This document shows, piece after piece, positions 1 through 64,000 of a stretch of DNA of 64,000 nucleotides. This stretch comes from Dysidea avara. Its lineage: Eukaryota; Porifera; Demospongiae; Dictyoceratida; Dysideidae. The notes beneath the pieces were generated by a model. The model ran no database searches and was not told the DNA's origin. It saw only the letters and a program-made list of their open reading frames with translations. Location of the stretch: NCBI RefSeq assembly GCF_963678975.1, contig NC_089276.1, positions 1,507,445 through 1,571,444 on the forward strand, given 5' to 3'. Numbering within the stretch: the first letter of the stretch is position 1; each line of letters opens with the position of its first letter. Position numbers and translations under genes: made by a program.

Positions 1-1342
1 TTGAACTGTTTCACCCACTGCACAACATGCCACATAGCTGTGTTAGCTGGGTAAGCCGGCTTCTATGAATATAACTATATAAAGATTAGTATTCTTGGGT
101 GGCACATGAATATACAATGTTTGCAGTAAGCATTTTATAAATGGTGGAACATGACATCGAGTTCTACATGTGTGGAGACCTAAACAAATGGTCACGTCTG
201 AGTTGGACTTGTTGCCTGCAATGATTCATAACACTCATAATAAGAAACTCGTGAAAAGAAACTATATAATATATGTGACTGGCCGGATGGTCTTATAGCC
301 TTTACAAATTCTCAAGTTTGACTGATCATAACTCCTAATGTATTCACCCGACCACCTTCAAAATACACCAAGCAATAATGCCATGTTAGGGATATTTAGT
401 GACCAAAGTTCAGGATAGTACCATTTACACAAGTCAAGTACATGCAATCGGAAAGGCTATAAGACCCCTTTTCACATATCCGGTTACGCATCGTAGCAAC
501 CATCAAAACCAACCCCAAAAACCCACATCACAGCAGGTTTGTATATACATAACTATATAATACACAAACTATAGAAATCATTGAAATATAAATACACTTT
601 ACTGTTTCTCAATGAAAGTGTTGTAATTACTTGGAGAAAAGGAACCAGTGTGCAGCATATACCAAGTGCAGTGTATATAATATGTATGAGCAATTTATTT
701 GCTGAGGTTTCTTACACAAAGATAAAGACACCATGTTGTAACACATTGCTGACATGATTTCCTGTGGAAGTCAGATTTTGAGTCCTTGAGAGACTCTACC
801 AAAGAATATCAATATTGGTGACCTGCTGTTACCCACCTCTACACCATCGTTATCTGAACACACAAAAGATGTTGTTAGTAAGACATTTAACTTGATCAAA
901 TGGCTTCATGTAGTAAATATTGTTACACTTTACAATTGTAGCTAAAGGGTAGGGCACTTAGTAACTACCATCACTACACATGTACTGCCATTTACATGGT
1001 CATGATGTTATAATTATTATAATGTAGTTCTTTTGTTTATAGATCTGCAACATCAAGACCAACCTATGATATGACACTCTCCACCATTTCAACCAGATCA
1101 ACTAGCAGAACAAGCCAAACCACCAATCCACCCACTAGTACAAGTCCAACCAGTACCACTGACAAATCCAACCACAGCCACTTCTACTAGTCCAGCTGCT
1201 GCTAGTAGTCAGACCCAGGAAGAGATCACTACCAGATCACATCAGAATACAGATTCTCCAATGGAGTCAAGTGCCTCTGGAGTGATGTACAACACTACAA
1301 TAACCAGAACATTGTGTCTGATAACATTTATTTGCAGCAGAT
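1..1342 (+). pseudogene. TIKI remnant, unit A (exons 3-6, decayed)
   Basis: Decayed matches to exons 3-6 of the intact TIKI genes lie in the right order: exon 3 at about 150-260 and 488-537, exon 4 at about 640-690, exon 5 at about 750-845, exon 6 at 1043-1342. Splice positions are partly kept (AG before 1043), but the reading frames carry small indels. Exon 3 is split by an inverted-repeat element, and exon 6 has extra bases in its Ser/Thr-rich stretch followed by a stop. Exons 1-2 would lie left of the window. It is clearly a dead paralogue and the oldest-looking copy along with 18365-19112. Confidence 0.8.
265..495. mobile_element. Inverted-repeat MITE inside the unit A TIKI remnant
   Basis: Arms at about 284-304 and 452-483 are inverted copies sharing the core GGTCTTATAGCCTTT, with CCGGAT near both tips and an 11-nt gap in one arm. 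The corresponding sequence of unit A' (about 18590-18610) lacks it, so it arrived after the A/A' split or was lost from A'. No coding capacity. The exact ends and target duplication are not resolved. Confidence 0.6.
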
Positions 1343-2720
1343 TACTGACTAGTAATGTTTGTACTTCACTGTGTCTTGTAATGTGTTATATATTTCAAGC
1401 TCTGCAGCACTAGTACTATATGATGAGTGTGCATTCAAGCAAGGTAGCTAATGGCATCATCCATTAAACCACAGTGGAGTTGTGTGACAAAAGGATTCAA
1501 CTGTAGTTGCAGCAAGACTGTACTTGTATAATAATTACTACAGTTAATGAACTATTCAATATATATATTACATAGCTATAGACCATATATATGATATGTT
1601 TACAATTATACAACTATTACAAACAACTGTAGCTAAATACTATAATTTACTGGTGTTAACAAATTACTGGACGGTGTTAACAAATTACTTGTGTTGATGT
1701 AACACAATTATGTAATGTGTTCTAAGAAGTTGTTAATACACAACACTTACAGCTCTGATGTAACTATAAGTTAGTTGTCATCTCCGTTCAGTGTCATGGT
1801 GCACAAATGTCACTGCATACAATGGAAACTGTTATTTTTAGGGCGCAAAGCTGGGAAGCAGCTATATATATGTGTATACTTACTCTAAACCTCTACTGTT
1901 TGAGACCAAATGAGTTTGACAAAATAATTACTGTAGATTGCTTATTTTCATAGGCTAGAGGTTTATAGGGAATTAGGGATCTCAGAAGCCATCCTTTATA
2001 GAGAGGTTAAATGCAGTACATTGTCCTTTATACAAGGGTCCTTTAAGAAAGGTTTTACTGAATACATTACAATTTTATAGCTAGTATATATAATGTAATA
2101 TAGCTCATACACTACGTATTTATAAACAAAGCATCTTCTTATATGGCAAATAATAGCACATATGCACACAGGTTGGCAGCTAGCATATGTACATGTATAA
2201 ATCAACGTACGGTGACACGACTAACACCAAGTAACATGTAGACAGTAGTAACCACACAGAGAGACTGCATACCTTTTGCATAAACAAATTAGTATTATAG
2301 CATCACTGCATAATACATCTTGAGACTGCTTGTTCTATACTGAATGCTAGAGTAATAACATCATATACAGACAGTATACCATAACTGACCAAATAATATT
2401 CAATTTTACAAGATGCTGATTCAATTAACCACCACGCATTTATGGTCCCCATAAGTTGTATCAGGAGCTTTCGGCGCTTATAAGCTCCTGGTTGTATCAA
2501 AGAACATGCAATGATTTGCTGACTTGATGGTGGCAGCATGCAAACAATAGTTGGTAAATACATATATACCAGCTATACTTGGTATTTGTAATGGTTCGTA
2601 CTTCTATAATACATGCCTAATGGTTACAAAATAAGGTAATCTTCCTCAATTAAACCACTTGTTAAACTAATACTACAAACGCTTAGTCATCTCATTAAAT
2701 CAATTGATAATCCACTCAAA
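1343..2720. other. Gene-free spacer, unit A
   Basis: No exon-like sequence seen; ORFs are short and AT-rich. 1945-2065 contains degenerate copies of a short motif built on AGAGAGGTT/AGAGGTTTA, also seen in unit B at about 10690-10800. This looks like a dispersed minisatellite-like repeat. The 3' part is co-linear with the TIKI-FARSA spacers of the other units. Confidence 0.5.
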
Positions 2721-4629
2721 TTGTAGCTCTACTAGTTCTCTAGTCTACATATTGGGTTAGTGAGTATGTGAGTTTAGTAAACTAATACAACAAATCTATT
2801 ACTACATCCAAACTCATAAAACTAGTTACCCTTCTGTCAGTCATATGCATCACGTGGCCATGTCTCAACTGATGTAGTTAACTTTCTATCCAAAATGATT
2901 ACGTGGCTGAAAATTGTTGTGTGCATGTAACAATACCAGTGCATTTTAAGCAAATCCTCTTCTGCAGCTGTGAATATATATCAGATGTTTTTTAGAAGCC
3001 AATGACTGTGTAGAATGCTGCGGTGCGAATAGAAATATTTACTCCAATTGTGCATGGGTTTGTATAGTGTTTCACCATTATCATGTATATATAATAAATT
3101 TGAGACTGACCACCTCATGAATGATTAACATATGTTGCACTATGTATATTTTAGTTGTTCACTCAATAATGAATTATAAAATATGTATCTAATATCCCAT
3201 GCATGTTGAATTAAGTACACAGCAATTTTAGCTTGAGAAATTTACAGCAAGAGTACTTTAGCATCTTGTATTAATATTAGATTGGTCACCTTTATTACAA
3301 GATGACTCCGTGCATGCAGTTAGCTACTTACACACAAAACACACAACAAACATAACTTCATAGAGCATTCATTATATGGCAATTAAATCCTGCGGTACCA
3401 CATATACCAACCAGCAAGCTGGCACTAATAAAAGTATCAAATACATTTTGTTGGCACAACAGCAATCTCCAACATATCAAAGAATCATTAACTAAGATTT
3501 TAAACTCAATCAATGGCTAACAGATAGATGAAACACATGCAGACCTGCTCATGCAGAAGAGACCATACTTGTGATAATAGTAGCAACACGCTTACATGTA
3601 CATTAGAAATATATATATAGCTATACAAATTAGCATGATGGGGCAACTACATTATTTCTTATAACCTAGCATCAAGAGTTAATAATATGGCAATCAAATA
3701 GCAAATCAAATTAAACGAAGTAACTTAAACACTCCTACATGCAATGACTGCACATACACATAATCATCTGCAAGACAAAACTACCCTCTCCACAATCCAG
3801 TAATAGTCTTCAAGCTATATATAGCTACATGGTGGACACATTCTTGGGTAGCCCCAAACACACCAGAGTTAGCAAACCTACTTACTTCTTGAGACCTATA
3901 TTTTCTACCATCTTTATGTGTTAGCTGCACAGTAGAGATGCAACAATATACTTCATATCAGTATAATCATGATTCATCAAGACCATGATACAATATTGAT
4001 ATGCAAGCAAAGCATTATATCAAGACAAGTATTATAGTGTCAGTGGCAAATTACCATACCAGTTAATAGTTATGGTATACCATAACTACCTAACTAACAA
4101 TTGATACAAGGGAACTGCATACATGATCAGACATGAGAAAATGTAATGCTTATAAGATACAATCACGGATATTTGGTTGCTGTAGAATATTAAGCAACAT
4201 CTTAAAGACAACAAAGATGGCAGAAAAGCACTTCAAAGAAAAGCTTACTATAAACAACTTCAAACCTCCACATTATTTATACTTGAATTAGCACAGATTC
4301 TCATACAGGAGTTGTTCGCTCGCATGTAATATATTACATATGAGTGAACAACTCCTTTATGAGAACATTCTATCAGTAGCCACTATTGTGGTTTGTACAT
4401 TCAGTCAAGATTATATTCCTGTTGCCACTAGACTACAACACAACAACAGTATAGCATACTTTTGCCTTTGAAATCACCATTACGGCATTCAACAGCAGGT
4501 AGTTACCTCTTTTTTTTTTTTTGGTCTTCAACTTAAAGCATAGATAATATACCTACTGACACATTACGTATCTATACTTAAAGCTAGGCTGAAGTTGTAA
4601 TTCCAGAGTGGAACTTCTCTTTCAAAAGT

Positions 4630-4707
4630 CTGGATCCGCCCCTGACAGTTATTGAAAACTTCCTCAACCTGAAACCCTCTGAAAATTTCTATATAGATCC
4701 ACCACTG
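4630..4707. mobile_element. Right end of a CAGTGGTGGA-type DNA transposon, truncated
   Basis: Matches the right end of the complete element at 20473-20813, including an internal GGATCCGCCCCTG stretch and the tip CCACCACTG. The left terminus is missing here. It marks an insertion into unit A that predates the A to A' duplication. Confidence 0.6.
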
Positions 4708-5105
4708 CTAGTATGTAGGGAATATATAATCTATGGTATGAGCTATGTAGTGTCTCCTGCACAAGAAACCTAAGACTAAAATATTGCGGCTGTATTTGTA
4801 ACATAGACTGATACATTATACACAATCATTGAATAAAGCAATAAATCAGTTCCATACACAAGAATAAAGCACGTAAATTGTGAAACAAAAGAATAGGACA
4901 GGTGTCCACACAGCATCTCTATACATGGAAAACGTGCATGCGTGACTTAATAATTTATGTGAGAGGAAATCTTGTGTCCTGATAATTTTGTTATTGGTGT
5001 AATGGCTCGGTGATATGTGTCATGTCTTATGAAATGTCAAACATGTTTTATTTTTCTTTATTCTTCACTTGATGATATTACGTAACCTAGTAATTCCTTG
5101 ACAAC

Positions 5106-5170
5106 ATGTCAGCTGAAATTAGATGCAGACAATGTACAATTCATGTGTGGATCTGCAGCTGTACAGTAGA
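5106..5170 (+). other. Four-copy conserved mini-ORF segment (unit A copy)
   Basis: An ATG followed by MSAEIRCRQCT-like codons, preceded by about 200 bp that is strongly alike in all four units. Counterparts start at 13884, 21178 and 31534. Only the last stays open for 68 codons ([15 protein letters not shown]...). It lies antisense inside FARSA intron 10. It may be a small gene's first exon or just well-kept intron. No function recognised. Confidence 0.3.
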
Positions 5171-5570
5171 TAAGCAATGATGGTATATTAGAAGGATTGG
5201 AGGAATATAATATTTGGAGGGCAAAAATATTGCAGGCCATGAGGAAAAACTGGAGTATTGAACTGGCAGCTAAACAATTGCCTGTTAAATCAACTGTGAG
5301 GTATTTATTTCATATAGCTGACTGTGCAGTAAGGGTTGCTATATATGCATGTACATGAGTGTTCAGAAATTATTCACCTCATAAATCCCTTGTAGTTCCT
5401 TAGTAACAGATACATATTACCCAGTTTTGACTATATAGTACTATGTATATTATGGGTTTTAACTACATGTTATCAAAACTACACTACGGTCACATTACCT
5501 TACAATGTAGTGAACTCCTTATTGTCACAAACTATCCTTAATTATATAATGATTATAGCGTTTCACTAGC

Positions 5571-7697
5571 CATAGCACTGTATAATCTTCATTCTGAGAT
5601 TCTGAAGCCCAGAATTATTCTTTCACACCAAATGTGGCCCCTAGCTATATTTCAAAACATTTTCATGAGTGACAATCAATACCATGCAATGTATCTTAAA
5701 CATGAAACCATGATTTAAACCTAACAATGACTCAGAGCATGTTTGTGTTGAAACAACACTACAACTTTGCAATGGATATGTGAAATATAATCCCAAGGCT
5801 GCAGCACATGTTACTGTCAGACTTTCAGTGCTGGCCACTCTAAAGCTTTAAAAATAACATCAACAGTACACTCTTGGCCATATAGCTATATACATATGAT
5901 TTTCTGAATTTTTCCAATAAGACAAACCGAATCTAGTGGGTCTGTTAGCTATTGGCAAAATCCATCAAGAACAGATTCCATGTAATGTTATGTACACAAG
6001 CAGTGATGGTCAAGAATTCCTCTCTGATGTGTATGTATGCAAGGGTTCACACGACACAATGTTACGACTTAACTTGGTTCCCACACATGTACCAGCACAC
6101 CTTCAGGATGTTGTGTAATATCATTGAAAATCATGTGATGTTGTCATTTCACATTATAAATCATAGTACACAAGCAGACTACACCAACTATACGGGTTGT
6201 ACGTGGTAGGGAATTTCATCATATGTTCATACACATCTTCTTATCAATCTTGCATACTCTTAGGCAAAATCAGTGGTTAATTATGGGTGTGGCTTCTCTC
6301 CTTGAGACCTGCACAGAGAGTCCACTTGCAGGCTACTATAGCTAGCTGAGAGAATTTGTCTACACAAGACTCAAATGCTTGAGTGGTGCACAGATCACAG
6401 GGTGACAATACTGCTGTGTTTTTCACATGGCTGCCAGAGGAGTAATGCTTACATGGACATTTCTGATGTAATCAATAGACATCATAAAATTTGTCGTCGT
6501 AAAACATGGATGCACACATACCAATTAAAATTTGAGGAGGTCATGGTGGTGGTAATTACTCCTGACCACTAAATATTTCACTCTGTGTGTGTGTGTGTGT
6601 CTGTGTGTCTATGTGTGTCTGTGTGTGTCTGTCTGTGTCTGTGTCTGTGTGTACGTCTGTGTGTGTACGCGTGCACGTGAACGCATGTGAATCTTGAAGC
6701 TTCATAACTTTTATACACCATTGCATATAATTGCCTGAAATTTTCCATGAGTGCAGCTAAACTATCTGGTTGCATCTTAAAACTAGCACATTAATCAGTG
6801 TAAGGAGTCAAGTGTTGAATCATCTTGTTTGCCGGTATGTAAAATGTGTGGAAAACATTTTGCAAATCTGGTCACATGGATTGTTACAGGGTGGCTGCAG
6901 AAATCTTGATGACTGCTTTCAAATCCAGACTTCATGTGATGCCAGGGCCAACTGTAGCATTACACATAGAAAGGAAAGCATACCTTAACATGAAGTATGC
7001 AAATCTGAGTTTGGTATACATGGAATCAGATAATTTAGAAGTTGAATAGGTTTCAGCAGCTTAATAAATCAATATGTTATGTTTTACTCTTGTATTATGG
7101 TGACTGCTTTATTAGGGCAATAACTTGATGCTTTGCTTGACTCCGGTTTCCCCGAAGCCTCAGAAACCCCCTGGGGCTGCCCCTGATCACCATCATACTG
7201 ACTATTTGAAGGATATATAACTACACTTCATTTATGCGGTTGAAATCTGAGAACCTTTATACCCTACCGCAACAGCTACTTTATGGCTAGGTGTGTCTCA
7301 ATCTAGCTGGGCTTTAGCTATAGCTATAACTAGGAGTTCCATTCCGGGAAACTCAACTTGAAAATAATTTAGAATTCGTTATAAATCCGGTTTAGCTACG
7401 CACAAAGATAGGCATATGGGTGTAGTCACCAATGGAGAGACTGAATTACGATACATCATAGCCTAATTGTAAAGCAGCATTTTAAGCCTAGCTAGCCAGC
7501 GCTATACTGAAGCGTTCTTCCAAATAGAACTGACCCATCTGATTATCAATTTTGTACACTTCTTCGTGCATCAACAGAACAATCATAACAGATTGTTAAC
7601 AAACCATTAGTTGCGCGTGAACCGCACGCGCAATTACCCGCGTAAATATTTGTATGGTTGCTATACAAGTGTTGCAGTTTCCCGGATTCCCACTGGA
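5571..7697. other. 5' flank of TIKI-1, duplicated at 21546-24087
   Basis: Non-coding flank of the intact TIKI gene in unit B, nearly co-linear with the flank of the B' gene. It holds a dispersed repeat piece at about 5789-5850 (also at 21777-21838, 55543-55600 and 55806-55860), a GT microsatellite, and a GC-richer stretch at about 7130-7190 ending GGCTGCCCCTG that resembles a transposon tip. Several ORFs of 60-85 codons do not stay open in the other copy and are not called genes. Confidence 0.6.
6578..6690. repeat. GT-rich microsatellite
   Basis: Interrupted TG/TCTG/TACG repeat array, about 110 bp. An equivalent array sits at 22850-22920 in the duplicated flank. Confidence 0.9.
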
Positions 7698-7703
7698 TAT
7701 AAA
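7698..7703 (+). promoter_or_regulatory. TATA-like box of TIKI-1
   Basis: TATAAA lies 71 bp before the start codon in a block (about 7600-7773) that is almost identical in the second intact copy, where the box is at 24088-24093. The transcription start is not known. Confidence 0.5.
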
Positions 7704-7773
7704 GACTTACCGTCTAAACCGAATCGCTATAGCCAGCAACGAACCCTAAGCAGCTGCAGAACTCATTACTGAA

Positions 7774-10053
7774 ATGGCGACGTCACACATGTGGAGTGCT
7801 ATAGTCACTGTGCTTGGTTGCTCACTAGTCTTTCGGCTCATGAGCTGCTGCTCCAGCGCAGACAAGGTAATACTTTAGGCAAAAGTTTAGCTTTTCGTGT
7901 GCGTTTGAGAAACCATAATATCTGCACGCTTTATGAGGGTAGCTATACATGAGGTGAATGCATGTGTAGCTATATTTACTGCATGGAGCAAATTCCAGCT
8001 ACAAACTTGCATAATCTTATACTGATCATATTTCTCCATTCAACAGAATTCCCATCTGCGGCAGATCGGTAGTAACCCAGCTTCTTACATATTTGGTACA
8101 ATGCATGTACCCTACAACAAGTTATGGCACAATATTCCTGATAATGTCAAAGTGGCATTTGCTTCCAGTCAAGATGTGTTCCTGGAGCTGGATAAGAATG
8201 ATGAGGATACAATGAACAGCATCAACAATTGTCAACTACTACCCAACAATGAGACCATCAGCAAATATGTGTCACTGAGAGTGTATAAACGACTGACCAG
8301 GTACATGAGGAGACTGCAGAGGGAGATCCCTAAATGGTATGGTGATGGAGGAAATGACAAACTAGCAAAGAGAATTCTTGGAGATTGGCAGCATAAGAGA
8401 CCAATATGGGTGACCCTGCTGCTCAGCTCACTCAACAAGGAAGCTGTCGAGAACAATGATATTCCACTGTTGGATACATTCCTAGGAAATGCTGCTCGTA
8501 ACATGGGCAAACACCTCAAAGCTGTAGAAGACGTACAGGATCAATGTAGTGCATTCAACAAACTGGACAATGAACAGGTTTGTGCTTGATGTACATGTAC
8601 ATGCCTGTACACAATAACATATGCTTGTTATAGCCATTCTGAGCTGTACGAATCTGCACAGAATAATTTCTGTGTACAATAGAAATGGTAGCTAGCATGA
8701 GATTATCCTGTAGTTGAAGTTGTCTGTTTGAAATTTTATAGATAGATCAAATTACAGGCTTAGTTAAATGTTGCATAGTTCATTACCTGAGCTCCGTACA
8801 GTTGCTATACAGGCTGCATATCATAGCCAATGAGTCTCCCGGATTTGATATAATATTACATCATGTGCATGTTTCTTTAGGCTGAGTATGTAATGAAGAA
8901 AGAACTTGATTTTCTGGATGAGCAGGGATTTGAGGGAGGGTCTGATACAGCGGAACGTGACATCAAGTTCTACACATGCGGAAATTTTGAGCAAATGGTC
9001 ATGTCAGACAGCTTGCTGCCTGTGCCGATTCACAACACCCGTAATGAGAAGCAGCAACAAATTGTCAATAACATTGAGAGACTATTAACAACTCATATGA
9101 TTGTGAAGAGGAACAGGAAAATGGCCAGGACTATAATAGCAACCATCAAAGCCAATCCCAAGAAGACACACTTCTTTGCTATCGGAGCAGGTAGGTATAT
9201 CAGTAAAATTAATTGCTTTAAATCTATAATGATATTGTACTCTTTATCAGGTCACTTAGTTGGCAATGACAGTGTTATTAACTATCTAAAAAGGAGAGGA
9301 GTCACTGTGCAACATATACCAAGTGACACTACTATACAAGGGTAAGTTATACCTGTATGATATTTGTGCAGGAAGTTGCTTGTATATTTGTGTGCAATTG
9401 ATTTGCATACATAAGGCTTCCTACACAGCACTATGTTATAATTCATTGCTGATTTCCTGCAGGAGTCAACTACCAGAAGATTTTGAGTCACTGGGTAAAT
9501 TCAAGACTCTACCAAAGAACATCAATATTGGTGACCTGTTGCCCACCTCTACCCCTCCACCAACCACCCCTATTCCTCTAGGGGAAGTGTCCACTGGTAC
9601 TACTACACAGGAAATGTCTGACTATTGGCAACATATCTATCATGAGTTAGAAACGTGAGTAGCTTGTAGACATTTAACTTGACTATGTGTAGTAAATATT
9701 ATTGTGCACTTAATAACTGTAGCTAAAGGGTAGGGCACTCAGTAACTAGCTACCACCACACACGTACAATGCCATTTACATGGTCATGATATTACTGCAG
9801 ATCTGCTACATCAAGACCAACCTATGATATGACACTTTCCACCATTTCAACCAGATCAATCAGCAGAACAAGTCCAACCACTACTCCTAGCCCAGCTGCT
9901 GCTAGTAGTCAGACACAGGAAGACATCACTACCACATCACATCACAATACAGATTCTCCAATGGAGTCGAGTGCCTCTGGAGTGATGTACAACACTACAA
10001 TAATCATAACATTGTGTCTGCTAACAATTATCTGCAGTAGATTACTGACATAA
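7774..10053 (+). CDS. Metalloprotease TIKI homologue, copy 1 (unit B)
   Basis: Six exons: 7774-7866, 8047-8577, 8881-9190, 9251-9341, 9463-9654, 9801-10053, all with GT-AG introns and compatible phases, giving 489 residues. TIKI proteins are TraB-family surface metalloproteases that inactivate Wnt by trimming its N terminus. Seen here: a hydrophobic signal-like N terminus (residues 8-27); the GTMH motif (48-51) and downstream E78 of the first TraB half; the GAGH motif (310-313) of the second half; a Ser/Thr/Pro-rich stalk (about 420-465); and a hydrophobic C terminus with almost no tail, suggesting a membrane or GPI anchor. The first ATG of the conserved block is taken as start because it opens the signal peptide. 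It shares about 97% of residues with the copy at 24164-26463. Confidence 0.9.
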
Positions 10054-11454
10054 TATAACTAGTAATGTGTGTACAATTTTAACTTCACTGTGTCTCAGTA
10101 TAATAGACTATATTGTAATGTAAAAATCAAGCAAGGCTGCTAATGGTATCACTTAATAATAACATCAACTAAACCACAAAGGATCATTCTTTTCTTTGTA
10201 TATGGTGATCAGTGAGTTAAGTGAGAGTGACAGTAGCTACCTATATAATTAGGACAGTTATGGCTAATAGAATATGAACTATGCAATGAATAATATTATC
10301 ATACAGGCCAGATCAAAGTAAGCATTTAACATTGTAAATACAACTAGTACAAGTCTGAATGAGTAGACCATGAGCATCCATATATAGCAAATTAGCAATT
10401 GTGGTCAAAGAAACTCTTTGCATGCATGTGGGTAATACAATTTAATATACATAAGACTGTGAAGTGTTCTAAGAATTATGAAGATTGTTAATACACATGT
10501 ACAATTACAGCTCTGATGTAACCCAGTTATCATCTTCACTGTCACAGCTCGTGTATATCATGTGTGAAATGAATACTGTCATAGGAGCAGAATTGAGGAA
10601 TAGTGTTCTTACTCTTTATAATTACTGCAATGGACACTTTCGGGACTGACCGATTTTACTGTTGTAAGGAAGTTTACGTTGTCCAGAAGTAAAATTGTAT
10701 TGATAGAGGTTTATGTTATAGAGACCTCATAAACTATAGAGAGGAGGTTATGTGTACAGTGGAGGGTCCTCTAAGAGAGGCTCCACACTGAGCTAGCATA
10801 GCATTAATGTGTAGTGACTAATTGTCTTGTGATCACAAACTTCACCATAATATTATGGCACATGCTTTAAAATCCATTTTAAACACAAAGACATTCAAAC
10901 TTTGTATGTAGCTATAGCTACCTTTGTACCTAAAGATTAACAAGTTTGTATTTAAATTTAAGCCACTCATTTAGTAATAGATCTAGTGTGAGACTTCCAG
11001 GCCTTATATGTACATTTACCAGTGTGCATGATCATGTTAACATTCCAGGAGCAGTGCAATAGGTACTGACTTCTGAGGTGTGAATTAGTCAGCAGAGGTA
11101 TAATTATTACAACACAAATTTTCCCTATGAATTACCTCAAGTTATACATGCTAATAGCAGTAACACTTATTGTTATGTTCATTGTTATTGAAATGGAAGA
11201 CCCTGAGACACATAAATGATATGTAGTAACTGACTGGTTTGATAGTGGCATGCAAAACAATAGCTGGTATGCTTGGTTACAAATAAAATTATCTTCCCAG
11301 TTGCTATGCCACTTAACCAAATTAGACAACTTGTTAAACTAATACTACAACACTTATTCATCCCACACCATCTCATTAATCATTATATTGTTATTAACAA
11401 CATTCATCAATTGATATGAATTCTGATCTATACTCTAACAAATTGTAATCTACT
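10054..11454. other. Spacer downstream of TIKI-1
   Basis: No exon recognised. 10630-10800 carries the AGAGAGGTT-type degenerate repeat also seen near 1945-2065. 11185-11400 is close to 27285-27480 and corresponds to the 3' flank of FARSA in the working copy. Confidence 0.5.
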
Positions 11455-14400
11455 AATTCTCTAGTCTACATATTGGGTTAGTGTAGACCATCTCAACTCT
11501 TGTGATTGACTATAGCTTACTGTTGACCGCTCCTTTATACATGATCATCGTCAATAAACATCTTCATGTTGCACTATGTTTATGTAGCTGCTATGGTCTC
11601 CGGGAGATCTAGATCTATGTGTGTATACATGTATCTCATAAATCATTTGATCCATTACATGATTGGTGCAGATTAAATACATAACAATTGCAATTCTCCA
11701 CTAAGAAATCTTTTAGCTGCAAACCCCAGCTATATAGAAGCTCCAAGACTGTAAAATTTGTGTAGTGCTAGTAGCTACATATAGGAATATTTACATCTCA
11801 CATGTTTAGCAAGTGAATTAATGTTCTGAAATATACCTATGTTGAAGTGGTCAAACAAGATACCTTTCTGTCAATCACATGCACATGCATGGCATAGCTT
11901 TCTATTCAAAAATGATTATAATATGTGGTTGAAATTGTTGTTATTGTAAGCATGTAATAATACTAGTGCATTATAGCTTGAGAAGTTTACAGCCAGTAGC
12001 ATCTAGTACATGATCATCTGAGAATATATAGACTGTTTTTGCATGTTCATAGCAACAGTTGCATATATTATAACAAAAATGATTTCATATACAAGTAACT
12101 ACACAAATACACATAACAATCTAGCTAACTGCTTCATAGAGCTTTCATGCTGCATAATACAAGATAGAGGTAGCTAACAGCTAGCTAGTATAAATCTATA
12201 GCTGTACCACATAATTATGCCAGCTAGACAGCTCTCAGTAATGTTTTTGTTGGCATAACAGCAATTACTAACATATTAAAGCTAAAATTATCCACTAACT
12301 AAACTCTGACAATGATTGATTGGTAGTCTGCAGATAAATGAAACATAGACCTACAAAACCCTAGTGATAAAATTGATGCTATAATAGTTGCAGCATGAAG
12401 CAGCAGCAGCACAATTACATAATATAAACCAGAATAATAACAAGACGACGAATTTCTAACAAGTTTATGAAAGTGGCTTAACAACTACACTAAATGCACA
12501 TACACATGATCACAAGGCAAAACTAACCCCTACAGTGATACACCCCTCCCCCAATTGTGAGGGACATGTCTCTATTGGTAGCAATATTGCTGGCCTAAAC
12601 ACACCAGAGTTACCAACCTAACCTCCGCCCACTTCTTAGAACCTACACATGTCAATTTACTTTGCATGATTTTCCTAACATTTTCATGTGTTAGCTGATC
12701 TTTGTGCATGTGTTATATGTATAGTGATACATGTATAGTGTTATAGTGTTGCATTTGTGGAACAAGGAATGTAAAGCATAGCATCTCCAGGGAGACAAAT
12801 AATTATAGTACCATCATTTATACTCCTATGTTACAAATTATATTTTTCTTTTAGGTTTCTTGTGCAGAAGACACTGGCTTGGTTCTTGTACTGCTTCAAT
12901 AATATTACAGTCTTGACTCATCAGTTTGATGTTGTATACAGTGTTACAGACAATTAATGTGATATGTGGTATGTGGTATGGCCGTGTTACTTAACAATTG
13001 ATCATGAACAATTTGTATAGAAATTAAAGTGTGTGTAGAGTGAGTATGTTTTCCCCGTCCTTTACATTACAATGATTGAAGTCTGTTATCATGTTAAATT
13101 AACGTAGTTGTACATTCTGTCAAGATCCCTGATATGTGCTCCAGGTGAGCTACAATAATTTGAAACCTATACAGTTGTCACGGTGCAATGTTTAATGGTT
13201 TGACTAGTAAAGAGCATGTTGTTATGTGTAAACAACTCCTGTATGGACATTATCATTCAAGTTTAGATAATAGAGTTTTTAAAGTTGTTTGTGGTGAGCT
13301 TTTCCCCAGCTAATTATAAGTTCACTTCTTTGATGTCTTTGATCATGCTTGTACCAAGGGCATGCAGTTATTACATCTGTCTCACATGCAGGGTTTGATT
13401 CAACCTGTGTGCTGAACCTAGCATGGAGGTGTTCAGCTAACATGAAGGTTTGTATTACGTATATGATGTAGTGAATATTTGCATGCCAAATGAGTTTATA
13501 CATTCTCGATATTATAGCTATGACATACTAAACAGTTGTCAGTATAGAGATTGCAAAGATGTGTTGTTTGAGTATATCAATATCACAATACGGTGTATTT
13601 GTGATGAGATAGACTGATACATTATATACAATCATGAAAGTGAAGCAATAAATCAGTTCCACACACAAGAATAAACACGTAAACCGCGAACCACTAAAGA
13701 ATAGGACAGGTGTTCACACAACATCTCCAAACCTGCACACACACATGACTTATATGAGAGGAAACCTTGTGTCCTGGTTTGTTATTGGCTGTAGCGGCTC
13801 AGTGAAACATGTTTTATTAAATATAAGACATCTCTTTGTTCTTCACTTGATTACATTACTTAACCTAGTAACTCCTTGACAACATGTCAGCTGAAATTAG
13901 ACGCAGACAATGTACAAATATTCATGTGTGTGTCTCACTGCAACAACAGTACAGTTAGGCAGTGAAACATTCAAGGGATGATGATGTGTTAGAAGGAAAG
14001 AAACATTGGAGGGATACAATATTTGGATGGCAAAAATGTTGGAGGAGAATTTGGAACAGTAAAAAACCTTGAACTGGTAGCTAAACAATTGATTGTTAAT
14101 CAACTGTGAGGTATTTACTGTCTTCATAATAACTGACTGTGCAATAGATTGTCATTTTGCTAACTGTTCATGTGTTCAGAAATTACTCACCTAATAATTC
14201 TCATACATGTCCCCTTGTAGTTCCATAGCAACAGGTACATAAGATAAATTGCCACCAAGTTGTAATGTTCAATTTTGACTATTGTGGTTGCAACACTTTC
14301 AATTTAGCACCTCAGTTTACTAATTGGGTTAACTATTATCAAAACTACACTATGGTCACATTACCCTACAATGTAGTGAACACCTTGGTGATCCAAATTG

Positions 14401-14540
14401 ATTGTCACAAACTATCCTTTGTTACATAATGAGTATAGTAATGGTTACACAATCATGGAAAGTGTTGACACATGCTTAACTACAAACTAGTTAAGTTGTG
14501 AAGTATCAAATTACTACACATTGGGAAATTGTGGATGGTT
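11455..14540 (-). pseudogene. FARSA 3'-end remnant, unit B
   Basis: Decayed copies of three FARSA exons are visible: the last exon at about 11455-11555 (minus), exon 12 at about 12528-12648 (minus, with small indels and an altered splice acceptor), and exon 11 at about 13385-13454. The last lies on the plus strand because of a local inversion and contains an in-frame stop where the working gene encodes the FSYH tyrosine. Co-linearity with 26464-32130 ends near 14540. It cannot encode a synthetase C terminus. Confidence 0.8.
12830..13590. other. Local inversion within the unit B FARSA remnant
   Basis: Sequence between about 12830 and 13590 matches the other units only in reverse complement. 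For example 12975-13030 matches about 20340-20395, and GTTTCTTGTGCAG near 12856 is the reverse of a piece at about 4760 and 20866. Matching resumes in direct orientation at about 13605 (GATAGACTGATACATTATA). Breakpoints are approximate. Confidence 0.7.
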
Positions 14541-16978
14541 AAAAGGATTCTTCTAGCTATAGCTAGAGAAATAAATTTCTTCTATAGTGAATGGTTGGTG
14601 TTCTATTGAACAGCTCCAGAATATAATGTGTATATAACGATGGTTGGTACATATGCACTTCATTGCACACATTGCATGACATACAATATACACAAAATTA
14701 ATGTATATACACACATACAACAAATAATGATGGTATTGTGCCACGATGGATGCAGTGATGAAGATTGACATTCAGTATGTATATACTTCATTGTATCAAA
14801 ACATTTGATAATCTCAATATTTGCACACATTATTATTATTATTATAGTGACTTGATAAGTGAACTATCATGTTTCACTTTTGTATCTCAGCATCACTATA
14901 ATGATTAAGAATGATTAAACAACATCATTTGGGTTATAATTATAAGTCAATGTGACAAGAAGATGTAAAGTGCTCTGCCGCAGCTAATAATTAAGGAATG
15001 GAAGACTTATACGGACATGCTAGTTATTATTATCAGTGAGAGCAAATGATCCTAATCTACAAGCCAATAGCTATAATAATGTCATCATATCTGTACCGAT
15101 AATATATTGGAATGCAGTCACTCAATATCCTGGCTTGTCTCTTTGTCACAAGACAGTGCTAACGCTATAGTTACCCTGTCTGCTATTATGCCCCGTCATT
15201 TCACATGGAAGGGGTATATTTAGGGGGTTTCCTGGGGTTCCAAAACCCCATTCGAAATTTGAACTTGTCGGCTTGCAGCAAGAACACCAAAGTGAAACCA
15301 TTGTAGTTTGAATATACAGAAAGATGGGAATAGAGCAGAACTAGCTACATTGCATGTAATAGGAAACTTACTAGAAAGGTTTTAGGGAGAACAAGAGTAT
15401 GAATTTAACTATTCAAAAATGCCATTATAAAGATCGAGATACTCTACACTATAAATTCGGAAATAATATCATACAAAAAGCCACAGGAGTCATACTAAAT
15501 GGCCATTTGTATTACTCCTGTGGCAATTTTGCATGACATTCATATTTCAGAATTTACAGTGCAATAGAGCAGTCAAAAGTACTCTAATAAACAGAGAATT
15601 CTTAATGGATTACAGGTAAGAATAATGAAAATACAGTTTTGTAGTGCCAGATCCAAATAGCTGTAATTATTTCCAAAATTCTTCTGTTAATAAATCAATA
15701 TTAGCTACAAATCAAATTAAAACCATAATTGATAGAACCTAAAGGGAACTAAACAATCAAGCACATATTGAAGATTGCATAATAGTTTGTATTATCCATA
15801 GAACATGAACTAGTAAATTGTGAAACGTTTAAATGTTCAAAATCTGTCAGTGGCTGGTAGCTGTGCCCCAGACCTCTGCATTAAGCTCGCTACCAAATCT
15901 GGAAACTCCTTTGGAAAAATCCTGGATATGCCCCAGCATGGAGTGATCATGCTAACTAGAAACATGTTAGCTACCCAGTAACAATTGACCAGTCAGTTAA
16001 ACTTGTTTTCTTTACTACCCAGTACTGAACAACTAAATATAAGTCATTCATGTAAATATTTAATAAAATTAATGTTTTCTTCACAGGAGAGTAGCTAGTC
16101 AGCCATGTAGTGATTTCATTAAGGGGTGCTCTTGTAATCCAAGCCATCTTCTGTCCATGGTAAATTCCAATTTCGTATTTGACTTTGATAGTTACTGGAT
16201 CCCACTTTTTAGGGAATTTAAGTTGTAGCACTGTTTCAGCACATGTGTAGGTTATTGTCACATCATTGCATGTGTAGTATACTAACTATTGATGAGGGAC
16301 CTTAATTGTCATTGACGATGTGCTGTCACTGGTTAGGGTTTACTTATCTCATAATGTGAACAATAACAAACTAACTTTGTTAAAGATTTAAAGATTGTAA
16401 CTAGCTTAAAAGAGCATGTCATGCAGTGCTACGATGGTCTGGTGTAGTTCTATAGTGAAACCTATAGGTAATAAACCTCTGGAGTCCATAGCTAGACTCA
16501 ATCAACTTTACAATGGACCTTGGAAGTGTAGCTATGTATACTATTTTAAATAAAGTTGTACAAAATTGCAGTCTTATTATGTCAAAATGTGTAAAATATG
16601 AAAATGAGATGAAGTCAGTGCTAAAATTGTTATTTAGCTTTACAAACCATTTGAGTTAGGAGTTATCATCAATAAGATAGTTGTAGTACTCTGAACTAGC
16701 ACAACAATTTTTACAACTTGTTGAACTAAACTAAAAGTGAACATTCAACTACCTACTTGACGTACATGTAGCTTTTATTGTCCATGTGTATAACATATCA
16801 ATAAACAATTAATGGGTCACTCACGTAGATGCAAGGGGAAACCAAGTGCAGCTCTTTATGACTAAAGGGATCATATAGTAGGGATATAGGATGGTTGACT
16901 GTTTTGTGTTATAAAAGCAGTGTGATTATTTTCTGGACAGTACACACATGTTCGAAAGCCAATCAAGTGTATATATAC
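14541..16978. other. Unit-unrelated spacer between B and A'
   Basis: Not present in the other units. It contains a foldback element (15447-15562) and GC-richer transposon-tip-like pieces at about 15190-15250. A minus-strand ORF of 96 codons (15971-16261) has ordinary-looking residues but no family recognised and no clear splice context. Otherwise nothing. Confidence 0.5.
15447..15562. mobile_element. Palindromic foldback element
   Basis: Near-perfect hairpin centred on TGGCCA (about 15499-15504), with inner arms GCCACAGGAGT/ACTCCTGTGGC and outer arms CACTATAAATTC/GAATTTACAGTG. It appears inserted into a copy of the dispersed motif found intact at 57957-57983: the two motif halves flank it at 15432-15446 and about 15563-15573. 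Tips starting CACTA/CACTG recall CACTA-type transposons, but the class is not proven. Confidence 0.65.
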
Positions 16979-17063
16979 ATGTGTGTGTGTGTGTGTGTGT
17001 GTGCGTGTGTGTGTGTGTGTGTGTGCGTGTGTATCTGTCTGTCTGTAGTGTGTGTGTGCGTGT

Positions 17064-17103
<40 letters not shown>

Positions 17104-17150
17104 TGTGTGTGTGTAGTGTGTGTGTGTGTGTGTGCATGTGTGTGTGTGTG

Positions 17151-17186
<36 letters not shown>

Positions 17187-17362
17187 GTCTGCGTGTGTCT
17201 GCGCGTGTGTGTGTGTACGTGTGTGTGTGTGTGTACATGTGTGTGCATGTGTGTGCGTGTGTGTGCGTGCGTGTGTGTGTGTGTGCGTGTGTGTGTGTGT
17301 GTGCGTGTGTGTGTGTGCGTGCGTGTGTGTGTGTGTAGTGTGCGTGTGCATGTGCATGTGTG
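16979..17362. repeat. Long GT microsatellite
   Basis: About 380 bp of (TG)n with interruptions such as TAGTG, GCGTG and TCTGCG. Long Cys/Val or His/Thr ORFs in several frames here are artefacts of the repeat. Alternating purine-pyrimidine DNA of this length may adopt Z-form. Confidence 0.97.
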
Positions 17363-18364
17363 AAATTGGATATGTCTCATATGCATGCATGCATGGTCAT
17401 TATAACAATTATGATAGTTATACCAAAAAAATTTTTACCTTATAAACTCTCATTAGGGGTGATGCTAGAGGAGGTATGTGTTATGCATTGTACGATAACT
17501 ACAGCTCAATAAAACACACATCTAGCAAGGACGGCCCCAGAAATTTTGGTGGCTGGTTTCCAAACTTTTACTATGCACAAATTTAAATCTAGGGGAGTGT
17601 GGGGGCAAGGTTTTCCAGAAAATTGTGCAATTTGAAATGGAATCTGAAAGACGTAGGCAGGATTTTTTGACTTAAGGGAGATCAGTTCCAACAGCAGTAT
17701 TGAGTTACCAGCCGCTGAGAGACTTTCAATATTTTAATGAATCAAAACTCCATATTTTATGCAAAAAATTGTACATTAATTATAATGCATAGCTATATAA
17801 GTGCCCCTGGGATGAAGCTTAAACAGACAGCATAACACATAGAGACACATATGGACATCTGTAAGTGATGGTTATCTCACTGGTATAGGGACCATGAACC
17901 CACTGATACAATTGGAATGACTTACAATTAAAACATTATAACTACAAAATACAGTAGCTAACTAGCTACTTACAGTTCTTAAGATAAACACAAAATGTGG
18001 CTGTGGTTGACTGTTCTATTAGAGTATTTCGATCTAAACTTTTGTACTATTGCAAATCACTGTAAAATATAATTTTGATTACCTGAATACACTTGACCAG
18101 TTTCTGGAAACCTCAGGAACCCCGCCCCTGTCTAGCTGTTCTCTCAAGGTATAAGGATGATGTGTGCATGACTCTATACAATACTCTATTGCTTTCTCAT
18201 AGTAATGTATTGCATTACAGAGTTGATCACAGCTTGTAAGGAAATACAACTTGTAACTTAAACATGAAATATATATGATATGAAATTAAAACTGATTAGT
18301 GATCATCTTGTAGGTTTCACAAGATATATGTCAGACAGTAGAGTATTATATAATCTGGAGTTGT
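17363..18364. other. Repeat-like spacer before unit A'
   Basis: No gene seen. 17520-17600 and 18090-18130 contain GC-rich stretches (GGCCCCAGAAATT and AACCCCGCCCCTG) that look like transposon ends. A copy of the dispersed CTGTTCTATTAGAGTA motif is at 18008-18034. Confidence 0.4.
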
Positions 18365-19112
18365 CATGAACTGTTTCACCCACTGCACAACATGCCACAT
18401 AACTGAGTTAGCCAGCTCCTACTATTATCAGGTGGCACATCATAATGGACTATGAATACTTGCAGTAAACATTTTATAAATGGTGGAACATGTCATCACA
18501 TTCTACATCCGTGGAAACCTTAAACAAATGGTCACGTCCGAGTCGGACTTGCCGCCTACACTGATTCACAACACTCATAACAAGAAACTCATGAAATGAC
18601 TCTGAAGAGGAAAAAGGAAATAGCCAGGACTGTTGTAGCAACCATCAAAGCCAACCACAAAAGACCACATTTTTGCCATCGCTGCAAGTTTGTATGTATA
18701 GCTATAGGTAGCATATAATACAATAACTACACTAATAGATCATTTGAACATATGATACACTTTCATATATGTACTGTTTTCTCAAGTAACCTAGTCCACA
18801 ATAACAGTGTTATTAACTATCTAGAGTAACCAGTAGCTATGCAGGTATATAATAATGTGTATGAGCAATTGATTTGCACACAATGCTGAGGTTTCTTACA
18901 CAAAGATAAAGGCACCATATTATAACTTATTGCTGACATGATTTCCTGTGGGAGTCAGATTTTGAGTCCCTGAGACTCTACCAAACAACAACGTATTGGT
19001 GATCTGTTGTTACCCACCTCTATACCTCCATCAACTATCATTTGTGTCTGGCTACTAGCAGCAGCTGGACCAATAAAAGTGGTTGTGGTTGGACTTGTAC
19101 TAGCGAGTGGAT
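18365..19112 (+). pseudogene. TIKI remnant, unit A'
   Basis: Second copy of the decayed TIKI of unit A. Exon 3 pieces lie at about 18493-18590 and 18600-18685, exon 4 at about 18790-18832 (most of its 3' half lost), and exon 5 at about 18945-19035. Part of exon 6 (about 19037-19112) matches only in reverse complement, so it was inverted and truncated. Exons 1-2 are absent. It lacks the MITE present in unit A. Confidence 0.8.
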
Positions 19113-21545
19113 TACTTCAAGCTCTGCAGCACTAGTACTATTTTATGACTGTGCATTCAAACAAGGTAGCTAATGACATCATCCACTAAACCACAATGGA
19201 CTGATTTGTGTGACAAAAGAATTCAACTGCAACTACAGCCAGTCAGTGTGTGACAGTATGATGTAGTTAACTTTCTATCCAAAATGATTACGTAACTGAA
19301 AATTGTTGTGTGCATGTAGTGCATTTAAAGCAAGCGGCTGTGAATATCAGGTGATTCTTTTAGAAGCCAATGACTGTGTAGAATGCTATGATGCAAACAG
19401 AAATAGTTACTCCAATTGTGGGTCTGTATGGTGTTTCACCATATCACGCATAATAAATTTGTGACTGACCAGCTCATGAATGTTATCCACTTCATATAAT
19501 GACGATTGTAGGTCTGACATATTATTAAGCGTCTTGATTAATGCATGTTGCACTTTATATATCTAATGTTGAATGTAATTTTAGCTTGAGAAATTGACAG
19601 CAAGAGTACGTACTTTAGCTCCTTGTAATAATATTAGATTGGTCACCTTAGATGACTTCATGCATGCAGTTAGCTACTTACACGCAAAACACACAACAAG
19701 CATAACTTCATAGAGCTTTCATTATATGGCAAATCCTGCAGTACCACACGTACCAAACCAGTAAGCTGGCTCTAATAAAAGTATTAATTTGTTGGCACAA
19801 CAGCAATCACCAGCATATCAAAGAATCATTTTGAACTCTATCAATGACTGATTGTGGTAGTTTAAAGCACATGCAGACCCACTCATGCAGAAGAGACCGT
19901 ACTGGTACTAAATTGGTGTGATAAAAGTATATAGCAACATGGTTACATGTAATTAGATTGTTTGAATTAGCTACAAATTAGCGTGATGGGGCAACTACAT
20001 AATTATTTCTTATAACCTAGCAATAATATGGCTAGTAAGCAACATCTTAAAGACAACAAAGATGGCAGAAAAGCACTTACTGTAAAAGAAAAGTTTACTG
20101 TAAACAACCATGATATTCATACTTGAATAAGAATTGGCACAGTTCTCATACAGAAGTTGTTCATTCATATGTAATAACATGCTGCTAGACTCCATCACAA
20201 CAACAGTATAGGGCTCAATTTTCCATTGCTATATGTACACAGGAATCTTGACAGAATGTACAAACCACATTAGTAGCTACTGATAGTATGAATTGTCTAG
20301 ATAACAGAGCTCAATGTAAAGGATGTGGAAAACATGTACACTTTAATTTTATATACAAATTGTTCATGACTGTTAAGTAACACGGCCATACTCCATAACA
20401 CAGTAATTGTCTGTAACACTATATAGACAAAATCCAACTGATCAAGACTGGAATTATGGAAGCATTACTAGTCAGTGGTGGACCCTTTCTGAAAATAGTA
20501 CGTGTCCCTACTTTATTTATGATTCATGTGGGTGATAAAATCACCAAGTATAGTGTATTATTATATTAGGACTTTTTCTACTGGCCAAACTTCATATTTT
20601 TGCCTTTGAAATCACCATTACAGCATTCAACAGCATGTAGTTACCTCATTTTTTTTGTCTTCATAGATAATATACCTACTGACGCATTATCTATACTTAA
20701 AGCTAGGCTGAAGTTGCAATTCCAGAGTGGAACTCCTCCTTTCAAAAGTCTGGATCCGCCCCTGACAGTTATTGAAAACTTCCTCAATCTGAAAATTCCT
20801 AGATCCACCACTGCTAGTATGTAGGGAATAATCTATGGTATGAGCTATGTAGTGTCTCCTGCACAAGAAACCTAAGACTAAAATATTGCTGTATTTGTAA
20901 CATAGACTGATACACTATATACAATCATATAATGAAACAATAAATCAGCCCCATACACAAGAATAAAGTACATAAATTGTGAAACAAAAGAATAGGACAG
21001 GTGTCCACACAGCATCTCTATACATGGCAAATGTGCATGAGTGACTTATGTGAGAGGAAACCTTGTGTCCTGATTTGTTATTGGTGTAATGGCTCGGTGA
21101 TATGTGTCCTATGAAATGTCAAACATGTTTTATTTTTCTTTATTCTTCACTTGATGACATTAGTAACTCCTTGACAACATGTCAGCTGAAATTAGATGCA
21201 GACAATATACAATTCATGTGTGGATCTGCAGCTGTACAGTAGATAAGCAATGATGGTATATTAGAAGGATTGGAGGAATATAATATTTGGAGGGCAAAAA
21301 TATTGCAGGCCATGAGGTAAACTGGAGGAGTATTGAACTGGTAGCTAAACAATTGCCTGTTAAATCAACTGTGACGTATTTACTGACTTCATATAGCTGA
21401 CTGTGCAATAAGGGTTGTGCATGTACATGAGTGTTCAGAAATTATTCACCTACATATTATCAAAACTATACACTACGGTCACATTACCTTATAATGTAGT
21501 GAACTCCTTATTGTCACAAACTATCCTAATTATATAATGATTATA
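19113..21545 (-). pseudogene. FARSA 3'-end remnant, unit A'
   Basis: About 19463-19530 matches the last FARSA exon (27570-27637) on the minus strand, with deletions. The exon 12 region is missing, since the sequence jumps from the piece equivalent to about 3650 to that equivalent to about 4190. The remainder is co-linear with unit A spacer. No coding capacity. Confidence 0.7.
20473..20813. mobile_element. Non-autonomous DNA transposon, CAGTGGTGGA ends
   Basis: Ten-base terminal inverted repeats (CAGTGGTGGA) flanked by a 5-bp direct repeat CTAGT at 20468-20472 and 20814-20818. It carries an internal GGATCCGCCCCTG stretch matching the tip of the element at 58976-61231. A truncated copy is at 4630-4707. 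No ORF of note. Confidence 0.75.
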
Positions 21546-24087
21546 GCATTTCACTAGCCATAGCACTGTATAATCTTCATTCTGAGATTCTGAAGTCCAG
21601 AATTATTCTTTCACACCAAATGTGACCCCTAGCTATATTTCAAAATATTTTCATGAATGACAATCAATACCATGCAATGTATCTTAAACATGAAACCATG
21701 ATTTAAACCTAATAATGACTCAGAGCATGTTAGTGTTGAAACAACACTACAACTTTGCAATGGATATGTGAAATATAAATCCAAGGCTGCAGCACATGTT
21801 ACTGTCAGACCTTCAGTGCTGGCCACTCTAAAGCTTTAAAAATAACATCAACAGTACACTCTTGGCCATATAGCTATATACATATGATTTTCTGAATTTC
21901 TCCAATAAGACAAACTGAATCTAGTGGGTCCAATAAGACAAACTGAATCTAGTGGGTCTGTTAGCTATTGACAGAATCCATCAAGAACAGTTTCCATGCA
22001 ATGTTATGTACACAAGCAGGGATGGTTAAGAATCCCTCTCTGATGAGGTACATGCATGCATGTATGCATGGGTTCACAAAATGAGACACAATGTTACGAC
22101 TTAACTTGGTTCCCACACATGTACCAGCACACCTTCAGGATGTTGTGTAATATCATTGAAAATCATGTGATGTTGTCATTTCACATTATAAATCATAGTA
22201 CACAAGCAGACTACACCAACTATATACAGGCTGTATATACATGGCAGGGGATTTCATCATACATTCATACACATCTTCTTATCAATCTTATGAATATATG
22301 CATACTCTTAAGTAACATCATGCAGTGGTTAATTATGGGTTATTGTGGAACTTTACGTTCCACGGCTTCTCTCCTTGAGAGAGTCCACTTGCAGGCTACT
22401 ATAGCTAGCTCAGAGAATTTGTCTACAGAAGACTCAAATGCTTGAGTGGTGCACAGATCACAGGGTGGCAATGCTGCTGCTTTTCACATGGCTGCCAGTG
22501 GAGTATATAATGCTTGGACATTTCTGATGTAATCAATTGCATCATACATAAAATTTGTCGTCACAAAACATGAATGTACACATACCAATTAAAATTTTAT
22601 GCTAAAATGTTTAACTGTATGTTTGAGGAGGTCATGGTGGTGGTAGGGGTGGTGCCAGATGAGGAGACTGTGTACATTTAAAATAAAATGGGAGCGAAAT
22701 TCTACTCAGTATTTTTGTATAGATATTGTTATTACTGTAATTATGGGTATACAGGCTGCACCTTTACCCTGTACCTCATAATCACAATCACTACATTGTG
22801 TAGTGCCTAAACCTCCTAAATTACTCCTGACCACTAAATTTTTCTCTGTGTGTGTTGTGTGTGTGTGTGTGCACGCGTGCACGCACGCTCGTCTGTGTGT
22901 ATGCGTGTGTGTGCACATGTGGATAAAGATGTCTCAATGCAACAACAACACACAAGTGACTGGATTTGTAAAAAAGTATACACCTTTTAAACATACAAAA
23001 TTTGACCCATTTTTCAAATCTTAAAGCTTCATAACTTTTATATACCAATGCATATAATTGCCTGAAATTTTCCATGAGTGCAGCTAAACTATCTGGCTGC
23101 ATTTTAAAACTAGCAAGTTATTCTATATTCTTATTCTTATCCTCTTTACCAGTTAGGCACTGGAGGGCGTACACAGAAGGCAGAGCCTGTATGAGTTAAT
23201 CAGTGTAAGGAGTCAAGTGTTGAATCATTTTGTTTGCTGTCATGTAAAATGTGTAGAAAACATTTTGCAAATCTGGTCACATAGATTGTTACGTCAGGGT
23301 GGCTGCAGAAGCCAGGGCCAACTGTAGCATTACACATAGAAGGGAAAACATACCTTAGCATGAAGTATGCAAATCTGTAGTTCGGTATGCATGGAACCAA
23401 ATAATTTAGAAGTTGAATTTGAGATTTCAGCAGCTTAATAAACCAATATGTTATATACTTTACTCTTGTATTATGGTGACTGCTTTATTAGGGCAATAAC
23501 TTGATGATTTGCTTGACCCCTGTTTCCCCAAAGCCTCAGAAACCCCCCCTGGGGCTGCCCCTGATCACCATCATACTGACTATTTGAAGGATATATAACT
23601 ACACTTCATTTATGCTGTTGAAACCTGAGAACCTTTATATTACCCTACCGCAACAACTACTAGGTGTGTCTATATAAATCTAGCTGGGCTTTAGCTATAG
23701 CTAGGAGTTCCGTTTTCGAGGAACTCAACTTGAAAATAATTTAGAATTCGTTATAAATCCGGTTTAGCTACGCACAAAGATAGGCATATGGGTGTAGTCG
23801 CCAATAGGAGAGACTGAAGGAACGATAGCTAATTGTAGCGGTTTAGAAAGCAGCATTTATATCTAGCTAGCCAGCGCTATACTGCGGAAGCGTTCTTCCC
23901 AACAGAACTGACCCGTCTGATTGTCAATTTGGTACACTCCTTCGTGCATCAAAATACCGTCAACAGAACGATCATTAACAGATTGTTAATAAACCATTAG
24001 CTGCGCATGAACTGCACGCGCAATTACCCGCGTAAATATTTGCATGGTAGCTATACAAGTGTTGCAGTTTCCCGGATTCCCACTGGA
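21546..24087. other. 5' flank of TIKI-2, duplicate of 5571-7697
   Basis: Co-linear with the TIKI-1 flank apart from indels. The main extra piece is about 22647-22815 (roughly 170 bp starting GGGGTGGTGCCAG), absent from the other copy. Another insertion is at about 22920-23020. A 30-bp tandem duplication (CCAATAAGACAAACTGAATC twice) lies at 21901-21959. No gene seen. Confidence 0.6.
22850..22920. repeat. GT microsatellite
   Basis: Short interrupted TG/GCACGC array, counterpart of 6578-6690. Confidence 0.85.
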
Positions 24088-24093
24088 TATAAA
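24088..24093 (+). promoter_or_regulatory. TATA-like box of TIKI-2
   Basis: TATAAA 71 bp before the start codon, same spacing and context as at 7698-7703. Confidence 0.5.
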
Positions 24094-24163
24094 GACTTAC
24101 TGTCTAAACTGAATCGCTATAGCCAGCTACGAACCCCAAGCAGCAGCAGAACTCATTACTGAA

Positions 24164-26463
24164 ATGGCAACGTCACATATGTGGAGTGCTATAGTCACTG
24201 TGCTTGGTTGCTCACTAGTCTTTCGGCTCGTGAGCTGCTGCTCCAGCGCAGACAAGGTAAGAACGTCTTTAGGCAAAAGTTTAGCTTTTCGTGTGCGTTT
24301 GAGAGGCCATAATATCTGCACGCTTTGTGAGGGTAGCTATACATGAGGTGCATGAATGTGTAGCTTTTTTTTTTTTTTACTGCATGGAACAAATTCCAGC
24401 TACAAACTTGCATAATCTTATACTGATCATATTTCAACAGAATTCCCATCTGTGGCAGATCGGTAGTAACCCAGTTTCTTACATATTTGGTACAATGCAT
24501 GTACCCTACAACAAGTTATGGCACAATATTCCTGATAATGTCAAAGTGGCATTTGCTTCCAGTCAAGATGTGTTCCTGGAGCTGGACAAGAATGATGAGG
24601 ATACAATGAACAGCATCAACAATTGTCAACTACTACCCAACAATGATACCATCAGCAAATATGTGTCATTGAGAGTGTATAAACGACTGACCAAGTACAT
24701 GAGGAGACTGCAGAGGGAGATCCCTAAATGGTATGGTGATGGAGGAAATGACAAAGTAGCAAAGAGAATTCTTGGAAACTGGCAGCGCAAGAGACCAATA
24801 TGGGTGACCCTGCTGCTCAGCTCACTCAACAAGGAAGCTGTCGAGAACAATGATATTCCACTGTTGGATACGTTCCTAGGAAATGCTGCTCGTAACATGG
24901 GCAAACACCTCAAAGCTGTAGAAGACGTACAGGATCAATGTAGTGCATTCAACAAACTTGACAATGAACAGGTTTGTACTTGATGTACGTACATACATGT
25001 ACACAACAATAATGCTTGTTGTAGATGTGTATAGCCATTCTGAGCTGTACGCATCTGCATAAGATAATTTCTATGTACAATAGAATAGTAGCTAGCATGA
25101 GATTATCCTGTAGTTGAAGTTGGTTGTTTGAAATTTTATAGATAGATCAAATTACAGGCTTAGTTAAATGTTACATAGTTTGTTACCTGAGCTCCGTACA
25201 GTTGCTATACAGGCTGCATATCATAGCCAATGAGCCTCCCGGATTTGATATAATATTACATCATGTGCATGTTTCTATAGGCTGAGTACGTAATGAAGAA
25301 AGAACTTGATTTTTTGGATGAGCAGGGATTTGAGGGAGGGTCTGATACAGCAGAACGTGACATCAAGTTCTATACATGCGGAGATTTTGAGCAAATGGTC
25401 ATGTCAGACAGCTTGCTGCCTGTGCCAATTCACAACACCCATAATGAGAAGCAGCAACAGATTGTCAATAACATTGAGAGGCTATTAACAACTCATATGA
25501 TTGTGAAGAGGAACAGGAAAATGGCCAGGACTATAATAGCAACCATCAAAGCCAATCCCAAGAAGACTCACTTCTTTGCTATCGGAGCAGGTAAGTATAT
25601 TAGTAAAATTAATTGCTTTAAATGTATAATGATATTGTACTCTTTCTCAGGTCACCTAGTTGGCAATGACAGTGTTATTAACTATCTAAAGAGGAGAGGA
25701 GTCACTGTGCAACATATACCAAGTGACACTACTATACAAGGGTAAGTTATACCTGTATGATATTTGTGCAGGAAGTTGCTTGTATATTTGTGTGTAATTG
25801 ATTTACACACATAAGGTTTCCTACAGGCACCATGCACTGTTATAATTCATTGCTGATTTCCTGCAGGAGTCAACTACCTGAAGATTTTGAGTCACTGGGT
25901 AAATTCAAGACTTTACCAAAGAACATCAATATTGGTGACCTGTTGCCCACCTCTACACCTCCACCAACCACCCCTATTCCTCTAGGGGAAGTATCCACTG
26001 GAACTACTACACAGGAAATGTCTGACTATTGGCAACATATATATCATGAGTTAGAAACGTGAGTAGCTTGTAGACATTTAACTTGACTTCATGTAGTAAA
26101 TATTATTGTGCACTTAATAATTGTAGCTAAAGGGTAGGGCACTCAGTAACTAGCTACCACCACACACGTACAATGCCATTTGCATGGTCATGATATTACT
26201 GCAGATCTGCTACATCAAGACCAACCTATGATATGACACTTTCCACCATTTCAACCAGATCAATTAGCAGAACAAGTCCAACCACAACCACTTCTACTAG
26301 TCCAGCTGCTACTAGTAGTCAGACACAGGAAGACATCACTACCACATCACATCACAATACAGATTCTCCAATGGAGTCAAGTTCCTCTGGAGTGATGTAC
26401 AACACTACAATAATCAGAACATTGTGTCTGATAACAATTATCTGCAGTAGATTACTGACATAA
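24164..26463 (+). CDS. Metalloprotease TIKI homologue, copy 2 (unit B')
   Basis: Six exons with the same boundaries and phases as copy 1: 24164-24256, 24441-24971, 25281-25590, 25651-25741, 25867-26058, 26205-26463, encoding 491 residues. Exons 1-5 are equal in length to copy 1; exon 6 is two codons longer in the Thr/Ser-rich stalk. The TraB motifs GTMH (48-51), E78 and GAGH (310-313) are kept, as are the signal-like N terminus and hydrophobic C terminus. Most differences are conservative or lie in the stalk and anchor, which suggests both copies are under constraint or recently duplicated. Its 3' end faces FARSA, 1.07 kb away. Expected role: extracellular inactivation of Wnt ligands. Confidence 0.9.
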
Positions 26464-27531
26464 TATAACTAGTAATGTGTGTACATTTTTAAACTTCACT
26501 GTGTCTCAGTATAATAGACTATATTGTATTTTAAGCTCTACTAGTACTACTTGCATTCAAGTACGGTATGTAGCTATAATGAAATCACATGCAACATTCC
26601 TTTCTTGTTTAATAAACAAGCTACATACAGTACAGTACCAAGAAATCGGCAATTATATATGTACTTTACAAGGTTTCATGTGCAGCTGCTCTAGGCTATA
26701 AAAAAGTCAGTGGGTTTATACAAGCATGTGTGCGCAGTAATATGGCTATGCAATGAATATAATATCACATAAGCCAGATCAAAGAAAACATTAAACAATT
26801 AATGTATATATATAACATTTGTTTATGTAAACTGTCTGGATGAACAGACTATAGATGTGCATGCATACTGCAACTGTGGAATAACAACAGTTGTCAAAGG
26901 AATGCACACTGCATAACTTAGTTATCATCTCAAATGTGTTGTAGTAAAATATTTTAAGGGAGCAAACCTGAGGAACAGTCACATTATATAGCTAGTCTAG
27001 CAAATGTATTAATTCTCTGATACACAAACTCTGTATATTATATGATAAGTCATCAGACTACTGTCTAAGCATGTTGGATGTTGTGTATTTAATGTTGGAA
27101 ACAAGTGTAAATACATAAATTTAAAAAATGAAAAAAAAAACTGGTTGTAACACAAGGTATATGAGTAAACAGTTTTATACATGCTGTATATGCTGTTAAC
27201 AAAATGCTCATATCCTCGAAATACAGACCCTATAAATATCTCAAGTTATACATACAAGAAACATACATTGTTACTGAAATTGAAGAACATGAGACAGTGA
27301 TATGTAGTAACTGACTGGTTTGATAGTGGTATGCAAAACAATAGCTGGTATGCTTGGTTACAAATAAAATTATCTTCCCAGTTGCTATGCCACTTAACCA
27401 AATTAGACAACTTGTCAAACTGATACTACAACACTTGGTCATCCCACACCATCTCATTAATCATTATATTGTTATTAACAACATTCATCAATTGATATGA
27501 AATATTCTAATCCACTCAAATTACAGCTCTA
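26464..27531. other. Convergent intergenic region TIKI-2/FARSA
   Basis: No gene seen. A poly-A run lies at about 27120-27140. 27230-27531 is shared with 11130-11450 and is the 3' flank of FARSA. ORFs are short and not conserved between the two copies. Confidence 0.5.
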
Positions 27532-30500
27532 CTAGTTCTCTAGTCTACATATTGGGTTAGTGTAGACCATCTCAAGGTTGACCTTGTGACCGACTAGTTC
27601 ACGAATATTATCCACTCCATACATGATCATCGTAGGTCTGAAATGAGTATCACATTAACATTTTGTATCATGTATATGCTTTACATGCAAAGTTAAGTAT
27701 TATCTTTTGCGTAATACGAATGGTAAATAAGATAAGAATAATGCTATTATGTGCATGGCTGTAAATGTAGTTTTAAGCATACCATATTTCCTTGGTTAAA
27801 TGTCATACCTTCAATAGTAACTGCACTTAAGCGGTGCCACAATCGATTTTAATTGAGTGGTGGTTGAGTTCAAATATTCGCTGCATCGACTTTTCAAACC
27901 AAGGCAATAAATGCTGTGGTGTTTAACCAAGTATATATGGTACTTACAGAGATAGTTAGACTTTGGCCCTTGATTAACATGCACCCTCAGTCAGTATACC
28001 ACACTGTATGGTGTTTATGCTATCACATTTAATAGTGCCACTACACATTTGAACAGTGTATCACACAAAATATAATGTAGGTGTCACTTTATCAGTAAAT
28101 ATTACACCTGTGAAAATCTTTCCCATCTTTTAAAGCAAGATTTACATCTTTTGTAAGCAATATAACCAAATAAAATGTATCACGTTATGAAACTAACTAG
28201 TGACTTCTTATATGATACAGTTTAGGAGCATTAGTTGGAGCAACTGAATGTAGTAATAATTGTATTAATATAGTTGTCCTTCTTATGTACGACAGGTTAA
28301 TGTGTAAAAGTACGTCCAGTGCAGCAGTATTATTGGGAAAATTTTGTTGTCCTAAATTTCAGGGGGGAAAGATAGTACTGCTGTGGTAAAAAACAATATT
28401 TGAAATTTGACAAAGACGGTACAGAGACAAGAAGTTAGTTAGATTACTGCGTGCAGGTGTACACATGCATAGGATCACTATCTGATAGGGATCAAAACAG
28501 AAATTAAAATCTGAAAGTTTAATACCACAAAGCTTACCAGTGTCAGTGGTTAGTTAATATCAATATAGTTAAATGTTTACATTTTCCCTAGCTTAAACAA
28601 TCCTTTCTATATGGCTAACTACCACCAACAAGCACCCAATATAATCTTGATGCATGCATACCTCTGTTGTAAGTATTCATGGTCCCACCTGGAATACTAA
28701 GAGGGTCAGTGAGTCACCCTGGTCAGTATATTACTGGTTTGACAAGCTGGTGTGGCTCCACGTAAGTTACAGACAGCAAGACCCAATTTCAAACACAACT
28801 CACCGTTTGTGAGATTGCACATAATTTGAAGCTGCTACTGCACTCCGGCTCATCTAGTCTCTTCCTCTAGTTCCTATTCTAGGTTGGCACTTATCAATCA
28901 GAGATCATAAGCCACTTCCTTTTGTGTTTACAATAGCTAAATGATAAGTGTCATTTCAGCTGGAGAATAAGATTGTAGTGCAAATTTCTTTTCAAATCAA
29001 ATTGCCTCCATCGAAAGCTCTTGGTTATATATACTTTTGTTGTAGCACAATGGTGATTGATTATCATTACATGTGGTACAATCTGGGTTGGAACAAATTT
29101 CCACAAAGCAGACGAGACCTGTTTGACAAAGGCAGGTCTTATTTACTGTGGCCAAAGTGACCCAGAAAATCCAGGTATTCCAATACTGTTTAGTATAGAA
29201 ACAAATACATGGAAGCGTCAATGTATTTGTTGGTACAACAGAAATTAAAGTATTGTTAGCTTAAATTATCCACAAACTAAATTCTAACAATGATTAATTG
29301 GTAGTTTAACAGATAGGTGAAGTACAGACCTATGCTAATAACATGCACAAGACTCAAGCGGTAAAATTGATGCGATAAAAGTAGCAGAACCAGTACATGT
29401 AATCACATTGTTTGAATTAGCTACAAATTGTCATAAAGAGGTGCCTACATGCTGATAGCTTAACAGCCAATAGCAAATCAAATGAGGTGATGTTACAGCT
29501 AGCATCCTACGCACACTAACTGCACAAATCACAAGACAAAACTAACCTCTCCAGTGATAGCCCCCAAGCTATGACAGACACATTATCAGGTAGCCCCATC
29601 GGTAGCAACATTTCTGGCCTAAACACACCAGAGTTACCAACCTCCACCCATTTCTTGAGACCTATAAACATACAGAAAATCCTTTTACCAATGATGTATG
29701 GCTTCTTTTGTTACTATAGTTGCGAGTTAATTTACAAGTACATACGTACAGGTACATTGCATGTAGTACAGACAACATATATACAGGTATTTTAGCATAC
29801 AAATTTACTGCATCCTATAGTACATACCTTCGTGATAGCTGAACACCTCCATGCTAGGTTCAGTGTATGGGTTGTATGCTGGTTTGAATCGTAACTTCTC
29901 AATACCTGCACATATGGAAACAGAACTGTGATTGCCACATCAAACCAACACTTGGTATAAGAAAACTGCCACAACCTTGACCATGGGCGGACATAACAGA
30001 GCAGTACCTCAACAAGGGACAGAATTGGGGTTACTGCTTTAAACGTGTAGCTTGTTACATATCAATAGCAATGTAACACACTATAGGTTTACATTACTCT
30101 AATGAATTACATATTATTCTGAGGGCAGTAACTAGTAGAATATAAGATATACAACCTGCTAAACACAAACACCCCAAGCCTACAAATAACATATTTCTCA
30201 TGTATTTCAGCCACAAAACATAGCATCTTAGCCTCAGAAGCACTCCCCATGCATTATCACTCTTTGTAAATGCCTACCATGCTATCTCCAGCATTGTCTT
30301 AACTCCCATATGTACTTCTTGTGTGCTGGGTACAATTAAAAGAAGTAACATATGTTATAAATTATGGAGGTAATATCCATTACATAGTATCCGTTACTTG
30401 TTGTGTACAGTACTGCCCAGAGATAACGTTACAATCCCTTGCGAGTGTTCAAATCCAGGCCACCACTTAACATGACACACGACTGGAACACATCACCTGC

Positions 30501-33500
30501 AAAAGCACGTGGTTACTGGAGCAGCCACCTGAGGGAGCTCGTGTGTCGTGCTACACTTGGTGAGTTAGCTAGCACACACAAGCCAAAGAAACTCGCAGGT
30601 CGACAATGGGCTACACGAGTGTCAACTGCTTGCGAGTGTAACGTTACCTCTGGGCGGTACTGTATTACTAGTTACTGCATTATTACATAACACATTACAA
30701 TTGTAATGCACTATTCTCAACTGTGATCATGGGTATTTAGTTGCTGTAAAATAGCAAGCAACTTCTTAAAGACACCAAAGAAGTGCACTTAGCTGTGGAA
30801 AATTCACCGTAAACAACTTACAATGTGCATGTTATTCATACTTGAATAAGAAACGGCACAGTTTCCCATATAGTAGATGTTTACAGACAAGCTCATGCTA
30901 TTAACTAGTTAAAACATTATAACTGCATCACAACAAGTGAAGGGGCTCAGATTACTATGGCTATCCCACAAGATGCACTTGTCAGGTGCCTTGAGAAAAT
31001 AACCACATCAGTAAAGTACCATGAATTGTCTTGATAACAGAGCTCATGCAGCCATTAGCAATGTAAAGGATGGGGAAACATGATGGTGTGCACTACACAC
31101 TTGAAGTCTACAAATTGTTCTCTAGTGTTAAGCAACACGGACATACTCTCCATAATACAATAATGGTCTGCTACATTGTATAGTACTGCACTGCTTAACA
31201 CTGTAACTCTAGAACAGTATGAATACACACAAAGATGTAGCTAGTTACTTGTGAACGAGAAGCCTAAGACAATATTACTATGAAGTAATGAATTGGCTCT
31301 CATGAACAAGAATAAAAGGACGTTATTATAAAACAAAAGAACAGGGAAGATTCTCACAGTGTTCTTGTTGGCAAAACCTAACCTATGTGAGAGGAAACCT
31401 TATGTCTTGACTTGTTGATAATTAATGTTGGCCCTAGTGTCATTGTGAGATGTGTCTTCAGACACTTTTGATTTTTTTATTCTTCACTTCACTTAACAAC
31501 AACTCGTACGTAACCTAGTAACTCCTTCACAATATGTCGACTAAAATAGAATGCAGACATTGCAAAAATATTCATGTGTTTGTGCTTGCAGCAATGATAC
31601 TAGCAGTAAACAGTCAAGAAGTAAACATTATTGAAGTGATAAAATTTGGAGAATCAAAATATCAGAAAAATAGTATTACAGATAAACATTTGGCACACTG
31701 CATGCATACACACACATTTGAACCAGTAGAGCTGTTGTGAGATACCGACCTTATTCAATATTACAGCATACACAGAGACAGTCTAAAGGGTCACTTTACT
31801 AACTGCATGTTCACAAATTACTCACTCAATAAATCCTACATGTTTCTATGCAGCTCTAAAACAGCATACCGATAGTCTATTGTGGCTATAGCACTTTCAA
31901 TTTAGCACCTCAGTTTACTAATTGGGTTAACAACTACACTATGGTCACATTACCCTACAATGTACTGAACACTTTGATGGTCCAAATTGACTACCACAAA
32001 CTATCCTTTGTTACATAATGAGTATAGTAATGGTTACACAATCACAGGAAGTGTTGACACATGCTTAACTACAAACTAGTCAAGTTGTGAAGTATCAAAT
32101 TACTATACAATGGGAAATTGTGAACGGTTCTTACGTTGAGCAACGATTCTCTGTGTTGAATGGTCAGTGTTTTATATTGTTAACTTGCTGAAGATTCATG
32201 AGCTTGTGCCAAACTCTAGTGAAAAAGCCTCATTCTTTGCCATCAATTAATAGCTTCAGGTGGGAATAATTTTCCTACACGCACGCATACACACACACGC
32301 ACGTACGCACGCACATGTGCATGCACGCACGCACGCACAGACACACACACACACACAAACAACACACACACGACCACAAGTAGGTAAACTAGCAAGCAAG
32401 AGCTCCATCTTTTACCAACCTAATTTCCTAAAGAAAGCATACAGGATTCCAATGAGGTGACCCAGTGTTAGATCATAATCAGCCACTACTCCTTCAATCT
32501 GGTGAAACTCCGCCAAATGAGTTGCATCTAGTGTCTCATTACGGAACACACGATCAATAGAAAAATACTTTGCTGGAGTGAACTTTTCCTGTGAAGAAAA
32601 CATCATCACCAATAATACTAACATTTGAACACATACAACATACCACACAAGTGGAACCAAATATAAGTAGACATGGACGTACATGCTTGAAGTACATACA
32701 TGTGATACATCTACTTATAAGGCTTTATTGTTAGTTTCTTATCCTTACCACATCACCATTCATCAGGTTATTGGTATCATGCACTGATTACTAGCCATTA
32801 CACATATTTTGAAAGTCAGTAAGTACGGTACCGCCAAAATGCAACATCACAAGTACATGATTAAAAAACTCGATAATAAAGAGGCGTGGTAGCTGTTTTG
32901 TTTGCGAGTAACAAAATAGTTGTCATGCCCCTGAAGGCTCATGAATAAATTGGTTTCCATGCCCTGTTATGAGCAAGCTTTTTATCTGTGTGCAATTAGT
33001 ACTCGCTACATTGCATTTGGGCGGTATGATAGCTGCTAGAGTAGACTAAATTTGAATTCATAACAATGTGAGGTAGCTACGTACGTAATTAAAACCATCC
33101 AGATAATAATAAAATCTTCTCACTCTCATCATTGTTATTGGTGGATGACAAAAACTCTAGCCTATGTCAAATTCCAATGGAATGTGGCACAAGGCACTGC
33201 TAATTGGCACAACCCCACATATATGTCAACGTATTGTCATTAACAGTTGATACTTTATTAGTGCAGGACTGCTTAAGGGTATGTGTGAATATATGACAAA
33301 TTTTTTTGCCTTAGTCGGTCTAATCAGTTCACGTATATGAATCACAAACAACCCTAACTTGCCGATGATATTAGAACTGATGTGACATGCTAAAGGAAAA
33401 ACTTTACACTTTGTATGGCATTAAGTACCTGACTGATAGCCAGTGTGAAATGTGTACACTATGAGTGCAGTAAACAACACCATCTAATAATGAACATTGA

Positions 33501-36500
33501 GATCACACACACACTTGGCAGGTTGAACTATAACACACACTGAGACTTCAACCCCGAGGGGACTTAGTAAGGTTTTAGGTTGTGTTAGAATATGAATATT
33601 GAGGAGAGGATTGACAATTGAAGAGCATGTGGCCTACTAGCTCAAGAAATAGCTATCAGGTGTGACATTAAAATACTGGAGGCAATATTATTCAATTATG
33701 ACAACAGAAGGAATATGTGGATAACCAAAGCCAGAAATTAGGGACTTCATTACATAGAAGATTATATGCTAATGGTTAAATCACTATTTGAATTAAATAG
33801 ATGAATACTAGTAAATCAAGGCAATTCGCATAGCCATTTGTTCTTGCTGACTAGATCCAATACATTTGTACTTCATGCAAACACAAAGACAATAGTGATA
33901 AAACATTTACTGCTGGGCTAGAACGAAGGTCAAACTTTAACTTCCAAAGTTTCTTACCAAAGCTTCGAAGCTTTGATATATGCCATATTAGTAATTATTG
34001 TCATACCTGATCGGTATACAGTTATTTGGTCTCACACTTTGCTGCAGCTGTAGTAGTAGTACAGGTTCTAGTACAACAGCTTAGACTACAAATATACCAA
34101 ATTTAATCAATGATAGTTGCATGGTTTTTTGACTGATTAGACATGCCAGTATCCATGGTTACAAAGCTTTGGAGGAGTAAAACTACCGTTAAAGATTGCA
34201 AAACTTCCGAACCTTTGTCCCAGCCCTACTATGAAGTTATCAGATAATTGTTGCCAGTGTTTGACACATGCCGCACACTTAATTCAAGTACATAAACGTG
34301 TAAAATATAAAATTGCAATAATCAGACCTGCAAGGCATCTGCAAGAAGCCCAAAAGTTACACAAAGTTTTGGATTCCAGTGGAACACGATACCCCCAGAT
34401 CATTACAGGCATTGAAAGTATTGGGTAGCTGGCCAGAGTTAATTTTAGTAATTTAGTGGCCTTGCATTTGAGGTAAACAACTAATTATGTTCATAGTTAA
34501 AATTGTGATATTGTTGAATTGCAGAGGGAAAACTAGTAATAGCTAACTGATAATTGTTAATGAATGTCAACAAAGTTTTAATTGATAACTAAACCCATAC
34601 ATTAAAGAAATATAACTACAGACACGTACAGACACACAGACACATACACATACATTGACAACCACATGTGACACACATTCAGAAGACACAGACCTGTTGT
34701 CCTAGTTTGTATAACATCCGGGCACTAACAGCAGTCGTGTGCGTCCTCAAAATATTCTTCTGAGCTTCCTCCAGTTTCCACTCATATTTGTACCTGCCAG
34801 GAACACAGTAGAGCTTACAGTGGAACCCACACACCATGTGACCATACATCCAAATTAGCAACGTGTCCTGTTGTACACTTAGACCAATCCAACTCAAACC
34901 CACAATCATGCTTTTCAGTTTTTAAAGAAGTACATAGAAATATTTGATGGTGTTAAAGGATGCAGTATTCCCTTGTGAGTGACTACAATAAAGTCTTAAA
35001 CACTGATGACAACTTCTCAATTTTGCAAGATTGGTTACTTGTTAGTTTTTGAGTCCATGTTCAGCTCTATTCAGCTCTCGATCCTGTTCTACTACTGTAC
35101 ATCACTGTCTAACCACTTTGCTGTCGGATCAGTTTAGTTACCGTCTTAAAGGCAAATTAAATAGCAAGAATGGATGCGCATTCCATTTAGAGAAGTTCAG
35201 TATGGTATGGTATGTTACACATTGAATTTAACCATAAACTGATTCAACTCGAGATGGAGGGTAGTGTAAATGGGCTACAACATATAGGGTAACCATGGAG
35301 AAGAGATGCGATTATTAAGATGATCATTACAATTTATAATAGCACAGATCTTCTATACTGAGAGGTAGGTAAATCAATTGGTATTTTAAGCAGTTTGAAT
35401 AGCATAAGATATTGCGAGTACAGATCTTTAAATAAAGTAGTGCCAACAACGTGAACAGAACCCAACTTCACTCTATTTTCTTTCTATCAACATTCACATG
35501 GTAGACACATGTAAGCAAATGGTAGCCAGATATTCTCACAAGTCTTATCAAAATACATCAACAACTAGTGATTCAGGAGTACCATACTGGCTGAAATTTG
35601 AATGGAGTGTATGTAGTGATTTGATTATCTAATGGCTGGACTTCCTTTTGTTGGTGCCATGTGTATTAACTCTTATATGTTACTCAAGAGTTCATAATAA
35701 AATGAGGCTATACAGTACATACATGAGTATTCACTGCTCACTCCTAGCAAACATGCTAAAGATACCTCTCACTATTTGGCTTCCAATTTAGTACACAGAT
35801 ATATTGAATTTTACACTCAATTTTTTCGGCTCTAGAATGCATGCTGCCATATATTAACAAGAGCTCAGTAAAAAGACTGGTTAGCTGCTAAGGTTATCTA
35901 GTAACACAATAGGTTCTGCTTGTTGCTGATGAGATTTTGCATCTACTGACAAGCGATTACATATCTAACAAAAGAAATCTCTAAATGTTTGACAAAAGAA
36001 AAAGTTGACAAATTTGACATATCTGTTATATTCTTTAACTTATAACACCATTTGAAAGTGCCTTTACAAGTATGTGTTTAGATCTTGAATTTTCATGATT
36101 GTCATCAATGTTTAATTCGTCAAATCTGATCAAGTGTGGATTCGTCGGCACTTTTCCTTCCATCAAAATTTCCTGTCATGCAGTATGATATAACTATTAT
36201 TGTCATACATGACTGCCTAACCAAACATGGTGCCTGGCATTCATGCTGGTATTAGAAACCATTACAGACTTGGCTCCAGTTAGGGAAAGAAATGCTTTAT
36301 GCGGGGGTGGTTGGAAAAATGATTATAAGAGTTCTGGGACACATATGGAATAGATCTACCAATTCACACATTAGAATACTTGGTGCTGATGCTGGGGTTG
36401 AGAGGGTTTGGCATTCCTTTGAGATCAGAAGATGGATAATGATGAAATGCTGTTGATTTCAGTTCCGTTTGAACAGCTCCGTCCATGTTGTAAGTTTCAC

Positions 36501-39500
36501 ATTATGAGTGAGACAAAGCTAAATATGTATCTTCAAGCTAAATCTCCATTATTGTAATGTTTCTGGGTGGGTGGTTTCGACTAATCCACTTTGCTTAATA
36601 TTTTTAAAAGTTGCCACAAAATGCCTCAAAGTGTGGAGAAATATGTTCAGCATAACCAACCCTACATATACCTCTGTAAAAGTACAGTATCTTTTAACAT
36701 AGCATTAAAATAAAACACCCCTGGGGGTATCCCTCTTCATAGGAGTCACTCACCCTTCAGATCCAAAGCCTCCATCTTGATGAACAGTTTTGACCTTTTC
36801 TAAATATTCCTTAGGAAATTCAAATGACCTTTCTGGATCTACACACACAAAAATGGTAAAGCAGTCAGCTGTAAGGATCACTATTCACACTACCTTTAAG
36901 AAAGAATGTATCATGAGCGTCCCTCGCTGGGTGTTGTTGTGGCTGAAACAAGGCATCAAAATTCCAGAAGGAGCTCTCAATATAATTGTTTGTAGGCATT
37001 TCAGCAAACCTGTGGGTAGAGACACTTATGTAAGTTGATGAAGGGATATGATTCTCAACAGTACCCCACTGTACTGTGCAATGTCATCTTTGTCATAAAT
37101 GTGTGGACATTAACAAGCCAGTACCTATGCATCTACCAGAGCCACAACACTCGACTGTTACTAAAAGAACGTATCTGCATGTTAGCTATGTGAACATGTC
37201 ATCCACCCACCAAGGCATATAATGGTTTGCAAATATGAGATGGTGATATTCGATACACAATTAAATCATACCCCATCTCTAGAAAGATCTGTCGGTATTG
37301 TGCTCGGACTTTCATTAGCGGATGTAGATGTCCCCTTATAGGGGGGATCCCCATTGCACTAAAGTTATAATCCTTGAAAGTTCTCTCCTTCCATGAACCA
37401 CTGAAACACAAGATCCAACATCACTGTAACCATAACAACAACCAGAAATTCACCTAGCAATCATCTCTGGAGTAAGGTCAGTGTCCTGTTTTGCTACTGA
37501 CGTGGAAAACTTAGCTCCTTTTGAGACAATGAAACTTTTGGTGACACTACAAGTACATGAAGAGTATGGTTTATGTACATATGACATTTAACGCATAGAA
37601 CTATTTTCTGAAATACGATACAAATGTTCATGTATGTCACATGTCTTTGCAACATCCAACAGTGTATATACATTACGGCCTGCCCACAATTTCTTGAGAA
37701 GATGACTGTAAATTCAAATCTTACTATTCTTTTGCTGGGAAGTATGCAGGTGACCGCTAAGATTCGAACACAATTCAAATTTTGCAATTTGTATAATCAC
37801 AACTGGAGGTTATTTTGGCTCTGTACTTTACAAAATCTTAACCTCACAAATAATCACAACACTAACGTGTTAATAACTAATTTTCTTTTCTTGTATTCTT
37901 TTAGTTCATCCTCTGGGATGGTAGTGTTGCCCTTAGCAACCTTTTGGAGCTTCTCCTGTACCACGTCAGTAATACTGTCTACCTGTAGAGGACATGACAT
38001 TGTCAGCTACTGCATGGAACCCGCCACCCACAGGTTTAGTAACAACTTAATTATGGGCTCTTGGTATGGCTGTATTGTATATGTTTGCCTTATATAGGAC
38101 ATTAGTAGCGTAAGTGACCTATTATCGAACGGTACCTATTATCGAACATAAATATCATGTAACGTATTCGGAAGTTTACAATTTTATTCCGCATACTCGT
38201 AAGGTGTTTATATGGAGAATTCCAATGGTGTAGCCTATTCTTAATGAGCTTTCCATCCTTTAGAGTTTATGTGTGGACATCACAGCAGTCTTGATACTCA
38301 TCACCACTGACGAAGAAATGAAGAAAAAGAACACAGGAATCGCTGTGAAAGAAGTACAACTTGAGCGTGATTTTGGCGGCGGATTTGGACTTACTGTTTG
38401 TCATTTACCTGAGTAAAAGATGTATCCACGAGGACTGTACAGAAGGGGTTGTTGTAAACAAGGATAATAAGACTGTGTTATTGGTCATAATGTGCTGATT
38501 TCTCACTGTACGCATTTTACACTAAACGATTCGCTGTTGTAACTCACAAGTGCATGCTTGTATCAAAACTATACTTCAGTTACAGTATCATGGTACTTCA
38601 GATAACACGTTGATATAATAGTTAAGAGTGTGTAGGGTGCACTGAAGTCACCACAGTAGAAAAGGTGCAAAACGTTTGATAATTGATTAACGCAAATTAA
38701 TGGGCGTTCAATAATAGGTATTGGTGTTCGATAATTCAAATTTTACGGAATGCAGAAATCCACTCATAACACGGACACTAATCGGATACTATTACTCAAA
38801 CTTACGTGAGGTATTCTACAAGAAAGGCGCTACCTCCTGGTTAAAAGTCGAGGTTGATACTACTTTCCTGGAGATATTTATGAAGTAAAGTATAAACTTT
38901 GTTCGATAATCGGTCACTTACGCTACACAGATATGAGCAATATCTCTTCCTAAATTATAGCATTGTGGAATTTCGCTGCATTTAAAGTGTATACTGGTGT
39001 CTGTATTGTGTACATATATACATTTTCTGATACACACACTGAACTATTCATATACATGTTATGATAATGCATGTAAATATTCTAGAAACACACTGTATTT
39101 CTACCAATATCAGGCCATTGAAATAGTTTACAATGCACACATACATCAATACATGTACACTGTACCTTTCTGAACACTCTTGCTCCATCCTTAGCACTCT
39201 TGTCCACTCTCAACCAACCATTAGACATGGCCTTACTGAACCCCACCTTAGCATTAGCACTGCTTTTCTGTAAGAGAATAATAATAATTATAGTGTTACA
39301 ATATGACATACATATTGCTCTCTATAATTGCACTGTCAAGACCCCAGCCCCTTGTATAGGCTACATGTACGTTGGGTTCCAAGTCTCACTACTGGGATGC
39401 AAACTAATACATCTAGTATTTGGCCACTTTGACAGACTAAGGTTTGCATGGCTAAACTTGGAGGGTGGAGCTACACAGCATATGCTTATCCTTTATGCCC

Positions 39501-39937
39501 TGGGGCAATTCACCCCCTCCTGTGACTGCGTAGTATTTATTGTTCAGACAAACACGATCCATTACAGCTATTCCACTTGATGACATCACCCAATACTCAC
39601 TATCACATCAACTTGAAGGGTACCAACACTTGGGTCCACTGCACCATACACTACTGCTTCATGGCTTCCATGTTGTAGCACTTGCTCGCCCTCATCTGTT
39701 AGTGACCATGAGTTGAAGGAGCGTTGTTCACTTGTTATCACCTTCAAATAAATCACTTCAGTCACTCAGTATTAATGGATATTTCATTTATTGACTCACT
39801 TCTCCCAGAGATTCTATACTCTTAATGGCGCCAACCACAGTCTGGTGGTCCCGCCCCGTGTTAGTCGCGTACTCGTACGTATCCAACTGTCCTTGTTGAT
39901 CTATCACCTGCAAGATCTCTTCCAGCAAACTGGCCAT
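27532..39937 (-). CDS. FARSA: Phenylalanine--tRNA ligase alpha subunit
   Basis: Thirteen exons on the minus strand: 39937-39800, 39741-39601, 39267-39166, 37982-37867, 37546-37454, 37400-37272, 37009-36894, 36838-36754, 34793-34694, 32588-32420, 29905-29828, 29661-29547, 27637-27532. They give 495 residues (human about 508) with consistent phases throughout. The product is the catalytic subunit of the cytosolic alpha2-beta2 PheRS. Visible: N-terminal winged-helix DNA/tRNA-binding region; class II motif 1 region around [13 protein letters not shown] (exon 6); motif 2 [10 protein letters not shown] (349-358) and [10 protein letters not shown]; motif 3 WGLSLERPTM across the last junction. The exon 10 donor (GTTGGT) is weak but is the one that fits the frame. 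The last three exons lie in the duplicated block, and dead copies occur in units A, B and A'. Start chosen as the first ATG, 76 bp from the divergent GAK start. Confidence 0.93.
27782..27940. mobile_element. MITE with TA target duplication
   Basis: Inverted ends CCATATTTCCTTGGTTAAA and its near reverse complement, with TA on both sides (27780-27781 and 27941-27942), 159 bp. Resembles Tc1/mariner-type MITEs. Lies in FARSA intron 12. Confidence 0.65.
30408..30662. mobile_element. MITE with CAGTAC ends
   Basis: 255 bp with about 25-bp inverted ends (CAGTACTGCCCAGAG versus CAGTACCGCCCAGAG, then TAACGTTACA) and flanking TA. Present only in unit B', inside FARSA intron 10. The 83-codon ORF at 30439-30690 lies mostly within the element and is not called a gene. 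Confidence 0.75.
31534..31740 (+). other. Small ORF conserved at its start in four copies
   Basis: 68 codons, antisense within FARSA intron 10. The start and first 15 codons ([15 protein letters not shown]) are kept in copies at 5106, 13884 and 21178, but those close early. A Cys-x2-Cys pair and a short hydrophobic run are all that can be seen. Not recognised; possibly intron sequence only. Confidence 0.25.
32277..32375. repeat. CA/CGCA microsatellite
   Basis: Interrupted (CA)n and (GCAC)n array about 100 bp long in FARSA intron 10, just downstream of exon 10. The ORF through it is an artefact. Confidence 0.85.
32831..33024. mobile_element. MITE with CCGCC ends
   Basis: 194 bp with inverted ends CCGCCAAAATGCAA and TTGCATTTGGGCGG, each bordered by TA (32829-32830, 33025-33026). 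Lies in FARSA intron 9. Confidence 0.65.
33911..34229. mobile_element. Probable hAT-like MITE
   Basis: Imperfect inverted ends GGGCTAGAACGAAGGT and ACCTTTGTCCCAGCCC, about 320 bp, in FARSA intron 9. TAGGGCTGGGAC-type tips recall hAT elements. Exact ends and target duplication not resolved. Confidence 0.5.
38108..38923. mobile_element. DNA transposon with long GCGTAAGTGACC ends
   Basis: 816 bp. Left GCGTAAGTGACCTATTATCG and right CGATAATCGGTCACTTACGC are inverted copies, flanked by TA (38106-38107, 38924-38925). The motif ATTATCGAAC recurs near the left end, including once internally. No transposase ORF. Lies in FARSA intron 3. Confidence 0.75.
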
Positions 39938-40013
39938 GATTTAGCAGAAAACCACAATTAGTTATTGTGCGTATTTCGAAATACATTATTTATTTGTAGT
40001 AGGTTAAAACGTC
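39938..40013. promoter_or_regulatory. Bidirectional promoter between FARSA and GAK
   Basis: Only 76 bp separate the two start codons, so 5' UTRs and core promoters must overlap. There is no TATA box. A perfect 14-bp palindrome GTATTTCGAAATAC sits near the middle (39971-39984) and could bind a dimeric regulator; that is inference. Confidence 0.7.
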
Positions 40014-43000
40014 ATGTCTGAGTTTTTTCGGTCAGCGTTAGGATATTTTAGCGGTACTTCGGGAGAAGAAAGCGAGTTCGTTGGACAAACAGTCGATTTA
40101 GGTAGTGGAAATAAACTAAAGATCAAGAAAGTTATCGCGGAAGGTTAGTATCAGTGGGCGTTAATTAGAAATAGTTCTGTTTTGGCTGAAAATGAACAAT
40201 AAACCAGTAGTGAAGTGGTGTATTGATTGTGATTAGTTGACTGTTCTAAGTGTTTACACATCACTTTTTTTGTAGATTTCCCAACAAAAGTTGTGTTGGA
40301 CCAGTGGGTGTTTCAGGACGTGCCTTTATTGTGTAATGCGTTGTGTAAAGGCAACTTGTGTTAAAATATTTGGTATTTAAAACTACTACGTGTATGTAAT
40401 GTAACATTTGTGTTGAATGTATGTTTCAGGACACTGCTGAAAAGCAGACTGAAGCAGTGTCCCTCAAAAAATACATAAAAACTGCCGTTACCAGTCACCA
40501 TTGTGTGAACATCAATCTTCTCAGTTTGATTTGGATATGATGTTTGTTTCACTCTTCAGTCTTTGGCCAATCTTTTGCAAGTGGCTGGTTGTTATTATAT
40601 TGTTTTAATGTGTTGACTTGGTTTAAACAAATGATCATCTATTGTCATTGTCTTATTGTTCAACCTTCTGGTCTTTATTCAGTCATTAACATGATATCAC
40701 TGACAATATCAATCAAATTAGCAACTATGAATTGTGGTACTCTCTCAACCGTGAAGTTCTTATGGCCAACCATTGTTTGTATGCATGTAGTTTGGTATAC
40801 GATATAAACCTGTCTTAGCCACCAGAAGGTCACCTTTTAAAAACTGCCAAATAGAAAATAGATTTCCCAAGTGCTGTAAATAGTCCACTTGTCTAACATA
40901 GCCTCCTGCTTGTTAAGGGAAAAAATTCATGGCCTGCCAGTTTTAGACATCCAGATACCATTGTCATTTAGAGAGAGAAAAATAGCTGATATTTCTTGTC
41001 CATTTTCTTTTATAAATTTTCTGGTATCGGTACATAATTTGATGTGCTATTAATGGTTGGGTGAAAATCTGTTTGTGTAGCGAGATATGTGGGTCTAGAA
41101 TACTTATTGCAACTTTTACCAGTAAAATACAAATGCAGACTTTGTTGAAAAGAATTTAAATATTGTTTTTAATGTCAGTTTCATACAAATCAGTGTAACA
41201 CAATAATTTGTAATGATGAATAGCCACATTCATACAATATTGCGAATAAAACTTCATCTGTCGTTCTGCCCTACTGTGGAATTAATTTGCCTTTTATCTG
41301 CTCTTCATTACATCCAGGTCAATTATTAATCAAGGTTTTGTTTAGGGAAATTTAATTCTCTTGGCCCGACTATATTTGTATCAATCAGACCTGCCCTAGT
41401 ACCCCCCCATGTGCTGAATTAGTATGTCTATTGTGACATGTGGTGCGTTTGACATGTTACAGTGTGTACCATTAAATTTTATGTGTATGTACCAGTACTA
41501 GTCAAATATAGTATGCTGTAATACTGTCTTACCCTTATAAGTGTTGTGTGTCATTGTGTGTATACTAGTATTTTAAAAAATTGCTAATTTAAAAATGAAT
41601 CAAGAAAGAGTAGTGAAACAAGAGATGAATGATGGTATTACAGTATAGCTCAGGGGAAAGTCCCTACTTTGGCATTGAGCAAAATTATAGCTAATTTGCC
41701 ATAGTAGGGACTTTCCCATCGAACTATATATGCTGTAATACCATCATTAATCTCTTGTTTCACTACTTTTTCTTGATTGCATAGACCCCTACTTCATTTT
41801 TAAATTAACAATTTTTTTAAATACTAGTTTTTTTTAATTGTAGCACAGCTAGTTACAGTGTAACTTGTGACTGTTCTATTAGCTTATTAAACTACGTACT
41901 GTGCCAAAATTGGAAGTACATAGGCCCGTAGTAGCGTGCATAGCTTACCTTTGATCATAGTAGCAGTGGTGCTCAGATTTATGACCTGCCTCAGTACGAT
42001 GGTCTATGTTCTATCCCCCCCCCCCAGGTCAGAAGTTGTTCGAACGAATAGGCCCTTTCAGTTGTCTGGAGCTTAGTCTCGACTAACAGGATGAAGTAAT
42101 ACAATTTCCACTCGTGTACTATTCAATCACTCGCTGATCTCGCCATCCGACACTGAGTGGCCAAGTCAGTGTGTTCAGAGGAACAAGCTGTCGAGTATTG
42201 GTCCATCTCAAATCTTTTCATTGATTGCAGTCCAGGCATTGGTAAAAGTTGGAGTGACAACTCAGTGGCCTTAATGTTTCACGTGCAACACTTGAAATTA
42301 TAAGCGAAATTATAAGCGCCCCGCTCTTTCAGCTGCATAAGCGCTTTCTGAAATAATTTTGTGGTGTCTACAGAAAAGTGTTGATACCAAAAATTAATGC
42401 CTCGGTATGGTTTCGATGCTTGACAACCAATCTGATTGAAGATAAAAGGAAGGAAAGGCGCACAGGGCGTACACCCGTCTGAACCCCAAAAGGCACATCC
42501 CACTGGTGAGTTTGTTGTTGTGACGTAAAATGGTGACCGTGCGCTGCTTTGTTTTGGCTCTAGGCTTGCAACTGTGGTCAGTGAGTGAGAGACGAAATTT
42601 CAAGTTTTGGAGATTTTTTAAAAATTTTATATCCGGTCATCAGTGTTTTCTTGTTTTTAATGGACTAATGTTATTCTGTAAAGGTGATTTTTGTGGCATA
42701 AGATGTCTCTAGGATGGTTTTTGAAGGCGACATTTTAGACAGCTCGCGTCATTTTCAGGGGATCCCTACTTAAACAGTACTACCGTACTGTTTGATACTG
42801 TTGAGTGTGTAGAATGACTTCAATTTTCTGTACAATTGTCGGTTTACGATACATGTAATGTTTGACTTGATAAATCATGGTGAATATTTTACAGTATAAA
42901 ATGGCTATATCATGTCAGATGTATAGTTACTGGATGATATAGTTCTGAAAGTTGTTGTAGCACTAACACTGGAGAATAGCACAATCTGCTTGGGACTTGC

Positions 43001-46000
43001 ATGAATATTAAGACAAGTTTTTTACATGTACATGTCTGTTTGGTTGTCAGTACATTACCACTCTGCTAATTCCATGTATTACGAGTGCTTGTGTTACATT
43101 GTGTGTTGTGTGTCATGTCTACAGGTGGGTATGGATTTGTGTTCATTGCACAAGATGTTCGTACTAGCAAGTTGTATGCTCTGAAGGTGAGCCAGGCCAG
43201 TAGTAGTGTGTTGTATGTACTAGTGTGTAGTAATGGATGATTTTAACAAAAATATAATCACCATCAATATACATGTTCATTTGGAAGGTTAAACATTGTA
43301 CCCTTCCAACTATAGCAGCATATATGTGGCACTACTAGCTATGTGCAACTACTGTATTTCAGTTGTAGGTATGTGTACTATACATGCATGTACATAATTC
43401 AGTGTTGATAGTTTTATTATGTCTCCGATGTGACGTATATATACTGTGATATATTCCTTTAGCGACAGGTCGTTGTCAAGGAGCAAATTGAGCTGGTGAA
43501 GAAGGAGATCTCATTTCTTGTATCCTTGAAGACCACATCACATTATAATGGCTGCCTAGTAACCTTGTTGTCCTTAACAACACGTTGTTGCTATAGAAAA
43601 TATTATCAGGACATAATAATATTATTCAGTTTGTGGCAGCTGCTGGTGTGCCTGCCAGCAAGACGTCTCATGGTAGTGCTGAATTCCTTATCCAAACTGA
43701 GCTCTGTACAGGTAAGATTGTGATCCCTCAATGGAACTATACGGTAAATGTTCTGTCTAAAATTTAACTCATACTACATGCACAATGTTCCTGATAAACT
43801 TGTGGACACTGATGACAAGGACATACGTTCATACAACACAGCATTAATGCACACCTTACTCTAATAGAATGTACACAAGTTCTTCCAATACACAAGACAC
43901 TGTCATATGGGGAAAAGCACACATGGCTAAATTTACCATGGCTAAAAGTTCTCAGAAACTTTTCCTGACCGCATTCCCAATACAAACAAGGGTGAGGTTA
44001 AAATTTTTGTAATTATAGAAAAATTGTTGAGTACTGAGTAATTTGTTATCATGCATGAAGCAATCTTCAATACGAAATGAAGAGTGTATCATTACTTCAG
44101 CTACAGTTACACCAACCTCGTCACTTTTCACCAGCATTAAACCAGGTCTGCAGCCCAGCCTCTTTTGTGAGCCACACCCACTTATCGGGATATGTTGCTG
44201 TCTGCAGGCTCCCGTGGAGCCATGCCCACTAATTGATTTTTATTGTACCTAGTCTTTCACAACAATATCCCAAGTGTTACGAGTACAAGGGAGCTGGAGT
44301 ATTTCACCTTGAATCGGTGTCCACTGGGAAGCCTTGAGTCAGAATTCGCCTCTTCCTCCAGTATATAGCTAACGTCACCAAATGTCATGTTTTGCTCTTC
44401 GCATCCACACATGATGAAACTGTAAACCGAAGCTACAAAAAATTAGGACCATGTGTTATGAAGGTTTTCATGTACAGTTTGTACCTTTTTATCTATTACT
44501 TTGTTTGCTACACAGGAGGGCAACTATTAGAAGTGGTGACTAATAACCACCTCACTCCACGTCAAGTGCTGCGTGTCTTCTATGAGACATGCTCGGCAGT
44601 AGCTCACATGCACAATCAAATTCCACCAATCATTCATCGTGATTTGAAAGTAAGTGTGTACATGTTGAAGCCACCACCTTAATTACTCTCCCCAGATTAT
44701 GGTCACACTCTTAAATTTAAGCCATTCCTACATGTGGGTTACACCCCAGATACATACAAGCTATACCATAGTTTTAGTAACCATCTATTGAGGTATTGAA
44801 TAAGCTCCCCTATCAAATCTCTGTATGGATCATATACTAAAACTTAGTGTATCCACAAAATTCCATTCTATTGCATCCAAACTTCAAATAGTTTGTTTGT
44901 CCTGTAAACTATCTTAATCTGTTACTATAATCTACTGTTTATAGGTGGAGAATCTATTGCTCAGTGCTAAGGGAGAAATTAAGTTGTGTGACTTTGGTAG
45001 TGCCACAATCAGCCGAGTACAACCTGATGATAACTGGACCCAGTCTCAGAGAGGGCTCGTTGAGGAGGAGGTAATTCTTATGTATTGGTGCACAGTGTGC
45101 CACAGAACACCTGTGTCACAAAGGTGTTTAGATAATGAACTTGTTCAGGTAATGAAGTCCATTCAACAGGTCTAATAAAACATACTTTTCTCCAAGAGGA
45201 ATGAAACAAACTAGTCTAATAGAATGGTCACTGTATGATTGGGTAATTTTGGTAATTGAGATCCTACTCTACACACAAGCACTGAATGTATTATCTTTAT
45301 GAGTAGTACCAGCTCATATGTACATGTCCCCCAATACTGTAGTAGGTTTTGTGTGTGAGATTAAATGTTTTGTGAAGCAGCTGAATGTAACCTACAGCAG
45401 TAATTTTGTGATAGTGAAATGAGAGTATTAGATAGCTAGTTGCCTAGCAGAAATTGTTGGTAGCATACACACGCTGTACATAGCTTCAGTAAGTTTAGGC
45501 CTCATACATAGCACAGGCTAGATAATAGCAGTTAACTATAGAATATAGTGTGAATACTTATCTGTGTAATGTTACTTCTAGCTCCAACGTAACACCACAC
45601 CAATGTACCGTGCTCCTGAGATGGTAGACCTCTATAACAACTATCCCATCGATGAGAGAACAGATATTTGGGTTAGTCCATCCCTGCTACTAAAGTAGGA
45701 GCCTTTTTATTCCCTCATACAGGCTCTAGGATGTCTCCTATACAAGCTATGCTATACTATCCATCCATTTGAGGATGCCTCCAAACTGAGTATCATCAAT
45801 GCTAACTACAAGATTCCTGAGGATGATGTGTCATATTCTATATTTCACTCATTGATTCGTATGTGTGTCTGTCAGTGTGTGTGTATGTCCCTTGATTAGT
45901 GTGTCCTAGATGTAAGCCGCGGCACCATCCCAGAGCCTATGTCCTAGATATTAGCGATGTCCAGTCTAGTGTATAGCCACAGTACATATGCCCACAGTGT

Positions 46001-49000
46001 TTATGAGACACTGTGTATACGATATTGTTGTTTGTCTTAAGACACAAACTGCATGTGAAAGACCCTATTTTGTTTATAGGTCTGAACTATTAAGGGCTTT
46101 TTGCTATGATCATTAGGCCTAAATATTTTGGAGAAATTTTTTCAATGGCTTCAAGGTTTTGGGGGTAGCAGCGAAAATTTTATCATTAAAACATCAGACT
46201 TCCATATATAGTCTAATACGTTTTGGGATTGTTCACAGAGTGAAAATTTTAAATTTATTAACCTCAAAAATATTGTCCCTTGAAATGTTTAGGCAATACG
46301 GTACCTTCTTGTTGCTGGTATTAGTGGTGCTTGCGGTTAGATTGTGTCTTACATTTAGGTGCCTGTCTGGTGGTGGACCCATGCAAACGCCCACCAGTTA
46401 ATGAGATAATTGCCCACCTGTATTCTGTTGCCCAGCAACTGGGTGAAGACCTAAGCTCTGAACCAGTAAGTAACGTAGTGTTGTCATGACAACATGACTG
46501 TGATATAGTCAATAATGGCAGTTATAATGTGGTGGTATTTCAACACATCTTCATGTATTTGTATATATATTGAACGCTCACATAAATTGTTCATAAATGT
46601 TTTCGGGCTACATATATGGCTGGCATAGGTGTAAGGTTTTTGCTAGATGTTATCTCTTGTGTTATTGACTGGTATACTGTGTTACCTGCAGACCGATCCC
46701 TTACCATTGTCAGTTCCACATGGTGAAGGGGAGTGGCTGGAGCATACTGCACAGCAGGCACACAAACTATTTGGCATGGTGAAGGGTGGAGCTGAACACT
46801 TGTTCAAGAACATCAAGGACACGTCCAGCAAAGTGATGCATACTGTAGCTGGGTTAGTACATCTGTTCATTTGTTTGTCTGTGCATTTGTGACTTTTCTG
46901 TCTGCTCATCCTTTTATCTGTCCATCCTTTTGTTTGTCTGTCCTCCTTTTTGTTTTTACATATTGTCTGTTTCTCCATCCATCTCTTTGTCTTTTACCCA
47001 AGTGAAGTTTTACATACTTTAATCATACTTGTGCTTCAAAAAAGGCTAAGAAGTAGTGTTTTAGTGTTTTACATTATCGCAATACATGTTACAAATTGCT
47101 GAATGTAAGTTGTAAGTCTGTTCAATTAGAGTATTTTGTATACTGAAGAATGTGTGCAATTTTTCTCTGTAGAAAACGCACAGTACTAGACATCAGCTAT
47201 ATCACCTCTAGAATATTAGGTTAGTCTGTAATGTATGATATATCTATAATTATTGGTTGGAACCTATTTCACAGTGATGTCACTACCGTCAGAGGATCCA
47301 TTACAAGGTCACAATCTTGATGAGGTCAGAGCATTCCTGGATACAAGACACCCCGAGCAATACCTGGTGTTCAACTTGTCAGACCAGTCCTACGATGCCA
47401 GCAGACTACACAATCAGGTTTAACCAGTGGCATTTGTGATTATGGCTTTAGTTTTGTATTTGTGTTCTGCCACAGGTGGCTGATTTTGATTGGCCAGCAA
47501 AGCGTATGCTGGACCTTGAGAAGTTGATTGACTTATGTACCAGTATAGACTCCTGGTTGAGAGCTGATATCAATAATGTTATTGTGGTGCATTGCTCGGT
47601 GAGTAAAATGTATTGGTATATCTGTATATGTGATCTAATTCAAGAAAACCATCAATCTACACACAATAGTACTTTTGTAATAAAATGCATTTAAAAACAA
47701 TGGGTAAAAAGTGCAAGCCCCAGAAAAAAATATGCAAGTTTATATTGCCTTGCTGGTCAGTGAATTGACACTCCAGTGGATAATGGGCATCATCATGTTC
47801 CCCTATTCTTAGGGAGTTCAAAAATCCTTGTTTCATCTTCATACACAGGTGGGTTTCTGAGTTACAGACATTTGTTTACGTTGCAGTGATGAAAGAATTT
47901 ATGACGATCTTTCTCCAATGAATTTGCCTTCCTTCCGGATCACAGAAGAATACCTTTGGCAAAAGCTATACCTTGGTGGATTCACGAAACAAAGATTCAA
48001 CTCCATACGCCATTGTGTCAGGAAGTTATGGTGGTTTATGTAAGCGCCTGTAGATTATTTTCTCGATGTCTTCTGTACATATTGATTTATTCACTTGTCT
48101 GGCTGTCTACTGCTGTATTTCCCACATTACTTAACTTCTGAAGCTGAAACTTAGCCAATCCATTCCTCTGTCCTTGTAGACAACAAAGAACCAATAAAAC
48201 AAATTTTGATAAATGTGCGTATATCGACGGTTTTCTAAAATTAGGTCACATATGGAGTGTTATAACAAAGTTCCATATGTGTATAGTAACAACATAAGTG
48301 ATGTTTGTTGATAAACAATATACATATAGAACATCACTTACTCTAATAGAACATTCATTTTATCACATGTAATCAAGTTAGCTGTACAACTCTACCATAA
48401 TAGTAGGGACAAAAATTTTCCTGAGTGATGACAACTTCATGAATACGTAATTGTGACTGGCTGAGCAAAAAACTGGTCGTTTTCACAGATTCCTCAAATT
48501 CCATCTTCTTGCTTCTCTGTTATCTGTACTAACAAATAAGTGGACAGCCAAAGTTTCAGCCTGTTATGATGAATAATCTTGGAGTTATAGCACTAGACAG
48601 TTGGAACAGCAATAAATTTTATTTGTACAGCAACAATACACAAACAAAATATAGGCGCTTGTTTAATCAATCAATATCTCACGAATGAAACAAACTACAA
48701 AAGGCGGGACCTGCTCACCATGAACTACCAAATCCATCAAGGTATAGTGTTTTGCTTGTACTCCTTTGTGTGGACAATGAAGAATGCTGTTCCAACAAAG
48801 AAATGATCGTGGTAAACTGTATTTCTAGTGTATTGTAAATAAGCACCCATAACTCTCTTAGTCATGGTTAGGCTGGGTGCCATGTTTGCGAAAGAGACTA
48901 TCTCACAAGGGTCGGAATAATTGAATGTGTACAGAAAGTGAGTGTACACAAGGCAGTGGTGCAAATTGTCCATGGTCATGTGTGCTGGTGACAACAGATA

Positions 49001-52000
49001 TGGGCGTGGTTCCTGAGGATCATGCAGTTGTGAACCCTGCATGAGGGCCAAGACTTAAGTAGGTAAGGGGAACTGTAGGCGTGATTCACCGTAGCCAGTT
49101 CAATTACTCTAATAGAACATACACTAATGATGAAATACTCTAATAGAACAGTCACTTTAGTGTTCAGATACTGAGGTGTAGAAGATGTACTGTATGTATT
49201 TCCAGCATGTCACTATGTGCTAAAATTTCCCCTGCAAAGCACACTATGGTTATAATAATGACATCATGAATGATTACATCACTAATCACATGTTTATAGG
49301 ATGGACGATTGTTGTCAGCCACAACAGTTGTAGCATACCTTGTTTTCATTGGATTATTTGCTGCTCCTCTCACTGGCTACAAGTTGTTCAACCTCAAACG
49401 TAACCCATCAGATGCCAGCAGTGGTCGTCATAGCATCATCCATCCTCCAGCATCACACCTCCGGTGAGCCGACATGATGTCACATGTTGTAATAATCACT
49501 GTTGCTATAGTTATGTCCAGTGTATCTCTGAGATGGTACGTGAAGATGATGGTTGCTATGGTAATGGTGTTAAACCACACCCCCATCCACTCACGGTATA
49601 TTCCATCAGATTGACCACAGTCCCAGTATTCAATATGCACAGGTTAGTAATAGAGGGTGGTAGGGAGTGAACCTTATCATTACTGGTTTGTATTCCATCA
49701 GGACTGGGTGTAAACCATTTATAGAAGTGTTCCAGAATGAAAAGAGAGTCTTTACCTCAATTGGACATGAAGAAATGGACAAGTTACAGTAAGGACAATT
49801 GGGATAGACACAAGTAGTATGTACATGATGTGGTTTCAAACAAGGAATAACCAAACTTAAAGTGAGGGGGCTAAGAAGGGTGGTGGATTGTTGACATAAT
49901 TTATACAAATGTTTAGCATGCAGAACATGCTAGGAGGTATGGTGGCATGCTCATTAACCTTCTGAGATAGGATTTGGTATCAATCCTGACTGAATTTGAT
50001 ATCTGAATGCTTTGTTGAAGTACATGACTGCTCTATTAGGGTATATCGACTAACAATGCAAAACTTAACCGCTAGGGTCATTGTAGTCCATGTAGCTATT
50101 AGCATTAGTGCCATCACCTTGCTTGACTATTACAACCAGCCTTCAGTTTGCTAGAGACCCCACCTATCTCTTCCTGCAGGAGTTACACAGCTGAAGATGG
50201 GGAGGTCATTATTCCCATTGGAGTTAGTGTGTGTGGCAATACTGTAGTTGTGGTACATCACATCAGAGCCATTCCCATTGTGAAGATGTCTGGAAGGGTG
50301 AGCATTAAATAGTATGCATTGTTATCACCATGGTGACTACTATACAGGGTATGTCTGCTGTACGTATGTTCCAGTTTCAGTTTCACACTGGAGTGGTGAA
50401 ATCTGATTGGACAGAAGTGATGTTTAGTAGGTAATGAGTTGATGTCATTAAATATTGTGATTGATGGTGTGCATTAATAGGAGTGATCTTGATGGTAGTG
50501 CAATATTAAACGAGAGCAAGTTCCCTTCTCCGTTTAAGGTCATAATGAGTGTTGGTGTTGATGTGTCACGACAGGGACTGTCAGCCGACAGGTGTGCATC
50601 ATGGGAGAACCTGCCACACCCACAGGACACACCCCTCACTTGTTTTACATCATCAGAAGAGCAGCAGTCCATCTTGAGAGAGTTTGGTGAGTTGTTTGTT
50701 GTTGCATGTGTGTGTGTTTGTGTGCATGCATTCATAGTATATCTTCCTTCAAATTATATATATTTTCATCCATAGCTGAGTTTGACAGCAGGGCTACATA
50801 CCATCACAAACAGAAACTACAACAACAACAGTCACAGTCACGTAGTAGACTTCACTCTCCACCTTCTTCATCAGCTCAGCAATCTTCAACATCACATAGC
50901 AATGACCATCATCCCTTCACTGAGCCAATGACAACTGCCTACATCCCTTATCATGATCATGATGAAATATCTCCCTCTTCAAGTGATGATGATAGTGACA
51001 GTGATGCTAATGTATTATCCACTGATAATCCTGGTAACTCACAACAAGCACAATTTGGTACACTACTCAACCTAGATAGTCCTCCTGCTAGCACTACCAC
51101 TACTACTGCTGTGAACAATACTACTAGAGGCCCTCAGCCTGGTGATGATTTAGCTGCAGTGTTTAGTAATCCTTTGGTTAATGTTAAGACTGCTAACTTG
51201 TTAGATGTGTCAATTGATGACCCAACTGGCAGTAATAGCAGTAATCACTCTGTGTCAGCCCCTCCGTCACGGATGGGACTTGCTACATCATCTAGCATTG
51301 AAGACCTCCTCTTTGGTAGGGAGGAGAAAAAGACAACACCTCTGTCCCCTCTACAAAAACCACTATCAGCAAGCAGTGGTAATCTAATGCGAGGTTGGGG
51401 CAGTAATGACACTAATCCTGTACAGCAGCCCCAGAATCCAACAATCTTCACAGAGCCAACAGTAATTGGTAATATGGGGGCACAATTTGGAGCTAACACT
51501 TCTATGAAGGGAGCCGCACAGTTTAATAATCATGCAATGGGCAAGTCAATGTCTCAAGGTGCTAACTTTACCAGCACTGCCAATAAGAACAATGACATGT
51601 TTGCTCAGTTTGTCACACAACAGGCAGGCAGTATGTCATCTTCACAGAACAGTACTCCTGGTACCAGTCCATGGCCTGGAACTAGTCCCCACCCAGGGGG
51701 AAGTCCCTATCAAGGGGCCAGTCCCAGATCTGGGGGAAGTCCTGTGCCACCAGCAAATAATATGTATTGGCCCAGTAGTGGATATCAGTCACAAATGGGT
51801 AGCCATCTTTCCCAGCAGAACAAAACCAGACACCACACGGCACCTACAACCAGTGGTACTCCTGCAGGAGGTGGTTTGAAGAAGCCAGCTACTAAACCAC
51901 AGCCTGCTACAGGATATAGTAGTGTGATAGGGAACAGAGATGAACGTGGAGTTAGGAGATCTTTAAATCCTACTGGTTAGTGATTGGTGTAAATATACCT

Positions 52001-54667
52001 CACATAATTATTGTATAGTAGTAGAGACATCTTAGGATTACCAATTGCCATTCTCAGCTACATGTAGTATTGATGTTTACATAATAGTCACATGTTTAGT
52101 AGCTATGATTTTACTCAATAGAAGTTCATGTGTTAATCCTTAAACTATACAGGGTTAAAACCTAAACTGAATGTTGATGATTTCCAAGACCTGCTCGGTG
52201 CTGAAGGGTTCAATGTTCCACCAAAGGATAAACACCCACATACACTGGATGACCTGAAGGATAAGGGTGATCTGGATAATGAGGCAGACCCTGATAAGGT
52301 TAAGGTATGTGGAGCAATCTGATCTTGAGAATGACCTTCACTTGGTGTACACCTTGTAGGGCTGAGCAATAGTATCGATACTGTGATATATCGTGATAGT
52401 AAATCACAATTGTGATAGCGATAGTAGTGATATCACTATCGCGATAGTTATGATAAACTCAGATCTGCATTAAAATGGTATTATAATAAGCCTTCTATAT
52501 TGTTTTACAGTTAGTATTACCAGCTTTCTTATAAAGGAGTGGCCTGTAATAGGGGTATACCAAAGTCCATATTCATCGGTCGCCCACGCAGTTAATTAAC
52601 AAATGTCCTGTGCATGCAAAACAACTCTATATGACTGCAAATCATAGCTATACAACTAAGACTTTGTTAAGAGCAAAGTGTTTCATAAACTATCGGGATG
52701 GTATTCACTATCGCGATATTTAAGGAGTAACTATCGTGATAGTAAAATTTTTACTATCGCTCAGCACTAGCGCCTTGTAATTTAAAACTAATCTACCACT
52801 TGGCTAAAATTGACCTAACCAAATGCTGGGGGAGGGGGGGGGGACCAGTTACAAGGTCTTGTATAATTCATTTTGCACTCCGTTTGACAAGTACTCAGCT
52901 ACCTGCTACATCAGTTCTAATAGTAAACACAATTGACCTCTTGTAACTGGTATAGTTTATTGTGTAGGTGGTTATGCTACATATCATCAAGTACCGTCAA
53001 GAGTTCATAATAGTAAGAGAGGTACTGTGTTATGAACTCTTGGTACCGTATATACTATTTTGAGGTAGAATGTTTTGTTGATCTTGAGGTTTTGGGGGTT
53101 AGCAGTGAAACTTTAATCCTTGATATACTTAAACCTGCGGATAGTCTGGATTGTTCGCAAATCTGTGAAAACTTTATTTTTAGCTACATTGCACTCAACC
53201 TCAAAAGTATTTCCCCTTAAATTTAGGCTACATGGTACTTGATTTATTTGTTAATTAATTAATTACTTAATTAACAATACCTCCTCCAAGTCAGCTACAT
53301 TTTACCCTCACTTTGTCACCTGTGAAGTGGATTTAATGTAGAGATTTCTACTCAAACATTTCAGTAAAATTGTATAAGTTTTAGTGGGTTGGCTTGAACC
53401 GAACACTTACTTTATGAGGTCACCCTGTTACAGGTGATGTCATGGTGTAAAGGAAAGGAGAAGAACCTTCGAGCATTACTTAGTTCACTACACCTCATCC
53501 TCTGGGAGGGAGAAACTCGATGGAAGGAGGTCGGGATGCACCAACTAGTCCAGCCAGACCAGGTACTGTGTGAGTTGAAGTGTACAGCCCCAAAACACTT
53601 TGTCATGGTCAAAGGACAATGCACACAGTTGAATGTATTTTGCATGGTCACTATAATGAAGTGGTCTCTATATGTGACCCAGTCTGAGTCTGGGAAAACC
53701 AGTCTTATCGTCTATTTAAAAGTATCGAGAAACGCCGGTTTTAAGTATTTAGTGTGTTGTAACTTGCCAATAGTTGGAGCTATGTGTACCAAATTTTCAC
53801 ATGTTTTACACCAATTCCTTACCTTCCAGAGCATCTACTGTGCAAGTAGCCAACAGCTAAGTTTCTTGCCATTTTAGATAGTTTTTAAACTGCAATTGAC
53901 TGTATCAGACGAGCTCCAAAAGGGGAGGGAGGTGGGGGCCTGGAAGGAGGGCAAGAGGCTGCTCAAAAAATTGAAAAGGAAGGTGTAGGGATGAATTAGG
54001 CCAAGTTATGGCCTCAAAACTGGCTGAAATTCACAGCAGAGGTGTTTATTCAACACCACGAGGGTGTACAGCCACTTACAGCTATCCACAGGCTGACCAG
54101 AGTTCCATCAAAACCCCACACTGCATGTACGGATTGCCACTGGGCTTGGAAAAAGCAGCCAGCAAAACCAGACCACTCAAGTCTAGCTGATTTTGATTGT
54201 GAAATTAGGTAGATTATTTAAATAGCTTTGTGTTCTGGGTAAAAATCCAACCTGCTGACATGGGCGATAAGACCGGTTTCCCAGACTGGGTCACATATTA
54301 AAACAAGTATACTCTCTGGGAAATAACTAATGTTGTGTAGTTAATTTTAACATAGCCTGTTTACCTTCTCTTGTGTTCTTCATAGTAGTAGTTAGTTATC
54401 AGATAGAAATTTGTTGTGCATACCAATAATTGTATATTTGTTGCTTCATTTACTGAATTCTACAACAGGTCAGAAAATGTTACAAGAAGGCTTGTCTGGT
54501 GGCCCATCCTGATAAGGTATTATTTTACAATGATGAATAACATTTACAACTTGTTTCAGTTACAGGCAATTGGTTCACCTCATGAGAATCTCGCACGACA
54601 TATATTTATTGCACTGAATGAGGCACACACAATATTTGAGGAGTCTGGAGGACAGCCCTTGTTTTGA
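40014..54667 (+). CDS. GAK: Cyclin-G-associated kinase / auxilin-type clathrin-uncoating protein
   Basis: Twenty-four exons: 40014-40143, 43125-43186, 43463-43519, 43597-43711, 44516-44649, 44945-45070, 45582-45671, 45723-45858, 46359-46465, 46692-46852, 47173-47219, 47275-47417, 47476-47598, 49300-49463, 49511-49642, 49702-49788, 50180-50297, 50348-50430, 50481-50686, 50776-51975, 52153-52304, 53434-53562, 54469-54516, 54566-54667. They give 1283 residues (human about 1311). Role: kinase acting on clathrin adaptors, and Hsc70 co-chaperone that strips clathrin coats. Domains: NAK-family kinase (glycine loop EGGYGFVF, K64, HRDLK 162-166, DFG 182-184, about 28-315); PTEN-like domain whose HCSDGRLLS loop (475-483) lacks the Cys-x5-Arg arginine, so probably inactive; C2 (about 560-735); disordered region with a clathrin-box-like LLNLD and tandem G-x-SP repeats; J domain with HPD (1247-1249) and C terminus GGQPLF. 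Confidence 0.94.
41563..41827. mobile_element. Long foldback (hairpin) element in GAK intron 1
   Basis: About 265 bp whose two halves are near-perfect reverse complements: TACTAGTATTTTAAAAAATT at one end and its complement at the other. The inner arms AAAGTCCCTAC/GTAGGGACTTT surround a loop of roughly 30 nt. One arm has about 14 extra bases. Transcribed as part of the GAK pre-mRNA it would form a long hairpin. Confidence 0.8.
46085..46303. repeat. Dispersed repeat, copy 1 (GAK intron 8)
   Basis: Shares an AGGTTTTGGGGGT-AGCAG core and a following TTTAAT-rich, AACCTCAAAA-type segment with 53039-53237, in the same orientation. Probably two diverged copies of a small DNA transposon with TACCGTAT-like ends. 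Confidence 0.5.
47886..48038 (+). pseudogene. Protein-like fragment in GAK intron 13
   Basis: An open frame begins DERIYDDLSPMNLPSFRITE and runs about 50 codons to a stop, with non-random composition (many aromatics and charged residues) but no start codon and no usable splice partner in the GAK frame. It may be a decayed transposase or retrogene piece. The family is not recognised. Confidence 0.35.
48737..49051 (-). CDS. Unidentified 104-codon ORF antisense in GAK intron 13
   Basis: Open on the minus strand, with ATG codons at its second-to-fourth positions and a stop directly upstream. Residues look protein-like (for example YHDHFFVGTAFFIVHTKEYK) and unlike the AT-rich filler nearby. It may be a nested gene exon, a retrocopy or chance. 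No family recognised. Confidence 0.3.
   Translation of the reverse strand: MALMQGSQLHDPQEPRPYLLSPAHMTMDNLHHCLVYTHFLYTFNYSDPCEIVSFANMAPSLTMTKRVMGAYLQYTRNTVYHDHFFVGTAFFIVHTKEYKQNTIP
52357..52769. mobile_element. hAT-like MITE in GAK intron 21
   Basis: 413 bp with ends TAGGGCTGAGCAATAGTA and its near complement, bordered by 8-bp direct repeats ACACCTTG and GCGCCTTG (two mismatches). Ends and an 8-bp duplication are typical of hAT elements. The interior is rich in short palindromes of ACTATCGCGATAGT type. Confidence 0.75.
53039..53237. repeat. Dispersed repeat, copy 2 (GAK intron 21)
   Basis: Diverged counterpart of 46085-46303. It begins near TACCGTATATACT and ends near an inverted TACATGGTACT. 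Confidence 0.5.
53673..54295. mobile_element. DNA transposon with TGTGACCCAGTCTG ends
   Basis: 623 bp in GAK intron 22. Inverted ends (TGTGACCCAGTCTG...GGAAAACC and complement; the left end has a 6-bp duplication) are followed by TCTTATCG on each side and flanked by TA (53671-53672, 54296-54297). No transposase. Confidence 0.75.
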
Positions 54668-54724
54668 TCTCTTTCTGTTTGTATTATTTATTTGATTTGT
54701 AATGTGTCAACTAATACTGTTTGG

Positions 54725-54730
54725 AATAAA
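54725..54730 (+). terminator. GAK polyadenylation signal
   Basis: AATAAA 58 nt after the GAK stop codon, in AT-rich DNA. Confidence 0.6.
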
Positions 54731-55438
54731 ATAACTGGTACTTATATCACTACTTTTGAGCACTTAAATACTATGGAATCATTTTGATTTTATATTTTCA
54801 TATCATCATCGCAATGAATTGTGGAGGCTAATACGGCTATAAACTGTAGGTGATCAGTATTGACCCCTAATTTCTTCCATAATACTAACTGATATAGATA
54901 CTATGGATAGTGATGCGTGTTACTAAAGTATAGTGTCAGACTTTAACACTGAATGATTTGACTGCTATACTGGTTCATACACAATGTTTGAAGCCAAGTA
55001 TTATTGGATTAACTCCACTACTACATCATTGACTACTTGATCAACTTTGTGTTTGACCAAGGCTATATAGTCCTCACATCATGTGTACAGTGCTTTGCAA
55101 CATGTTGCACTATGTTGATTCCTGGATTCCCATTTCTGCCCTTGATTGAAGTGCTACAAAATTTTCATTGTACATTCATCCAGTATTTCCGTGTACATCA
55201 TGGACTTTCAAGTAGCTGTTCCCAGCACGAAATTTTCATTATTGTAAACTATAGCCACTGAGTTATGTTTTGCTCACCCCAAAAACTGTAACGACTGCCT
55301 GCAGCTGCTTAGGAAATGGTTTGGCCTAACATGTAGTTATTACTGGAGTGGTATATACATGCTCAATGATTATTTTTGCACTATTAAGTGTTAGTGCCTA
55401 TAGCCTTGTTATAATTCATGGTCTTTTACAAGTGATCA
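54731..55438. other. Intergenic region after GAK
   Basis: No gene or clear repeat recognised. A 74-codon ORF (55037-55261) shows no family signature. Confidence 0.4.
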
Positions 55439-55880
55439 ACTGGGGTTGGAGGGATTTTTTTCCTTACTTTGGCCCCTTTTCTGTTACACCTTTTCAGCTA
55501 TAAGTCACTAAGTCTAAGTCCTTGAAATTAGGTTAGGTAATCCTAAGGCTGCAGCACATGTTGCTGCAGACCTTCAGTGCTGGTCACTGTAAAGCATTTA
55601 TACAATAATAAATACTTTAGGATTAAGGAAGAAAATCCATCCCTCCTGGAGGAGACTGAGTGTGGCCCCAACTAGACATTGGGTGACCTGCAGTTCGATT
55701 CCTGGGGTTGGAGGGATTTTTTTCCTTACTTTGGCCCCTTTTCTGTTACACCTTTTCAGCTATAAGTCACTAAGTCTAAGTCCTTGAAATTAGGTTAGGT
55801 AATCCTAAGGCTGCAGCACATGTTGCTGCAGACCTTCAGTGCTGGTCACTGTAAAGCATTAATACAATACAATACAACTA
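55439..55880. repeat. Two tandem SINE-like copies
   Basis: 55444-55610 and 55706-55872 are near-identical (from GGGGTTGGAGGGATTTTTTT to GTCACTGTAAAGCAT). The second copy is preceded by GCAGTTCGATTCCTGG, which fits a pol III B box, and ends in an AATAC tandem tail. The first copy lacks that head and looks 5'-truncated. The tail segment also occurs at 5789-5850 and 21777-21838. Confidence 0.6.
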
Positions 55881-56127
55881 GGAGTCACTTATTGCAGCTA
55901 GTTGATGTGCACTGCTCATTTCAATCAATCAAACCCACAATTTATATATTTACTTGCCTAGACTGCAAGGTGTCAGGTCACTGCCTGGCCTGGGATTTTT
56001 ATCTGCATTCAGCATAGTTTTCAATTACAGCTGCAGGTTTCTGACTCCCTGCATGCCTCACAGGCTTATACTGTTAGCCTCCTTGCAGGTCCCTAGAGGC
56101 CAAGGATATAGCTAGTCATCAATAAAT

Positions 56128-56760
56128 GAGAAAGTACAATGAAGAGCCACTAAATTCATATTATCAAACTATCAATCAGACTATAAAACAAGGCTACTAC
56201 AAACTGGTATGTTGCCACTAATGTACATTTACGAAATTGCCGACATATTATTCTTCATCAAATCCATCAAAAATCCATCAGACAAATTTGACATCTTGAA
56301 CTATACCAACTTTACTACAGGTTCAACAAGATCTGCTGGCACAAAGTTATACCCCAAGACAGCTCATATCAACCCTATCATGAACTCATATTTTTATCAT
56401 TTACCAAGATTATGGAACTCTTTACCAATAATTGACCTATCTCAATCACTAGATGTAATCAAACCAAAGTTGAAAGCATTTTTATGGAATCATTTTTTAG
56501 CTAACTTTGATAATACCCCCTGTACTTTTCATTACCTGTGTCCTTGTACCCGCTGCTCCAAGACTCCTGCACCAACCAACTATAATTATTTGTAACTATT
56601 ATATAAATGTATGCATGTATAGTTTTTGTAGTTAAGTAATTAGTGCTCTAGGCTACCAGTGCAGGACACTGGTAGTCCTTCAGAATTGTATGTCTCTGTA
56701 ATCACTGTAGCCTCTACTGTATGTAATTCCAATTCTGTAAAGCAATTATTAAATAAATAG
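56128..56760 (+). pseudogene. 3' end of a non-LTR retrotransposon (LINE)
   Basis: The translated frame reads EKVQ-stop-RATKF...LLQTGMLPLMYIYE...HLPRLWNSLP...LKAFLWNHF, the conserved region at the C-terminal end of many LINE reverse transcriptases. The longest open piece is 56209-56595, followed by a roughly 160-bp 3' UTR and an ATTAAATAAATA tail. The in-frame TGA and lack of the upstream RT show a dead, 5'-truncated copy. Confidence 0.8.
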
Positions 56761-57697
56761 CATGTGGTTGTTACTGGAGTGATACATACATTATTTTTGC
56801 ACTATTAAGTGTTAGTTCCTAACCTTGTTATAATGGTCTTTTACAAGTGAAAAAAACTATTTCTACAACTAGCCCAAACCTGAGACCAGGGGGGGGGACA
56901 TATAAACACAATTTCTTTGTGTTTGAAGTATTTTGTGTTCTATATTGTCATGATAGTTGTGTAGCAAAATGTCAGTGAAGGGAATGATTGAAGGGATTTC
57001 AGGGGAGTGTGGGAACATATTAATTTACATAGTTGAAACATAATTGTGGCAAGATGGAATCTGGAGACAAGTGACTGAGATATGGAGCTAGGAAATAGCA
57101 AATAAACTTACAGTGACGTACAAGCCAATTCTTTAGATCAAACTATTGTTTTATAAGTAGTGTTGTTTTACCTAAAACTAAATCCTATTTTAGTAAGCAT
57201 AAATTACCTGACTTTTAGCCGGTGTACTATAAAACTAAAATGTTTTTTTGCTACTGGTAGCTACTCAGTAAAACTAAAATGAAAACCTATAGCTACTAAC
57301 TTGAAGGCAATTATTTTATATCAACACTGGACTGTCCATAACTATAAGTTGCAATTCAGTTTAGTGGACCAAAGTGGAAAATGTTTGAAAGTGGCTATCT
57401 CAAGATTGGATCTTGAGGTACTTTTAGTCAAATCCCTGTATTAAAACATGCACAGCACATGTATATATATTTATATTAATATTATGTAAATTTTGACTTT
57501 ATTCTTTTCTGTGGTGCAGTTGATATTTAGTCTGACTTTTACGACTTACAACTATAAACTTTTTTGGCCACAAACTAAACTAGCCCCTTTTTTAGCCGCT
57601 GTCCTAGCCTAAGCTATCAGTTACATATGAATATAAGTTGAACCAGCCCGTTTACTGCATGAGCAACAAATGGGCGTGGCTGATCATAACGGACCAA
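56761..57697. other. Intergenic region before the upstream transposon
   Basis: No gene seen. 56761-56850 repeats sequence of 55326-55435 (GTGTTAGTNCCTA, GGTCTTTTACAAGTG), so the LINE piece may have been inserted beside a local duplication. A G run lies at 56888-56896. Confidence 0.4.
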
Positions 57698-58575
57698 CAG
57701 GCCCGTAGCCAGGGGGGGTTCGGGGGGTTCTGAAGAACCGCCCTCTTGGAAAAAAGGTCCACAATTTCAGTAAAAAGGTCCACAATTTTAGCATAAAGGT
57801 CCATAATTTAACCAAAAAGATCCACAATTTTAGTATACAAGTCCAAATTTTCAGGAGCAAAAGTCCATTAGCTACAGTTTACTAGATAGCACTAATAAGA
57901 AGCTAAATTAAGTGCTCCAAGTAACTTATTCAGTGCTTGTATTATATGCAATGCAAGATCGAGATACTCTAATAGAGCAGTCAACCACTCTAATAGAACA
58001 ACCACTCTAATAGAACAGTCACGATTACATTTTCTTTTAAAAGCTACTTAATTTACATGTAGATTGTCTAAACCGAGCTTTCATTAAAATGTAAGATTTT
58101 GGTAGAAAAGCCTCTCCATACAGAGCCCACGAATAGCACCCATACTTCAACTCCATGCAATGTGTAAATTTCATTGTTTAAGACACCCTTTGTTCTGCTC
58201 CACTGCCCCTGTTGATCATGGCAGAGTGCTCAATCTTTCCCATTCTTATTCACTGTGACATTCCAATATATTATATTTAGATACATGCATGTGCAGATGG
58301 TATACAGTAGCAGTATAGAGATATTTTTCCAGATATCATCCATACAGCTGGTCTTCAGCTTACCTAAAAAATTGTTATTTATTGACTGAAATGCCACTAA
58401 ATTCAACCTTTTAGTACCTATTTTCAAAAAATTTCCTGGGGAGGCATGCTCCCAGACCCCCTAGTTTTAGCATGCTGGGTGCGCACACCATAATATAATC
58501 TGAAACATGTCATATAAAAAGGTCTACTTTTCTTCTAAAAGAGCCTACCCAGATAAAAGTCTGGCTACGGCCCTG
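57698..58575. mobile_element. Non-autonomous DNA transposon with CAGGCCCGTAGCCAGG ends
   Basis: 878 bp. Ends CAGGCCCGTAGCCAGG and CTGGCTACGGCCCTG are inverted with two mismatches, flanked by direct repeats ACCAA at 57693-57697 and 58576-58580. A short array of AGGTCCACAATTT units lies at about 57765-57860, and three copies of the dispersed motif at 57957-58022. No transposase. It sits 96 bp before the kinase-kelch start codon. Confidence 0.85.
57957..58022. repeat. Cluster of the dispersed TACTCTAATAGA motif
   Basis: Three consecutive copies (ACTCTAATAGAGCAGTC, ACTCTAATAGAACAACC, ACTCTAATAGAACAGTC), the first preceded by GATCGAGAT. Other copies are scattered through the window. Confidence 0.8.
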
Positions 58576-58592
58576 ACCAATAATGAATGTGG

Positions 58593-58598
58593 TATAAA
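58593..58598 (+). promoter_or_regulatory. TATA-like box of the kinase-kelch gene
   Basis: TATAAA 74 bp before the ATG, in the short stretch left between the upstream transposon and the start codon; similar spacing to the TIKI genes. Confidence 0.45.
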
Positions 58599-59148
58599 TG
58601 CAGTTTTGCACAATTACAGGAGGTGGGAAGTTTACATAAGACAAACCCATTTCATTTCCGATCCCATTCAAATGGCGTCATTTCTAGCAGCAGCTGAAAA
58701 TCTACGTCACCTTAAGATTCCTAGTTCTCGGGTGAGACCAATTGGAGTGGAACTAGGTCGAGGATCGTATGGGAAAGTTTTCGAGGTGAAATACGATGGA
58801 AAGTCGTGCGCCAGTAAAGAGGTTCATCGTTGGATGATGGAACTTCCCACTGCCGAAGAACAATCGAAAATAAAAGATGATTTCTTGCGAGAATGTCACT
58901 TCTGGAGTACTCTACGTCATCCTAACGTTGTACAGTTCCTAGGAATTTACTATCCTTCTAGTGACGAGTCCGTACCAGGGGCGGATCCAGAGTCTGGAAA
59001 GAGGGGGGGCACCTTGCTGAAAAAAGTTGAAGAGCAAAAAAAAAAATAAAAAAAAGGTCACAACAATAATAGCTAGTTATCCTTTACCAAATATATTATA
59101 TCACGTATGTTATGTAAAATAAAATCCTATTTATAGCTTCATAAGTAA

Positions 59149-61087
59149 GGCCCCTATTTGGTGATTATTAGTTTCTCATCCACCGCCCGCATCCTCAGTT
59201 CTTAAGCTACCGCATGGTAAGCCATTATTTACTCCGAGCATGCTCAGAAGAACACGTGATACCAAACTGTTATAATTTTTGTTGATGAACGCTACAATGC
59301 GCTATATATCACCAGGAGAACTGTTGTTTTCCTTAGCAAATTGCTGCAGTGCCAGTTGCAATCGTGCTCTATCGACTTCATCAAAGCAGGCTTTCAGTTG
59401 ACTGTCGAAAACGAGGGGTCACCAACTCACGAAAAAGTGGTACGGATTTTAAAATCTTAAACAAATTTCTCAAGATTTCACGGGTTTCAAAAGATTTCGC
59501 AAAATCGAACGAGAGCTGCAAAATCTGATTTTAAATTACAGGTTGGTGTAGAGTGATAAGTTCTGAAATCACCAAAAAGTAGTGAGAGAAAGAAACAGAA
59601 GTTCAGCAGGCATGTAAGAGCAAGGCCTCACGAAATTGAGAGGAATTGTGAAGCCATATAAAACCAGGAGTAAAGCCTTGGCATAACTATTAAATGAAAC
59701 CTTACAAAACCAGGAGCAACTCGCAGCTGAAGCCCTATAAACCAGAAAAAGGAGGGGAAATCCCGTGCGAAACCCCTCAAAACCAGGAGCAACTGTCAAA
59801 GCTCTATCTGGTGTGAAACCCCACAAAACCAGGAGCATCTCAGTGTATGCTTAAGTTGCTTTTGTAGTTGGTGTGTTGCTAAGTTTATGAAGTTTTGCTA
59901 AGTTTATGTTGCTAAGTTTGCAGTTTGCTAAGTAAATCCATTCTTACTTTTGTGCAGGAGCAGTTTGCATGAATTCCCCAGGTTTTGTTTGGCTTCTTTC
60001 CCACAGCTCCTGGTTTTGTTTGGCTTCCACAAGTCGCTTAATATAAATCGGCTTCTTTCCCACAACTCCTGGTTTTGTTTGGCTTCCACAACTCGCTTAA
60101 TGCAAATCTGAAACGGAGAGGAACATCGGATTTCATTCTCAATTCGATTCTCTCCTGGTTTTGTATGGCTTCTTTCCCACAGCTCCTGGTTTTGTTTGGC
60201 TTCCACAGCTCGCTTAATACAAATCTGAAACGGAGAGGAACATCGGATTTCATTCTTAATTCGATTCTCTCCTGGTTTTGTATGGCTTCTTTCTCACAGT
60301 TCCTGGTTTTGTTTGGCTTCCACAACTTGCTTGATACAAATCCGAGGCGGAGCGGAACATCGGATTTCATTCTTACGTTTGTGCAGGAGCAATCTGCATG
60401 GATTCTCCTGTTTTGTGTGGCTTCTTTCCCACAGCTCCTAGTTTTGTTTGGCTTCCACAACTCGCTTAATACAAATTCGAAACGGAGCGGAACAACGGAT
60501 TTTATCTATATACTTTTGGACAGTTTGCATGGATTCTCTCCTGGTTTATTTGGCTTCTTTCCCACAACTCCTGGTTTTATTTGGCTTCCACAACTCGCTT
60601 AATAATATAAATCCGAAACGGAGCGGAACATCGGATTTCATTCTCTCCTGGTTTGTGCGGCTTCTTTCCCACAGCTCCTGGTTTTGTGTGGCTTCCACAA
60701 CTTGATTATACAAATCCGAAGCGGAGCGGAACATCGGATTTCATTCTTACTTTTGTGCAGGAGCAGTTGAGTGTAAGCTACGGTACCAGAACGAGTATAG
60801 AATCAGAATCACGATAACAACATAAGATTTCGTATTTCAGGCAGGATTTTACTGGAGGTGTACGAGATTTCGAAGCAGTTGGTGACCCCTCGGTCGAAAA
60901 ACAGTTGGCGATCACGAAAAGTAGAATCAGCTGGTGAAGGAAATGTTTGTAGTAAGAAAGAAAGACAATTTGGACAAGGTCTGTACATCAGTGTGTTAAT
61001 ATTATAAAATAATGGTAATACCCTCCCGCCCGCATCATAATAATTAGAAAGGCTGGATGAGAAACTAATAATCACCGAATAGGGTCC
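59149..61087. mobile_element. Nested PIF/Harbinger-like element
   Basis: 1939 bp inside the previous element. Terminal inverted repeats 59149-59182 and 61054-61087 agree at all but two of 34 positions, and TAA is duplicated on both sides (59146-59148, 61088-61090), as in PIF/Harbinger elements. Subterminal inverted pieces include GGGGTCACCAACT near 59419. No transposase seen, so non-autonomous. Confidence 0.8.
59630..60770. repeat. Internal tandem repeats of the nested element
   Basis: A unit built on CTCCTGGTTTTGTTTGGCTTCC, followed by ACTCGCTTAAT and CGGAGCGGAACATCGGATTT, recurs about 6-7 times at 60000-60760. AAACCAGGAGCA units in the opposite orientation lie at about 59660-59840. ORFs of 85-175 codons here are repeat artefacts. 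Confidence 0.85.
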
Positions 61088-61109
61088 TAAGCTGCACTGC
61101 CTCATGAAC

Positions 61110-61150
61110 ATTGTGACTGCTTTATTAGAGTAATTGACTGCTCTATTAGA
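61110..61150. repeat. Two copies of the dispersed TCTATTAGAGTA motif
   Basis: TGACTGCTTTATTAGAGTAA then TGACTGCTCTATTAGAGTAT followed by CTCGATCT, within the outer transposon, close to its right end. Confidence 0.8.
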
Positions 61151-62903
61151 GTATCTCGATCTTATATGCAATTTCTTGAAGGGGGGGGGGGGGGCATTTG
61201 CCCCAAATGCCCCATCCTGGATCCGCCATTGCGTACTGCCTGTTATGGTGATGGAGAAGATGCAGGAGAGTGTAACATCACTGGTAGATAAACATGATAA
61301 TATTCCCTTACTGGTGAAACTGTCAATACTACGATGTGTCTCTAGGACTGAGGTATCTTCATGGTCACAATCCTCCAATTGTCCACCGAGACTTGTCTCC
61401 TAATAACATCCTGGTGACCCTTCATCTTGAAGCAAAGATCACAGATCTCGGTGTGGCAAAGACAATGACGATGGGTCCAAACAGCAAGACGATGACTAAA
61501 ACTCCAGGAACTGTTGCGTTTATGCCCCCAGAGGCATTGGACGATAAGCCAGTATATGGACCACCATTAGATATGTTCTCTTTTGGAGGTGTGATCCTCC
61601 ACATCACTAGCCAACAATGGCCTACTCCAAAAGCTGTGAAGCAGTTTGATCCCAAGACAAGGAAACAGATAATGTTGTCACTGAGAGGTAGAACGACGTC
61701 AAGAGTACATAGACATGATGATTGGAAATGATGCAGATTTGAAGCCATTGGTTGTGTCATGTTTAGAAGATGATCCAGAGTTACGTCTTCCAGCAGCAAA
61801 CATGTCTGAGAGGATCAGGATGATGAAGGAAGAGTACAGCAAGAAGACATCTCATGATGGTATGGACCCCATCTCATGTTTGGCTGAGATACAAGCATCA
61901 ACACAGTCATCAGCTGAGATCAAACAAACATCAACACAGTTAAAGGTTTGTTAGTACACAGCTTATGATGTATTAGTATAAATGTGATATTGTTTAGCAA
62001 CAACTGGTTGTGAAGGAGTCCACCATACCTGACTTGTTCAGTGAACCAGTGAACATCAAGTGGGAGGAGGGAGCCCCTGCACCAGTGAGTAGGGCTCGAC
62101 ACACTGTAGTGTTGTGTAATGGAGTGATTTATGTGGGAGGTGGCATGACCAAAGGTGATGATGATACAATACAATTCCCCCACACACTAGACATGTATCA
62201 TCCAGACTCTAACACATGGGACACTTTTGATACTCCACATGAATCATTTGCCATAACAGTGTTGACTGGTAATGTTGTTATTATTGGTGGGAGAATTAGA
62301 ACAAGTGGTGAGCTCACTAACAAGGTACTTGTACTGGAGAGTGGCCAGTGGAAAGACTATACAGAAATGCCTACAGCAAGATGTAATGTCATTGCTATTA
62401 GCCACCTGTCAATATTGATAGTGATGGGTGGTCAGGATGGTAAGGACACAATCAGTACAACAGATCTATTTGATGCTACTACTGGCCAGTGGTTCAAATG
62501 TGATGATCTCCCTCAACCACTTTACTGGTCACAATCAGTCATAGTAGGTGACACAGTGTATGTGTTAGGTGGGTCCACTAAAGAGAAACCCTCTACAGCA
62601 GTGTATGCTGCTCCTCTTGATACTTTGTCTAGTCACCAAGTAAAGTGGCAAAATCTGGTAGATACTCCATGGGGTGGTCCAGCTGCTGTTGGTCTGAATA
62701 ATAAATACTTGTTAGCAGTAGGTGGAAATAATATTTACACCCTCAACTCTACAGCTACTACATGGATGACCATTGCAACTCTTCCAGTATTGACAAGTGC
62801 CACAACAATTATTTGTGATGACCAATGCAGATTAGTAATGATCGGAGGATGGGATAGGATTACAAGACCTACCAACAAAGTATGGATTGGATCATTCCAG
62901 TAG

Positions 62904-63714
62904 TGAGACAACACACAATTTGTATAAATTATATTTTATCTTTTGTTGTTCGCAACCTAAATTTATATTTTTACTGATAGTCAATAGACTACAAAGGCAA
63001 TGAAAACTTTTATATTATAACAAAGTAGTGTATTGTTATTATGGTATCAGTGTTAATGGATGTTGCATCAAAGTATTGTGCAGATTGTTTTAATAATTTG
63101 ATAAAGTTTGAGTTAAGGCCGCACCCTTTTTACAGCTGGGCTGTTTTGGATTAGATATCATTTGTTTTTGTATTTGTATAATATAGCTATGCTGGTATTT
63201 GTCTACCTTTTTTTTCCTACAGGAAAACAGAAGAACTAGACTCTATACATTATTGTATTCATATTAGCTAGTGCATGTATGAATTAATAAGTACATACAT
63301 GTATGGATGACTTTCACATTGATAATCAACATGTACATACTGTAATGAGTTTGGAAAATTTGCTCTACACTATCTCCCTTAACAGTCATCAATTACACAA
63401 GACTTGCAGCTTAAAATTCTTTGTAGCTCCCAGCCAACTACAGGTACTATAATACAAACCAGTTGCTCTCTAGCAGGAAGCTCTCGAGGTATACTAAGTG
63501 AAACACTAGTCCGTACAAGCATAGAGTGATTACCTCGCACTATATGATGCACACCGTGCGGAGCTTACCCTACTTCAAATTAATACGTTCTATGCTGTAC
63601 ATGAAAATATATTAACACCAACTACTCCAGCTCCAGACTACATAATACTATTATACCTGGCTACATTATGCATACATCACTAGGACAATACCCAACATCT
63701 TACTTCACTAATGA
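62904..63714. other. Convergent intergenic region kinase-kelch/GBA
   Basis: No gene or repeat recognised; AT-rich 3' flanks of the two converging genes. Confidence 0.5.
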
Positions 63715-63934
63715 CTAATACAGGAAAGTTTGTATGCTATGAGCTAGTACAGTGATCTTAACAGCTTGTTTGTTACTGCCAACCACATCTAACAATTTGA
63801 CAGTGACTGGCTGTTGTCCTCTGTTCATCACTATGACAACCACCATCTTAGTAGGGGTAAGGAAAGCAACTGCCTCCAGAGATGAACCAATCACAATGTT
63901 GGATATCTTTATGGATCCTCTGGGAACAAACTTG
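63715..63934 (-). CDS. GBA: Lysosomal acid glucosylceramidase, last exon (partial gene)
   Basis: A minus-strand exon opens after a TTTCTAG acceptor and encodes 72 residues to a TAG: SKFVPRGSIKISN..., then LEAVAFLTPTKMVVVIVMNR, ending AHSIQTFLY. This matches the C-terminal beta-sandwich of GH30 glucosylceramidases (human GBA has HFSKFIPEGS..., VVVVLNR... and a SIHTYLW end). The first base completes a serine codon split by the intron. The rest of the gene lies to the right of the window. Product: lysosomal hydrolase cleaving glucosylceramide; the catalytic residues are not in this exon. Confidence 0.8.
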
Positions 63935-64000
63935 CTAGAAAGTTATGAAAGACTGTATATTAAATTGTGTATATGATTAATTTTTAAATTACAAAAAAGA

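Follow-up and report, generated by a model that had tools for sequence, protein, structure and literature searches.

What broke a kinase-kelch gene in the genome of the sponge Dysidea avara, in what order did the damage accrue, and what kind of gene was it beforehand? The locus lies in a window of 64,000 nucleotides (the whole stretch of DNA that was analysed), and its features are collected in the table below. The gene belongs to a large kinase-kelch family and is very probably on its way to becoming a pseudogene. Its lesions, all read from one assembly, fall within the kinase exon: an insertion, a 2-bp loss and a 4-bp gain, i.e., one insertion and two frameshifts that leave the kinase frame broken. 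Translation from the normal start would yield about 125 residues, consisting of the N-lobe and 24 residues read from the inserted element.

Features of the interrupted kinase-kelch locus, in window coordinates
Feature	Position	Strand	Remarks
Upstream MITE, 5-bp duplication ACCAA	57698..58575		ends 14/15
Kinase exon, pre-insertion part (101 codons + 1 base; left CGTAC included)	58672..58975	+	Pfam Pkinase E=6e-8
CGTAC, left copy of 5-bp target duplication	58971..58975		
Whole insert (limits are the ends of element A)	58976..61231		
Element A, ~314-bp MITE, hAT5-like	arms 58976-59148 and 61091-61231		inverted ends 13/15
Element B, in A	59149..61087; own DNA 59149-59411 and 60893-61087		arms 32/34
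Element C, in B, 1481 bp	59412..60892		ends 16/16; tandem repeats inside
CGTAC, right copy	61232..61236		
Kinase exon, first post-insertion frame	61236..61331	+	identity with paralogues
Frameshift 1, 2 bases lost	between 61332 and 61333	+	
Kinase exon, second frame; HRD, DLG, PPE motifs	61333..61679	+	Pfam Pkinase E=2.5e-22
Frameshift 2, 4 extra bases (placement +/- a base or two)	61680..61683	+	
Kinase exon, third frame (C-lobe tail), up to donor site	61685..61945	+	
Intron, 52-bp, phase-0, GT...AG	61946..61997	+	sequence
Kelch exon, open	61998..62903	+	Pfam Kelch families, best 1e-22

Among solved kinases, the kinase exon scores best against CTR1 (82 bits) and TNNI3K (68 bits), which we take to be TKL-type kinases; unlike these, it is followed by a kelch exon, and DLG mostly stands in place of DFG (16 of 19 paralogues examined). 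The piece ahead of the insertion runs from the glycine-rich loop to beta4, and the first frame beyond it holds beta5, the hinge and then a helix. The 32 residues of that frame are 81-100% identical in paralogues where the stretch is intact, and 72% identical in the more distant L097. The kelch exon, in which we read from the sequence six blades plus a closing strand at the N terminus, is open throughout, as an earlier note on this DNA had stated; a single-sequence fold of it (mean pLDDT 53) was too uncertain for use. The gap between kinase and kelch exons is about 5.3 kb in sister gene L098 and about 3.3 kb in L099. Upstream, a further MITE reaches to within 96 bp of the kinase-kelch start codon, and it has ends similar to those of element A together with a common subterminal repeat (a 41-bp match at 95%).

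The same note had taken CGTAC as the exact point of insertion, and this holds: its two copies abut 15-bp terminal inverted repeats, and the reading frame does resume once the insert is taken out together with one copy of the duplication. For comparison, in ten Markov-1 simulations of a 64-kb sequence, such structures averaged 0.7 per sequence, all kinds counted. The site is uninterrupted in all 18 aligned paralogues of the same 551-Mb genome, and a single CGTAC occupies it in six of them (L071, L074, L079, L087, L098 and L099). The insertion does not fall between hinge codons, as had been supposed; 304 coding bases precede it and 304 mod 3 = 1, so it lies inside a codon, after the first base, ahead of but near the hinge. 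Alignment to TNNI3K places it at the start of strand beta5, and alignment to CTR1 places it one residue before the gatekeeper. An insert-free allele was sought in the genome and none was found, the nearest full-length DNA match besides the window being at 86%, and the nearest partial matches, from paralogues L069/L070, being at 91-94%.

While the kinase-kelch gene is indeed interrupted, the single transposon of the earlier note proves to be three nested ones, in which A carries B and B carries C. The left arm of element A was scored at 40 places in the genome (window included) at 96-100%, out of 1769 candidates; both ends are present in 18 of 19 other copies examined, these copies measure 304-334 bp, and in all 18 the duplication is exact and 5 bp or longer, so that the 5-bp target duplication typical of hAT5 is found at the window copy and at 18/18 others. 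According to PMC12730594, the hAT5 group of hAT transposons has 5-bp target duplications, and both element A and the upstream MITE resemble the group in such duplications and in ends starting CAGGGGC and CAGGCCC/CAGGGCC. Element A differs in being short and non-autonomous, and it is known here from its ends and duplications only. A second paralogue, L100/L088, has two related MITEs in its kinase exon, with 5-bp duplications TTACT and ATCAC.

Element B is flanked by TAA at 59146-59148 and 61088-61090, and by this duplication and its ends only we take it to be PIF/Harbinger-like. Its left part was scored at 40 places (window included) at 97-100%, out of 934 candidates; TAA stands on both sides of B in the window, L122 and L123, which have the same inner junction and count as one insertion event only. 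Element C, in turn, is bounded by the 8-bp duplication GTCGAAAA at 59404-59411 and 60893-60900. It has dozens of matches in the genome, the closest being L061, which differs at 3 of 1481 bp; seven other copies were examined, and the exact 8-bp duplication typical of hAT elements is found in five of the six that have both ends.

The A(B) composite recurs at two other loci, with an identical A/B junction and with 5-bp duplications CTGAT and CACTA. The same inner junction combined with different 5-bp duplications at three loci shows that A(B) moved as a unit, and one of its moves was into the CGTAC target of the kinase exon. In the other two composites the target of C is empty, and its halves overlap there by exactly 8 bp; C probably arrived after A(B) had landed in the kinase exon. 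Nested MITEs and composite non-autonomous DNA transposons consist of an element within an element, with duplications flanking each level, and A(B(C)) shares this arrangement at every level; it differs in that the A(B) pair is itself found at three loci as one unit, one copy of which received a third element. As a broken gene, the window locus is ordinary; its dissection exposed a two-MITE composite that is found, as a single mobile unit, at three places in the genome.

Of two further 2-bp losses previously described, the one after 61332 is real, its two bases being present in 18/18 aligned paralogues, while the other is in fact a net 4-bp gain. The gain appears in none of 17 aligned paralogues, 14 of which have nothing at that point and three an in-frame +3. 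Considered as a transposon excision footprint, it gave by eye no clean fit to a 5-bp or 8-bp duplication, and it is left unexplained. Both small frameshifts might instead be sequencing or assembly errors, with the insert as the sole real lesion, since small indels could in principle arise in assembly and indels are a common long-read error. Neither, however, lies within a homopolymer, a 4-bp gain is an unusual form of error, and the coding sequence stays open for 303 bases ahead of the insert and for 903 in the kelch exon, all of which makes this account improbable.

Was the A(B) insertion the blow that killed the gene, as the earlier note implied? A(B) has 3 private substitutions in 769 bp in the window, and by this count, as by the 3 differences in 1481 bp between C and L061, the insertion is young. 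Over up to 1011 bp of the kinase exon there are 17, of which 14 replace an amino acid and 3 are silent, and from this contrast decay probably began earlier. The excess of replacing changes points the same way: 14:3 compares with 6:10 when the nearest two open sisters form the baseline (P=0.013) and with 20:19 when three do (P=0.039), although adding L072 brings it to P=0.097, and P ranges from 0.003 to 0.09 with the choice of baseline sister genes. These ratios are suggestive only, and the gene was probably under decay before A(B) inserted, with constraint on it already relaxed when the composite came. Against it, no substitution-derived stop codon is present in any exon piece, so the decay cannot be old. 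Towards its 3' end, moreover, the kelch exon departs from each of the four close paralogues at 31-39 of some 189 bases; this points to gene conversion or to faster change there, and could inflate the private counts elsewhere.

That A(B) struck first, with the two frameshifts and the replacing changes following, is unlikely but has points in its favour, in that the three lesions all lie within the kinase exon without any nonsense change and the ordering tests against it are only moderately strong. Against it, the insert's 3 changes contrast with the exon's 17 (Fisher P=0.011), and even at the insert's upper 95% rate 17 or more changes have P=0.08. Part of the 17 is expected anyway, since the branch leading to this gene predates the insert; the case against an insertion-first order rests on the replacing-change excess. 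On paper, the in-frame ATG at 61715 would allow a functional kelch-only protein to start beyond the insert; the kelch exon is open over 301 codons, and the ATGs in frame with it at 61715-61862 read through the phase-0 intron. We think such a product quite improbable, nonetheless, since at low divergence the kelch exon would be expected to stay open by chance (P=0.38 at 1%, a rough figure with an assumed indel rate), the exon's private changes (20 replacing to 3 silent) give no sign of constraint, and the first ATG within the exon, at 62145, is inside blade 1. Changes in the kelch exon of three open sisters are also mostly replacing (27:12; P=0.14 versus the window). Finally, the insert has several pyrimidine-rich CAG acceptor-like sites and might be spliced out as a new intron; two frameshifts would persist after splicing, and the stretch from 61181 to 61256, which spans the right boundary, has no AG, so that exact GT-AG removal is impossible and this account highly improbable. 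The kelch-only and splicing readings were rejected on these points, in favour of a pseudogene in the making.

The family to which the window gene belongs is large. The kelch exon has 132 matches in the genome (window included), of which 94 are close to full length. For at least 61 of these 94, a kinase exon lies on the same strand in the 25 kb upstream, compared with at least 15 for the 25 kb downstream; the window gene has the kinase-then-kelch order on the same strand. Beyond the sponge, a search of the kelch against viral contigs gave no match, one against plasmids gave seven distant bacterial records, and the kinase piece matched 59 loci among genome contigs, all bacterial, with identity of at most 50% over short segments; these 59 were set aside. 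Within the family, kinase dN/dS is 0.15 for sister pair L098-L099 and 0.15-0.41 in 16 pairs; for the kelch, dN/dS over the whole exon rises above 1 in just 2 of 22 pairs. By these sequence comparisons, the kinase is more constrained than the kelch.

The kelch varies chiefly in its BC and DA loops, where 56 of 90 positions are variable versus 43 of 195 elsewhere. Turns of the other face serve as a partial control: CD is variable at 2 of 29 positions, and AB, at 10 of 24, is intermediate. Pooled BC and DA loops give pN/pS of 1.58 (one-sided P=0.014) and the rest 0.57, in windows set after seeing the variability profile, and the pattern was repeated in pairs outside the four genes that first showed it (5/7 pairs). 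According to PMC6720452 and PMC6650413, the kelch proteins KLHL20 and K13 bind through a face made up of the BC and DA loops, and positions in these loops are reported as the most conserved in K13. Like these BTB-Kelch adaptors, the sponge protein has a kelch propeller; unlike them, its kelch is joined to a kinase rather than a BTB domain, and the loops most conserved in K13 are here the most variable part.

A possible reading, which we hold tentatively and at somewhat less than even chances, is that the intact relatives are a large set of cytosolic recognition kinases, in which a conserved kinase is paired with a kelch ligand face (the BC/DA loops) diversifying under positive selection; clustered and partly near chromosome ends, they would turn over through duplication and MITEs in the manner of immune or allorecognition receptors, with the window copy as a casualty. 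The normal product would be a cytosolic TKL-like kinase whose kelch propeller putatively binds varying partners, and the window copy may have left the sensor set by birth-and-death turnover. PMC12909245 describes the NOD-like receptor repertoire of D. avara, a demosponge sensor family with many members that sit in local clusters. The kinase-kelch family resembles it as a large, locally clustered putative sensor family in a genome of similar size and differs in its kinase-kelch architecture; the term kelch is absent from the main text of PMC12909245.

Taken as a whole, the locus opens onto a large kinase-kelch family that varies in the loops used for ligand binding by other kelch proteins, with a more conserved kinase attached. 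For the question of how early-branching animals recognise microbes or non-self with germline genes, this family gives testable candidates.

At this locus, inspected base by base from 57500 to 64000, the earlier note's observation is borne out in part. The CGTAC duplication does mark an insertion, as claimed there: its two copies abut the 15-bp inverted ends of the 2256-bp insert, a single CGTAC stands in six paralogues, and the insert is missing from the site in 18 of 18 paralogues aligned. Pfam recognises a kinase on either side (6e-8 before the insert, 2.5e-22 after it), and kelch in the exon that the 52-bp intron precedes. When all 64 kb were scanned for 13/15 inverted ends plus an exact 5-bp duplication, five such structures were found against a mean of 0.7 expected from 10 simulated sequences; two are the insert and the upstream MITE, and a third results only from a repeat that these two share. 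The break was misplaced between hinge codons, since 304 coding bases precede it and it therefore falls inside a codon. Alignments with TNNI3K and CTR1 disagree by a few residues on the break, which falls at the start of beta5 in the former and one residue short of the gatekeeper in the latter, and both place it ahead of the hinge. In the fetched loci, sister-gene homology stops between the end of the upstream MITE and the start codon, and this MITE may, to judge from the sequence, have displaced the promoter.

Features of the window and of the broken kinase-kelch locus
Feature	Position	Flanking duplication	Description
Segmental duplication	1-11551, 18367-27633		in pieces, 74-92% identity; two copies of an ORF pair, a putative TIKI-type metalloprotease
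Imperfect palindrome	41564-41828		265 bp; 77% identity to own reverse complement
168-bp repeat	55440-55607, 55702-55869		99.4% identity; 262 bp apart
Upstream MITE	57698-58575	ACCAA	ends 96 bp before kinase start codon
Kinase exon	58672-61945		broken, + strand
Insert (A, with B and C nested)	58976-61231	CGTAC (58971-58975, 61232-61236)	ends match at 13/15 positions
Element B	59149-61087	TAA	arms agree at 32/34 bases
Element C	59412-60892	GTCGAAAA	16/16 ends
Lesion 1	61332/61333		frameshift
Lesion 2	about 61680-61683		frameshift
Intron	61946-61997		52 bp
Kelch exon	61998-62903		+ strand

An insert does split the kinase exon, but what had been taken for a single transposon is three nested elements, each repeated in the 550.8-Mb assembly (108 contigs; window at G000:C5:1507445-1571444). 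The 173-bp left arm of A has 40 scored places among 1769 candidates, the window's included, at 96-100% identity. Beyond the window, 18 of 19 fetched copies retain both ends; all 18 are flanked by exact duplications, 5 bp or longer, and measure 304-334 bp. Its 5-bp duplications make A hAT5-like, such duplications being described as a mark of hAT5 in a passage of PMC12730594. The 263-bp left part of B likewise has 40 scored places (934 candidates, window's included; 97-100% identity). Element C has dozens of genomic matches, one of which (L061) differs at 3 of 1481 bases; among seven copies examined elsewhere, six have both ends and five of those six an exact 8-bp duplication. At two other loci, L122 and L123, B lies inside A at the identical junction, with CTGAT and CACTA as outer duplications, and the halves of B overlap by exactly 8 bp, the empty C site. 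By these junctions, A(B) has moved as a single unit.

Two 2-bp losses had also been claimed in the kinase exon. The first holds, both bases being kept in 18/18 aligned paralogues; the second is instead a 4-bp gain, because the four extra bases occur in none of 17 (14 have nothing, three an in-frame +3), and its effect on the frame is the same. Beside this site, another paralogue (L080) has TGA where others read CGA; kinase exons have therefore been lost by different routes. In yet another broken paralogue, L100, an A-family MITE (7368-7711 in gene orientation, duplication TTACT, with a left arm 96% alike to that of A in the window) interrupts the kinase exon, followed about 140 bp on by a related MITE with ends CAGTGGCGGATTTAG and CTAGATCCGCCACTG and duplication ATCAC; these were a chance find in alignments and, as not all fetched loci include the full kinase exon, no hit rate is derivable.

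Predicted translation from the normal start yields 125 residues, the final 24 from the element. Exact splicing-out of the insert is ruled out, the stretch from 61181 to 61256 being devoid of AG. In-frame ATGs from 61715 onward could give a kelch-only product, as the earlier note proposed. The open kelch exon is no evidence of function, since it would stay open with P=0.38 at 1% neutral divergence (indel rate assumed).

The insert is young, and decay of the gene likely preceded it, although this is not proven. The argument turns on an excess of replacing changes. Over 769 aligned columns, A(B) carries 3 private substitutions in the window (4 in L122, 2 in L123), versus 17 in up to 1011 bp of kinase exon (Fisher P=0.011), of which 14 are replacing and 3 silent. 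The ratio is 6:10 in the closest sisters, L099 and L098 (P=0.013), 20:19 once L071 is included (P=0.039) and 40:27 once L072 joins them too (P=0.097). Allowing for neutral change after insertion, the probability of at least 14 replacing changes is 0.003, 0.030 or 0.088, depending on the baseline. Kinase dN/dS is about 0.77 on the window branch (arithmetic from pairwise values) versus 0.15 between sisters. Gene conversion is a caveat on this order, given that in the last kelch-exon block, about 189 bases long, 31-39 positions separate the window from each of its four close paralogues. Taken as a whole, the locus is ordinary pseudogene formation in which the record of nested and composite transposons is unusually clear.

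The kinase-kelch family is a larger finding than the broken locus. Searched against the genome, the kelch exon has 132 matches (counting the window itself), of which 94 span at least 260 of 301 residues (stops in eight); the assembly shows no near-identical second copy (allele) of the locus. The fetched set comprises thirty loci, the window among them, with longer stretches for three of these (L098, L099 and L100, extending L069, L070 and L088). In L098 and L099, 95-97% identical to the window over the N-lobe, the four kinase pieces share a single frame, which around the C-lobe stays open for 330 and 337 residues. Intron length varies greatly, the kinase-to-kelch gap being about 5.3 and 3.3 kb in these two versus 52 bp. 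Using the best 150 kinase matches, a kinase exon lies on the same strand no more than 25 kb upstream of at least 61 of the 94 kelch exons, versus at least 15 with one downstream. Near-full-length kelch exons lie less than 3 Mb from a contig end in 37 of 87 cases on contigs of known length (14.4 expected), with a P of 1e-8 that is too small because clustered genes are not independent. On contig C9, they are densely strung near one end (about 0.07-2.5 Mb), and upstream of some, at about 13-14 kb, lies a kinase exon.

Where kelch dS is below 0.5 (22 pairs, one including broken L088), kelch dN/dS is 0.41-1.83, exceeding 1 in two; in the 16 with a kinase value (0.15-0.41), it is higher for kelch in 16/16, the pairs sharing genes and so not being independent. 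HRD is present in 15 and DLG in 16 of 19 kinase pieces (L088's partial), and one has a stop codon; part of the paralogues look, by sequence, not catalytically intact.

Among L098, L099, L071 and L072, variable residues number 33/48 in BC loops, 23/42 in DA loops, 10/24 in AB turns, 2/29 in CD turns and 31/142 elsewhere; with the AB turns in between, a strictly one-face reading loses some force. BC and DA together give 56/90 versus 43/195 (P=1e-10), and sliding these windows in even steps gives 20-47 of 90; loops were placed by GG and W landmarks rather than by structure, and the test is not blind because windows were picked after the profile was viewed. In four separate close pairs pooled, pN/pS reaches 1.58 in BC+DA (120.7 of 761 vs 22.3 of 223; one-sided P=0.014), compared with 0.57 outside. 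Silent change is somewhat raised in these loops too (P=0.036), which could reflect conversion or mutation bias. In KLHL20, a passage of PMC6720452 has BC and DA loops forming the substrate face; K13, whose most conserved positions are reported to include ones in the BC and DA loops (passage of PMC6650413), is the opposite of this family with its variable loops. Kelch genes or domains shift expression in two sponge studies (PMC6208332, PMC11000336), the relevant passages being silent on kinase joining, and no title on a kinase-kelch family in sponges or elsewhere was among the matches listed from open-licence literature, so that published work on one may still exist. The surroundings of the locus hint at a possible diversifying recognition family, worth separate study.
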